A stretch of 49,686 nt of DNA from assembly GCF_006152145.1 (NCBI RefSeq), contig NZ_VDFV01000028.1:1-49686 (forward strand), written 5' to 3'. Every line of letters starts with the position of its first letter. Position 1 is the stretch's first letter. The stretch comes from Rubellimicrobium roseum. GTDB taxonomy: Bacteria; Pseudomonadota; Alphaproteobacteria; Rhodobacterales; Rhodobacteraceae. Shown in pieces: positions 1 to 49,686 of the stretch. Position numbers and translations under genes: made by a program. A model generated the notes under the pieces. The model was given only the letters and a program-made list of their open reading frames with translations, was not told the origin of the DNA and did not search any database.

Positions 1-40
1 CGAGGAGCTGCTGCCCGAGGAGCTGCGCGGCCTCACTTGA
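1..40 (+). CDS. 3' end of an upstream gene (partial)
   Basis: The first 40 bases read as twelve codons (EELLPEELRGLT) followed by TGA at 38-40. The acidic, helical reading and the clean stop look like the C-terminus of a gene entering from the left, convergent with the arabinofuranosidase gene. There is too little to assign a family, and chance reading cannot be excluded. Confidence 0.35.
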   Translation, partial: EELLPEELRGLT

Positions 41-179
41 TCTGCTGCTCGGCACCCGCGCGGGAGCGGAGCCGACGCTGCTCTCGCCGACCTACTGATC
101 GAAGCCTTGCCATAAAACGAGCCTCTACTACGCAAACAGCGATGGACCGACACAGGCCGCCTCAGTCCACCGCAGTGCC

Positions 180-1748
180 TTAGACGCTGACCCGTAACAT
201 CTGCCAGGAGTGAGGCGGCAAGTCGACGCGGGCGATGCCATCCTCGACCACAGCCCCCTGTCCGGGCCGGGGCACGACCTCGTTCGGCCGCTCCACGCTG
301 TTCACGACGTGCAGGTCCGGATGGGCGATGACCTGATGATCGATCACCCGGGCCGTCGTCCCGAAGCCCTGAAGCGAGAGGTCCACCGAGAGCGTCTTGG
401 ACGGATGACGGTTCACGGCGAAGAAGGTGACGACCTTCTCACCTTGATCGAGCACCCCAGCCACGTCGAGATAGGGCACCTCTCCAGCCATTTCCGTTTC
501 GTAGCTCGGCGAATCGACGGCAAGTTGCAGGGCCGTGCCACGCCCATAAAGCGAGGTGAGCAGGAAAGGCCAGTAGGTGGTCTGCCGCCAGGCGGGGCCG
601 CCGGGCTCGGTCATGATCGGGGCAATTACGTTCACGATCTGCGCGATGCAGGCGATCTTCACCACGTCCGCGCGGCGGATGAAGGTGTTGAGCGTGAGCC
701 CCACCTGCAGCACGTCCTCGAAGTTGTAGATGTCCTCGAGCAGGCGGGGGGCATGCGGCCAGCCCTGCATCCCCTCGAGGATGGAGCGGTCCTGTTCGTG
801 GGAGTGGTACCAGACGTTCCATTCGTCGAAGCAGATGGCCACCTCGCGCTTGGAGCGCTTGTTGGCCTTCACGACGTTGATGACCGACTGGATGGTGGCG
901 ATGTAGGTGTCGAGCTTCGAGCTCAGCGCCAGATACTCGGCCGTGTTCTTGGCCTTGTTCTGTGAGTACATATGGAGCGAGAGGTAATCCACCGTGTCGT
1001 AGGTGTGCTCCAGCGTGATTCGCTCCCACTCGGGATAGGTGGGCATGTCTGGCTTAGAGGACCCGCAAACCACGAGTTCCAGCTTTTTGTCGAACGCCCT
1101 GAGCGCCTTGGCGACCTCGCCCGCCACCCGCCCGTACTCGACGGCGGTCTTCTGACCGATCTGCCAAGGCCCGTCCATCTCGTTGCCGAGGCACCAGAGT
1201 TGGCAATTCCATGGCTCCGCGCGACCGTTCTTCTTGCGAAGATCGCCCCAATAGGCGCCCGTCGGTCCATTCACGTATTCAACGAAATTGCGGGCTTCGT
1301 CGAGCCCCCGCGAGCCGAGGTTCAACGCGAGCATGGGCTTGGTCCCGACAAGCTCGCACCAATCCATGAACTCGTGGATCCCGACGGCATTCGACTCCGA
1401 GGTGTGCCAGGCGAGGTCGAGCCGCGTGGGGCGGCTTTCGCGGGGGCCGATGCCGTCCTCCCAGTTGTAGGAGGACACGAAATTGCCGCCGGGATAGCGG
1501 ATGAACGGCATCTGGAGCGCCCGCACGAGCTCGGCCACATCTCCACGGAAACCCTGGGCGTCGGCCGTCGGATGCCCCGGTTCATAGATGCCCGAATAGA
1601 TGGCGCGCCCTAGGTGCTCGAGGAAGCCCGAGTAGATCCGGTCATCGATGCGCGAAATGGTATAGTCGCGATGCACCGTGACACGCGCCGTCAACGCATC
1701 GCCTTCCGCCGCGGTCCCGCTGCTACGGGCCCCAACCCTGACGTTCAT
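180..1748 (-). CDS. alpha-L-arabinofuranosidase, GH51
   Basis: The product (522 aa) matches family 51 glycoside hydrolases, which remove terminal alpha-L-arabinofuranosyl groups from arabinan, arabinoxylan or small arabinosides. Visible signatures are a catalytic (beta/alpha)8 region with RYPGGNF near residue 84, the acid/base Glu190 in CLGNEMDG, the nucleophile Glu309 in CFDEWNVW, and a C-terminal beta domain from about residue 400. No signal peptide is seen, so it probably acts in the cytoplasm on imported oligosaccharides. The ATG at 1748 is chosen over an upstream in-frame start at 1781 because GGGAGG lies 8 nt before it. It follows the ArsR-like gene on the same strand by 97 bp and lies opposite an oligosaccharide ABC importer, which suggests one uptake-and-cleavage unit. 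Confidence 0.93.
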   Translation of the reverse strand: MNVRVGARSSGTAAEGDALTARVTVHRDYTISRIDDRIYSGFLEHLGRAIYSGIYEPGHPTADAQGFRGDVAELVRALQMPFIRYPGGNFVSSYNWEDGIGPRESRPTRLDLAWHTSESNAVGIHEFMDWCELVGTKPMLALNLGSRGLDEARNFVEYVNGPTGAYWGDLRKKNGRAEPWNCQLWCLGNEMDGPWQIGQKTAVEYGRVAGEVAKALRAFDKKLELVVCGSSKPDMPTYPEWERITLEHTYDTVDYLSLHMYSQNKAKNTAEYLALSSKLDTYIATIQSVINVVKANKRSKREVAICFDEWNVWYHSHEQDRSILEGMQGWPHAPRLLEDIYNFEDVLQVGLTLNTFIRRADVVKIACIAQIVNVIAPIMTEPGGPAWRQTTYWPFLLTSLYGRGTALQLAVDSPSYETEMAGEVPYLDVAGVLDQGEKVVTFFAVNRHPSKTLSVDLSLQGFGTTARVIDHQVIAHPDLHVVNSVERPNEVVPRPGQGAVVEDGIARVDLPPHSWQMLRVSV

Positions 1749-1786
1749 CTTTGTATCCTCCCGCCGCGCATCTTGGCGCACTATTC

Positions 1787-1805
1787 GTATCGTGTTGGTC
1801 GATAC
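1787..1805. promoter_or_regulatory. inverted repeat in the arabinofuranosidase leader
   Basis: GTATCG and CGATAC form a perfect 6-bp inverted repeat separated by 7 nt. It lies between the end of the ArsR-like gene and the GH51 start, about 40 nt upstream of the ATG. It could be an operator for the neighbouring regulator or for a LacI/ROK-type factor; no second copy was found near the facing transporter operon. Confidence 0.4.
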
Positions 1806-1845
1806 TTATCCGGAGGAGGGATGCAGTGGTCAAGCTCCGTCTTCG

Positions 1846-2772
1846 TCAGCGGCGCCGGATGAGCCTCAGAAGGATGTCCTGATCGTAATTTCCGAAACCG
1901 CGCCCGAAGATGTTGATGCCGCCCGGGTGCCGGGCATCTTCCCGGACCGCGACCGTGAGCCTGATCGAGCGGTGATCCGACAGGCTCAGGTCCTTTATGC
2001 TGACGGGAGAGATCTTCATCCCGTCGACGAAGGACCCCTCGGGCGTCACCCGGAAGCTCTTGAGCATCCCGTACTGACTTCCCTTCAGCTTCCACCAGTC
2101 GGGCGTGTAGACCCCTCGCTTGTCGCCGAAGTCCCCGGGCGAGGTCCACGTCCCGATCTCGACCCCGTTGATGGAGACCGTGATGTCGGAGGGCCAGTTC
2201 GGGGAAGTCCCCGGAACCTCCGACGACAGCTCCATCGATACTTCCAAGACGGCGACCTCCCCGCCCAAGATCCTGGCATTGTTGGGAAACTGGTATTCGA
2301 CATAACCGCGCATGAACCAGATGAGCGCGGCACCCATCCGACCCGGATCGAGGAAGCTGTCGGGCACGTCGAGCAAGCCGACCACGCCGTGGGGCGAGCA
2401 AAGGCCGCAAGGCGCGCTGACGTGGCAGCTCGTGTAGAGGCCAAGCGGCATCGCGGTCTCGATGGTGTCGGAATTCGTCGGCTGGCCGGCGTCCTTGAAG
2501 GTGACCAGGACCTCATCGAAGAGCGTGTGGCAGAGCTTCTGGGTGCCCTTGCGCGCGCGCTGGTTCTCGGACCGTACGAGGCCGGCATCCTCAAGGATCT
2601 GGATGTTGGCCGAGACGCTCGACTGCGGCAAGCCAGTCGCCGCCGAGATCTCATTCACGTTCAAGGGGCCTGAGCGTAGCAGCTTGAGGATGCGGGCGCG
2701 GGCCGGGGACGCGAAGGCCCTGAGCACCAGCTGGTCCTCCTCGGGGTCCACGATGAGGAAATCGCGGGCCAT
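1846..2772 (-). CDS. ArsR-like winged-helix transcriptional regulator
   Basis: This 308-aa protein has an N-terminal ArsR-type winged helix (roughly residues 10-95, with FASPARARILKLL and the recognition-helix region GLPQSSVSANIQ) and a long C-terminal region without an obvious enzyme motif. The layout resembles the COG4189 type of predicted HTH regulators, which I recall being found beside arabinofuranosidase genes. The C-terminal half is rich in beta strand and may bind a carbohydrate ligand (inference). The ATG at 2772 is preferred over 2853 because AAGGA lies 7 nt upstream and conserved-looking sequence begins there. It is the first gene of a two-gene unit with the GH51 enzyme and is divergent from the sugar importer, so it probably controls both. 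Confidence 0.78.
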   Translation of the reverse strand: MARDFLIVDPEEDQLVLRAFASPARARILKLLRSGPLNVNEISAATGLPQSSVSANIQILEDAGLVRSENQRARKGTQKLCHTLFDEVLVTFKDAGQPTNSDTIETAMPLGLYTSCHVSAPCGLCSPHGVVGLLDVPDSFLDPGRMGAALIWFMRGYVEYQFPNNARILGGEVAVLEVSMELSSEVPGTSPNWPSDITVSINGVEIGTWTSPGDFGDKRGVYTPDWWKLKGSQYGMLKSFRVTPEGSFVDGMKISPVSIKDLSLSDHRSIRLTVAVREDARHPGGINIFGRGFGNYDQDILLRLIRRR

Positions 2773-3009
2773 GGCCATGTCCTTCACGTCAGTTGGTTCA
2801 GTGGGTGACGCTAGCAGGTTTCTTGGTGCATTCAACGCGGCGTGAGCAGGCAAGGAACTAAAAGCGCCTCTTGGTCCGCAGATAAGCGACCGGAGCAGGC
2901 TACGAACCGGGCAGATCAGTATGTAGCACGAAAACTGTTGAGAATGGCGACCGAGCGGCTACAGTGCTCGCAACAAGGCGGCGAAGTGCCGCAACAACGG
3001 GAGGAAAGC

Positions 3010-4281
3010 ATGAACGCAGTGTCGAGATTCGGCGCGGCCGCAGTAGCTGCGCTTGTGGTGGCGGGACCTGCCGCCGCGCAGGAGACCGTGGTCTGGTGGG
3101 ACTTCCTGAGCGGCGGCGACGGCGTGCGCATGAAGCAGCTGATCGACGACTTCAATGCCGCGCACGACGGCCAGATCGCGATCGATGCCACCACGCTCGA
3201 ATGGGGCACGCCGTTCTATTCCAAGGTCCAGACCTCAGCGGCCGTCGGCGAGGCGCCGGACATCATGACCTACCACGCGAGCCGAATCCCGCTCGCCGTG
3301 GAGCAGGGCGTGCTTCAGCCGATCACGGAAGCGGACTGGCAGGCGATGGGCCTCTCTCCGTCCGACTACGACCCGGCGACCCTGGAGGCTGCAACCGTCG
3401 ATGGGCAGATCTACGCGGTGCCCTTCGACACCCACCCGATCGTCCTCTACTACAACAAGGACGTCCTCGCGGAAGCGGGACTCCTGACAGAAGATGGACT
3501 ACCCATGGGTCTCGACTCGCGGGAAGGGTTCACGGCAACTCTGCAAGCGCTCAAGGATCACGGCGTAGCCTTTCCGATGGCGAGCGTGACCGCCGACGGG
3601 AACTTCATGTTCCGCACGATCTACTCGCTCATGGCCCAGCAGGACGGCGAACTGCTGACGGACGGCGAGTTCCTCGCCGGCGACAACGGAGAGAAGCTGC
3701 AGAACGCGCTTTCCGTCCTGGCCGAATGGACCGAGGCCGGGCTCCAGTCCACCTACACCGACTACCCCGCCACCGTCGCGCTCTTCACCTCGGGCGAGGC
3801 CGCGATGATGATTAACGGAGTCTGGGAAGTCCCGACGATGATGGACGCGCAGGCCGCCGGCAACCTGTTCGAGTGGGGCGCCGTCGAGCTTCCCGTGATC
3901 TTCGACCATCCCGCGACCTATGCGGACAGCCACGCCTTCGCGATACCCGCCAACCAGGGCGTGGAGATGTCGCCCGAAAAGCGTGCCGCCGTGCTCGAGG
4001 TGATGGGCTGGATGGCCAAGAACTCGCTGTTCTGGGCAACCGCGGGGCATATCCCTGCCTATGGTCCGGTCACGCAGTCCGAGGACTACAAGGCCATGCA
4101 GCCCAACGCGACCTACTCGTCGCTGACGGCCAACATGATCTTTGATCCCAAGACGCCGCTCGCCGGGGTCGCGGGACCGATCTTCGATGTCATGTCCACC
4201 TACTTCGTGCCAACGCTCAACGGCGAGATGGACCCGGCCGAGGCCGTCGAGGAAATCCGTTACGAACTGAACGACATGTAA
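3010..4281 (+). CDS. sugar ABC transporter substrate-binding protein
   Basis: This 423-aa protein is a family 1 extracellular solute-binding protein (MalE/UgpB-like). It has a signal peptide (hydrophobic core at residues 9-18 ending AAA-Q, about residue 23) followed by the typical start ETVVWWDFLSGGDG. The periplasmic product should capture an oligosaccharide, probably an arabinoside given the divergent GH51 gene. The ATG at 3010 has GGGAGG 5 nt upstream; the reading frame extends further upstream but without export features. The gene begins the transporter operon and is followed by a strong hairpin before the permease genes. Confidence 0.92.
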   Translation: MNAVSRFGAAAVAALVVAGPAAAQETVVWWDFLSGGDGVRMKQLIDDFNAAHDGQIAIDATTLEWGTPFYSKVQTSAAVGEAPDIMTYHASRIPLAVEQGVLQPITEADWQAMGLSPSDYDPATLEAATVDGQIYAVPFDTHPIVLYYNKDVLAEAGLLTEDGLPMGLDSREGFTATLQALKDHGVAFPMASVTADGNFMFRTIYSLMAQQDGELLTDGEFLAGDNGEKLQNALSVLAEWTEAGLQSTYTDYPATVALFTSGEAAMMINGVWEVPTMMDAQAAGNLFEWGAVELPVIFDHPATYADSHAFAIPANQGVEMSPEKRAAVLEVMGWMAKNSLFWATAGHIPAYGPVTQSEDYKAMQPNATYSSLTANMIFDPKTPLAGVAGPIFDVMSTYFVPTLNGEMDPAEAVEEIRYELNDM

Positions 4282-4291
4282 GAGCGAAGCC

Positions 4292-4316
4292 CCGGGGCGC
4301 CCTTCCGGCGCCCCGG
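4292..4316 (+). terminator. intercistronic hairpin after the sugar-binding protein gene
   Basis: A perfect 10-bp stem (CCGGGGCGCC with GGCGCCCCGG) closes a 5-nt loop CTTCC, 11 nt after the stop codon and 29 nt before the first permease. It lacks a T-tract, so it may act as a partial terminator or an mRNA-stabilising hairpin that makes binding protein more abundant than permease. Confidence 0.7.
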
Positions 4317-4344
4317 ACCCAATTCGCCGCCGGGAGAGCCGCAC

Positions 4345-5229
4345 ATGCTCCGGAATGCCAAGAAGGAAGCGCTCATCGCCCTGGTCCTAGTCGCGCCTTT
4401 CGCGGCCATCTACGGGCTGGCTTTCATCTACCCGACCATCCAGATGTTCCTGCTGAGCTTCACGGACGCGCCGCTGATCGGGCAGGGCGACTACGTGGGC
4501 GTCGAGAACTACGCCCGGCTGCCTGGGGACCGTCGCTTCCAGACGGCCCTATGGAACACGGGATACTTCGTGGTCCTCAGCGTGATCCCGGGCACCTTCG
4601 TGGCCCTGGCGATCGCGCTTGCCGTTGACCGGCTGAAGGGCCGCTTCCAGTCGCTCGTGCTTGCGCTCTTCTTCCTCCCCTACATCCTTCCGGTCTCCGT
4701 GGTCTACCTGATCTGGGACTGGACCCTGAACTTCCAGTTCGGGATCGCCATGCACCTGTTCGACCTCCTGGGCATCCAACGGGTGCCGATCTTCAAGTCG
4801 ACGGCCTGGTTCATGCCCGCCGTGGCGCTCGTCACGGTCTGGTGGACCTGCGGCTTCTCGATCCTGCTGTTCCTGGCCGGCCTGCGGGCCATTCCGGCCG
4901 AGATATATGAGGCGGCCGCCCTCGACAACGCGGGCCGGTGGACGACCTTCCGGCGAGTTACTTGGCCGCTCATCTGGCCCGTGACGGCGTTGGTGCTGAC
5001 GATCCAGCTCATCCTTCAACTCAAGATCTTCGACCAGGTCTACCTGTTCTCGACCGGCGGGCGCCCCAACGACAACCTCGTCCTCGTCTACTACATCTTT
5101 CAGCGGGCCTTCCAAAGCGACCAGGGCGGCCGCGCCGCCGCCATCGCGGTGGTCCTCTTCGTCATGGTGGTGATCGTGTCGGTCTTCAACTTCCAGCTCG
5201 TGCGGATGAGCCGCGGGAGGGCGCAATGA
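4345..5229 (+). CDS. sugar ABC transporter permease (MalF/UgpA type)
   Basis: This 294-aa inner-membrane protein has about six hydrophobic segments and the EAA loop that contacts the ATPase (EIYEAAALDNAGRWTTFRRV, near residue 187). It is a standard CUT1 sugar permease. The start ATG follows CCGGGAGAGCCGCAC. Its stop overlaps the next permease start (ATGA), so the two are translationally coupled. Confidence 0.92.
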   Translation: MLRNAKKEALIALVLVAPFAAIYGLAFIYPTIQMFLLSFTDAPLIGQGDYVGVENYARLPGDRRFQTALWNTGYFVVLSVIPGTFVALAIALAVDRLKGRFQSLVLALFFLPYILPVSVVYLIWDWTLNFQFGIAMHLFDLLGIQRVPIFKSTAWFMPAVALVTVWWTCGFSILLFLAGLRAIPAEIYEAAALDNAGRWTTFRRVTWPLIWPVTALVLTIQLILQLKIFDQVYLFSTGGRPNDNLVLVYYIFQRAFQSDQGGRAAAIAVVLFVMVVIVSVFNFQLVRMSRGRAQ

Positions 5230-6095
5230 CGGCACTGCCAGCCCAGGGCATCGCGCCCTTGCAGCGGATCCAACGGCTCAACGTCGCCGGGGCTATCCTG
5301 TCCATCCTCACCGTCGTGGCCGCGGTCATCTGGGCCTTCCCGATCTACTGGGCCGTCGTGACCTCTCTGAAGCCCGAGAACGAGACCGTCCGGGCCGCCG
5401 TCGAACTCTGGCCCGAAACCCTCACCTTCGAGCACTACCGCTTCGCGCTCTTCGAGACCCAGATCGGGAACTGGTATCTGAACTCGCTGGGCACGGCGTT
5501 CGGCACCATGATCCTGACCGTGAGCTCGTCGCTCCTGTGTGGATATGCCATCTCCCAACTGCGCTTCCCGTTGCGCCAGCCGCTCTGGTGGCTCATCCTG
5601 GCGAGCTTCATGGTCCCGACCCAGACCCTCATCATTAACCACTTCGAACTCGTGGCAAACCTCGGGCTCCTGAACACCTGGGCCGGAATCATCCTTCCGC
5701 AGCTGATCCACCCCGTGGTCATCATCGTCTACAAGCAGTTCTTCGACGGCGTTCCCAAGGAGTTCCGGGAGGCCGCCGTGATGGACAACGCCTCGGAGTG
5801 GCGGATCCTCACGCGCGTCTACATCCCCATGAACTGGGGGGTGACCACGGCGCTCTGCATCGTGACCTTCATCTGGTCGTGGAACGCCTTCTTGTGGCCG
5901 TTTCTTGCGGTGACCCGGACCGAGGAGATGACCATCACCGTAGGGATCACGCAGGTGAACGACGCCTTCGGGGTCTACTACGCCCGCCAGCTGTCCGCGG
6001 CCGTCCTGGCCGGCCTGCCGGTGGCGCTCGCCTATCTGATCTTCCAGCGGCGCGTCACGCAGGCGATCACTTTGTCAGCCGGGATAAAGGGCTGA
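5226..6095 (+). CDS. sugar ABC transporter permease (MalG/UgpE type)
   Basis: This second permease subunit (289 aa) has an N-terminal membrane segment around residues 21-43, the CUT1 signature near VTSLKPENE, and an EAA motif (EFREAAVMDNASEWRILTRV) around residue 180. The ATG at 5226 overlaps the previous stop; a longer upstream reading frame lies inside the first permease gene and is rejected. The operon ends at a hairpin convergent with the ATPase gene. Confidence 0.92.
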   Translation: MTALPAQGIAPLQRIQRLNVAGAILSILTVVAAVIWAFPIYWAVVTSLKPENETVRAAVELWPETLTFEHYRFALFETQIGNWYLNSLGTAFGTMILTVSSSLLCGYAISQLRFPLRQPLWWLILASFMVPTQTLIINHFELVANLGLLNTWAGIILPQLIHPVVIIVYKQFFDGVPKEFREAAVMDNASEWRILTRVYIPMNWGVTTALCIVTFIWSWNAFLWPFLAVTRTEEMTITVGITQVNDAFGVYYARQLSAAVLAGLPVALAYLIFQRRVTQAITLSAGIKG

Positions 6096-6121
6096 AGGAT
6101 TAAGGGTTGAAGCGGAAAGAA

Positions 6122-6144
6122 GGGGGGCGTCACCCACGCCCCCC
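6122..6144. terminator. bidirectional-type terminator hairpin between convergent genes
   Basis: A perfect 9-bp stem (GGGGGGCGT with ACGCCCCCC) and a 5-nt loop lie between the permease stop at 6095 and the stop of the convergent ATPase gene at 6151. There is no T-tract on either side. Confidence 0.65.
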
Positions 6145-6150
6145 ATGGTT

Positions 6151-7251
6151 TCAGGCCATGGCCAGGGAGCCGGCAGCCGGTTCCGCATGCCAAGCCCGCC
6201 CAGCCTGATCGAAAAGGTGGACTTCGCTCCGGTCGATCTCCAGCCCCACATGCGCGCCCGCGGCAAGGGAGGAGCGGCCCGTGTCCTGGGCCGTCACGCT
6301 GGCCCCATCCGGCAGGCGCACATGGACCAGGGTCCGGTCGCCCAGGCGTTCGACCACGGTCGCCTCGCCCTGGAGATCGCCGCCGGCGGGGGTGACCCGC
6401 AAGCTCTCGGGGCGGATGCCGAGCTGGTAGCGACCGGCTTCGGCGACGGTGACGTGGAGGGGCAGCCGCACTCCGGACGGCAGGACCGCCCCACGATCCG
6501 TGCCCCGCCGCTCGACCGTCACGTCGATGAAGTTCATGGCGGGACTGCCGACGAATCCCGCGACGAAGCGCGAGGCGGGACGCGAGTAGACTTCCATCGG
6601 CGTCCCGATCTGCTCGATCCGGCGGTCGTTGAGGACTACTATCCGGTCCGCCAGCGTCATGGCCTCGGTCTGATCGTGGGTCACATAGATCATCGTGGAC
6701 CTGATCCGCTGATGGAGTTCCGCCAGTTCGACCCGCGTCCGCACGCGCAACGCCGCGTCGAGGTTCGACAGTGGCTCATCGAAAAGGAATGCCCTCGGCT
6801 CCTTCACGATGGCGCGCCCGATCGCCACCCGCTGCCGCTGCCCCCCCGAGAGCTGGGCCGGGCGCCGGTCCAAGAGTTGCCCTATTTCCAGAATCCGCGC
6901 CGCTTCGCCCACCCGGCGCGCAATCTCGTCCGAAGCCATCCCGACGTTGCGCAGTCCGAATGCCAGATTCTCACGCACCGTCATATGGGGGTAGAGCGCA
7001 TAGTTCTGGAAGACCATCGCCACACCCCGCTGGCCGGGAGGCAGGCTCTCGCACCGCGTCCCACCGATGGTGAGCGTGCCCGAGTCGATCGTTTCAAGGC
7101 CGGCGATCATGCGGAGAAGAGTGGACTTGCCCGATCCTGACGGTCCAAGGAACACCACGAGTTCGCCCGAGCGTATGGCGAGCGACACGTCGTCGATCAC
7201 CGGCACGGCCCCATAGCTCTTGGAGACATTGGTCAGCACGATTTCGGCCAT
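6151..7251 (-). CDS. sugar ABC transporter ATP-binding protein (UgpC/MalK type)
   Basis: This 366-aa ATPase has Walker [10 protein letters not shown] (residues 36-44), a Q-loop at QNYAL, signature LSGGQRQRV, Walker [12 protein letters not shown], an H-loop in YVTHD, and a C-terminal TOBE/OB regulatory domain from about residue 240 (GIRPESLRV). The start at 7251 has GGGGAGGAGC 6 nt upstream and is chosen over 7275. It lies on the opposite strand, convergent with the binding protein and permeases that otherwise lack an ATPase, so it very probably energises that importer. Confidence 0.93.
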
Positions 7252-7312
7252 GTCTTGCTCCTCCCCGTTTTCCATTCATCCTTGTGGATATAGATCAATA
7301 GTCAAGGATCAA

Positions 7313-8325
7313 ATGACCGGGGCAGGGCGGCGACAGTTACGTCGACTTGGTGGGCACGACCATTGACCGGCCTCTCGCCTTCGAAGGTGCCAACGTTACC
7401 GTCATCGACAATGTTGCGGAGCCGGCCCGCCGCGCCGCCGAGAGCTTCGACGTGACCAGCGTGGTGGGCCGTGCCTCCCATTCAGGCGTCCTCGAGAAGG
7501 CCGGCGCTCAGAACGCCGGCCTGCTGATCGCGGTCACGCGCTCGGACGAGTTGAACATGGTGGCCTGCCAGGTCGCCCATTCGCTCTTTTCGGTGAAGCG
7601 GCGCGTCGCCCGTGTGCGGCACAACGGCGACCTCGCCCGATCTGGAGGAACCTCTACGCCAGCGACCAACTGTCTATAGACGTCATCATCTCCTCCAAGC
7701 TGGAGGTGGCCAACGGCATCATGCAGCGGCTGAGGACGCCGGGGGCGTTCGATGTGGTCGCTTTGGCGGACAGGCGCGTCCAGCTCCTGGGTATCCACTG
7801 CAACACCGAAACCTGCAGCGCCTCTGGCCACGGAATCCGCGACCTTCCCGGACGCTTCCTCGACGCCCACGTAGTGGTCTTGGCGCTGGCGCGGGAGGGG
7901 CGCGCCTTCGTTCCCACCGGAGACGACATCATCGAGCGTGGCGACGACGTGTTCGTGGTCACTACCCCCGGGGCCTTGGCCGGGTTCATGGACGCCTTCG
8001 GCCACAAGGAGCAGATCGCGCATCGCATCGTGATCGTCGGCGGCGGCGGCAATGTCGGGCTGAACCTTGCCCAGCAGATCCGGCGCCGCTTCGGTGTCGC
8101 GTCGCTCAAAGTGATCGAGGCGAGCCGTCCTCGGGCCGAGTTCATCGCGCGGGAACTCGGCTCCTCGGTGGTGATCCTTCAGGGCAACGCTCTCGACCGT
8201 GAGGTTCTGGGGGAGGCCAATGTCGGCGACGCCGAGACCCTCGTGGCCGTCACCAGCGACGACGAGACCAACCTCTTCGCCTCATTGCTCGCGAAGCGCA
8301 GAGGTTGCGAACGGACGATCACGCC
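7313..8325 (+). pseudogene. trkA: trkA remnant (K+ uptake regulatory subunit), frameshifted and truncated
   Basis: The intact gene would encode the cytoplasmic NAD-binding TrkA subunit that gates Trk potassium channels. The first RCK domain begins abnormally: only scraps of the GAGQVG nucleotide motif remain at 7313-7340, in two frames. TrkA-like sequence then runs in one frame to about 7635 (SDELNMVACQVAHSLFSVKRRVARVR) and shifts to another near 7640 (WRNLYASDQLSIDVIISSKLEVANG). The second Rossmann motif IVGGGGNVGLNLA is present near 8033-8071. Homology stops after LLAKRRGCERTI at about 8318, where the reading runs directly into TrkH-like sequence. About 160 C-terminal residues are missing. 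The locus is very unlikely to give functional TrkA. Confidence 0.88.
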
Positions 8326-9581
8326 CGGCCTCAATCTTTGGCAGGCTTTTCGGATCACTCCGCTGAGCTGGACCGCCGTGGCGCTCTTCGGGGCCTTGCC
8401 GCTCTTTCTGTCCGACCACTCTCAGTTCGAGCGCAACGCCAATAACGCCGTCGTCGAAGCCATGTCCGGCCTGACCACGACGGGTGCCACGATTCTCGTG
8501 GGGCTCGACCATGCGCCCCCCGGCATCCTTCTCTGGTGCGCCCTGCTCCAGTGGATGGGCGGCATCGAGATCATCGCCGTGGCGCTCGCGATCCTGCCGA
8601 CGCTTGGCGTAAGCGGCTGGCAGCTCTTGCGGACCGAGAGCTCGGACCGCTCCGAGAAGGTAATGCCCAAGGTGAAGCAGATCGCCCTCGCGATCTTTGG
8701 CGTCTATGTTCGGCTACCCTGCTTTACACGTCGAGCTACCGCCTCCTCGGGATGACCACCTTGAGTCCAGCGCTCACGCCCTGAGTACCGTGTCCGCGGC
8801 CGAATTCTCCACCTCCGACAACTCCCTGGGTCACTGGGACCTCCCGGCCCTGCACTGGGTGCCCACCCTGGTCATGCTGACGGGCAGCACCCCCTTCGTC
8901 CTTTACGTGCGCCTCCTGCGGGAGGAGGGAGCGGCGCTTTGGGATCAGCAGGTCCGCACGTTCCTCACGGTGCTGGTGATCGTCGTCGCGGGGCTGACGA
9001 TCGGACTCGTCGCCACGGGGCAGCATGGCGCGGCCGACGCCCCGCGCCACGCAGCCTTCAACACGGTCTCGGTGGTGACAACGACCGAATACGCCACGAC
9101 GGACTACAGCCTATGGGGGGATGCCGGCGTCGCGGCGTTCTTCGTGCTTACCTTCCTAGGGGGCTGCACCGGCTCCACCATCGGCGGCATGAAGATCTTC
9201 CGGTTCGAGGTGATGTGGATCCTGCTCCGGCGCCACTTCCTGCTGCTCCTGCCTGCTCGCGCCCTTGTAGCGAAGAAATACGCAAGGCGCCCGCTGCCCG
9301 AGGACCTGGTTGGGTCCGTGGTGGCATTCCTGGCACTCTTCTTCGTCTGCTACAGCCTGCTGACGGTCTCGCTGATGGGCTTGGGCCTCTATTTCCTGAC
9401 AAGCGCCAGCGGAGCGGCGACGACGCTGGCCGTTGTGGGTTCTGGCCTGGGCTAGACTAGCGGTTCGGCGGGGAACTTCTCCACGCTCCTAGATGGCGCC
9501 AAGTGGCTACTGTCCTTCGCTATGCTGCTTGGGCGGCGGGCGTTCATCACAGTGCTGATCGTGTTCGTGCCCAAGTTTTAG
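8326..9581 (+). pseudogene. trkH: trkH remnant (K+ channel subunit), truncated with frameshifts and stops
   Basis: TrkH is the membrane pore subunit of the Trk potassium uptake system. Sequence from about 8350 aligns with its middle: the pore filter region SGLTTTGATILVGLD, then LQWMGG. The frame breaks at about 8705 and again near 8770, where HALSTVSAAEFSTSDNSLGH resumes. A second filter-like stretch is seen at TTEYATTDYS and a third at GGCTGSTIGGMK. A TAG at 9453-9455 interrupts the gene just after GSGLG, yet in-frame homology continues (SAGNFSTLLDGAKW, LIVFVPKF) until a TAG at 9579-9581 where TrkH normally has Trp. The N-terminal 110 or so residues were deleted together with the trkA tail, fusing the two relics. 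Confidence 0.88.
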
Positions 9582-9713
9582 CGCGGCTGAGGCTGGCACA
9601 CGGACCCGTCAAGGTCCTGGCGAGTTCGCACGCGATGGGCGCGCCTCGTTCTGGATTGCCGACCGGCGTCACAGCGGGCAGGCTTGGTGCGAGGGTCTGA
9701 AGGGAGTGCCTGA

Positions 9714-11201
9714 TTGGACGGAGATGGCGTAGACGCAAGGCCCGCCTCGGACATACTGCGCCCCGGCGACACCTGCTGGCGTATCGCGCACGCCGACCGG
9801 CTTCGCGTGATCGTCGATGCCGCCGACTATTTCGCGACCTTCCGGTCCGTCGCCCAGGAGGCCCGGCACAGTCTGCTGCTCATCGGCTGGGACTTCGACA
9901 CCCGCATCGAGCTTGACCGAGCCGATGGCCACTCCGAGGTGCCCAACCGCCTGGGACGTTTCCTGAGCTGGCTGGTCCGGAACCGGCCCAATCTTCAGAT
10001 CCATATGCTGGAATGGGATGTGGGCCTGCTGCTGGCGCTCGGCCGGGGGTCCACGCCGCTGCGGGTTGCCGACCTCGTGTCGAGCAAGCGGGTCCGGCTC
10101 CAGCTCGACCACGCTCACCCGGCCGGGGCGGCCCATCATCAGAAGATCGTAGTGATCGACGACGTGCTGGCCTTCTGCGGCGGCATCGACATGACGGCCG
10201 GCCGGTGGGACACCCCAGCGCACCAAGATCACGATCCCCTTCGCGTCAGCCCCACCCTGGGATGGCGCTTTCCGCCCTGGCACGACGTCACCACGGTAGT
10301 GGACGGGGACGCCGCCCGCGCCTTGGGCGACCTCGCCCGGGAGCGTTGGAGGAGGGCCTGCGGCGAGGAGGTCGCACCGCCCCCGCCGACCGCGCCGATC
10401 TGGCCGGAGGGGCTTGTTCCAACGCTGGAGGATGTCGAGGTGGGGATCTCGCGCTCCGCGCCGGACTATGACGGGCGGGACGGGGTCCGCGAGATCGAGG
10501 CGCTTTACCTAGATATCGTCAAGTCCGCGCGACGGCATCTTTACATCGAGAGCCAGTACTTCGCCTCTCGCCGCATCGCCGAAGCCATGGCCGAGCGGCT
10601 GCGCGAGCCGGACGGGCCGGAAATCGTGGTGGTGAACCCGCTTTCCGCCCAGGGCTGGCTCGAGGAGGAGGCCATGGGCTCGGCCCGGGCCAAGCTGCTG
10701 CGGATGGTCCGGCGGGCTGACCGCTACGGTCGCTTCGGCCTCTACACGCCGGTGGCCAAGGGCGGCACGCCCATCTACGTCCATGCCAAGGTGGTGATCA
10801 TGGACGACCGGCTGCTGCGGGTGGGGTCTTCCAACCTCAACAACCGCTCCATGGGCTTCGACACTGAATGCGACCTGACGGTCGAGGTCGGGCCGGGCGA
10901 CCCGGACGGGGCCAACCGGCGCCGGCACATAGCGGCGCTCCGGGCCGATCTCCTGGCCGAGCACCTCGGTGTGCGTCCTGATGATGTGGAGGTCGCGTTG
11001 GCGCAAGCTGGTGGCTTCCTCATCGGCGCCATCGAGGCGCTGCGCTCCGATGGGCGTTCCCTTGTGCCCTTCAAGCCGCCGGAACTGAATGCCCTTGAAG
11101 AGGAGGTCCTAGCCGAGAACGAGCTTCTCGACCCGGAACGCGCGTCAAGGCGCTGGCGCCCGCTCAGCCTGCCTAAGCGGCTGCCTTGGTCAGCAGCTTA
11201 A
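9714..11201 (+). CDS. phospholipase D-like protein with two HKD motifs
   Basis: This 495-aa protein has both PLD catalytic motifs: HHQKIVVID (His142, Lys144, Asp149) followed by GGIDMTAGRWD, and HAKVVIMDD (His357, Lys359, Asp364) followed by GSSNLNNRS. Such enzymes hydrolyse or transfer phosphodiester groups of phospholipids; cardiolipin synthases are relatives. No signal peptide is seen. The start is a TTG at 9714, directly after an in-frame stop, with AAGGGAG 7 nt upstream; no in-frame ATG occurs before residue 99. Some relatives carry a C-terminal membrane domain that is absent here; see the short hydrophobic reading downstream at 11230. It stands alone. Confidence 0.85.
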   Translation: MDGDGVDARPASDILRPGDTCWRIAHADRLRVIVDAADYFATFRSVAQEARHSLLLIGWDFDTRIELDRADGHSEVPNRLGRFLSWLVRNRPNLQIHMLEWDVGLLLALGRGSTPLRVADLVSSKRVRLQLDHAHPAGAAHHQKIVVIDDVLAFCGGIDMTAGRWDTPAHQDHDPLRVSPTLGWRFPPWHDVTTVVDGDAARALGDLARERWRRACGEEVAPPPPTAPIWPEGLVPTLEDVEVGISRSAPDYDGRDGVREIEALYLDIVKSARRHLYIESQYFASRRIAEAMAERLREPDGPEIVVVNPLSAQGWLEEEAMGSARAKLLRMVRRADRYGRFGLYTPVAKGGTPIYVHAKVVIMDDRLLRVGSSNLNNRSMGFDTECDLTVEVGPGDPDGANRRRHIAALRADLLAEHLGVRPDDVEVALAQAGGFLIGAIEALRSDGRSLVPFKPPELNALEEEVLAENELLDPERASRRWRPLSLPKRLPWSAA

Positions 11202-11806
11202 AAGAACCTGATGCTAACTTGCTCCCAAACTTGTCACGGTCCTGTTCGTGGCCACGATCGGCTTCTGGAACATCTCGGGCGCGATTCAGGGTGGGGTGAG
11301 ACAGCGCGCCAGGACGCTCGCATCGTGCGGGATATCCGTTCGAAGGGAGAAGACGAGACAAAAAGCGTCGATGGAGTCCCGTTCAACGGAGCTTTGAAGC
11401 AACCCGGACCGCAACGGGGTCGGTGACTGTGCCAGCAGAAGACGGCGCCACGTCGTTCGAGATGCGTCTCCTTGGGACGCATTGACCACATGTTCATCCG
11501 CCCTGTGAACCAGCATGTGCATCGCGGAGTGCACCGGGATGTACAAATGAGAGGGGGTCTCCTACTCCGAGGAGCGAGAGCACAGCCATCTCAATAGCTT
11601 GGTAAGTCTATGGCTCCGGCGGTAGGGGCCGGACCGACACCCCGAAAGCAATTGAGTCAGCAGGATTTTCGCCCGATTCCGCGTGCGACTCCGACGATGT
11701 GTCTCAACGTGTGCCGTACCTTGTGCACCTGTTCAAGGGAATTCGCCGCAAACTTGTTCGACACAGACGAGAGGAGCCATTTGGAAGATAACTGCCCTTC
11801 TCCGCC
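11202..11806. other. 605-bp gene-poor gap with a decayed membrane-segment reading
   Basis: No convincing gene lies here. A 55-codon reading at 11230-11397 on the plus strand begins with a hydrophobic stretch (LVTVLFVATIGFWNISGAI) and could be debris of a membrane domain once attached to the phospholipase D-like gene. The 86-bp repeat annotated separately occupies 11652-11737. The rest shows nothing I can name. Confidence 0.4.
11652..11737 (+). repeat. dispersed direct repeat, copy 1
   Basis: This 86-bp segment matches 31971-32055 in the same orientation with about a dozen substitutions and a one-base gap. The first 29 bases differ at one position only and contain AGCAGGATTTTCGCCCG. Neither strand gives a recognisable protein. 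It lies about 20.3 kb from its partner. Confidence 0.85.
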
Positions 11807-12601
11807 TTACGATCTATCGGCGAGCAGGGGGAGAAGGAGCGAGAACAGCTCGGCTTGAGAACTGATGCCGCAGCGACTGTAGAGTTGCTTACGAAAGACC
11901 TTCACGGTCTGAGCCGCGACATCGAGCCTCAAGGCGATCGAGGCAGTGGAATGTCCCCGCAGGATCAGAAGGGCGACCTCGGCCTGGCGGGGCGACAGAT
12001 GAATGCCATGCACTGTCCGAAGTGCCTGTATCAGCTGTGCGGCCACGTCCGGCCGGGGCGCGGACTGCATGGGAAGCGTCTCCCAATGCGACTCCGCGAG
12101 AGCGACGACAAGCGGCGCGAGCCTGTGACAAACCTCGATGTCTCGAGGGGAGAAGGGGCGGCCCGAGGACGCATCACGCCCGAGGCAGATGAACAGCGAC
12201 ACGTCCTGCGCGGGGTAGGCAATGTAGCTCAACTCATCGAGAAGCGTTGTCTGCTGGTAGTATTCAACGAAGTAGCGGCTGCGGTGGAAGGCGTCAGGCG
12301 CCACGTCCGTCAGCCGGTAAAGCCCGGCGGGCACATGGTTCAGGTGCAGTTCGTGATACGGGTCGAGAAGGTAGGCCCCGTCGAGGAAGATCGTCTCGAT
12401 CCGGGCAAAGACCTCCGGGCTCGTGGAATGGCGGTACAGGATCTCAGGCGAGGCCGAGTCGCGGTAGGCCAGGATGATGATGTTGTCGGGCGCCACGCAT
12501 CGGCAGAAGAAGTGCCATAGGGCGCTCTCGAACCCCGTCCGGCCCAGCCGTCGCACGACCTCGGCCAACTGACGCTCGGCCGAGTTGGGCAGCGCCTTCA
12601 T
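11807..12601 (-). CDS. LuxR-family transcriptional regulator
   Basis: This 264-aa regulator ends with a LuxR-type helix-turn-helix (about residues 200-255: LSPRQAEVALLILRGHS, then TVKVFRKQLYSRCGI). The N-terminal 180 residues form an unassigned sensor region rich in aromatic residues; the typical acyl-homoserine-lactone pocket motifs are not evident and no signal synthase gene is nearby. The ATG at 12601 is chosen because GGGAGG lies 8 nt upstream, rather than a TTG at 12640. It is divergent from the nine-gene amine operon across an 83-bp region with palindromes, so it probably controls that operon and itself. Confidence 0.85.
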   Translation of the reverse strand: MKALPNSAERQLAEVVRRLGRTGFESALWHFFCRCVAPDNIIILAYRDSASPEILYRHSTSPEVFARIETIFLDGAYLLDPYHELHLNHVPAGLYRLTDVAPDAFHRSRYFVEYYQQTTLLDELSYIAYPAQDVSLFICLGRDASSGRPFSPRDIEVCHRLAPLVVALAESHWETLPMQSAPRPDVAAQLIQALRTVHGIHLSPRQAEVALLILRGHSTASIALRLDVAAQTVKVFRKQLYSRCGISSQAELFSLLLPLLADRS

Positions 12602-12619
12602 CCCGTATACCTCCCGAGG

Positions 12620-12664
12620 GGTATATACCTCCTCGATCAATCTCGTACCTCTGGGAACGCCCAG
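12620..12664. promoter_or_regulatory. palindromes between the LuxR-type gene and the amine operon
   Basis: The 83-bp divergent region holds a perfect palindrome GGTATATACC (12620-12629), a nearby GTATAC (12605-12610), and an inverted repeat CTGGG-AACG-CCCAG (12651-12664) with GTACC/GGTA flanks. These are plausible operator half-sites for the divergent regulator. One also overlaps its leader, which would permit autoregulation. Confidence 0.5.
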
Positions 12665-12684
12665 AACAGGGGGTATGAGGTAGC

Positions 12685-13743
12685 ATGAAGGCCGCCATCG
12701 AGCTTCGTCAAGTTGTCAAGCGCTACGGGGCGACGACCGCGCTCCATGGGGTGACGCTCGAGATCGGGGACAACGAGTTCTTCACGCTGCTGGGACCGTC
12801 GGGCTGCGGCAAGACCACGCTGTTGCGGATGATCGCGGGCTTCGAGGATGTCACCGAGGGGCAGATCCTCCTGTTCGGAGAGGACATCTCGGGGCGGGAG
12901 CCGAACCGGCGGCCCGTGAACACCGTGTTCCAGCAATACGCCCTGTTTCCCCATATGTCGGTCATCGACAACGTGGCCTTCGGGCTCAAGATGAAGGGCA
13001 TGGACCTCGCGTCGCGCCGCCAGCGCGCGGGACGGATGCTGGAGATGGTGCACCTGTTGGCCTTTGCCGACCGCCTGCCGTCGCAGCTGTCGGGCGGGCA
13101 GCAGCAGCGGGTCGCGCTGGCCCGAGCGCTCGCGCCGGAGCCCAAGGTCCTCCTCCTCGACGAGCCGCTGTCGGCGCTGGACCTCAAGCTCCGTCAGGCG
13201 ATGCGGGTGGAGCTGAAGCAGCTCCAGGAGGAGACGGGTATCACCTTCGTCTTCGTCACCCATGACCAGGAGGAAGCGCTGACCATGTCGGACCGGATCG
13301 CGGTGATGAGCGCGGGTCGTGTCCAGCAGGTCGGCCCCCCGCGTGAGATCTACGAGGCGCCGGTGAACCGCTTCGTGGCCGATTTCATCGGCGAGACGAA
13401 CCTTCTGGAGGTCGAAGTCGAAGCCGTGGAGGGGGGCATGGCCCGCGTTGTCCTGCCGGGCGGGCACCGGATCGCCTGTCCCGCCGCCGCCGGCACCGCC
13501 GGGCGGCACCACCTGTCGATCCGGCCCGAGCGGCTGGCCATCGCGTCCCAGGGCGGCGAGATCGAGGCCACGGTGGAGCGGGTCGTGTATCTCGGCACCG
13601 ACCTCCAGATCATCACCCGGCTCGACGGCGGGGCGGCCTTCGACGTGCGGCTCCAGAACTCGGCGCGGGTCGCGGTGCCCGCGCCCGGCACGCGGGTCGG
13701 CCTACATCTGGAGGAAGGCGCTGCGCGCCTTCTGGCCGACTGA
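12685..13743 (+). CDS. polyamine-type ABC transporter ATP-binding protein (PotA-like)
   Basis: This 352-aa ATPase shows Walker [11 protein letters not shown]-loop QQYALF, signature LSGGQQQRV, Walker [13 protein letters not shown]-loop [14 protein letters not shown], and a C-terminal TOBE domain. The [15 protein letters not shown] and [10 protein letters not shown] stretches are typical of spermidine/putrescine importers. The ATG follows GAGG by 4 nt. It is the first gene of the operon; TGATG overlaps the next start. Confidence 0.93.
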
Positions 13744-14642
13744 TGGCGGCGCGACGGCCGGGCGAGCGGAGCCTTCTCGTCCCCCTCCTGCTGCCGACCT
13801 GGGCGATGATCGGCGTCTTCATGGTCCTGCCAGTGGGGGTCATGGCGCTCTATTCCTTCCTGACCCGTGAGTTCCGGGGCGGGGTGGACTGGACCTTCTC
13901 TCTCTCTGCGTACGACCAGTTCTTCTTCGACCGCGGCCTGTTCGGGGACGAGGCTCCCCGCCTCCAGTGGGCCTACATCTCCATCTTCTGGCGGTCGATC
14001 TGGCAGGCGGTCATCGCGACTGTCCTTTGCCTCCTCGTCGGGTTCCCGACGGCGTGGTTCATCGCGACGCGGCCCGCCCGCTCGCGCGGCGTATGGCTGT
14101 TCCTCATAACCGTGCCCTACTGGGTGAACCTGCTTATCCGCACGGTGTCGCTGCGGTTCCTGTTGCGCGATACCGGGCCCCTGAACCAGGGCCTGATGAG
14201 CCTCGGTCTCGTTGACGCGCCGCTGCCGGTGGTGAACACCAATCTCGCGGTGCAGCTTGGTCTTTTCTACAGCTACCTGCCCTTCATGGTGCTGCCGATC
14301 TACGCCGCCGTGGAGCGCTACAACTTCGCCCTGTCGGAGGCCGCGGCCGACCTTTACGCCAGCCGCTGGACGACCCTGAGGGAGATCGTGCTCCCGCTCG
14401 TCAAGCCCGGCATCGTCGCGGGGTGCCTTCTCGTCTTCGTGCCGTCGCTTGGCGCGTTCCTTGCGCCCGACCTCCTGGGAGGGGCCAAGACCTTCATGAT
14501 CGGCTCCCTCATCGACGAGCAGATCAAGGGCAGCCAGGGGAACTGGCCCTTCGGCGCAGCCGTGGCGGTCATCCTGATGACGCTGGTCCTGATCGCCCTG
14601 GTCGCCTACGCGCGGTCGGTGACGCGGGAGCGGTCGGCATGA
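13743..14642 (+). CDS. polyamine-type ABC permease (PotB-like)
   Basis: This 299-aa integral membrane protein has an N-terminal segment around residues 14-37, further helices, and an EAA-type loop ([20 protein letters not shown]). It belongs to the PotB/PotH group of the spermidine/putrescine family. Its start overlaps the ATPase stop and its stop overlaps the next permease start, indicating tight coupling. Confidence 0.92.
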
Positions 14643-15460
14643 AGGGTGTGCGTCATTACCCGGGCTTCACCGCCATCGCGCTCGGCTGCCTGTTGGTGCT
14701 CTACGCGCCCATGATCGTGGTGGGGATCTACAGCTTCAACGGCTCGACCTCTCTCACCACCTGGGGCGGGTTCTCGCTCCGCTGGTACGCCGACGTCTTT
14801 ACGGGGGAGGAGGCTGAGCGCTTTGGCATGGCCACCTGGAACTCGCTCACCATCGCGTTCATGGCCGCCACGGTCTCGACCGTCATCGCCACGGCCGCCG
14901 CGGTCGCGATGGTCCGGGGCGGGCGCTTCCGGGGGAAGGCGGGGACCTTCGCCCTCATCAACCTGCCGCTCATGGTACCCGAGATCGTCATCGCGGTCGC
15001 CACGCTGATCTTCTTTTCCACCATCGGGCTGGAGACCGGCTACCTCACGGTGCTGATCGCCCATGTCACGTTCTGCATCCCCTTTGCTTACCTTCCCATC
15101 TCGGCGCGTCTCCAAGGGATCGAGGGGACCTACGAGCAGGCGGCGCGCGACCTCTACGCGTCCCGCTGGCAGGCCTTCAGCCTGATCCTCTTGCCGCTGA
15201 TGGCGCCCGGGATCGTGTCGGGCTACCTCCTCGCCTTCATCATCTCGCTCGACGACTTCATCATTACGAACTTCGTCAAGGGCGCGGGGATGGAGACGCT
15301 GCCGACCGCCATCTTCGGATCGGTCAAGCAGGGGCTCAAGCCCAACATCATGGCCATCTCGACCATGCTCCTCGTGGTCTCGATCCTGTTCGTCACGCTC
15401 AGCTACCTCATCAACCGCAGGGGGCAGAAGACCCTCGTTCAGCAAGGAGATCGCGCATGA
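14639..15460 (+). CDS. polyamine-type ABC permease (PotC-like)
   Basis: This 273-aa partner permease starts with a hydrophobic helix ([20 protein letters not shown]), then has the PotC-like phrase YSFNGS, and an EAA loop [18 protein letters not shown]. The ATG at 14639 overlaps the previous stop; the longer frame that starts at 14423 lies within the preceding gene and is rejected. Its stop overlaps the binding-protein start at 15457. Confidence 0.92.
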
Positions 15461-16482
15461 AACGACTTCTCGGGGCCGTCGCCCTCTCGGCGCTCGCCTC
15501 GGCCGCCCAGGCCCAGGAGGAGCTGAAGGTCTACATCTTCTTCGAATACATCCCCCAGGAGCTGGTGGAGAAGTTCGAGGCCGAGACGGGCATCGACGTC
15601 ACGGTCGACACCTTCGACAGCAACGAGGCCATGCTCGCCGCGCTCAAAGCCGGGCGACTGGGCGAGTACGACGTGGCCGTGCCCGGCGACTACATGGTGG
15701 AGATCCTGCGAAACCAGGGCCTCGCAGACACCTTCACGCCCGAGGAGCTTCCGAACTTCGGCAACATCGACCCGCAATGGATCGACGTGCCCTTCGATCC
15801 GGGCCGAACCTCGTCCATCCCCTACCAGTGGGGCCTCACGGCCTTTGCGGTGAACCGCGACGTGTATCAGGGGCCCATCGATTCCCTGTCCATCATCTTC
15901 GATCCGCCGGAGGAGCTGTCGGGCCGCATCAACGTGCTCGACAGCCAGGGCGAGGTTCTGGCGCTCGCCTCCATGTATCTGGGCATCCCCCAATGCACGC
16001 AGGACCGCGACCAGCTCCGGGCGCTCAACGACATGCTTCAGGAGGCGCGCCAGCACTGGGCGTCCTTCGGGTCGGACACCTCCAAGGAGGTTCTGGTCTC
16101 GGGTGATGCGGCGGCGGGGATGATCTACAACGGCTTCGCCACCAAGGCCCGGGACGAGGGCGCGAACATCGAATACGCCTTCCCCAAGGAAGGGTCGGTG
16201 ATCTGGATGGACAACGTCGTCCTCCTCAGGGACGCGCCCAACCGCGATAACGCGCTCCGGTTCATGAACTTCCTCCTCGACCCGGAGAACGCGGGCGCGG
16301 TCACGAGCTATGCCGCCTATCAGGCCGGGGTGCTGGGCGCGGAGGAGTTCACCGACCCCGCGATCCGCGACTCGCCGGAGAACAACCCGCCCGAGAGCGT
16401 GAACCTAGGCGATTTCGTCATGGCCTGCGACGAGACCACCCAGGCCACCTATGACGCGATCTGGACCAACCTGAAACAGTGA
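15457..16482 (+). CDS. polyamine-type periplasmic binding protein (PotD/PotF-like)
   Basis: This 341-aa binding protein has a signal peptide cleaved near AQA-QEE (residue 20), followed by [21 protein letters not shown], in the position of the PotD NWxxYI phrase. In PotD/PotF the phrase carries Trp and Tyr residues that bind amino groups; here FFEYI replaces the usual NWxxY. The ligand may therefore be an amine other than putrescine or spermidine (inference). It is encoded last in the transporter set and followed by a strong hairpin. Confidence 0.9.
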
Positions 16483-16490
16483 GCCGAACC

Positions 16491-16517
16491 GCGCCGGGAC
16501 CCCTCCGGTCCCGGCGC
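16491..16517 (+). terminator. intercistronic hairpin after the first PotD-like gene
   Basis: A perfect 11-bp stem (GCGCCGGGACC with GGTCCCGGCGC) closes a 5-nt loop, 8 nt after the binding-protein stop. It separates the transporter genes from the catabolic genes, starting at 16565. There is no T-tract, so partial read-through is likely. Confidence 0.72.
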
Positions 16518-16564
16518 TCTCTGATGCCACAACGGCAGGGGCTTCGACCCTCGATGGAGGATTC

Positions 16565-17335
16565 ATGAAGATCGCCATCTGGCAGGACCGCTCCCCCTTG
16601 GGCGACACGGAGGCCGCGCTCGGTCGCCTGACCTCGGCCCTTGCCGCGGCGGGGGCCATGGGGGCCGCCACCCTTGTCGCGCCCGAGGTCTATTTTCCCG
16701 GCTACAACCAGCCCGACATCCCGGCCGCCGCCCTGGCCCGTGACGCGGCCGCGATCCGACGCCTGTCCGACGCCTGCCGTTCCGCGTGCTGCGGCCTCGT
16801 CGTAGGCTATGCCGAACGCGACGGCGACCGTCTCTGCAACAGCGCCCTCGCCCTCGACGCCCAAGGGCGCGAGGTCGCCAACTACCGCAAGATTCAGCTT
16901 TATGGCGCCCGCGAGAAGACGATTTATGCGCCGGGCGAGGGCTATGCCACGTTCGACCTCGGCGGCGTCCGCGCGGCGCTGCTCATCTGCTACGACGTGG
17001 AGTTCGCGCCCCACATCGCGGAGCTCGCGGCGCGCGGGGCGCAGGTCATTCTTGTCCCCACGGCGAACATGCACCCCTTCGTCCACGTCGTCCGCCACAC
17101 CGTCCCGGCCATGGCTGCAAACCACGGGGTCACTATCGCATATGCCAACTTCTGCGGCGACGAAGGAGACCTCCGCTACACCGGCGGGTCGCTCATCGTC
17201 GGACCGCACGGGGAGATCCTGGCCCAGGCGGGCGAGACTCCGGCGCTCCTCGTGGCCGAGATCCCCGATGCCGACCTGTCGCGCCTGTCCACCCAGGCCG
17301 CTGATCTAAGGAGAATGCCCGATGCCCAAGGATAG
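16565..17335 (+). CDS. nitrilase-superfamily amidohydrolase
   Basis: This 256-aa carbon-nitrogen hydrolase carries the Glu-Lys-Cys triad: Glu41 in APEVYFPGY, Lys109 in NYRKIQLYG and Cys142 in LLICYDVEF. These enzymes cleave amides, N-carbamoyl groups or nitriles; the length and motifs fit aliphatic amidase/N-carbamoyl-amine hydrolase types rather than true nitrilases. It probably acts in the cytoplasm on an amide or carbamoyl intermediate of the imported amine. The ATG has GGAGGATTC upstream. Its last 14 bases overlap the start of the next gene. Confidence 0.9.
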   Translation: MKIAIWQDRSPLGDTEAALGRLTSALAAAGAMGAATLVAPEVYFPGYNQPDIPAAALARDAAAIRRLSDACRSACCGLVVGYAERDGDRLCNSALALDAQGREVANYRKIQLYGAREKTIYAPGEGYATFDLGGVRAALLICYDVEFAPHIAELAARGAQVILVPTANMHPFVHVVRHTVPAMAANHGVTIAYANFCGDEGDLRYTGGSLIVGPHGEILAQAGETPALLVAEIPDADLSRLSTQAADLRRMPDAQG

Positions 17336-19415
17336 CCGCGACACCCGCTACGACATCCTGTTCGAGCCGATCCGCATCGGCCCGAAGGTCGCGAAGAACC
17401 GCTTCTACCAGGTGCCCCACTGCAACGGGGGCGGCTACCGCGACCCCTCCGCCGTGGCCGAGATGCGCCGGACCAAGGCCGAGGGCGGCTGGGGCGTCAT
17501 TTTCACCGAGCAGACCGAGATCCACCCCACCTCGGAGATCACCCCCTTCATCGAGCAGCACCTTTGGGAGGATCGCGACATTCCCGCTCTCGCGCGGATG
17601 GCCGACGCGATGAAGAGCCACGGGGCGCTGGCCGGGGTCCAGCTGGCCTATTCTGGTGTCAACGGACCCAACCTTTACTCGCGCGAGGTGCCCTTGGCCG
17701 TGAGCGGCGGACCGATCCTCACCTTCACCGCCGATCCCGTGCAGGCGCGCACCATCGACCGGGAGGACATCCGCGACATCCGCCGCTGGTTCCGCAACGC
17801 TGTCCGCCGGAGCCAGACCGCCGGTTTCGACCTCGTCTGCTTCTACGGGGCGCACGGCTTCGGCATCCTCCAGCACTTCCTGTCCCGCGCCACCAATCAG
17901 CGGACAGACGAATACGGCGGCTCGCTCGAGAACCGGGCGCGCTTCCTGCGCGAAATCGTCGAGGACGCCCGGGAGGAGACTAAGGGCGCGCTGGCCGTTA
18001 CGCTTCGCCTCTCCCTGCACGAGGCTGGCGCGATGGGCTTCTCCAACGCCGAGCTTCGAGACTTCATCGAGATGCACGGGGACCTTCCAGACCTTTGGGA
18101 CCTCGCCCACGGCACCTGGGAGCAATGCTCCGGAACGTCGCGCTTCAAGCCCGAGGCCGCGCAAGAAGATCTGGTCCGCGGGATCAAGGCTCTTACCACG
18201 CGGCCAGTCGTGGGAGTGGGCCGCTTCACCAGTGCCGACGAGATGGTGCGGCAGGTCCGCTCCGGCGTGCTCGACTTCATCGGCGCGGCACGGCCCTCCA
18301 TCGCGGACCCGTTCCTTCCCCGAAAGATCGAGGAGGGCCGCTTCGATGACATCCGCGAATGCATCGGCTGCAACATCTGCGTCAGTGGCGATATGACGGG
18401 CGGCATCTCGCGCTGTACGCAGAACACCGCCTTCATGGAGGAATGGCGAAAAGGCTGGCACCCTGACCGCGTGCGGCCCAAGGGTGTGTCCGAAACCGTG
18501 CTTGTCGTAGGCGCGGGTCCCACGGGGCTGGAAGCGGCCATGCAACTGGGACGGCGCGGCTACCGTGTGACACTGGCCGAGGCCTCCTCAGCCTTGGGCG
18601 GACGGGTGGCGCGCGAGCGGCGGCTGCCTGGACTGTCCGCCTGGGGCCGCGTGGCCGACTACCGGACGGGCCAGATCACGCCCATGCCGAATGTGGAGAT
18701 CTACCTCGAAAGCGCGCTCACACCCGAGGACGTGCTGTCCCTGGGCTGCGAGCACGTCGCCATCGCTACGGGCGCGGAATGGCGGCGCGATGCGGTCGCG
18801 CGGTTTCACCTCGCCCCCATCCCGACCGACCCGGCCCTACCGGTCTACACGCCCGACGACCTCATGGCGGGGCAGGGACCTACCGGCGGGCGGGTGATGC
18901 TGTATGACGACGACCATTTCTACATGGGCTCGGTTTTGGCCGAGATGCTGGTTGCGCGGGGCTGCGCGGTCGATTTCGTCACGCCGGCGGCCATCGTCGC
19001 GGACTGGACGCGCAACACGCTGGAGCAGCCGACGATCCAGCGCCGTCTTTTGGAGATCGGCGTGACGCTGCACCTGTCGAGGGCCCCGCTGTCCGTCGGC
19101 CCCGACCGGGCGATCTTGGCCTGCACTTATACGGGGAGCGAGAGCGTCCTGGCTGCCGACGCGGTGGTCATGGTCACCTCGCGGCTGCCCAAGGACGGCC
19201 TCTACCATGCGGTGCGGGCGCTCGACTGGCCGGGGGCCGGGATTCGAAGCGTGAAGCTGATCGGCGATGCCGCCGCGCCCGGGCCCATCGCCTGGGCCAC
19301 TTACGCGGGCCGCCGCTACGCCGAGGAGCTCGACGAGCCGGATCGTGGCGACGCGCTGTCGTTCCGGCGCGAGATCGCGGAACTGCTGCCCCACGTGCCC
19401 CTCACCCCGGCCTGA
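17322..19415 (+). CDS. trimethylamine dehydrogenase-like Fe-S flavoprotein
   Basis: This 697-aa protein matches the TMADH/DMADH family over its whole length: an FMN-binding TIM barrel (residues 1-330), a [4Fe-4S] region with Cys347, Cys350, Cys353 and Cys365, and a C-terminal NAD/FAD-like module beginning VLVVGAGPTGLEAA. Cys34 (VPHCNGGG) matches the cysteine that attaches covalently to FMN in TMADH, and Tyr175/His178 in FYGAH match its catalytic pair. By my alignment TMADH Tyr60 is Gln64 here and Trp355 is Asp357, so the aromatic cage for trimethylamine is lost. A different secondary or N-methylated amine is likely; N-methylproline demethylases are also relatives. AAGGAG lies 7 nt before the ATG. 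Confidence 0.9.
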   Translation: MPKDSRDTRYDILFEPIRIGPKVAKNRFYQVPHCNGGGYRDPSAVAEMRRTKAEGGWGVIFTEQTEIHPTSEITPFIEQHLWEDRDIPALARMADAMKSHGALAGVQLAYSGVNGPNLYSREVPLAVSGGPILTFTADPVQARTIDREDIRDIRRWFRNAVRRSQTAGFDLVCFYGAHGFGILQHFLSRATNQRTDEYGGSLENRARFLREIVEDAREETKGALAVTLRLSLHEAGAMGFSNAELRDFIEMHGDLPDLWDLAHGTWEQCSGTSRFKPEAAQEDLVRGIKALTTRPVVGVGRFTSADEMVRQVRSGVLDFIGAARPSIADPFLPRKIEEGRFDDIRECIGCNICVSGDMTGGISRCTQNTAFMEEWRKGWHPDRVRPKGVSETVLVVGAGPTGLEAAMQLGRRGYRVTLAEASSALGGRVARERRLPGLSAWGRVADYRTGQITPMPNVEIYLESALTPEDVLSLGCEHVAIATGAEWRRDAVARFHLAPIPTDPALPVYTPDDLMAGQGPTGGRVMLYDDDHFYMGSVLAEMLVARGCAVDFVTPAAIVADWTRNTLEQPTIQRRLLEIGVTLHLSRAPLSVGPDRAILACTYTGSESVLAADAVVMVTSRLPKDGLYHAVRALDWPGAGIRSVKLIGDAAAPGPIAWATYAGRRYAEELDEPDRGDALSFRREIAELLPHVPLTPA

Positions 19416-19430
19416 CCCAAGGAGGTTCCG

Positions 19431-20927
19431 ATGCTCGACCATTCTCACGACTCGTGGAAGGCCAAGGCCCAGGCGCTCCGCTTCCGCCATCGGGCCTTCA
19501 TCGGAGGTCGCTTCGTTGATGCAGCAGGGGGCGGCACCTTCGACAGCATCAACCCGGCCACCGGCGAGGTGCTGGCCCAGGTCGCTGCCTGCGAGGCGGA
19601 GGACGTTGACCGGGCGGTGGTCGCCGCGCGCCGGGCCTTCGACTCCGGCGTCTGGTCTCGCGCCGCGCCGTCCCACCGCAAGGGGGTCCTGCTGAGGCTC
19701 GCCGGGCTGATCCGCGACAACCTCGAGGAGCTGGCCCTGCTCGACTCGCTCGATATGGGCAAACTGGTGAAGGATGCGGCGACCATCGACGTGCCCGGAT
19801 CGGCTGGCATCTTCCAGTGGTATGCCGAAGCCATCGACAAGCTTTACGACGAGGTCGCGCCGACGGGGCAGGGAGACCTCGCGCTCGTGCGGCGGGTGCC
19901 CCTGGGGGTCGTGGGGGCGGTGGTGCCCTGGAATTTCCCCCTCGACATGGCGACCTGGAAATGCGCGCCGGCGCTCGCCGCCGGGAACTCGGTCGTGCTC
20001 AAGCCCGCGGAGCAGTCGCCCCTGTCGGCATTGCGTCTGGCGGAGCTGGCCGCCGAGGCCGGTGTGCCGGAGGGCGTGCTGAACGTCGTGCCGGGACTCG
20101 GCGCGACCGCCGGCCGGGCGCTGGGCCTCCATGGGGACGTGGACTGCCTCGCCTTCACGGGGTCCACCGCCACCGGCAAGCTCTTCATGCAGTATTCGGG
20201 CCAGTCCAACCTCAAGCCGGTCTGGCCCGAGACGGGGGGCAAGAGCCCGAACCTCGTCTTCGCGGATTGCGACAACCTCGACCGGGCCGCGGACATGGCG
20301 GCCTTCGGGATCTTCTTCAACCAGGGTGAGGTCTGCTCGGCCAACTCGCGGCTCTACGTGGAGCGATCCATCCGCGACGCCTTCGTCGAGAAGTTGGTGG
20401 AGCGCGCAGAGGCGGCCCAGCCCGGCGATCCGCTCGACCCCGCCTCGCGCATGGGCGCCATCGTGGACGAGCGGCAGACCCGGAAAATTATGAGCTTCAT
20501 CGAGGGAGGCCGCGCGACGGCGCGCCTCGTGACCGGGGGGGAGCGGGTGAGCGTGGATGGCCGCGGCTGCTTCGTCGCTCCCACGATCTTCGAGGATGTG
20601 CGCCCCGACGACCCACTGGCGCGGGAGGAGATCTTCGGGCCGGTGCTGGCCGTGGTCCCTTTCGACACGGAGGAGGAGGCCGTGCGGATGGCGAACGACT
20701 CGCTCTATGGCCTCGCTGCTTCGGTCTGGACCGATGACCTGGGCCGCGCGCTGCGGGTGTCAGATGCGCTGCATGCAGGCACCGTATCCGTGAACACGGT
20801 GGATGCCCTTTCGGTGGGGACACCCTTCGGTGGCATGAAGCAGTCGGGCTTCGGGCGGGACCTGTCGTTGCATTCGCTCGACAAATACACCGCGCTCAAG
20901 ACGGTCTGGATCAAGTACGGCGCGTGA
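19431..20927 (+). CDS. aldehyde dehydrogenase (PuuC-like)
   Basis: This 498-aa NAD(P)-dependent aldehyde dehydrogenase has Asn168 in PWNFP, cofactor Lys191 in LKPAEQSP, the general base Glu267 in PETGGKSP and catalytic Cys302 in NQGEVCSA. It resembles gamma-glutamyl-gamma-aminobutyraldehyde dehydrogenases of polyamine breakdown. It probably oxidises the aldehyde released by the amine dehydrogenase encoded 15 nt upstream. AAGGAGG lies 6 nt before the start codon. Confidence 0.94.
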   Translation: MLDHSHDSWKAKAQALRFRHRAFIGGRFVDAAGGGTFDSINPATGEVLAQVAACEAEDVDRAVVAARRAFDSGVWSRAAPSHRKGVLLRLAGLIRDNLEELALLDSLDMGKLVKDAATIDVPGSAGIFQWYAEAIDKLYDEVAPTGQGDLALVRRVPLGVVGAVVPWNFPLDMATWKCAPALAAGNSVVLKPAEQSPLSALRLAELAAEAGVPEGVLNVVPGLGATAGRALGLHGDVDCLAFTGSTATGKLFMQYSGQSNLKPVWPETGGKSPNLVFADCDNLDRAADMAAFGIFFNQGEVCSANSRLYVERSIRDAFVEKLVERAEAAQPGDPLDPASRMGAIVDERQTRKIMSFIEGGRATARLVTGGERVSVDGRGCFVAPTIFEDVRPDDPLAREEIFGPVLAVVPFDTEEEAVRMANDSLYGLAASVWTDDLGRALRVSDALHAGTVSVNTVDALSVGTPFGGMKQSGFGRDLSLHSLDKYTALKTVWIKYGA

Positions 20928-20930
20928 AAA

Positions 20931-22106
20931 ATGGACAGCCTCGACATCCTCGCCCGGCTTTTGGCGCATGACAGCGTGAGCCGGAATCCGAACCGCGCCC
21001 TGGTGGACGAGGTGGCGGCACTCCTGCGCGGGGCGGGGCTAGATCCGGTGATCCTGCCCGATGCCTCGGGCGGCAAGGCGAGCCTCTTCGTGACGGTCGG
21101 CCCCGCCGACCGCGCCGGGGTCATGCTGTCGGGGCACACCGATGTCGTCCCTGTGGAGGGGCAGGCCTGGACCGTACCACCCTTCGCGCTCACCCGGCGG
21201 GATGGGCGCCTCTACGGACGCGGGACCGCGGACATGAAGGGCTTCGTCGCCTGCGCGCTGCGGGCCGTGCTGGACGCCGCGCATCGCCCCTTGCGCACGC
21301 CCCTGCACCTCGCGCTGTCCTATGACGAGGAGCTGGGCTGTCTCGGCGTGGGCTCCCTGATCGGGATGCTCTCCCAGGCCCCGCAGCGCCCCCTCCTCTG
21401 CATTGTGGGGGAGCCCACGTCCATGCAGGTTGCCACCGGGCACAAGGGCAAGATCGCGCTTCGGGCCACCTGCACGGGGCGAGAGGCGCATTCCGCCCTC
21501 GCCCCGCTCGGCCTCAACGCCATCCACCTCGCGGCCGATCTCCTGTCCCGGCTCCGCGCGTTGCAGGAGCGGCTGGAGCGCGAGGGGTCGAGGGACGCCG
21601 ACTACGACGTGCCCTACACGACCGTACATGCGGGCCGCATCGACGGGGGCGTCGCGCTCAACATCGTGCCGAACCGCTGCATTCTGGACTTCGAGATTCG
21701 CAACGTGGTGGAAGACGACCTCTCCGCGCTCGTAGCCGATCTGCGCGCAGAGGCCGCAACCATCGCCCAGGCAGCTCGCACCCACGCGCCGGAGGCCAGC
21801 ATCGCGATCGAGGAGCTGTTCTCCTATCCGGGCCTGGGGACGCCCACGGATGCCGGGGCCGTGCGCTTCGTGCAGTCGCTCACGGGTGCCAACGGGACGA
21901 TCAAGGTGGCCTTCGGGACCGAGGGCGGGCTCTTCTCCGAGCGGCTGGGCGTGCCCACGGTGATCTGCGGCCCGGGCTCCATGGCACAGGGGCACAAGCC
22001 CGACGAATACGCCACCGAGGAACAGATCGCCCGCTGCGACGCCATGCTTTCGCGGCTGCTTGATCGGTTGGAGGCCGGGCTCGACCAGATACCGGACGCC
22101 GCCTGA
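20931..22106 (+). CDS. M20 amidohydrolase (acetylornithine deacetylase-like)
   Basis: This 391-aa enzyme has M20 metallopeptidase motifs: His69 and Asp71 in SGHTDVVP, the bridging Asp101 in GRGTADMKG, and the Glu133-Glu134 pair in YDEELGC. The family removes N-acyl groups from amino acids such as N-acetylornithine. Lying 3 nt after the aldehyde dehydrogenase gene, far from any arginine-biosynthesis gene, it more likely deacylates an N-acyl amino acid made by this pathway (inference). Confidence 0.9.
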   Translation: MDSLDILARLLAHDSVSRNPNRALVDEVAALLRGAGLDPVILPDASGGKASLFVTVGPADRAGVMLSGHTDVVPVEGQAWTVPPFALTRRDGRLYGRGTADMKGFVACALRAVLDAAHRPLRTPLHLALSYDEELGCLGVGSLIGMLSQAPQRPLLCIVGEPTSMQVATGHKGKIALRATCTGREAHSALAPLGLNAIHLAADLLSRLRALQERLEREGSRDADYDVPYTTVHAGRIDGGVALNIVPNRCILDFEIRNVVEDDLSALVADLRAEAATIAQAARTHAPEASIAIEELFSYPGLGTPTDAGAVRFVQSLTGANGTIKVAFGTEGGLFSERLGVPTVICGPGSMAQGHKPDEYATEEQIARCDAMLSRLLDRLEAGLDQIPDAA

Positions 22107-22260
22107 GGCGGAGCCGGGCCGGGGCAGGCGAGGCCTGGGTGCCGACACGGCAATGGCGGACATGGCGGGCGGCGAGGTCTTGGCAGGAGGCCTGACGATG
22201 TGCGGCATTCCTTCCGTTATGGCACGGAATTTTTGGATGGCAGGTTAACGGCCCCACCGA

Positions 22261-23190
22261 TCAGTCCGTCCGGACGCCCGGAATCGACGTCGGGGTGACG
22301 AGCGCGCGGCAATGGGCCTCGAAGGCGTCGGTGACGCGGGTGGGGCGAATCCCCTGGAGCCGCGCCATCCCGAGGCGAAGCGCGCGGGGCCCCCCCGAGA
22401 GCGGGCGGTAGACCAGCGGCTTGCCGTCCGGCGCGAGCTCGGATGCCGGCCGGACGTTCACCAGAAGGAAGCCGAAGCCGTTGGCGACCATGGACCGCGC
22501 AAGCGCCATGTCCCGCGTGCGCTCCGCGATGCGGGGAGCGAGGCCCTCTGGTCCGAAGGCCGAGAGGAAATAGGCGGTGCTTCCGGGCAGATCGAGCAGA
22601 ATCATCGGGTGGTCGGCGAGGTCGGCGGGCGTCACGGCGGGGCGACGGACCAGCGGGTGGTCGGGGGGCAGCGCGACATGGGGCGGGATGGGGGCGAGGG
22701 GCTCGAACCCGATGCCGGGCGGCACGTCGAGGTCGTAAGTCAAGCAAAGGTCGAGGGTGCCTTGCCGCAGTCCCTCCATGAGGCCCGCGTGGTCGCCCTC
22801 CACCTGCCGGACCTCGACCTCGGGGTGCTGGAGTTCGAAGCGGGCGCGCAGTTCAGGCAGGACCAGGGCAGAGAAGCTGGACAGGCAGCCGATGGACAGG
22901 GGGCCCGACACGCTGGAGCGCAGGTCGGCGGCGAGGACCACGACCCGTTCGGCCTGTCGGAGCGCGTCGCGAGCTGCCCCGACGATCCGGTGCCCCCCGG
23001 GCGTGAGCGCCAGGCCATGCGCGTGGCGCCTGTGGAAAAGTTGGACGCCGAGCTCGGCCTCGAGTTGGGCGACGGCGGTCGAGATCGACGGGGCTGAGAT
23101 GTGGAGCCGCTGGGCCGCCTGGGCGATCGATCCTTCCTCGCCTACGGCGACGAGGTATTCCAGTTGGCGGAGGGTGACTCGGAGGGCCAT
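22261..23190 (-). CDS. LysR-family transcriptional regulator
   Basis: This 309-aa regulator has an N-terminal LysR helix-turn-helix (LRQLEYLVAVGEEGSIAQAAQRLHISAPSISTAV, residues 7-40) and a PBP2-like effector domain. The ATG at 23190 starts directly before the conserved helix; the longer frame to 23226 adds 12 residues without support. It is the last gene of a same-strand run behind the DUF1028 gene (39 nt gap) and convergent with the M20 gene, so it may control either amine module. Confidence 0.9.
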   Translation of the reverse strand: MALRVTLRQLEYLVAVGEEGSIAQAAQRLHISAPSISTAVAQLEAELGVQLFHRRHAHGLALTPGGHRIVGAARDALRQAERVVVLAADLRSSVSGPLSIGCLSSFSALVLPELRARFELQHPEVEVRQVEGDHAGLMEGLRQGTLDLCLTYDLDVPPGIGFEPLAPIPPHVALPPDHPLVRRPAVTPADLADHPMILLDLPGSTAYFLSAFGPEGLAPRIAERTRDMALARSMVANGFGFLLVNVRPASELAPDGKPLVYRPLSGGPRALRLGMARLQGIRPTRVTDAFEAHCRALVTPTSIPGVRTD

Positions 23191-23229
23191 GGCCCCGGTT
23201 GTCCCGCGAAGCGCGGCGGGGCTCAAGCC

Positions 23230-23904
23230 TCAGGGATCGCCGGGAACGCCATAGGAGGGAGACGCGGAGGGGTCGAGCGCCCGCTGGACATAGGCGCCCA
23301 TCTGCGGACGGTACACGGCCCAGGCTGTGCCAAGGGCGGCGATGGGGTCATCCTCCGTCCAGTCAATGCGGAGGTCGGCCAGGGGCCAGGGCTGGTCGTC
23401 GACGAGGAGGAGCCCCGCGGAATGGACCGGCCCGGCCTCGCCGCCTGAATCCCGTCCGGCCGTTAGGGCCACCATCAGCCGGTCCCCTAGATGGCCTTGT
23501 GAGCCGTCGAAGGCGTCGAGCATGGCCTGGGGGACGCCCTCGTGGGACAGGAGGTTCCCGCCTGCCACCGCGTCCCGTCCCCTCGCCTCGGACCAGAGGC
23601 CGAGCGCGTGGACTCCCGAATGGATGGCCGGGGGGCCGTCGGTGCCGACCGCGAGAACCTGCCGCCACTCCATCGCTGCGCCGCCGCGCCTCAGGATCAC
23701 GACGGCCTCCTCGGCGGTGGCGCCCTTCGCCATGAGGTCGAGGGCGCGCGGGCCGAGGCGAGGGTCGGTAACGTTCTGGCTGGCGACCGCGCCCACGCCG
23801 GCGCGGGCATGGGCGCATCGGGCCGCGACCGCGGGGGAGGAGGACGAGATCACCATCCCGAACATAACGGTGCGGGCGCAGCGCGCGACAAGGGAGAAGG
23901 TCAT
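23230..23904 (-). CDS. DUF1028 family protein
   Basis: This 224-aa protein begins MTFSLVARCARTVMFGMVISSSSPAVAAR and continues GVGAVASQNVTDPRLGPRALDLM, hallmarks of DUF1028, an Ntn-hydrolase-like fold of unproved function often found beside RidA and peptidase genes. The family's conserved serines follow the first strand. It starts 4 nt after the RidA stop, so the two are co-translated and probably in one pathway. Confidence 0.88.
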   Translation of the reverse strand: MTFSLVARCARTVMFGMVISSSSPAVAARCAHARAGVGAVASQNVTDPRLGPRALDLMAKGATAEEAVVILRRGGAAMEWRQVLAVGTDGPPAIHSGVHALGLWSEARGRDAVAGGNLLSHEGVPQAMLDAFDGSQGHLGDRLMVALTAGRDSGGEAGPVHSAGLLLVDDQPWPLADLRIDWTEDDPIAALGTAWAVYRPQMGAYVQRALDPSASPSYGVPGDP

Positions 23905-23908
23905 GACC

Positions 23909-24322
23909 CTAGTCCGGGATCACGGCGGTGGCGTCGATCTCCACCAGCCAGTTCGGGCGCGCCAGCGCCACCACGACGAGGCCCGTGGAGACGTAATGGA
24001 TGCCGGGCAGCATCTCGCCTAAGGTCCGGTAGACCGGCTCGCGGTGGCGCACGTCGGTCAGGTAGATCACGAGCTTGCAGATGTGCTCGGGCTTCGCGCC
24101 GGCTTCGGAGAGGAGCTGGAGGATGTTGTCCACCGCCTTGCGCGTCTGTTCGGCCGGATCGTGGCTGTCGATGTCGCGCCCGGTGTCGAGGTCCTGCGGG
24201 CACTGGCCGCGCAGGAACACGGTCGTCCCCCGCGCCACCACGGCATGAGCGAGGTCGTTGGACAGGCGTTGTTCAGGGTAGGTGTCGCGGGTGTTGAAGG
24301 GGCGGATCCGGGTATGGGCCAA
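23909..24322 (-). CDS. RidA-family protein
   Basis: The product (about 137 aa) has the RidA/YjgF/UK114 fold signatures: VFLRGQCPQDLDTG, a central helix TRKAVDNILQLLSEAGA and ending WLVEIDATAVIPD. RidA proteins hydrolyse reactive enamine/imine intermediates or act as related deaminases. The TTG at 24322 is chosen because GAGGA lies just upstream and it clears the monooxygenase stop; the frame also extends to 24385 inside that gene. The family's usual substrate-binding arginine is not obvious near the C-terminus, so it may be a divergent subgroup. Confidence 0.85.
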   Translation of the reverse strand: MAHTRIRPFNTRDTYPEQRLSNDLAHAVVARGTTVFLRGQCPQDLDTGRDIDSHDPAEQTRKAVDNILQLLSEAGAKPEHICKLVIYLTDVRHREPVYRTLGEMLPGIHYVSTGLVVVALARPNWLVEIDATAVIPD

Positions 24323-24338
24323 GGGGTCCTCGTGACGG

Positions 24339-25583
24339 TCAGGCGGTGAGCGGCGCGGGCGCGCGGGCGGCGATGCGATCGGCAATCTCGCCCGCGTCCC
24401 GCCAAGCGCCCCAGATGAAAGCGGAGCCGCGGCAGGTCAGCCAGGGGAGGCCCACGAACCAGAGCCCCGGCTGGGGGGAGGCGCCGCGGTCGTGGACGGG
24501 CCTGCCGGCCGCGTCGAAGGTGCCGGCCTTGAGCCAGCCGAAGTCGAAGGCGTAGCCGGTGGCCCAGATGATGGAGTGGATGCCGGCCGCCTGGAGGTCG
24601 AGGTCGAGGATCGGCTGGGACAGGCAGGCCGGGTCGGGAAAGGTGCGGCGCGCCTCGGCGTCCTCGGGGAGGTCGAGGCCGTGACGCGCGGCATGGGCGT
24701 CGGCTTCGTCGAGGACCGACAGGTAGTTCGCGTCGCCCCTCGCGATGTTAACCGCTAAGTCGGGGGCGAGGCGGAGGCGCCCGTCCGAGAAGCCCTCGGC
24801 GCGGCCGAGGAGGGTGATGCCCTCGTTTCCGAGGCGGCGGAAATCGATGGTCTCTCCTCCGCGGGCGCCGGAGACGGCGATGGTGACATGCTCTGTCCCG
24901 GGGGTGCGGGCTCGGGCGTCCCACTTGCCGAGAGCGCCGAGCCACCATGTGAAGTCGCGGCCCCGGTAGCGGCGGGGCGGACGGTCGTGGGGGCCTACGC
25001 AGAGATGGACGGCCCGGCCGGCGCGGTTCAGCTCGTCGGCGATCTGGGTGCCCGACGAGCCGGCGCCGACCACGAGGACGCCGCCTGCGGGGAGCTGGTC
25101 CGGGTTCCGGTAGGCAGCGGAGTGTATCTGAAATGGAACGGCGTCGCGCGGGACGAAGTCTGGCACGATGGGCCGCTGGAAGGGACCGGTGGCCGCCACA
25201 AGGTTTCGCACCTCGATAGGTCCCGCGGTCGTCTCGATGCGGAAACCCGCGCCCGAGGGCAGGGGACGTGCCTCGGTCACCTCGACGCCGCAGTGGATCG
25301 GGGCGGCGATGCGTGCGGCGAAGCATTCGAAGTAGGCGACGATCTGGTCCTTGGAGGCGAAAGCGTCGGGATCGAGGCCGTCGAACTCTTGCGCGGGGAA
25401 GCGATCGTGCCAGGCGGGGCCATTCGCCACGAGGGAGTCCCAGCGCTCCGACCGCCACCGTTCCGCTATCCGCTGCCGTTCCAAGACGAGGTGGGGCCGT
25501 TCGAGCCGGCCCAGATGCGCGCTCACGGCCAGACCGGCCTGACCGGCCCCGATGATGAGGGTCTCGACCTCTTCCACTGACAT
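24339..25583 (-). CDS. flavin-dependent monooxygenase (FMO/CzcO-like)
   Basis: This 414-aa protein has an FAD Rossmann motif GAGQAG (residues 12-17), an NADPH motif GAGSSG near residue 170, and the ATGY motif (WATGYAFDF) near residue 345. It belongs to class B flavin monooxygenases, which oxygenate amines, sulfides or ketones in the cytoplasm. It heads the four-gene run FMO-RidA-DUF1028-LysR. An amine N-oxygenation or oxidative step producing an imine for RidA is a reasonable but unproved role. Confidence 0.86.
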   Translation of the reverse strand: MSVEEVETLIIGAGQAGLAVSAHLGRLERPHLVLERQRIAERWRSERWDSLVANGPAWHDRFPAQEFDGLDPDAFASKDQIVAYFECFAARIAAPIHCGVEVTEARPLPSGAGFRIETTAGPIEVRNLVAATGPFQRPIVPDFVPRDAVPFQIHSAAYRNPDQLPAGGVLVVGAGSSGTQIADELNRAGRAVHLCVGPHDRPPRRYRGRDFTWWLGALGKWDARARTPGTEHVTIAVSGARGGETIDFRRLGNEGITLLGRAEGFSDGRLRLAPDLAVNIARGDANYLSVLDEADAHAARHGLDLPEDAEARRTFPDPACLSQPILDLDLQAAGIHSIIWATGYAFDFGWLKAGTFDAAGRPVHDRGASPQPGLWFVGLPWLTCRGSAFIWGAWRDAGEIADRIAARAPAPLTA

Positions 25584-25981
25584 CCTGCCCCCTCAGCCAT
25601 TGAGCCGAGCCCACCGCATTCGGGCCGACTCCGAACGCCAGTCTAGCGAAGCGACAGTTGGCGCGAAAATAGGATATGGCTTCGCCCCGGTTAGGCGCGC
25701 CCTAGGATCGGTGCTGTCCGACATCAGACGACCCGAGCCGGCGAGGATCCTGCCCCGATCTCCGGCGAGACGAGGAAAGAGAGCACCGAAGGCCAGCCGC
25801 GCGCGGGAGATCGGGCGCAAGCGGCGCCACGGCTGGGACCGCGGCTTTACCCCGCAGGAGGATGGCGTCTCCTCGATGCCAGATTCCGCGACGGCAAGCC
25901 GGGCGCTGGGCCCACACGCACCTTCTTCCGGCGCGGGCAAGAAGTCGCGGGCGGGGTCTGTCGAGGTCCTGCCGCTGACCG
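25584..25981. other. 398-bp intergenic region upstream of the monooxygenase gene
   Basis: No gene is supported here. Long readings exist on both strands, but they have no recognisable domain or ribosome binding site and look like GC-rich shadows. The region should contain the promoter of the monooxygenase-RidA-DUF1028 run; no clear operator or terminator was seen. Confidence 0.5.
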
Positions 25982-26845
25982 TCAGAACAGGTCGAGGTTT
26001 CGCAGAACCTCTGGCCAGCGGTCCAGCCTCTCGCGCGTTCGTTCCGGATCCCTCCCTGCCACGGAATGGGTGATGAGATTGAGCAGCGTGGCGAGAGGCC
26101 CCGTGCTTTCGAGAAAGGTCCCTACTTTCGTGGGGGCAAAAAAGACCAGCGGAGTGTGCCGCGCGGCCCACGTGTTGAGTTCGTCCGTCACGACGACGGC
26201 AGACATGCCCGCCTGCCGGGCCATCTGGACGATAGGCTCAGCCTGTCGGGCATAGGGAATGGTGTCGACCAGCAGCAGACAGTTCCGGGGCGCATGGCCT
26301 GGCGGGTGGATCCACTCGGCCAGGCCCGTATCGTGAGGCGAGACGAAGCGCACCGACGGCCGGACGATCGAGAGGCGCCGGGCGAAGTCCTCGGCCAGGC
26401 CCCGAACGGTCTGGAACCCTGTGACGAAGACATCGGACGCGCCCTCGAGGGCCAGGACAGCGTCGGTCCATTCCGGCCGGGCGATCTGCGAACCCAAGCC
26501 CAGCACCGCCTCGGCGTCCCGCTTGATCAGCGTCCCGATCTCCCCCTCCAGCAGGCGCAGGGTGCGTCCCACAGCGTCGAGGTGCAGGTTGGCCGCCGAG
26601 GCCTGGAGGTCTGTCTTTAGGGCGGGCAGTCCCTTGTAGCCCAGGCGGCGGAAGAACCGGCTCACCGTAATGGGGCTCACGCCCGTCTTGGCGGCGATGC
26701 TCGCTCCGGTTTCGAGGCCGATCGTGCCCTCGTTCAAGATGAGCCACTGCGCGATGGCTGCCTCTGATTTGGTCAGTTCTGGTCGAACTGCCCTGAGACG
26801 GGCAGAGAAGGAGGACTCCGGAGCCTTGGCGACCGAGCTGCTCAT
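25982..26845 (-). CDS. RpiR/MurR-family transcriptional regulator
   Basis: This 287-aa protein has an N-terminal RpiR helix-turn-helix (residues 14-90, with TKSEAAIAQWLI and GVSPITVSRFFRRLGYKG) and a C-terminal SIS domain (about 110-270), which usually binds a sugar phosphate or related effector. It is divergent from the second PotDABC-like operon, with 131 bp between starts, and is the likely regulator of that importer. Confidence 0.9.
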   Translation of the reverse strand: MSSSVAKAPESSFSARLRAVRPELTKSEAAIAQWLILNEGTIGLETGASIAAKTGVSPITVSRFFRRLGYKGLPALKTDLQASAANLHLDAVGRTLRLLEGEIGTLIKRDAEAVLGLGSQIARPEWTDAVLALEGASDVFVTGFQTVRGLAEDFARRLSIVRPSVRFVSPHDTGLAEWIHPPGHAPRNCLLLVDTIPYARQAEPIVQMARQAGMSAVVVTDELNTWAARHTPLVFFAPTKVGTFLESTGPLATLLNLITHSVAGRDPERTRERLDRWPEVLRNLDLF

Positions 26846-26872
26846 GCCATCTTTACATCATCATAGGGTGAT

Positions 26873-26900
26873 TGTTAGCGTTCTGTCATTGGACCTAACA
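26873..26900. promoter_or_regulatory. inverted repeat in the RpiR/PotD divergent region
   Basis: TGTTAG (26873-26878) and CTAACA (26895-26900) form a 6-bp inverted repeat with a 16-nt spacer, in the middle of the 131-bp divergent intergenic region. It is a candidate operator for the RpiR-type regulator. Confidence 0.4.
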
Positions 26901-26976
26901 CGGCCCGGACCTTCGCGCCAAGGTGGAACCGCCCCGAGCAGAGGGCGGCCACTGCTGAACCAATGGGGATGACACC

Positions 26977-28002
26977 ATGATCGCACGATTGGCTGGACTC
27001 GCCTTTCTGGCCTCCACCACGGCGCTTGCGGCGCAGGACGCCGGCACGCTCGCGCTCTACAACTGGGGCGACTACATCAACCCCGAGGTCCTCCAGCGCT
27101 TCACGGAAGAGACGGGGATCGAGGTGACGCTGGACACCTACTCCTCGAACGAGGAGATGCTGGCCAAGATCCAGGCGGGCGCCACTGGCTACGACATCGT
27201 CTTCCCGTCCGTCCACATGCAGGACATCATGCTCCAGCTCGGCCTGCTGGAGCGGACGGGCATCAACGAGAGCCCGAGCTTCGCCAATATCGACCCGGCC
27301 TTCCTGCGCTCGTCCCAGGACCCCAACGGCGAGTACTGCCTGCCCTATGCCTGGGGAACGGTGGGCATCTACTACAACGAGGACGTGACCGGACCCATCG
27401 CCGGCTGGGAGGATTTCTTCGCCATCCCCGAGCGGACCGGCGGCAAGATCAGCCTGCTCGACGACATGCGCGAGGTCATGGCGATCGGCCTCATCATGAC
27501 CGGCGCCTCGGTCAACTCGGCCGACCCGGCCGAGATCCAGGCCGCAACCGACTACATCCTGTCCCACAAGGAAGACGTGACCGCCTTCACCTACGAGAGC
27601 ATGGCGCTGATGTCCTCGGGGGATCTGGCTGCGGCGCATTTCTTCGTGGGCGGCAACGTGTTCTTCACCGAGACGCCGAACATCAAGTACGTCATCCCCG
27701 CCGAGGGCGGCACGATGTACCAGGAGAACATCTGCGTCCTCGCCTCGGCGCCGAACAAGGAGGCGGCCATGCGCTTCCTCGAGTTCTACCTCCAGCCCGA
27801 GATCGCGGCCCTGAACGTGGCGCAGCAGTTCAACGGCACGCCCAACGTCCCCGCCAACGAGCTCACGCCGGAGTTCATCCAAGGGAACCCCAACATCAAC
27901 GTGCCCCCCGAGACGATGGAACGTCTCCAGATATTCGAGGACCTGGGTGCCGCGCTGCGCGCCTATGACCGCGCCTGGAATACCATCCGGACTGTGCAGT
28001 GA
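26977..28002 (+). CDS. polyamine-type periplasmic binding protein (PotD-like), second system
   Basis: This 341-aa binding protein has a short signal peptide (to about residue 19, ALAAQ) followed by LALYNWGDYINPEVLQRFTEETG, the canonical PotD/PotF start with NWxxYI. A second ligand-contact region is visible in LPYAWGTVGIYYN. It should bind a positively charged amine or peptide in the periplasm. It heads the operon and is followed by a hairpin. Confidence 0.92.
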   Translation: MIARLAGLAFLASTTALAAQDAGTLALYNWGDYINPEVLQRFTEETGIEVTLDTYSSNEEMLAKIQAGATGYDIVFPSVHMQDIMLQLGLLERTGINESPSFANIDPAFLRSSQDPNGEYCLPYAWGTVGIYYNEDVTGPIAGWEDFFAIPERTGGKISLLDDMREVMAIGLIMTGASVNSADPAEIQAATDYILSHKEDVTAFTYESMALMSSGDLAAAHFFVGGNVFFTETPNIKYVIPAEGGTMYQENICVLASAPNKEAAMRFLEFYLQPEIAALNVAQQFNGTPNVPANELTPEFIQGNPNINVPPETMERLQIFEDLGAALRAYDRAWNTIRTVQ

Positions 28003-28011
28003 GACAGAGGA

Positions 28012-28033
28012 GGGCGGCCTTGGAAGGCCGCCC
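28012..28033 (+). terminator. intercistronic hairpin after the second PotD-like gene
   Basis: A perfect 9-bp stem (GGGCGGCCT with AGGCCGCCC) closes a 4-nt loop TGGA, 9 nt after the stop codon and 18 nt before the ATPase start. It is placed like the hairpins after the other binding-protein genes in this window. Confidence 0.7.
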
Positions 28034-28051
28034 GTGCGACCGGGGGCTTCG

Positions 28052-29122
28052 ATGACGGCACTTCTCGAGATCCGCGGGGCGCGGCGGCGCTTCGCCACGC
28101 CCGAAGGGGGCCATATCGCCGCTCTCGACGGCGTAGACCTTGATGTCGGGGGCAACGAGTTCGTCACGCTCCTGGGCCCATCCGGCTGCGGCAAGACCAC
28201 GCTTCTTCGCGCCATCAGCGGCTTCGAGCAGCTCGATGGGGGCTCCGTCCGGCTCGATGGCGCGGATCTCGGAGCGCTGCCGCCCTTCCGGCGGCCTTTG
28301 AACACGGTATTCCAGAGCTATGCCCTGTTCGGGCACATGACGGTGGCGCGGAACGTGGGCTACGCACTCGAGGTCCGGGGCGTGGACCGCGCGACCTACG
28401 AGCGGGAGGTGGGCCAAGCGCTGGAGAAGGTCGGCCTGTCGGGGATGGGCGCGCGCAAGCCCTCTCAGCTTTCGGGCGGGCAACGGCAGCGGGTGGCCCT
28501 GGCACGGGCGATCGTCGCGAAGCCCAGGCTCCTCCTGCTCGACGAACCGCTGTCGGCGCTCGACCGCAACCTGCGCCAGCAGATGCAGCTCGAGCTCAAG
28601 GACCTCCAGCACCGCCTGGGCATCGCCTTTGTCTTCGTGACCCACGACCAGGAGGAGGCGCTGACGATGTCCGACCGCGTGGTCCTGATGCGTGCAGGCC
28701 GGATCGAGCAGCAGGGCAGCCCCCGCGACATCTACCGCCGCCCTCGCAGCCGCTTCGTGGCCGAGTTCATCGGCGAGACCAACCTTTTCTCCATCACGGT
28801 CGAGCGGATCGAAGGCGGGCTCGCGGTCGGGCGCACGGCACAGGGCCTCGCGCTGTGGCTTCCGGCGGCGGGCCTGCGGCCGGGGCAATCGGCCGTGGCC
28901 GCGCTCCGGCCGGCCGACTTCACGCTAGAGGACGGCGACATCGCGGGTCAGGTCTCGCGATCGGTCTACTTGGGCTCGGACCTGCACCTCTTCGTCAGGC
29001 CCAACGCGGGCGGCCCCGAGATCCGCGTCACCGCGCGCGACCGGGCAGGGGCCCCGGAGGTGGGGACGCCGGTCAGCCTCGGCTACGATCCCGCCGCGGC
29101 CCATGTCTTGGAGGAGGCGTGA
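28052..29122 (+). CDS. polyamine-type ABC ATP-binding protein (PotA-like), second system
   Basis: This 356-aa ATPase has Walker [10 protein letters not shown], signature LSGGQRQRV, Walker [12 protein letters not shown] and the TOBE domain starting near FIGETNLFSI. The ATG at 28052 is chosen at the start of similarity; the upstream extension to 27947 lies within the binding-protein gene. The stop overlaps the next start (TGATG). Confidence 0.92.
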   Translation: MTALLEIRGARRRFATPEGGHIAALDGVDLDVGGNEFVTLLGPSGCGKTTLLRAISGFEQLDGGSVRLDGADLGALPPFRRPLNTVFQSYALFGHMTVARNVGYALEVRGVDRATYEREVGQALEKVGLSGMGARKPSQLSGGQRQRVALARAIVAKPRLLLLDEPLSALDRNLRQQMQLELKDLQHRLGIAFVFVTHDQEEALTMSDRVVLMRAGRIEQQGSPRDIYRRPRSRFVAEFIGETNLFSITVERIEGGLAVGRTAQGLALWLPAAGLRPGQSAVAALRPADFTLEDGDIAGQVSRSVYLGSDLHLFVRPNAGGPEIRVTARDRAGAPEVGTPVSLGYDPAAAHVLEEA

Positions 29123-30000
29123 TGGCGGCCCCGCGCGAAAGGATCGTGCTGGCCGTCCTCCTGGCGCCGGCAACGCTGATCCTGGGCGTGTTCTTTCTTC
29201 TGCCGCTTCTCATCGTCGCGCTGTTCTCGGTCCTGATGCCTGGGCTTTACGGCGGCGTGGAGTGGGCCTTCTACCATTGGAACTACGGGCGGATCTTCGG
29301 CTGGGCCGACGGGCTGATGGAGATCTTCGAGCCCATCTACCTTCAGATCCTGCTGCGCTCGCTTGGCTTTGCGACCCTCACGGTCCTGCTCTGCCTCATC
29401 CTCTGCTACCCGGTTGCGTTCTGGATGAGCCGTCTTCCCGAGCGGTGGCGGCTCCTGTTCCTGTTCCTCGTGACGCTGCCCTTCTTCTCGAGCCTGATCG
29501 TCCGGCTCTACGCCTGGCTCCTGATCCTGCGGCCCTCGGGCCTCCTCAACCAGGGGCTCCTGGCGCTCGGGGTCGTGGATGCGCCGCTGGATATCCTCTA
29601 TACGCCGGCCGCAGTCGTGCTGGGCATGGTGTACATCATGGTTCCCTTCATGTTCCTGCCGCTCTTCGCGGCGGTGGACAATCTCGACCGCAGCCTGGTC
29701 GAGGCCTCCTTCGACTTGGGCGCGACGCGGGCGCAGACCTTCCGAAAGGTGATCCTGCCACAGACCCTGCCGGGGATCGTCGCGGGCTCGGTGATCGTCT
29801 TCATCCCCTCCGTGGGCAACTTCATCGTCCCGGACATCCTGGGCGGGGCCAAGGGCCTGATGATGGGCAACCTGATCGAGCAGCAGTTCCTGTCGGCCCG
29901 CAACTGGCCCTTCGGCTCGGCCCTGGCCATGGTCGTCATGTCGGTCGTGCTCATGGTGCTTCTCACCATGGTGGCGCGATCCCGACGGGTGAGGGGCTGA
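29122..30000 (+). CDS. polyamine-type ABC permease (PotB-like), second system
   Basis: This 292-aa membrane protein starts with a strong helix (LAVLLAPATLILGVFFLLPL), contains the PotB-like region FFSSLIVRLYAWLLIL, and an EAA-type loop (VEASFDLGATRAQTFRKVILP). The ATG at 29122 overlaps the ATPase stop and is preceded by GGAGGAGG; a longer frame from 28855 is rejected. Confidence 0.92.
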   Translation: MAAPRERIVLAVLLAPATLILGVFFLLPLLIVALFSVLMPGLYGGVEWAFYHWNYGRIFGWADGLMEIFEPIYLQILLRSLGFATLTVLLCLILCYPVAFWMSRLPERWRLLFLFLVTLPFFSSLIVRLYAWLLILRPSGLLNQGLLALGVVDAPLDILYTPAAVVLGMVYIMVPFMFLPLFAAVDNLDRSLVEASFDLGATRAQTFRKVILPQTLPGIVAGSVIVFIPSVGNFIVPDILGGAKGLMMGNLIEQQFLSARNWPFGSALAMVVMSVVLMVLLTMVARSRRVRG

Positions 30001-30003
30001 ACG

Positions 30004-30840
30004 ATGCAAAGCCGCCTGGGCTGGGCCGTCCTGACGATTGTCGCGGTCCTGTTCTTCGTCTTCATCTACGCGCCCCTCCTTGTCATCGTGGTCACCTCGT
30101 TCAACGCCAACCCGGTGAACATGCTGATCTGGGACGGCTTCACGCTCGACTGGTACCGTGGCCTCCTTGGCCTCGGGGAGCGGGCGACCGATGTGAGCAA
30201 CCGCGCCCTCTACATCGAGAGCACTGACCAGCTCCTCGCAGCAGTTCGGAACTCGCTCACCGTGGCCGCCGCCACGACGGCGATCTCGACCGTTGTAGGG
30301 ACCGCCACGGCTCTCGCGTTGGCGCGGCACAGGTTTAAGGGCCGAGGGGTCTACAGCGGCGGCCTGCTGCTGCCCATGATGATGCCCGACATCGTGCTGG
30401 GGATCGGGCTCCTGATCTTCTTCGTCACGATCGGGATGCAGCTCTCGCTTCTGACGATCATCATCGGGCACTGCACGTTCCTGATCTCCTACGTTTACCT
30501 CATCGTCCAGGCACGGCTCGCGGGTCTCGACCCCGCGCTTGAGGAGGCCTCGGCCGATCTGGGAGCCTCGGAATGGACCACCTTCCGGAAGGTGCTCCTT
30601 CCGCAGCTCGCGCCGGGGATCCTGGGCGGGGCGCTGCTGGCCTTCGTGATCTCCATGGACGACCTCGTCATCACCTACTTCATCGCAGGGACGGGCAGCA
30701 CGACCCTTCCCGTATACATCTTCGGGATGATCCGCCGCGGCGTGAAGCCCGAGATCAACGCCATCGCCACGATGATCATCCTGGCCTCGATCCTGATCGC
30801 AGCCCTGGGCCTGTGGCTGCGCAGCCGAAAGACCGACTGA
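30004..30840 (+). CDS. polyamine-type ABC permease (PotC-like), second system
   Basis: This 278-aa permease has an N-terminal helix (AVLTIVAVLFFVFIYAPLLVIVV), PotC-like SFNANP and an EAA loop (LEEASADLGASEWTTFRKVLLP). It starts 3 nt after the PotB-like stop and ends 1 nt before the peptidase start. Confidence 0.92.
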   Translation: MQSRLGWAVLTIVAVLFFVFIYAPLLVIVVTSFNANPVNMLIWDGFTLDWYRGLLGLGERATDVSNRALYIESTDQLLAAVRNSLTVAAATTAISTVVGTATALALARHRFKGRGVYSGGLLLPMMMPDIVLGIGLLIFFVTIGMQLSLLTIIIGHCTFLISYVYLIVQARLAGLDPALEEASADLGASEWTTFRKVLLPQLAPGILGGALLAFVISMDDLVITYFIAGTGSTTLPVYIFGMIRRGVKPEINAIATMIILASILIAALGLWLRSRKTD

Positions 30841-30841
30841 T

Positions 30842-31912
30842 ATGATGCGTCCCCGCGCCCGCGACCTCGGGCTGCCCTTTCCCGGCGAGCCGGGCCCATT
30901 CAACGCCATCACCGACGTCCCGGGCGTGGAGGTTGGATTCTGCACCCTCACGGATCTGTCGCGCCGGATGCGCACGGGCGTGACCGCCGTCCTCCCGCGC
31001 GGGAGGTTGCCCGAGCCGCAGCCCGTCTGGGCCGGGCACTACTCGCTCAACGGCAACGGCGAGATGACGGGCACCCACTGGATCGACGACGCCGGCTACT
31101 TCATGGGGCCGGTCCTCATCACCAACACGCATGGGGTGGGGGCGGCCCATACCGGCGCTACCCGCTGGATGATCGACACTTATGCCGACTTTTTCCGGAA
31201 CGGCCATGCCTGGGCCATGCCAGTGGTGGCCGAAACCTATGACGGCGTCCTGAACGACATCAACGCCATGTTCGTCGAGCCGCATCACGCCGTCGCCGCA
31301 ATCGAGGACGCGCGGACTGGTCCCGTCGCCGAGGGATCGACCGGCGGCGGCAACGGCATGATCGCCTACGAGTTCAAGGGCGGCACCGGGACGGCCTCGC
31401 GGCGCGTAGTCATTGGCGGGGAAACCTACACGATCGGCGCGCTCGTGCAGGCCAATCACGGGCTCCGGCCGTGGCTGACGATTCTGGGGCAGCCTGTGGG
31501 GCGGCTCATGCCCGAGGGCGCGCTCTACAGCACGGAGATGGGGTCGATCATCGTTCTGCTCGGCACGGACGCGCCGGTGTCGGGCCTTTCACTTCGGGCG
31601 CTCGCCAAGCGCTCGGCCATTGGGATCGGCCGGGGTGGCACCCCGGGCGGGAACAATTCGGGCGACATCTTCCTCGCCTTCTCAGTCGCCAATCCCGGCC
31701 CGATGCCCCAGCGGGCGGCGGTCCTCCAGGACGTGCGTCATCTCAACGGCGAATACCTCGATCCTTTGTACCTTGCCGGCGTCGAGGCCATCGAGGAAGC
31801 CGTGGTCAATGCCCTAGTAGCAGGAGAGGACGTGGAGGCCGTGAAGCCCGCGGGCAGGATTTGCCGTGCCCTTGATGCAGAAGGCTTGGCCAAGCTGTTC
31901 ACCTCCGCCTGA
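30842..31912 (+). CDS. P1-family (DmpA/BapA-type) aminopeptidase
   Basis: This 356-aa Ntn hydrolase matches peptidase family S58: INxITDVPGV-like start (FNAITDVPGVEVG), TNTHGVGAAHTG, GSTGGGNGM, and the self-cleavage/nucleophile site at Ser273 in GGNNSGDIFLAF. Members remove N-terminal residues, including D- and beta-amino acids, from amides and peptides after autocatalytic cleavage. No signal peptide is present, so it should act on imported substrates. Its start is 1 nt after the permease stop, placing it in the importer operon and suggesting that the transporter brings in a small peptide or amide. Confidence 0.92.
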   Translation: MMRPRARDLGLPFPGEPGPFNAITDVPGVEVGFCTLTDLSRRMRTGVTAVLPRGRLPEPQPVWAGHYSLNGNGEMTGTHWIDDAGYFMGPVLITNTHGVGAAHTGATRWMIDTYADFFRNGHAWAMPVVAETYDGVLNDINAMFVEPHHAVAAIEDARTGPVAEGSTGGGNGMIAYEFKGGTGTASRRVVIGGETYTIGALVQANHGLRPWLTILGQPVGRLMPEGALYSTEMGSIIVLLGTDAPVSGLSLRALAKRSAIGIGRGGTPGGNNSGDIFLAFSVANPGPMPQRAAVLQDVRHLNGEYLDPLYLAGVEAIEEAVVNALVAGEDVEAVKPAGRICRALDAEGLAKLFTSA

Positions 31913-31970
31913 CCTTTAGACGAGGAAGGCTGATCCGACGGTGGGGGCCGAAGTCATTCCTACAATCCTG

Positions 31971-32055
31971 TTGACTCAGCAGGATTTTCGCCCGATTCCG
32001 GTGCGCCTCCAGCGATGTGCCTCAAGGTGTGCGGTACCTTGTGCACTGGTTCAAG
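31971..32055 (+). repeat. dispersed direct repeat, copy 2
   Basis: This 85-bp partner of 11652-11737 is in the same orientation. It begins 58 nt after the peptidase gene and precedes the tRNA-like fragment by about 100 nt. No protein family is recognised in either strand. Confidence 0.85.
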
Positions 32056-32153
32056 CGGCTCTTCTCGGGTGCCCGCGACAGTTCAGTTGCTAGAGACGCC
32101 CGCCGCATACGCACGTGCATGGAAGGTAGTCGCCTGATCATGTGATGTCCAGC

Positions 32154-32190
32154 GTTGCGGGCGAAGGTTCAAATCCTGCCCCCGCAACCA
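32154..32190 (+). other. initiator-tRNA-like 3' fragment ending in CCA
   Basis: The 26 bases at 32165-32190 match, from memory, the 3' end of alphaproteobacterial tRNA-fMet: T-loop TTCAAAT, then CCTGC, CCCCGCA, A and CCA. The preceding GTTGCGGG (32154-32161) pairs perfectly with CCCGCAAC (32181-32188), so the segment can fold as an acceptor-plus-T-arm minihelix. No D-arm or anticodon arm fits upstream, so it is not a complete tRNA. It may be an attachment-site remnant of an integrated element. Confidence 0.6.
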
Positions 32191-32192
32191 TT

Positions 32193-32225
32193 CGAACCTC
32201 TGTAACACCAAGTGGTGAAGGTTCG
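32193..32225. repeat. inverted repeat beside the tRNA-like fragment
   Basis: CGAACCT (32193-32199) pairs with AGGTTCG (32219-32225), with an inner CACC-AAGT-GGTG hairpin at 32206-32217. It begins 3 nt after the CCA end. It could be a terminator-like structure or part of an integration site. Confidence 0.5.
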
Positions 32226-32324
32226 TTTCTGCTGGTTCGAACGGTGCGGCGGAGCCGAGGCGCGCGACCAGTGTTGCGTCAGCTTATGGCGAACATGCGA
32301 CGTCTGTCCTGAGTTCGCTCTGGC

Positions 32325-33341
32325 CTACTTCTTCTCTCGTCGACTAGGCAGAAGTGCTGTTAGGACTTCGGGCGGGGCGGGGCGACGCCACACCGTCTGG
32401 AAACTCTCGGCGACATTGGCGCGCGTCACGGGAACGCCGGGCAGGGCTACCCAGTCAGGTGTGAGTTGCCCGAGCATGGCCAGGATCGCCGTCTGCGCCG
32501 CGATCACGCCCTGATAATGAGGCTGCTGCGCAGCGACGGCCACGACCGGACCGCCTCGGGCCAAGCTTGCCGCGACGTCTCGTCCCAAGTCGATCGTGGC
32601 GACCGGGCCTGACCAGCCATGTCGCGCCAGAGCGGACAGCGCCTCGCGCCCCGGGGTGTCCCAGACGACGAAAAGACCGGCGAGGGACGGATGCGCGGTC
32701 CAAAGCGACAGGGCTGTCTCGCCGGCGACCCGGATGGAGCCGAAGCGCGCGGTCCGCAGCGTGACGTCCGGCCGCTCCCGCCGCATCCACCGGCCGAAGG
32801 CGAGCTCGCGCTCGTTGGTCGCAAAGAAGTCGGCGTCGTAGCCCAGTACGCCGATCTCAGCGCCCTTGGACAGGTGCGGCGCCAGGAGCTCGGCCGCGAT
32901 GCGCCCCAAGCCCGAGTTGTCGGCGGAGACCAGGGCCACGTAGTCCTTGCCGGGCAGGAGACCCGTGGGCACGTTGTCGAGGAGGACGAGCGAGATTCCG
33001 GCCGCGGATAGCCGCGCATGAGCCGCGGCCACGGCGGCGTTGGCCACGGGCAGGGAGATCACCGCGTCGGGGGCCTCGTGCAGCACGCGGTCGAGGGCGG
33101 CGATCTGCGCCTCGGGCGAGAAGCCGCAGTCCACGACCTCGATCACCGCCGTGCCGCAGTCGCCCAAAGTCCCGGCGAGGCCCTGGAGCTGCTGGCGCGC
33201 GAAGTCGCTCTCGAGCGTGTGCATGACGATGGCGACGCGGAAGCCCTTCTTCCGGGCCGCGTCGATGTCGGCGGGGGCAAGGGCCACGCGCTGCGGCGGC
33301 GAGGCGCGCTCGCCATGGGGGCCGAGACCGGCGATCGACAT
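32325..33341 (-). CDS. signal-less periplasmic-binding-protein-like protein
   Basis: This 338-aa protein is homologous over its length to the RbsB-like binding protein encoded at 35749-36870 (compare its VSADNSGLGRIAAELL and LVLLDNVPTGLLPGKDYV with VSADNYGNGVAAAHLM and LVFMDNVPQGFTAGTDYV). It has no signal peptide or helix-turn-helix, so it should stay in the cytoplasm. The ATG at 33341 has GGAAGGA 5 nt upstream. It begins 13 nt after the ROK regulator stop and is probably co-expressed with it. A cytoplasmic ligand sensor or ROK partner is an inference; a secreted protein that lost its signal is the alternative. Confidence 0.82.
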   Translation of the reverse strand: MSIAGLGPHGERASPPQRVALAPADIDAARKKGFRVAIVMHTLESDFARQQLQGLAGTLGDCGTAVIEVVDCGFSPEAQIAALDRVLHEAPDAVISLPVANAAVAAAHARLSAAGISLVLLDNVPTGLLPGKDYVALVSADNSGLGRIAAELLAPHLSKGAEIGVLGYDADFFATNERELAFGRWMRRERPDVTLRTARFGSIRVAGETALSLWTAHPSLAGLFVVWDTPGREALSALARHGWSGPVATIDLGRDVAASLARGGPVVAVAAQQPHYQGVIAAQTAILAMLGQLTPDWVALPGVPVTRANVAESFQTVWRRPAPPEVLTALLPSRREKK

Positions 33342-33354
33342 GGATGTCCTTCCC

Positions 33355-34716
33355 TCAGGTCCGGTCATTGCGGGGAGCGGCCGGCTTGGCGGGTGCGGGA
33401 GGCGGGTCCTCGAGGCGATCGCGCAGCGCCGCGAAGCCCGGGTGGGCCATCGGGCGGCCCTGGAGGACCCAGTCTTTCAGCATCGGTGGGGCGAAGAGGC
33501 CTTCCACTGCCACCATTGCAGCCCCCACAAGGCCCGCCGAGCTGCTCATCTGCGACCGCACGATCCGGAGGTCGCGCGTCACCAGAGGATGGGACGCGCC
33601 ATAGACCGCCTCGCGCACCGCCGCGAGGAGGATATCATTCGACTGGGCCACCGATCCCGAGAGAACGATGATCTCGGGATTGAGGGCGTTGGCCAGGGTC
33701 GCCACGACATGGCCGATGAGGCGACCGCTCTGGGAGAGGATCTCCATGGCCGTCCGGTCGCCCATCTGGGCGGCCTGGCTGACCTCGGCGGCACTGAGCG
33801 CGCCGTGGCGGCGATGGAGGTCGGCCAGCAGCGTGCTCCGGCCCTCCTCGGCGGCGGCCTGTCCCTCGCGGGCGATCATCTCGGAGCCGGCGAGCGCGTC
33901 GAGCGTGCCGGTCCGCTCCCCGGTCTGGACGGGGAGCTGCCCGATCAAACCCGCCGCCCCCATCGCGCCGCGCCAGAGCCGCCCGTCGCAGACGAGCCCG
34001 GCCCCGATGCGCTTGCCGACCTTGACGAACAGCATGGCCGTGCAGCCAATCCCGGCGCCACCATGGAGCTCGCCCATCGTCATCGTCTCGACGCTGGAGC
34101 GCATCCAGACGGGGGCACCGTAGCGCCGCACGAGGGTCTCCACGAAGAAGGTGCCCTCCCAACCCGGCAGGATCGGCGGCGTCTCGGTGAGGAAGGTCCC
34201 TCCGGCCTCGGCGACGGGGGCCGGCACGGAAAGGGAAACCGCCCAGGGAGCGGCGCCCGGCCCGCTCTGGCGCGACAGGATCCAGTCGAAGAGCGAGGTC
34301 ACGCGGTCGAGGATCGCCGCCGCGGGCTCCGTCAGGTCCACGGGCTCGTGGTGCTCCATGAGGAGGCGGCCGGACAGGTCCGCGATGCCCACACCCAGCG
34401 CCGTCTGGTCCAGCGTCGCCACCAGCACGCGCCCCCTGTCCGCCGCGAAGCGGACTAGGCGCGGCGCCCGGCCCCCCGTCGCTGCGCCGAGTTCGCTCTC
34501 GTCCACGAGGCCCAGCTCGGTCAGGAGCGCCAAGCGGTCGGCGACGATCGCCCGGCCGAATTCGCCCACCCGCTCGATCTCCTGGCGGGTGGTGGCTTGG
34601 CCAGTACGCACGAGATTGAGGATCTCGATCACGCTTCCGCTGGCGGTCTCGGAGCCGCGGGGACGGCCCCGGCCGCGCGAGCGCGTCCCTTCATCCTCAC
34701 GGTCCAGCGCCTGCAT
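33355..34716 (-). CDS. ROK-family transcriptional repressor
   Basis: This 453-aa ROK protein (NagC/XylR/Mlc type) has an N-terminal winged helix (about residues 26-80: SVIEILNLVRTGQATTRQEIE) and a sugar-kinase-like domain. The usual ROK zinc motif (GHxxxxxxGxxCxCGxxGC) is not visible; the region instead reads LIGQLPVQTGERTGTLDALAG, as in some ROK regulators that lack the zinc site. GGGAGG lies 5 nt before the ATG. It is divergent from the sugar operon by 173 bp and is its likely repressor. Confidence 0.88.
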   Translation of the reverse strand: MQALDREDEGTRSRGRGRPRGSETASGSVIEILNLVRTGQATTRQEIERVGEFGRAIVADRLALLTELGLVDESELGAATGGRAPRLVRFAADRGRVLVATLDQTALGVGIADLSGRLLMEHHEPVDLTEPAAAILDRVTSLFDWILSRQSGPGAAPWAVSLSVPAPVAEAGGTFLTETPPILPGWEGTFFVETLVRRYGAPVWMRSSVETMTMGELHGGAGIGCTAMLFVKVGKRIGAGLVCDGRLWRGAMGAAGLIGQLPVQTGERTGTLDALAGSEMIAREGQAAAEEGRSTLLADLHRRHGALSAAEVSQAAQMGDRTAMEILSQSGRLIGHVVATLANALNPEIIVLSGSVAQSNDILLAAVREAVYGASHPLVTRDLRIVRSQMSSSAGLVGAAMVAVEGLFAPPMLKDWVLQGRPMAHPGFAALRDRLEDPPPAPAKPAAPRNDRT

Positions 34717-34773
34717 CCGAGCCTCCCTGGTCCGGAAGCGATAAAAGCTTCGCTTCGGTTCTGCAATCTCAAA

Positions 34774-34796
34774 CTTATGTTGAAGATAGGCATAAG
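34774..34796. promoter_or_regulatory. inverted repeat in the ROK/sugar-operon divergent region
   Basis: CTTATG (34774-34779) and CATAAG (34791-34796) form a perfect 6-bp inverted repeat with an 11-nt AT-rich spacer, between the ROK start and the isomerase start. Nearby tandem GTAACAAC motifs (about 34843-34858) may also matter. It is a candidate ROK operator. Confidence 0.5.
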
Positions 34797-34889
34797 GTGG
34801 CCGGCATATGCTCCATAAAGGTTGACCTGATCCGATTCGCGACGTAACAACCGTAACAACGGGACAACGAAGCGGGGGGAGGCGCCGAG

Positions 34890-35702
34890 ATGACCGAGTG
34901 GAAGCTCGCCTATCATGCGAACTGCTGGGGCGCGCTGGGCGGGAACGCCGTCGGCGTGACCTCGATCACGCAGCTCAGCTATCGCACCTTCGGCGAGATG
35001 GACCGCGCCTTCTCGGACATCGCGGCGGCGGGCTACGAGGGCGTCGAGGTCTTCGACGGCAACCTCCTCGACGTGCCAGCTGCCGAGATGCGTCGGCTGC
35101 TGTCCGACGCGGGGCTGACCTTGGTCGCCACCTATGCGGGCGGGAATTTCATCTTCGACGACATCCTGCCCGAGGAGCTGGCCCGCGTCACCCGCGCCGC
35201 CGACCGTGCGGCCGAGCTCGGCGCGCCGCATCTCGTGGTCGGCGGGGGCGCCAAGCGCTTCGAGGGGACCCGCGACGGTGACTATGCGAAGCTTGGCGCG
35301 GCACTCGACCGCGTGAAGGAGATCGCTGAGGTGCGGGGGCTCAGGGCGCACTACCACCCGCATCTCTCGACCATCGTCGAAGGGCCGCAGGAGGTGCACC
35401 GCATCTTCGGGCTGACCTCGATCGACTTCTGTCCCGACACCGCGCACCTTGCCGCCGCCGGTGGCGACCCGGCGCGGCTGATCCGCGAGCTGCGCGACCG
35501 CATCTCCTATGTGCACCTCAAGGGCTTTCAGAAGGAGCCCTTTGCCTTCACGCCGCTCGACCGCGGCGATGTGCCCACGGGCCCGATCCTCGAGGCGCTG
35601 CGCGAGGCGCGTTTCGCGGGCTGGGTCTGCACTGAGCTCGACGCCTGGCCGGATCCGGCCGAGGGGGCGCGGCTCAGCATGGATTACCTGAAGCGGGCCT
35701 GA
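34890..35702 (+). CDS. sugar phosphate isomerase/epimerase-like TIM-barrel protein
   Basis: This 270-aa protein belongs to the xylose-isomerase-like TIM-barrel (AP endonuclease family 2) group. Candidate metal ligands are Glu in GYEGVEVFDG, Asp and His in FCPDTAHL, His in YVHLKG and Glu in CTELDAW. Relatives include inosose dehydratase, epimerases and keto-glycoside lyases. It opens the sugar operon downstream of the ROK operator; substrate unknown. Confidence 0.87.
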   Translation: MTEWKLAYHANCWGALGGNAVGVTSITQLSYRTFGEMDRAFSDIAAAGYEGVEVFDGNLLDVPAAEMRRLLSDAGLTLVATYAGGNFIFDDILPEELARVTRAADRAAELGAPHLVVGGGAKRFEGTRDGDYAKLGAALDRVKEIAEVRGLRAHYHPHLSTIVEGPQEVHRIFGLTSIDFCPDTAHLAAAGGDPARLIRELRDRISYVHLKGFQKEPFAFTPLDRGDVPTGPILEALREARFAGWVCTELDAWPDPAEGARLSMDYLKRA

Positions 35703-35748
35703 CGGCCCAACATCCCCGGCATCGCCGGGTCTCTGGGAGGAGACGACA

Positions 35749-36870
35749 ATGATGAACCGACGCACCCTGCTGGGCGGGGCGGCGCTGCTCGCCCTTGTGC
35801 TGGGCGCGCTGCCGGCGGCGGCCGATCCGGCCGAGGCGCTGGCCGCGCTCCAAGACCAGGTCCTGTCCACCGGCCCGAACGGCGAGGAGCCGACCGCCGC
35901 CTCCGAGGTGACTCTGACCGACGAGGAGATCGAGCAGATCAAGGGCATGGGCGCCACCGCCGCCATTGTCCTTCACTACGGCGGCAACGACTGGTCGCGC
36001 GCCCAGGTCGCGGGCCTTCAGGACCAGTTCGCCAAGATGGGCATCGAGGTTATCGCCGTGACCGATGCGGGCTTCAAACCCGAGACGCAGGTGGCGAACC
36101 TCGAGACCGTGATGGCGCAGGCGCCCGACATCATCGTCTCAATCCCGACCGACCCAGTTGCCACCGCCTCTGCCTACCGCGCCGCCGCTGAGGCGGGCGC
36201 CAAGCTCGTCTTCATGGACAACGTGCCCCAGGGCTTCACCGCCGGGACGGACTACGTATCCTCGGTCTCGGCCGACAACTACGGCAACGGCGTGGCCGCC
36301 GCGCATCTGATGGCGCAGGCGCTGGGCGAGGAGGGCGGCGAGATCGGGGTCATCTACCATGCAGCCGACTTCTTCGTGACGCGCCAGCGCTACGACGCCT
36401 TCAAGGCGACGATCGAGGAGAACTATCCCAACATCCAGATCGTCGCCGAGCAGGGGATCGGCGGGCCCGACTTCACGGGCGACGCCGACAAGGCGGCCTC
36501 GGCGATGCTGACCTCGAACCCCAACCTCAAGGGCATCTGGGCGGTCTGGGACGTGCCGGCCGAGGGCGTGCTGTCGGCCGCCCGCGCGGCGGGACGGGAC
36601 GACATCGTGATCACCACAATCGACCTGGGCGAGAACGTCGCGATCTCCATGGCGCAGGGCGGGCCGGTCTACGGGCTCGGTGCGCAGCGGCCCTTCGACC
36701 AAGGCGTGACCGAGGCGATCCTCGCGGGCTATGCGCTCCTGGACAAGGAGGCGCCGGCCTTCGTGGCGCTGCCAGCGCTGCCCGTGACCAAGGACAATCT
36801 TCTCGAAGCCTGGGAGACCGTCTACCACGCGCCCCCGACCGAGAACGTTACGGCCTCGATGGGTCAGTGA
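35749..36870 (+). CDS. sugar ABC substrate-binding protein (RbsB-like)
   Basis: This 373-aa periplasmic binding protein (peripla_BP_4 type) has a twin-Arg-like start MMNRRTLLGGAALLALVLGALPAAAD and signal cleavage near residue 25. The mature part has IVSIPTDPVATASAYRAAAEAGAKL and the hinge region GIWAVWDVPAEG. It captures a sugar or polyol for the RbsA/RbsC-type importer encoded downstream. GGGAGGAG lies upstream of the ATG. Confidence 0.92.
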   Translation: MMNRRTLLGGAALLALVLGALPAAADPAEALAALQDQVLSTGPNGEEPTAASEVTLTDEEIEQIKGMGATAAIVLHYGGNDWSRAQVAGLQDQFAKMGIEVIAVTDAGFKPETQVANLETVMAQAPDIIVSIPTDPVATASAYRAAAEAGAKLVFMDNVPQGFTAGTDYVSSVSADNYGNGVAAAHLMAQALGEEGGEIGVIYHAADFFVTRQRYDAFKATIEENYPNIQIVAEQGIGGPDFTGDADKAASAMLTSNPNLKGIWAVWDVPAEGVLSAARAAGRDDIVITTIDLGENVAISMAQGGPVYGLGAQRPFDQGVTEAILAGYALLDKEAPAFVALPALPVTKDNLLEAWETVYHAPPTENVTASMGQ

Positions 36871-36878
36871 TCCCTGCC

Positions 36879-36907
36879 AGCGGGCGGACATGAACGATCC
36901 GCTCGCT
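36879..36907 (+). terminator. hairpin after the RbsB-like gene
   Basis: AGCGGGCGGA pairs with TCCGCTCGCT (10 bp with one G-U pair) around a 9-nt loop, 8 nt after the stop codon and 26 nt before the oxidoreductase gene. No T-tract follows. Confidence 0.55.
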
Positions 36908-36933
36908 CCCCTTCCCCTTCCGGAGATATCCCG

Positions 36934-38142
36934 ATGACCCGCGTCATGAACGTCGCCATGATCGGCGGCGGTTTCATGGGCAAGGCGCACGCCATGGCCT
37001 ACGCCTCTATGCCCATGTTCTTCTGGCCTGCCCCCGCCATTCCCCACCGCAAGATTGTCGTGGACGTTACCGACGCGGCTGCCGAAGCGGCGCGCGAGCG
37101 GTTCGGCTTCGAGGAGGCCTCTTCGGACTGGCGGGCCGTGGTGGAGCGCCCCGACATCGACGTGGTGGACATCTGCACGCCCAACAACGTCCATGCCGAG
37201 ATCGCCATCGCCGCGGCCAAGGCGGGCAAGCACATCATCTGTGAGAAGCCGCTGGCGCGGACGATCGAGGAGGCCCGCGCCATGGCTCAGGCCGTGCGCG
37301 AGGCGGGCGTCATCCACATGGTCGCCTTCAACTACCGCCGCACGCCCGCCGTGGCGCTCGCCAAGAGGTACATCGAGGAAGGCCGGGTCGGCCGCATTCT
37401 CAACTTCCGCGGCACCTACCTCCAGGATTGGTCCGCCGATCCTGACGGCCCGCTCTCCTGGCGCTTCCAGAAGCGGATCGCGGGCTCGGGAACGACGGGC
37501 GACATCGCGACCCATGTCGTGGACCTCGCCCACTACCTCGTGGGGCCGATTGCCGAGGTGAACTCGATGGTCCACACCTACGTCAAGACCCGGCCGATCC
37601 AGCAGGGCGGGGTGGACAAGCTCGGCGCCTCCGAGAAGTCGGCCACCGCCGAACGGGGCGAGGTGGACGTGGACGACGAGGTGATCTCCATGCTCCGTTT
37701 CGAGAACGGCGCGGTGGGCTCCCTTGAGGCGTCCCGCAACGCCTGGGGCCGGAACAACTTCATCACGTTCGAGATCCACGGCACCGAGGGCTCGATCCAC
37801 TTCAACTACGAGCGCCGCGACGAGCTCCAGGTCATGTTCCGGAACGACCCGGCCGATGCCCGGGGCTTCCGCACCATCTACACCGGCCCGGCGCATCCCT
37901 ATGGCGAAGGGCTCTGGCCCATTCCGGCCCTCGGCATTGGCTACTCCGAGACCAAGATCGTTGAGTGCCGCGACTTCTTCGCTGCCATCGCCCAGAACAA
38001 GCTGCCCTCGCCCAACTTCGAGGACGGACTCAGGACCGAGTATGTGGCCGATGCGCTCCTGCGGTCCGGCGAGACTGGGCACTGGGAGCGGGTCGAGGGG
38101 GCGGCTGGCACCGAAAGGCAGTGGACGAGGGCGCAAGCCTGA
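36934..38142 (+). CDS. Gfo/Idh/MocA-family oxidoreductase
   Basis: This 402-aa NAD(P)-dependent sugar dehydrogenase has the nucleotide motif GGGFMGKAHA (residues 11-20), Lys105 in the signature EKPLA, and catalytic candidates Asp190 and His194 in GDIATHVVDLAHYL. The family oxidises sugar or inositol hydroxyls. With a TIM-barrel isomerase in the same operon, oxidation to a keto-sugar followed by isomerisation or elimination is plausible. CCGGAGA lies upstream of the ATG. Confidence 0.92.
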   Translation: MTRVMNVAMIGGGFMGKAHAMAYASMPMFFWPAPAIPHRKIVVDVTDAAAEAARERFGFEEASSDWRAVVERPDIDVVDICTPNNVHAEIAIAAAKAGKHIICEKPLARTIEEARAMAQAVREAGVIHMVAFNYRRTPAVALAKRYIEEGRVGRILNFRGTYLQDWSADPDGPLSWRFQKRIAGSGTTGDIATHVVDLAHYLVGPIAEVNSMVHTYVKTRPIQQGGVDKLGASEKSATAERGEVDVDDEVISMLRFENGAVGSLEASRNAWGRNNFITFEIHGTEGSIHFNYERRDELQVMFRNDPADARGFRTIYTGPAHPYGEGLWPIPALGIGYSETKIVECRDFFAAIAQNKLPSPNFEDGLRTEYVADALLRSGETGHWERVEGAAGTERQWTRAQA

Positions 38143-38183
38143 TCCTCGCAAGACTTCACAGAACCAACAGGAGGAGGCCCACC

Positions 38184-39767
38184 ATGAAAGCGAGTTATAT
38201 CAGCCTAAGAAGTAGGTTCACGGCGAGCACGGGTATCGCGCTGTGCTTGGCTGGCCTGCCCGCTGCGGCCGATACTGCGCTGCCCACCGTCGAAGGCCCG
38301 ATCCCCGAAACCGAGACCTCGCAGATCTTTACGACAGGCGGTACTGATCTTGCCGCGCATGGTTATGAGATCGCCGAGTACCTCGTATCGGGCGAAGCGA
38401 ACGTCTACAACTGGGGTTCGGACGGTGCGGCCGAGACGCCGCAGGTCGTTGTGCCGGATGCGCCTTACACCACACGGATGATTATTCGCCGCCCGTCCAA
38501 TCCGCAGGACTTCAGCGGCACGGTCTGGGTCGAGTTGAACAATCCCTCGCGTGGCTGGGACGTTGAGGTGCAGTGGCCGGTCCTCCAGGACAAGGTCATG
38601 CGGGACGGTGACATCTGGGTTTCTATCACTGCCAAGCCCAACGTCATCGCCTCGCTTCAGCGCATTGACCCTGAGCGCTACGGCCGCCTGTCGATGGCGA
38701 ACCCTGTCCCGGCCGAGGAGCAAGCCTGCGGGCTGCTGCCCGATGACGAGGGCTACGACGAGAACCTGTCCCGCCTCTACGAGAACGGCCTTGTCTGGGA
38801 CATGATCAGCCAGATCGGTGCGCTGGTGCGGGATGGTTCGGAGGGTTCGCCCTTTGCGCGCTATGACGTCGAACATGTCTACGGGACAGGCGAGTCCCAG
38901 ACAGGGTTCTTCATCAACACCTACGTCAACAACTTCGCCAATGATGCGACCCTGGCGGATGGACGCCCGGTCTACGACGGGTTCGTGTCGGCTTCGGGCG
39001 CGGGGCGGACGGTCCCGATCAGCCAATGCGTCGAGGCGATGCCCGTGGACGACCCGCGCGGGCAGCTTCCGGCCACGCATGCACCGTTCATCCGTGCCGA
39101 CGCACAGGGCGATGTCTTCTTGCTTGGTAGCTACAGCTGGCGCCGTGAGGATAGCGACGATCCGAAAGCGGGCTACCGCCTCTACGAGATCGCTGGTGCC
39201 CCGCACGGACCAGCCTTCATCACCAACTACCAGCCCGATCCTGAAGCGATCAAGAGAGCGGGCAACCTGCCGACGCAGGTGGCCTACGAATACGGCGGCG
39301 CGGAAGCCACGGCGAACCACCTTCCGCGTCAGTACCTTGAGGCGGCGATGTACGCCAACCTCGAGCGTTGGGTTGAGGATGGCACGCCGCCGCCCAAGGC
39401 TGAGCCCATTGCTACCAAGCCCGGCACGTCCGAGACCCTGTTCGGTGACACAATCGATGCGACGTTCGCCACCGACGAGCATGGAAATGTCCTGGGCGGG
39501 GTGCGCAGCCCTTACCTCGATGTGCCCACGGCGACCTATTACGAGAGTGCGACCCCGACTGAGGGGCTGCCCTACGCCTGGTCCTTCGGCCACCAAGAGG
39601 ACTTCGGCACCGCCAAGCTGCACCAACTCTATGGGGTGGTCGGCGCCCATCAGAACTACCTCGAGCAAGTCAAAGAATCGGTCGAGGCGCTGCAAGCCGA
39701 AGGATGGCTGCTGCCCGAAGATGCGGCAAGGATCGTCACCGAGGCGGAACTGAAGCCCGTTCCCTGA
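38184..39767 (+). CDS. secreted alpha/beta-hydrolase domain protein
   Basis: This 527-aa protein starts at an ATG with AGGAGGAGG 6 nt upstream and has a signal peptide ending near AAAD (residue 30). It resembles the large 'alpha/beta hydrolase domain' family (PF20091 type), with a likely nucleophile Ser238 in YGTGESQTG and a late His in GAPHGP. The substrate is unknown; an ester or glycoside acyl group is possible. Codon choice near the start (AGT, TTA-like, AGA) is less GC-rich than its neighbours. It sits between the oxidoreductase and the transporter ATPase, has its own terminator, and looks like an insertion into the operon. Confidence 0.78.
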   Translation: MKASYISLRSRFTASTGIALCLAGLPAAADTALPTVEGPIPETETSQIFTTGGTDLAAHGYEIAEYLVSGEANVYNWGSDGAAETPQVVVPDAPYTTRMIIRRPSNPQDFSGTVWVELNNPSRGWDVEVQWPVLQDKVMRDGDIWVSITAKPNVIASLQRIDPERYGRLSMANPVPAEEQACGLLPDDEGYDENLSRLYENGLVWDMISQIGALVRDGSEGSPFARYDVEHVYGTGESQTGFFINTYVNNFANDATLADGRPVYDGFVSASGAGRTVPISQCVEAMPVDDPRGQLPATHAPFIRADAQGDVFLLGSYSWRREDSDDPKAGYRLYEIAGAPHGPAFITNYQPDPEAIKRAGNLPTQVAYEYGGAEATANHLPRQYLEAAMYANLERWVEDGTPPPKAEPIATKPGTSETLFGDTIDATFATDEHGNVLGGVRSPYLDVPTATYYESATPTEGLPYAWSFGHQEDFGTAKLHQLYGVVGAHQNYLEQVKESVEALQAEGWLLPEDAARIVTEAELKPVP

Positions 39768-39774
39768 GGCAATG

Positions 39775-39802
39775 AGGAGGCCGCGCCTCGGCGTGGCCTC
39801 CT
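39775..39802 (+). terminator. terminator hairpin after the hydrolase gene
   Basis: A 12-bp stem, AGGAGGCC plus GCGC-type inner pairs (one G-U) with GGCCTCCT, closes a CTCG loop and is followed closely by TTTT. It is the best intrinsic-terminator match in the window and would reduce read-through from the hydrolase gene into the ATPase gene. Confidence 0.7.
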
Positions 39803-39824
39803 GCCATTTTCAACAGAGGCCATC

Positions 39825-41447
39825 ATGACGGATTTAGCTTACGGTACCAAGTCTGGTCCTGTCAGCAACGTGGCCGCCGCGCCTGCGGCCGTCCGCATGA
39901 CAAGCATCTCCAAATCGTTCGGCGGCGTCCGCGCCCTCGACGGGGTGGACTTCGAGGTGCTTCCGGGTGAGGTCCACGCCCTGCTCGGCGGCAACGGCGC
40001 GGGCAAGAGCACGATCCTCAAGGTGCTGAACGGCGTCCACAAGCCGGACGCCGGCACCGTCGAGGTCAACGGTCGGGTCCTCACCGCGCACACGCCCGAG
40101 GAGTCCCGCGCCGCCGGCATCGCGATGAACTACCAGGAGATGAGCCTCATCCCGACGCTCACCGTCGCGCAGAACGTCTTCCTGACGCGCGAGGCACGGA
40201 CGGGGCAGGGCCTCATTGATGACAAGGAGGCCGAGCGGCTCACGGCCCAGATCTTCGACCTGCTCGAGGTGCAGGTCGATCCCCGCGCCCGCGTGGGCGA
40301 CCTTGGCGCGGGCCAGAAGCAACTGACCGAGATCGCCAAGGCGATCGGCAAGGACGCCAAGGTCTTGGTCCTCGACGAGCCCTCGACCGCGCTCGCCGTG
40401 TCGGACGTTGAGCGGCTCTTCATCTTCCTGCGCAAGCTCAAGGCCAAGGGCGTGGCTATCATCTATGTCAGTCACCGCATGGACGAGATCGCCCGCATCG
40501 CCGACCGCGCCACGATCCTGCGCGACGGGCGGCACGTCATCACCGCGCCGCTCTCGGAGCTGCCTATCGACAAGATGATCGAGCACATCGTCGGCAAGAG
40601 GTCCAAGGGGCTGGCCGACGTGGTGCGAAGCGACATGGCCCGGGGCGAGGTGCTCCTCGAGCTCAAGAACGTCACCGGGCTGCACAAGCCCGACAACCTC
40701 AGCCTCGCGGTCCACCGGGGCGAAGTCGTGGGCCTCGCCGGGCTCCTGGGCTCGGGCCGCTCGGCCACGGCGCGGGTGATCTCCGGGGTGGAGCCCGCCA
40801 TCCGGGGCGAGATCCTGGTGAAGGGGCAGCCTGTGACGCTGCGCAAGGCCGGTGACGCCATTGCGGCAGGCGTGGCGCTGGTCCCTGAGGACCGAGCGCG
40901 GCAGGGGGTGATCCCCGCCCACTCCGTGGCCTCGAACCTGACGCTTGGCATCCTAGACCGACTCCAACGGGGAGGGCTCGAGGATCGCGCCAAGGTTCGC
41001 GAGGTTGCCGACGCACAGATTGCCCGTCTGTCGATCAAGACTGCGAGTCGCGACCACGCGGTCTCGACCTTGTCAGGCGGCAACCAGCAAAAGGTGGTGA
41101 TCGGGAAGTGGCTCGCGCTCGACCCCGACGTGCTCGTGCTGGATGAGCCCACGGCGGGTATCGACATCGGATCCAAGTCCGAGATCATCCGGCTGGTGCG
41201 AGACCTCGCGGCCCAGGGCAAGGCTATCGTCTTCATCTCGTCCGAGCTTTCCGAGCTTCTCGTCGCCTGCGACCGGATCGTCGTCATGGCCGACGGGCGC
41301 GCCCACTTTGACCGGCCGCGCGCTGCCTTCGACGATCCTGAGGTGCCTGAGCACGACTCCGGGCACCGGCTTCAGGCCGCCGAGCGCAAGCTGCAAGTTG
41401 CCATCCAGCAGGCCCTGACCGCAGGGCAGGAGAGGTCCCATGTCTGA
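39825..41447 (+). CDS. sugar ABC ATP-binding protein (RbsA-like, two ATPase domains)
   Basis: This 540-aa protein contains two tandem ATPase domains. The first has Walker A GGNGAGKST near residue 55 and Walker B VLVLDEPSTAL. The second has a degenerate Walker A (LLGSGRSATAR), the signature LSGGNQQKV and Walker B VLVLDEPTAGID. This is normal for RbsA/XylG/AraG-type ATPases of CUT2 importers. It overlaps the permease gene by 8 nt. Confidence 0.93.
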   Translation: MTDLAYGTKSGPVSNVAAAPAAVRMTSISKSFGGVRALDGVDFEVLPGEVHALLGGNGAGKSTILKVLNGVHKPDAGTVEVNGRVLTAHTPEESRAAGIAMNYQEMSLIPTLTVAQNVFLTREARTGQGLIDDKEAERLTAQIFDLLEVQVDPRARVGDLGAGQKQLTEIAKAIGKDAKVLVLDEPSTALAVSDVERLFIFLRKLKAKGVAIIYVSHRMDEIARIADRATILRDGRHVITAPLSELPIDKMIEHIVGKRSKGLADVVRSDMARGEVLLELKNVTGLHKPDNLSLAVHRGEVVGLAGLLGSGRSATARVISGVEPAIRGEILVKGQPVTLRKAGDAIAAGVALVPEDRARQGVIPAHSVASNLTLGILDRLQRGGLEDRAKVREVADAQIARLSIKTASRDHAVSTLSGGNQQKVVIGKWLALDPDVLVLDEPTAGIDIGSKSEIIRLVRDLAAQGKAIVFISSELSELLVACDRIVVMADGRAHFDRPRAAFDDPEVPEHDSGHRLQAAERKLQVAIQQALTAGQERSHV

Positions 41448-42411
41448 CGCATCCCTCGCCGCCCGCAAGGGTCGCGCACCCAGCCCGTTTTTTGCCAACT
41501 GGCGGCAGTACATCATCTACATTGGATTCGTTGTCATCTTCCTCGTCTTCGCGGCGACGCTGAACGACAAGGGGTTCCTGAACCCCAACAACCTCCTCAA
41601 TATCGTCCGCCAAACGGCGATGATCGCGGTAATGGCCATCGCCATGACCTTCGTCCTCTCGGCGGGCGAGATCGACCTTTCGGTGGGCGCGGTCGCAGGT
41701 CTGACCACGGTGACGGTCGCTATGGCCATCGCGGCGGCCGGGCCGGTGGCAGGCGTGCTTGCCGGGCTGGCCACGGGGCTCGCGGTGGGCATGTTCAACG
41801 GCTGGCTCACCACGCGGATCGGTATCCCGTCCTTCCTCACGACGCTCGCGATGATGGGCATCGCCAAGGGCGTCGCCATGTGGATCTCGGACACGGCGGC
41901 CGTGCCGATCTTGTCGCCCGGCTATTCCTGGATCTTCGGCGGGGGCTCCATCGGTCCCATCCCGGTCCTCCTCCTTTGGACGTTGATCCTGGGCGTCGTT
42001 GGCCACGTCGTGCTGCGCCGCACGGGCTTCGGGCGGCGGGTGCTTGCCACGGGGGGCGGTGAGACGGCCGCGCGCTACTCGGGGATCGACACGCGCTCCG
42101 TGAAGTTCCGCGTCCTCGTCATTTCCTCCATGGCGGCAGCGCTCGCGGGGATGCTCTATGCGGGCCGCCTCCAGTCCGGGCGCTTCCAGCTTGGCGAGGG
42201 GGACGAGCTGTCGGTCATCGCGGCCGCCGTGCTGGGGGGCACGAGCCTCTTCGGCGGGATGGGGACTGTGATCGGCACCATCGTCGGGGCTCTGATGATC
42301 GGGCTCATCAACAACGGGCTTATCCTGATGGGCCTCGACTTCAGCCAGCAGCTCATCGCGCGGGGTGGGATCATCATCCTGGCCGTGGCGCTCAGCCAGA
42401 AGAAGTCCTGA
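41440..42411 (+). CDS. sugar ABC permease (RbsC-like)
   Basis: This 323-aa CUT2 permease has about eight to ten membrane segments and the family features LSAGEIDLSVGAVAGL and GIPSFLTTLAMMGIAKG, and ends LAVALSQKKS. Together with the RbsB-like and RbsA-like products it completes a pentose/inositol-type importer. Confidence 0.93.
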   Translation: MSDASLAARKGRAPSPFFANWRQYIIYIGFVVIFLVFAATLNDKGFLNPNNLLNIVRQTAMIAVMAIAMTFVLSAGEIDLSVGAVAGLTTVTVAMAIAAAGPVAGVLAGLATGLAVGMFNGWLTTRIGIPSFLTTLAMMGIAKGVAMWISDTAAVPILSPGYSWIFGGGSIGPIPVLLLWTLILGVVGHVVLRRTGFGRRVLATGGGETAARYSGIDTRSVKFRVLVISSMAAALAGMLYAGRLQSGRFQLGEGDELSVIAAAVLGGTSLFGGMGTVIGTIVGALMIGLINNGLILMGLDFSQQLIARGGIIILAVALSQKKS

Positions 42412-42413
42412 TC

Positions 42414-42716
42414 ATGGTACCTGTCACGATCATCGGAACGGTGGTGGCGAAGCCCGAGACGCGCGAGGAGCTGGAGCGGCTCCTCGCCGCGCAGGTCGAG
42501 CCCACGCGGGCCGAGCCGGGCTGCCTCAACTACGACTTCCATGCCGACGCTGAGGATCCCTGCACCTTCGTCTTCTACGAGAACTGGAGGAGCCAGTCCG
42601 ATCTCGACGCGCATATGCTCATGCCGCACCTCTGGCCACTCGTCTCACAGATCGACCGGCTCCTCGCCCAGCCCGTGGAGATCCGGCACCTGACCATGTT
42701 GAGCGAGATGGCCTGA
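42414..42716 (+). CDS. antibiotic-biosynthesis-monooxygenase (ABM) domain protein
   Basis: This 100-aa ferredoxin-like-fold protein has the ABM pattern: KPETREELERLLAAQ, GCLNYDFHAD, FVFYENWRS and LDAHMLMPHL. Relatives include small quinol monooxygenases (YgiN) and rhamnose mutarotase-like folds. It starts 2 nt after the permease stop, so it is the last gene of the sugar operon; its role there is unknown. Confidence 0.88.
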   Translation: MVPVTIIGTVVAKPETREELERLLAAQVEPTRAEPGCLNYDFHADAEDPCTFVFYENWRSQSDLDAHMLMPHLWPLVSQIDRLLAQPVEIRHLTMLSEMA

Positions 42717-42854
42717 GCTGGGCCGAACGGTATTGAGGCTCAGTGGGATCAGGCCCGAACAATCATTCGGACCCTCGTTGAGTAAGTATCAAGGGCTCGT
42801 TGGTCTAAGGGCTGAATGGCCCTCGGCGCAGACGAGTCAGCCAGAGAGTGCGAG

Positions 42855-44398
42855 CTATTGGATCCCTGCGGCCCGGAGTCCCTTGAGATAGGCTGGGTTC
42901 CGTTCCGCCACGGCGGGTGGCACGCTGGCAGCCAGCTTCTCCATCGTCAGCCCCGGATGGCTCTCCAAGAGCTTGCGCGCGGCGGCCGTTGCGTTCTCGA
43001 CATCGCCGATCCGGCCATAGAGGCTGGCCAGGAGGCGATAAGCCCAGGTGATCCCGGGCGTGTTCATGAGCGCCTCGTGGATCATGCGGATCGCCAGGTC
43101 GTAGTTGCCCAGTTCCGCCTGTGCTCCTGCCGCGCCGATACGCATGTTGAAGAGAAAGGGATCCAGCGGCGAGAGGCGCTTTGCCCGATCGAACTCGACG
43201 AGCGCCTCCGCAGGCCGTCCATCATATACCAAGGCCCACCCCAAACGCAGCCGCCCCCAGGCGTTGTTGGGGTCGAGATCGAGGGCACGGCGCACGAACG
43301 CCAGAGCGCGCGCGCTGTCTGCGACTGCCATGGAGTGGGCCGCGCTGATGGCGACCAGCGCGGACGCATCGTCTTCCACCCGTTCCGCGGCGAGACTGGC
43401 CAGACAAAAGGCCTCTGCCCGGTCGGCTGCGGCGTCCTCCGACCACATGTAGCTGGGTTGTTGCACGACCGCCCAAGCCTTGTAGGCGAGGGCTCGGACA
43501 TCGTGAGCGTCTACCGCGATAGCCCGCGAGAGCAGCTCGATAGCCTTGGCGTTCTCCTCGCACCGATGCGCCCAGAAGTGGGGCAGGGCGCGCAGGACCA
43601 AGGCCCGGGACTCGTTGGTGACGGTACAGTCCCGGTCCACACAAGCGATCTCGGCCGCTCGCACCTTCCCGGGCAGCTGGCCGGCCACCTGGGTTGCGAT
43701 CCGGTCCTGAAGCTCGAACAGGTCGCCCACCGTATCCTCGAAGCGATCCGACCAGAGCGTGTGGCCGGCGGCGTTCAGGAGACTTACGCCAACCCGCAGC
43801 CGTTCGCCGGAGCGACGGATCGTTCCTTCGACCAGGTACTCCGCGCCCAGGATCCGGGCTGCGGTCCGCGCATCCGGCCGCTGATCGCGTAGAGCAAAAG
43901 CGGACTGGCGCGCGATGACGTGGAACTCGTGGACCCGGCTCAGGGCCGAGGTGATCTCGTCGACGAGGCCGTCAGCCAGAACGTCGGAGGGGCTGTCTGC
44001 CAGGTAGTGGAACGGAAGGACCGCCAACGCCGGCAGGCCGTCCGACCAGGTCGGGGCCTCCGGTGGCGTGGTCTTCGCCTCACCGGGGCCCTCGACCTCG
44101 ACGGGAGCTATCAGGCGGAAGCCGCGTCGGGCACAGTCTCGATGACCCGTTGGGCTTTGCCGCTGTCGCCCACGGCCTTGCGAGCCGCGTTGATGCGGGC
44201 GCTGATGGTGGCGTCCGACACGATCAGCCCATCCCAGACCTCGGCAATCAAGGTGTCGTGCGTCACCAGATCGCCGCCCGAACGCGCCAAGAGATGCAGC
44301 AGATCGGAGACCTGTGGCTCGACGTGCAGGACTTGGCCGTCCCGCTCGAAGACGTGGCGGTGGGTGTCGAGGCTACAGGCGGCGAAATGGTACTTCAC
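42855..44398 (-). pseudogene. winged-helix/TPR regulator interrupted by a frameshift
   Basis: Two readings form one gene. The 5' part (44398 to about 44131) encodes an OmpR/CadC-type winged helix (VEPQVSDLLHLLARSGGDLV, RVIETVP). After a one-base loss near 44128-44131 the continuing frame reads RGFRLIAPVEVEG, then AVLPFHYLADSPSD, a FlgO-like/adenylate-cyclase-associated region, and TPR repeats to residue 514. Such proteins are membrane-free relatives of CadC regulators. In the present sequence translation would end after 95 residues (VPDAASA). It may be a real mutation or an error in the sequence. Confidence 0.85.
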
Positions 44399-44561
44399 GG
44401 ATGAGGTCCAGGGCTGGCTGGGCGAAGCTTACCACGGACGGCCGTGGCAGCAGTGTCAGACGCGAAAGACAAGCCAATCACAAGACATTCGCAAGAGCGC
44501 ATTCAAGCACAAGGACCGCGCCTCGGAGAGGATGGCACCAAACTGCCTTAGGGAGGCTGAC

Positions 44562-44747
44562 ATGCACCCCGTCCACGAGATCACACGACCCACCGTTCTG
44601 CCCGCGCCAACGCCGCTGTTCCGCCGCCTGCTCGACTGGCTGGTCGAAGTCGATGCCCGCTACCGCGAGGCGCGCCGGATCGAAGGATTAACGGAGGAGC
44701 GCCTGCGCGACGTCGGGCTGACACGGGCCGATTTCACTCGCAGGTGA
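44562..44747 (+). CDS. DUF1127 small protein
   Basis: This 61-aa protein ends with the DUF1127 (YjiS-like) pattern RRIEGLTEERLRDVGLTRADFTRR. Short arginine-rich members are common in alphaproteobacteria, where some are linked to phosphate or stress responses and RNA binding. The ATG has GGGAGG 6 nt upstream. It stands alone. Confidence 0.85.
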   Translation: MHPVHEITRPTVLPAPTPLFRRLLDWLVEVDARYREARRIEGLTEERLRDVGLTRADFTRR

Positions 44748-45218
44748 GCGCGTCGCTTTCGGCCAAAATTTCGTTCCACCTACGATCTGCACAGCCTCGC
44801 ACGAGCCAAGCTACGCTTCCATGTCGACGTCCCGTGTCTCGCGGCCGATCAACAGGGCTATGAGCGTGACGTGACCAGGGCCATGGCTGAATCGCTGAGG
44901 TATGGGTGTCGGGCGAGGGGACCTTCCATTTCTCACTGTGAACAGGCGAGGATGCCATCTTAGCTGTGGGAAATCACGCGCTGTGGACCGCGCTCTCGCA
45001 CCCTGACGACGAGAAGCAATCGAGAGCCCGCACGTAAGCGGACTTTCTTGACCTGAACGCCTCCGGTCGCCAGTCAGAGCGGCGCGGGCCTTCCTGGCCG
45101 AGTCGGAGAAGAGCCTGCGGCAGCATCGCGCTCACCTGGCCCGGCTCCTGGGCTAGGGACTACCCCGCGAGGCGAGCGGGCTGTTGGAACACTGGAGAAA
45201 GCCGCGAGACTGGGAGCC
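44748..45218. other. 470-bp eroded region with a small helical-protein tail
   Basis: No intact gene is visible. At 45073-45156 on the plus strand, 27 codons (VRAARAFLAESEKSLRQHRAHLARLLG, in two pieces here: FLAESEKSLRQH and RAHLARLLG) end in TAG. They resemble the C-terminal helix of the small protein encoded just downstream, suggesting a decayed tandem copy. The rest shows nothing nameable. Confidence 0.4.
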
Positions 45219-45516
45219 ATGCCGGACCTGCTGACCCAAAGGGACCACCGCGCCCGGGCCGACCGCGAGATCGCCAAAGGCGACCCCCGGGGTCGCCCGC
45301 CGAGCCCTCCGGGTCGAGCAGTGGCGTGCTGTGGGGCAAGACACCCGCCGGCGCGAGGCGGTGCTGGCGGAGAGGGTGCAGTCCCTGGATCTCCTGCGCG
45401 AGATCCGCGCCGAGATCGATCGCAGCACCGAGGAGATCGTAGGCGGTCCTGACCCCCACGGCCCCGATCCAGTCCCGCATCGCGAGGCGCTCCTTCTTGC
45501 TGTGCCAGAAGCCTGA
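45219..45516 (+). pseudogene. small helical hypothetical protein, frameshifted
   Basis: The reading begins MPDLLTQRDHRARADREIAKG at an ATG preceded by GGGAG. The frame is lost in the C-run at about 45285-45292 and continues one frame over as VARRALRVEQWRAVGQDTRR and EAVLAERVQSLDLLREIRAEI. Together these give about 75 helical residues like small uncharacterised alphaproteobacterial proteins with heptad-like charge patterns. The tail after about residue 75 is probably beyond the original end. Function unknown. Confidence 0.5.
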
Positions 45517-45524
45517 TCACAGGC

Positions 45525-46430
45525 CTACAGCATGGGAAGCCGGCGCGGCCGGGGGCCAAGCGGGAACACGGCGTCGATCCGGGCGAGCTCGGCTTCCGTC
45601 AGCCGCAGCGCGCCTGCGGCCGCGTTGTCGGCGGCGTGCTCGGGGCTGGACGCCTTGGGGATCGTGAACAAGGATGGCCGCCGCACCAGGAACCGGAGGG
45701 CCACCTGGCGCGCGGTCGCGCTGTGGTCTGCTGCGATGTCCTCCAGCACGCTGCCGCCGGGTGCGCGCGGGCCGGGAAAGCTGCCATGACCGAAGGGGCT
45801 GTAGGCGACCACGGCGACGCCGTGCGCCTCGCACCAGGGCTGCACGGCGTGCTCGATCGCGCGCTCCTCCAGGTTGTAGAGCACCTGATTGCAGGCGATC
45901 CGGCCCTCGCCCCCGGCAGCCCAGGCGGCATCGAGGTTGGGCACGTCGAAGTTGCTCACCCCCCAAGACAGGATCTTGCCCTGTTCTCGGAGTCGCTCGA
46001 AGCCGGCGAAGGTGTCCTCGAGCGGGTGCGGACCGGGCCAGTGCAGGAGGTAACAGTCCAGCCGGTCGGTGCGCAGGCGCGCGAGCGAGCGCTCGCAGGC
46101 CGCCACGGTCCCGGCACGCGAGGCGTTGCTGGGGAGGACCTTGGAGACGAGGAACACCTCGTCCCGCCGCCCGGCGATGGCTTCGCCGACCACGGCCTCG
46201 GCATCGCCGTACATCTCGGCGGTGTCGAGGTGGGTCATGCCGAGATCGAGGCCGCGGCGCAGGGCGGCGACCGCGGTGGGCCGGTGCGCGTCGTCGATGT
46301 ACCAGGTTCCCTGGCCGATGACTGCCACGTCGCGCGGCACGGAACCGAACGGGCGCCGCTCCATCCCCTCCGGTTCCGACGGAGACGAAGGCGCGTGCTG
46401 CGCAGCGCCGGCTGGGGCGGCAGGTTTCAT
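45525..46430 (-). CDS. aldo/keto reductase
   Basis: This 301-aa NADPH-dependent reductase has the catalytic tetrad Asp69 and Tyr74 (LDTAEMYG), Lys97 (LVSKVLP) and His130 (YLLHWPG). It reduces aldehydes or ketones in the cytoplasm. The ATG at 46430 overlaps the stop of the DJ-1-like gene (ATGA); a start at 46364 is also possible and would remove a low-complexity Ala/Pro leader. It is the last gene of the aldehyde-stress operon. Confidence 0.92.
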   Translation of the reverse strand: MKPAAPAGAAQHAPSSPSEPEGMERRPFGSVPRDVAVIGQGTWYIDDAHRPTAVAALRRGLDLGMTHLDTAEMYGDAEAVVGEAIAGRRDEVFLVSKVLPSNASRAGTVAACERSLARLRTDRLDCYLLHWPGPHPLEDTFAGFERLREQGKILSWGVSNFDVPNLDAAWAAGGEGRIACNQVLYNLEERAIEHAVQPWCEAHGVAVVAYSPFGHGSFPGPRAPGGSVLEDIAADHSATARQVALRFLVRRPSLFTIPKASSPEHAADNAAAGALRLTEAELARIDAVFPLGPRPRRLPML

Positions 46431-47002
46431 TCGGCCGCTGCCTGCCGTGATGGCCCACGTGCGCTGGCGAACAGCTTGATCACCTCGGGGTTGAAGGCCG
46501 GGATGTCGTCGGGTTTGCGGCTCGTGACGAGGCCCTGATCAACGACGACGTCTTGATCCACCCACTGCGCCCCGGCATTCTGGAGGTCGGTCTTCAGCGA
46601 CGGCCAGGAAGTCAGGCGCCGCCCGTGTGCGGCGCCCGCCTCAATGATGGTCCAGGGGCCGTGGCAGATCGACGCCACGGGCTTGCCGGCGTCGAAGAAG
46701 GCCTTCACGAACGCGACCGCCTCGGGCAAAGCCCGCAGTTTATCGGGGTTGATGACGCCGCCCGGAAGAAGGAGCGCGTCGAAGTCTTCGGGCCGGGCGC
46801 TGTCGAGGGCCATGTCCACCGGGAAGGTGTCGCCCCACTCCTTGAAGTTCCAGGCCTTCACCTGGCCGTCCATGGGCGACACGAGCCGGGTCTCGGCGCC
46901 TGCCTCGTCGAGGGCCTGGCGCGGCTCGGTCATCTCGACCTGCTCGAAGCCGTCCGTCACCAGGATCGCGACCTTCAGTCCGTTGAGGGTTTCAGCGGCC
47001 AT
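46427..47002 (-). CDS. DJ-1/PfpI-family protein
   Basis: This 191-aa class I glutamine-amidotransferase-like protein has the nucleophile Cys113 in ASICHGPW and a nearby acidic partner in DGFEQVE (residues 17-23). Family members act as proteases, chaperones or glyoxal/methylglyoxal deglycases. The start at 47002 is preferred because GGAG lies 8 nt upstream; a GTG at 47047 that overlaps the FmdB-like stop is the alternative. It fits an operon handling reactive aldehydes. Confidence 0.9.
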   Translation of the reverse strand: MAAETLNGLKVAILVTDGFEQVEMTEPRQALDEAGAETRLVSPMDGQVKAWNFKEWGDTFPVDMALDSARPEDFDALLLPGGVINPDKLRALPEAVAFVKAFFDAGKPVASICHGPWTIIEAGAAHGRRLTSWPSLKTDLQNAGAQWVDQDVVVDQGLVTSRKPDDIPAFNPEVIKLFASARGPSRQAAAE

Positions 47003-47043
47003 GTTCGTGTCTCCGTTCGACAAGAGTTGGGTTTGGGCGGCGC

Positions 47044-47376
47044 TCACCGCCCGCTCAGACGCACCGGCCCGCTCGACGAGAAGACGCGACCGCCCTTCGA
47101 GGACAGGGCGCTCGGGATGGGTGACGCACGCGCGCAGCAGCCGCAGCCGGCGGGATGGGACGCCTTCGGGGCACGTGGGCTGCTCACATGACGCTCGTTT
47201 GAAGCAAGGGCGCTGCGCCGGGTCGGGTCCATGCCGGCGATGGCGGGGGCCCTGCGGAACGTTCGCGACGCCTCGGCCCCGCAGGCCGGGCAGGCGCAGG
47301 GATCACGGAACTCCGCCATCGGCCGCATCGCCGTGAACGGCCCGCACGCTGGGCAATCGTAGTCGTAGTTTGGCAT
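47044..47376 (-). CDS. FmdB-type zinc-ribbon protein
   Basis: This 110-aa protein begins MPNYDYDCPACGPFTAMRPM and has a second CPACG, giving the Cys4 zinc ribbon of the FmdB regulatory-protein family. Its C-terminal half is polar and carries a further AGCGCCAR cysteine cluster. FmdB proteins are named for formamidase/formaldehyde operons. GAGG lies 5 nt before the ATG; the frame extends to 47445 into the dehydrogenase gene without support. Confidence 0.85.
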   Translation of the reverse strand: MPNYDYDCPACGPFTAMRPMAEFRDPCACPACGAEASRTFRRAPAIAGMDPTRRSALASNERHVSSPRAPKASHPAGCGCCARASPIPSALSSKGGRVFSSSGPVRLSGR

Positions 47377-47441
47377 GGCATCCTCGAGGCGCGAAGCGAC
47401 GGAGCGGCCGAGGGAACAGCCGCCCCGCTGGGGTTGGTCGG

Positions 47442-48596
47442 TCACGCGGCCGGCTTGAGGACCACCTTGGTCCAGCCGTCGTCGCGCGCGTCGAAGTGCT
47501 GGTAGGCGTTGGGTGCGTCACCCAGCGGCAGTTCATGCGAGACGATGAAGGACGGCTCGGCGCGGCCCGTCGAGATCAGGTCTCGCAGCTGCCGGTTGTA
47601 CGCCTTGACATTGCACTGGCCGGTGCCGATCGTCTGACCCTTGAACCAGAAAAGGCCATAGTCGAAGACGATCTCGCCCTGCTTGTAGAGCGGATCCTGG
47701 GGCGCCGGATCCTGCGGCGTGTAGACGCCGACCACCCCGATGCCGCCGGTGAACTTCACTGACCTTACCAGGTCGTTCATGGTCATGTTGGGGTGCTCGT
47801 GGCCGTCCGGGTCATGGGCCTGGTAGCCAACGCACTCGCAACCGCGGTCGGCGCCGAGGCCGTTTGTCAACTCAAGGACCTGGTCCACCGGGGAGCCCTT
47901 GGAGTCGTCGATGGTCAAAGCCCCGATCGAGCCTGCGAGGCGCAGACGGTCGGGATGGCGGTCGACGACCATGACCATGCAGGCGCCCTTGATCATCGCG
48001 GCGTGAGCCGCCATGAGGCCGACCGGCCCGGCTCCGTAGATGACGACCGACTCGCCGGGACGCAGTCCTGCGAGCTCGGTAACATGCCAGCCGGTCGGGA
48101 AGATGTCGGCCAGCATCACATAGTCGTTCTGCCGCTCCTCCGCGTCCGGCGGCAGCTTCAGGCAATTGTAGTCGCCGTAGGGGACGCGAAGAAGGTCGGC
48201 CTGACCGCCCCGATAGGGTCCCATATCGGCGAAGCCGTACGCGGCACCGGCCATGTTCGGCATGACGCTTCGATCCGCCGTGGTCAGGCAGAAGGCGCTC
48301 AGGCCGCGCTCGCAGTTCTTGCAGAACCCGCAACCGATGTTGAAAGGGATGGCGACCCAGTCCCCAACCTTCACCCGGTCCGCCGCGTCGCCCACTTCGG
48401 CCACCTGGCCGAGGTTCTCGTGCCCGAACACGCCGCCCTGCGGGAAGTCGGTTCGGCCCTCATACATGTGCAGGTCGGAGCCGCAGATGTTGGTGCTCGT
48501 GATCCGTACCAGAACGTCCGTCGGCCTCTCGATCCGCGCGTCCGGCACGTCTTGCACCGCAACATCGCGCGGTCCGTTATAGACAACTGCTCTCAT
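47442..48596 (-). CDS. zinc alcohol dehydrogenase, formaldehyde dehydrogenase-like
   Basis: This 384-aa medium-chain dehydrogenase resembles glutathione-independent formaldehyde dehydrogenases. Catalytic zinc ligands are Cys38 (NICGSD) and His59 (FGHEN); structural zinc cysteines are Cys89, Cys92, Cys95 and Cys103; the NAD motif is GAGPVG. The FNIGCGFCKNC and GQADLLRVPYGDYNCLKLP regions support this class. The ATG at 48596 has GGGAG 6 nt upstream; an in-frame extension to 48671 is rejected. It leads the operon with the FmdB-like, DJ-1-like and aldo/keto reductase genes. Confidence 0.92.
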   Translation of the reverse strand: MRAVVYNGPRDVAVQDVPDARIERPTDVLVRITSTNICGSDLHMYEGRTDFPQGGVFGHENLGQVAEVGDAADRVKVGDWVAIPFNIGCGFCKNCERGLSAFCLTTADRSVMPNMAGAAYGFADMGPYRGGQADLLRVPYGDYNCLKLPPDAEERQNDYVMLADIFPTGWHVTELAGLRPGESVVIYGAGPVGLMAAHAAMIKGACMVMVVDRHPDRLRLAGSIGALTIDDSKGSPVDQVLELTNGLGADRGCECVGYQAHDPDGHEHPNMTMNDLVRSVKFTGGIGVVGVYTPQDPAPQDPLYKQGEIVFDYGLFWFKGQTIGTGQCNVKAYNRQLRDLISTGRAEPSFIVSHELPLGDAPNAYQHFDARDDGWTKVVLKPAA

Positions 48597-48948
48597 CGCG
48601 TTCTCCCAATCTGTAGCCGCATGCTCGCCAGGGAAAGTGTTGTGCAGTCTCCGGCGGACTATACGGTTCATCCCTTAGGGGTTGAACCATCGGTCGAGTT
48701 GGGCCCCAGCCGTCAGGTCTTGATTGGTCCCTATGTCGGGGATTGTCATACTTCCATTGGCGTTCAGCGGCTCAGCTTCAGTGGCCGTGTAGGCGCAATT
48801 TTTCCATTGGACCGGCGTTCTGAGGAACTGTCCGGAACTTTCGTGAGGTGGTCGATTTACAGGACAGGGAGCAGGCAGGCGGGTCTTCGAGGGATCTCAC
48901 CCCCTGCAACTATTGGAAAGCTCGCCACAAACCGGGGCCGCATAGTGT
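48597..48948. other. 352-bp intergenic region upstream of the formaldehyde dehydrogenase-like gene
   Basis: No gene is supported. A direct repeat TTCCATTGG occurs at about 48752-48760 and 48802-48810. The region should hold the promoter for the aldehyde-stress operon, since the neighbouring FixJ-like gene reads toward it and ends at 48949. Confidence 0.45.
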
Positions 48949-49611
48949 TTAATGCGCGCCGCTTGGTGTGATACCTGCGGCCAAAGCGATCTGGAGCAGT
49001 TCGGTCAGGCTGCCCGCATTGAGGCGGTTCATCACCTGGGCGCGGTGAAGTTCCACGGTGCGAGGGCTGATCCCGAGCTTCTGACCAATGGACTTGTTGG
49101 TCCCGCCTCCGAGCAGGCCGACGAGCACCTCACGCTCGCGGGGCGTTAGCCTGGCCACGCGGGCATCGGCGTTCTCATCGCGAGTCGTCAGCCGCACCAT
49201 GGCATGACACTCCGCCAGGGTCTTTGCCAGCAACGTGCGGAGAGACGCCTCGTCCTTCGCGATCACGTAATCCGTGGCGCCTGCCTTCATTGCTGCAACC
49301 CCGGTCATGGCATCGGTGGTGGGTGCATCGAGCGCGACCGTCGGCAGCGGGATCGACCGTGCCCTGAGTTCACGCAGGATCGAGAGTCCCTCCTTCCTTC
49401 TCCTGCGTAGGTCTACGAGCACGCACCCCGGCGCGAGCACCGTGGCAACGTCGAGGAAGGTGGAGGCGCTATCGAAGATCTGCGCCCGGTGTCCGATCGA
49501 GCGAACAAGGCCCGCCAACCTGCGGACCTCAGCGGCCGTGGTGCTGACGATATAGACCTGGTTGACCTCCTCTTGGGTCAGGTCCTCGGTGATCCCGCCG
49601 ATCCGGGTCAC
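48949..49611 (-). CDS. FixJ/NarL-type response-regulator-like protein
   Basis: This 220-aa protein has an N-terminal receiver-like domain and a C-terminal LuxR-type helix-turn-helix (about residues 152-208: RLTPREREVLVGLLGGGTNKSIGQKLGISPRTVELHR). Asp67 (CVLVDLR) matches the phosphorylated Asp and Lys119 (IAKDE) the conserved Lys, but the acidic pair after the first strand is replaced by Ser-Thr-Thr (VYIVSTTAAE), so phosphorylation may be weak or absent. The start is a GTG at 49611 with poor Shine-Dalgarno sequence, overlapping a possible upstream stop (GTGA). The frame stays open to the window edge, so the true start could lie outside. Confidence 0.85.
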   Translation of the reverse strand: MTRIGGITEDLTQEEVNQVYIVSTTAAEVRRLAGLVRSIGHRAQIFDSASTFLDVATVLAPGCVLVDLRRRRKEGLSILRELRARSIPLPTVALDAPTTDAMTGVAAMKAGATDYVIAKDEASLRTLLAKTLAECHAMVRLTTRDENADARVARLTPREREVLVGLLGGGTNKSIGQKLGISPRTVELHRAQVMNRLNAGSLTELLQIALAAGITPSGAH

Positions 49612-49686
49612 GTTGCGGCGTTGTTGCGCAACTCGAGTTGAGGCCGAGTTCGCCCCTTTCCCCTCGAGGTCAGGCGACGCGCGTGA
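49608..49686 (-). CDS. possible 3' end of an upstream gene (partial)
   Basis: On the minus strand one frame runs from the window edge to TGA at 49610-49608 and ends LELRNNAAT. The TGA overlaps the GTG start of the FixJ-like gene (GTGA), as expected of a coupled upstream gene, perhaps a sensor kinase. No family motif is visible and the reading could be chance. Confidence 0.25.
   Translation of the reverse strand, partial: HARRLTSRGKGRTRPQLELRNNAAT

Follow-up and report, generated by a model that had tools for sequence, protein, structure and literature searches.

A Putative Histamine-Catabolism Locus in Rubellimicrobium roseum Pairing a Pot-Type Importer with a Histamine Dehydrogenase-Clade Enzyme

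We find that a locus of two convergent operons in Rubellimicrobium roseum very probably encodes the breakdown of histamine to aspartate. It lies in a window of 49,686 nucleotides, the whole stretch of DNA analysed, and our reading draws on gene order, protein families, the phylogeny and pocket residues of the dehydrogenase, and conserved linkage. This would be a known pathway in a new form: most steps are known from other bacteria, and the importer-plus-dehydrogenase version carries an extra amidase. A preliminary description of the same DNA had proposed an undescribed amine-degradation pathway. That claim is unsupported, because the dehydrogenase falls into the histamine dehydrogenase (HDH) clade and the genes conserved around it correspond to the hin genes described for histamine breakdown; a conserved neighbourhood showing a characterised pathway had been named beforehand as the finding that would speak against it. 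A search of the open-licence literature did not retrieve a description of the cluster. The genes are the following.

11807–12640, minus strand: LuxR-type regulator, divergent from the import operon; GerE helix-turn-helix at the C terminus, matching PF00196 only
12685–13743, plus strand: PotA-like ABC ATPase, presumably driving histamine import; TIGR01187 above cut-off; linked to HDH in relatives
13743–14642, plus strand: PotB-like permease; below the NCBIfam equivalog cut-off; 1-base overlap with PotA
14639–15460, plus strand: PotC-like permease; below the NCBIfam equivalog cut-off; 4-base overlap with PotB
15457–16482, plus strand: PotD-like binding protein of the periplasm, presumed to bind histamine; below the NCBIfam equivalog cut-off
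16565–17335, plus strand: nitrilase-fold C–N hydrolase/amidase; PF00795; 14-base overlap with HDH
17322–19415, plus strand: HDH-clade FMN/4Fe-4S flavoprotein, assigned by PDB scores, pocket residues and tree
19431–20927, plus strand: aldehyde dehydrogenase, presumed to convert imidazole-4-acetaldehyde into imidazole-4-acetate (HinD role); PF00171; best NCBIfam match PuuC, below cut-off
20931–22106, plus strand: M20 hydrolase, exceeding the cut-offs of TIGR01892 and NF005710; presumed to deformylate N-formyl-L-aspartate (HinG role)
22261–23226, minus strand: LysR-type regulator, HinK-like; best PDB matches 6m5f and 3fzv
23230–23904, minus strand: member of the DUF1028 family (PF06267, 202 bits), presumed to open the ring or hydrolyse an amide in the manner of HinH
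23909–24385, minus strand: member of the RidA family (PF01042), presumed to act as an enamine/imine deaminase in the manner of HinL
24339–25583, minus strand: flavin monooxygenase (PF13738), presumed to act on imidazole-4-acetate (HinF role); conserved with RidA and DUF1028

Eight open reading frames on the plus strand occupy exactly positions 12685–22106, and because their spacing stays between −14 and +82 bases (−1, −4, −4, +82, −14, +15, +3) a single operon is likely. The eight-gene operon of the preliminary description is thereby confirmed, and its family calls (Pot-like importer, amidase, PuuC-like aldehyde dehydrogenase, M20) agree with the profile matches. Its extent was drawn too narrowly: the convergent minus-strand operon at 22261–25583, with the LysR, DUF1028, RidA and monooxygenase genes, probably belongs to the same pathway, and the divergent LuxR gene adjoins on the other side. 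The listed TTG start of RidA overlaps the monooxygenase by 47 bases, and the real start probably lies downstream. The PotD-like protein scored 194 bits against an E. coli-type PotD chain in the PDB search, and its homologues are linked to HDH in relatives. A second Pot-type operon is also present in the window.

The dehydrogenase carries much of the argument. Its top two PDB matches are histamine dehydrogenases, that of Rhizobium sp. (6DE6, 1072 bits) and that of Nocardioides simplex (3K30, 835 bits), far ahead of 6l6j and of TMADH (490 bits); the earlier label "TMADH-like" thus holds for the superfamily and is otherwise imprecise. Over the N-terminal ~410 residues the enzyme is 73.5% identical to 6DE6 and 60.4% to 3K30. 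In the alignment it equals the Rhizobium HDH at 17 of 18 compared active-site or tunnel positions, among them Gln60, Ile69, Phe72, Glu74, Asn110, Phe176, Trp263 and Asp354 of the histamine pocket (Leu567, which the Rhizobium HDH paper names as a tunnel residue, was left out of the comparison). Additionally, Cys34 aligns with the flavin-linked Cys30 of the Rhizobium enzyme, and a 4Fe-4S motif, CIGCNIC...C, starts at Cys347. The tree unites the window enzyme and 6DE6 in a clade of 32 rows (support 100/100), within which the window enzyme belongs to a subclade sister to the Rhizobium enzyme. A clade of 36 rows (100/99) adds 3K30, whose branch is long and whose exact placement is weak (86/45).

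A nicotine, stachydrine/N-methylproline or trimethylamine-type pathway with a TMADH-family demethylase would use the same superfamily. Moreover, an identity of 46–48% to HDHs has been reported for the S33 strain's 6-hydroxypseudooxynicotine oxidase, and the N-methylproline demethylase HpbA is found near one Paracoccus cluster. We nevertheless regard such a pathway as very improbable here. The TMADH score is less than half of the best HDH score; 6l6j, which the PDB names only "Oxidored_FMN domain-containing protein" and which we take to belong to a nicotine pathway, has no flavin-linked Cys and departs from the Rhizobium HDH at 12 of the 18 compared positions; and a 51% identical homologue in S. 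meliloti has no core genes among its annotated neighbours. On these PDB scores, residue comparisons and the S. meliloti neighbourhood, the trimethylamine, stachydrine and nicotine pathways were rejected. None of PuuA, PuuB, spermidine dehydrogenase or a true TMADH is among the eight genes, and the operon does not fit the Puu, spermidine or trimethylamine pathway.

The one differing position concerns catalysis. Asp265 of the Rhizobium HDH is named as the third residue of the catalytic triad, and a saturation screen there yielded no active substituted clones. At this position the window enzyme has Gln268 and its 10 nearest relatives have Ala, Ser or Glu; the triad Asp is absent from all 11 rows of the subclade. 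The position varies even between the two characterised HDHs, because 3K30 has Gly in the aligned column and Asp one residue further on. We place the window enzyme in the HDH clade and expect it to work like an HDH, while we do not claim the same catalytic machinery.

The lost Asp also bears on the question of substrate, as the front end might take another amine (for instance agmatine, a diamine, or an imidazole amine with an acyl or amide group), with only the downstream core being the imidazoleacetate pathway. Pot-type importers are classically polyamine importers, the HDH gene overlaps an amidase that is foreign to the Hin scheme, and the HDHs characterised so far have slower side activities on agmatine and diamines such as 1,3-diaminopropane. 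We consider this quite unlikely, since the remaining 17 compared positions equal those of the Rhizobium HDH and the ring-cleavage monooxygenase accompanies every HDH-clade enzyme in the genomes compared, as would be expected were imidazole-4-acetaldehyde or a related compound the product.

For histamine catabolism, this co-occurrence is the second line of evidence. Across 99 related genomes the monooxygenase was detected in 17 of 17 with an HDH-clade enzyme and in 16 of 82 without HDH (p ~2e-10, our p-values treating the genomes as independent, though they are related). Fifteen genomes whose HDH-like proteins are all of lower identity were excluded from the HDH count and analysed on their own; they show no association with the monooxygenase (4/15). 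Weaker matches were excluded from the counts as well, affecting 6 (monooxygenase), 2 (DUF1028), 2 (amidase) and 6 (S58) genomes of 100. DUF1028 is present in 32 of the 33 genomes that carry the monooxygenase. One could object that gene order is reshuffled among relatives and that a further Pot-type operon lies in the window, as expected of a chance or merely regulatory grouping of unrelated amine and amino-acid genes. However, the families recur round HDH despite the reshuffling, which makes such a grouping barely conceivable: the monooxygenase lies at most ~10 kb from HDH in 14/17 genomes (in G034 the distance is 1.8 Mb, in G041 and G056 the two are on different contigs), RidA and DUF1028 are near it in 13/17 and M20 in 10/17.

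Related clusters are also found on plasmids. The order F-L-H-G, with the M20 gene after DUF1028, occurs in Burkholderia, Klebsiella, Streptomyces, Arthrobacter and Pseudonocardia, and a Rhizobium gallicum plasmid carries a full cluster in which a 98.5% identical relative of 6DE6 (over 411 residues) sits between the aldehyde dehydrogenase and RidA. The Leisingera plasmid cluster also includes aspartate ammonia-lyase (the HinI step), which is linked in the Arthrobacter and Pseudonocardia clusters too; on the Arthrobacter plasmid, genes for a copper amine oxidase and an aldehyde dehydrogenase lie close to this same core. The survey of named loci used the monooxygenase as query and left out the weak loci L058 and L059; adjacency there is given by construction, and the unbiased figure is the 14/17 above.

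The amidase does not fit into the Hin scheme, which counts against the histamine reading. Its Glu41, Lys109 and Cys142, which are presumably the catalytic triad, are invariant in the seven aligned sequences. The closest solved structure is the Nesterenkonia NitN amidase (~36% identity), and a structure-model search returned only general amidases and carbamoylases among the 50 matches listed. The monooxygenase is present in 11/12 amidase-carrying genomes, and within monooxygenase-positive genomes amidase and HDH show no association (p 0.46). The amidase thus follows the monooxygenase rather than HDH, which also argues against an amidase-dependent entry of another amine. As a substitute for M20 the amidase was rejected: among the nine other genomes of the window subclade without M20 near HDH, eight (G024, G034, G101–G106) carry an M20 homologue of 66–68% identity elsewhere, and the ninth, G068, which is 76% complete, gave no match. 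Aldehyde dehydrogenase homologues of 69–81% identity occur in 5 of 24 other HDH genomes examined, while 19 have none of at least 69%, a further point against that reading. With our own genome included, an aldehyde dehydrogenase at this threshold is present in 1/15 amidase-positive and 5/10 amidase-negative genomes (two-sided p 0.02, uncorrected), and 5/25 genomes have neither at the thresholds used. That the amidase stands in for the aldehyde dehydrogenase is only suggestive.

One may also speculate about a modular imidazoleacetate-to-aspartate core, consisting of the monooxygenase, RidA, DUF1028 and M20, with interchangeable entry modules. The window would then represent a module not yet described, an amidase-coupled HDH branch that works without the triad Asp and either acts on a modified imidazole amine, such as an acyl- or beta-alanyl-histamine that the amidase or an S58 aminopeptidase sets free, or passes its product to the amidase. 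We put this forward tentatively and think it unlikely. An S58 aminopeptidase is encoded at 30842–31912.

Two regulators are encoded at the locus. The LysR-type protein scored 196 bits with 6m5f and 195 bits with 3fzv, the next match reaching 106; both PDB entries are named only "Probable transcriptional regulator", and we tentatively take 6m5f to be HinK of P. aeruginosa. Homologues of at least 46% identity are found in 11/17 HDH neighbourhoods. Homologues of the LuxR-type regulator (46–66% identity) occur in 10 loci with HDH; its AlphaFold model is poor (pLDDT 59).

For the preferred histamine pathway we propose the following course, in which we infer all substrates, the acceptor of the electrons, whether DUF1028 or RidA acts first, and the ligands of both regulators. 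The PotABC-type importer with its own binding protein would take up histamine, which the HDH-clade enzyme would oxidise to imidazole-4-acetaldehyde and ammonia, passing the electrons to an acceptor, probably ETF, whose genes are present in the genome. The aldehyde dehydrogenase would furnish imidazole-4-acetate, and the HinF-like monooxygenase would hydroxylate its ring. DUF1028 (HinH-like) and RidA (HinL-like) would then open the ring and remove nitrogen to give N-formylaspartate, which the HinG-like M20 enzyme would split into formate and aspartate. The HinK-like LysR protein probably senses imidazole-4-acetate. Aspartate ammonia-lyase (HinI) is absent from the cluster; the sole long aspA match in the genome lies outside it, scores below the curated cut-off and is possibly a fumarase. 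This scheme retains the import of a cationic amine, the C–N cleavage to an aldehyde, the oxidation to an acid and the hydrolase steps proposed earlier. It departs from the proposed removal of an acyl group: the M20 enzyme, of the acetylornithine-deacetylase-like family, most likely deformylates N-formylaspartate at the end of the pathway and does not deacylate the incoming amine.

The locus sets the histamine dehydrogenase employed in food histamine detection in a genomic context. From it one would predict that many Rhodobacteraceae and some rhizobia have a dedicated uptake system for histamine and degrade it fully. Moreover, it suggests functions for genes annotated as DUF1028, RidA, "NAD(P)/FAD-dependent oxidoreductase" or "acetylornithine deacetylase", and the natural loss of the triad Asp offers a direct test of the mechanism of the HDH family.

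The closest known system is the Hin pathway of Pseudomonas putida U and P. aeruginosa, which de la Torre is said to have described in 2018 and which reportedly leads from histamine to aspartate. The Hin proteins of P. putida U carry the accessions AWA45220–AWA45233. According to later reports, the P. putida core hinFLHG encodes a FAD-monooxygenase, an enamine deaminase, an amidase and an amidase of EC 3.5.1.8, which together convert imidazole-4-acetate into aspartate (PMC8231116, PMC6467879). The window holds the monooxygenase, RidA, DUF1028 and M20 genes as a linked set that corresponds by described enzyme type, and an aldehyde dehydrogenase and a LysR regulator are part of both. Orthology with the Hin proteins of P. 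putida and P. aeruginosa is proposed here from described enzyme type, gene order and clustering rather than from direct sequence comparison. The Hin pathway as described starts with the aminotransferase HinC and the permease HinA and is spread over four regions, whereas the window has a flavin/4Fe-4S dehydrogenase and a Pot-type ABC importer in one locus, with an extra amidase and LuxR-type regulator; neither HinC nor HinA was found within 11807–25583. A putative histamine pathway in cheese Brevibacterium, for which growth on histamine is reported, is similar, with homologues of HinD, HinF, HinG, HinH, HinI and HinL, and differs in the proposed first enzyme, a copper histamine oxidase or HinC-like aminotransferase, and in a HinA-type permease (PMC6467879). 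With the characterised HDHs of Rhizobium sp. (6DE6) and Nocardioides simplex (3K30), finally, the window enzyme shares the clade and nearly the same pocket, set apart from the former by Gln268 in place of Asp265.

The eight genes that the preliminary description had placed at 12685-22106 were found there, closely packed, and Pfam and NCBIfam bore out the proposed families: an ABC importer of the Pot type, a hydrolase with a nitrilase fold (the amidase), an FMN/4Fe-4S oxidoreductase, an aldehyde dehydrogenase (ALDH) resembling PuuC, and an M20 hydrolase. The source genome is a 4.85 Mb draft. The features discussed here are:

11807-12640, minus strand, divergent LuxR-type regulator
16565-17335, plus strand, amidase, overlapping the next gene
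17322-19415, plus strand, 697-residue oxidoreductase
22261-25583, minus strand, operon for flavin monooxygenase, RidA, DUF1028 protein and LysR regulator
26977-31912, plus strand, second Pot-type importer, then a peptidase S58 family protein (PF03576)
32325-42411, probable separate sugar or polyol uptake operon, with Pfam hits to an ABC ATPase and to a xylose-isomerase-like TIM barrel

In a PDB search the oxidoreductase scored 1072 bits to the Rhizobium sp. histamine dehydrogenase (HDH) 6DE6, followed by the N. simplex enzyme 3K30 (835), 6l6j (671) and TMADH (490). Of the Rhizobium HDH residues named in PMC10180351, 18 (Leu567 not among them) were compared, and 17 of these are identical in the window enzyme; the sole mismatch is Asp265, which corresponds to Gln268. 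A 41-row tree built on about 410 N-terminal residues puts the enzyme in an 11-row subclade (support 100/99). Its sister group of 21 rows (98/96) holds 6DE6, and together they make up a 32-row clade (100/100). 3K30 lies outside this clade and inside one of 36 rows (100/99), on a long branch that is only weakly placed there (86/45). None of the 11 rows in the window subclade has Asp265, the third residue of the catalytic triad (eight have Ala, and one each has Ser, Glu and Gln), whereas it is kept in 20/20 fetched relatives at 65-70% identity. Despite this loss, the other pocket residues compared in the subclade are retained (L034, L039, L044, L045, L047, L050, L051, L060-L062).

The minus-strand operon at 22261-25583 is probably the missing half of the pathway outlined by the preliminary description. 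Together with M20, its monooxygenase, RidA and DUF1028 form a core, which keeps the order monooxygenase-RidA-DUF1028-M20 on all five viewed plasmids from Klebsiella, Burkholderia, Streptomyces, Arthrobacter and Pseudonocardia; on the last two, aspartate ammonia-lyase comes after it. One viewed Acetobacter plasmid holds the same families in a different order.

When named genomes were scanned for the monooxygenase, so that nearness to it is built in, 31 loci came up, of which 29 were counted after two weak ones had been set aside. RidA plus DUF1028 lay within the fetched stretch in 21/29 and DUF1028 alone in one, while seven (L032, L033, L035, L037, L038, L040, L043) had neither there. HDH was present in 7/29, all seven also with amidase, RidA and DUF1028. 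Rubellimicrobium rubrum (L029), the closest named relative found (monooxygenase 91% identical), retains monooxygenase, RidA, DUF1028, LysR and M20 at 88-96% identity. Around 12400-14400 of that locus the start of the ALDH looks decayed; beside it, HDH, amidase and importer genes of this type were looked for and only a LuxR fragment was found.

The second survey covered 99 related genomes, the window's own excluded. HDH-clade proteins (at least 65% identity) occurred in 17, with the monooxygenase (58% or more) in 17/17 of these versus 16/82 others and DUF1028 (58% or more) in 16/17, G073 lacking it. Monooxygenase and DUF1028 each occurred in 33 genomes, together in 32. HDH and monooxygenase lay within about 10 kb in 14/17, and the 17 neighbourhoods (L060-L076) held RidA and DUF1028 in 13, LysR in 11, Pot importer parts in 11, M20 in 10, amidase in 6 and ALDH in 4. 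In the 15 genomes with only lower-identity HDH-like proteins no association was seen (monooxygenase in 4/15).

Among 19 plasmid records with HDH at 60-80% identity, seven were viewed (Shinella, Haematobacter, Leisingera, R. gallicum, Ideonella, Paracoccus, Roseateles), and all seven carry one or more core genes adjoining HDH or elsewhere on the plasmid: the monooxygenase about 42 kb away in Shinella, monooxygenase and DUF1028 about 10-11 kb away in Ideonella. The unannotated R. gallicum pRgalIE4872d, whose ORFs we called, reads monooxygenase-LysR-ALDH-HDH-RidA-DUF1028-M20-PotABC-binding protein. Over 411 residues its HDH matches 6DE6 at 98.5% identity, and thus an enzyme almost identical to the crystallised one belongs to this cluster. 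By contrast, a 51% homologue in S. meliloti had no core genes among its annotated neighbours.

The role of the amidase is more likely tied to the core than to HDH, because it tracks the monooxygenase (11/12 amidase-bearing genomes) and, within monooxygenase-positive genomes, not HDH (p 0.46, genomes treated as independent). A role as M20 stand-in was ruled out, since M20 lies elsewhere in the genome in 8/9 subclade genomes without a local copy. LuxR-type regulator homologues recur across HDH loci. Elsewhere the core is accompanied by copper amine oxidase plus ALDH, by GMC oxidoreductase, ALDH and cytosine permease, or by amidase, Amidohydro_3 and Pot importer, sets that we infer to be alternative entry modules. 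DUF1028 of this type is found on many enterobacterial plasmids (L087 and further records; 105 Klebsiella among 240 records matching the Burkholderia protein); on the one viewed the full core adjoins the GMC set. A Rieske ring-hydroxylating oxygenase adjoins the monooxygenase in seven loci (L031, L034, L036, L055, L057, L063, L072).

In the proposed pathway, whose substrates, order and regulation we infer, histamine would be taken up and dehydrogenated to imidazole-4-acetaldehyde, which would be oxidised to imidazole-4-acetate. Ring hydroxylation, then opening and deamination, would give N-formylaspartate, to be deformylated to aspartate. ETF, encoded in the genome, is a plausible electron acceptor of the dehydrogenase. 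The S58 protein, which we take to be of the DmpA/beta-aminopeptidase family, has homologues (61% or more) in 7/99 related genomes, 6/7 HDH-positive and 7/7 monooxygenase-positive; none were found in the loci surveyed for them. That it cleaves beta-alanyl-histamine is our guess. From the look of the translations, the 32325-42411 operon presumably also encodes a regulator, binding proteins, a permease and a Gfo/Idh-type dehydrogenase.

According to PMC8231116, HinABCDFLHGIJK of P. putida U convert histamine to aspartate. In PMC6467879, HinF is listed as an FAD-monooxygenase (EC 1.14.13.5), HinL as an enamine deaminase and HinI as an aspartate ammonia-lyase, while HinH and HinG both appear as amidases, the latter under EC 3.5.1.8. 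As far as these papers describe it, hinFLHG is consistent with the plasmid order of the core, a likeness at the level of described enzyme type and gene order. The pathway had been put forward as a candidate undescribed one; this was not supported, as the neighbourhoods tie HDH to a Hin-like core and both enzymes and pathway are already known. Within the open-licence papers listed, no description of HDH, a dedicated Pot-type importer and this core in one locus was seen. We rate the locus as probably a variant of the known histamine pathway.
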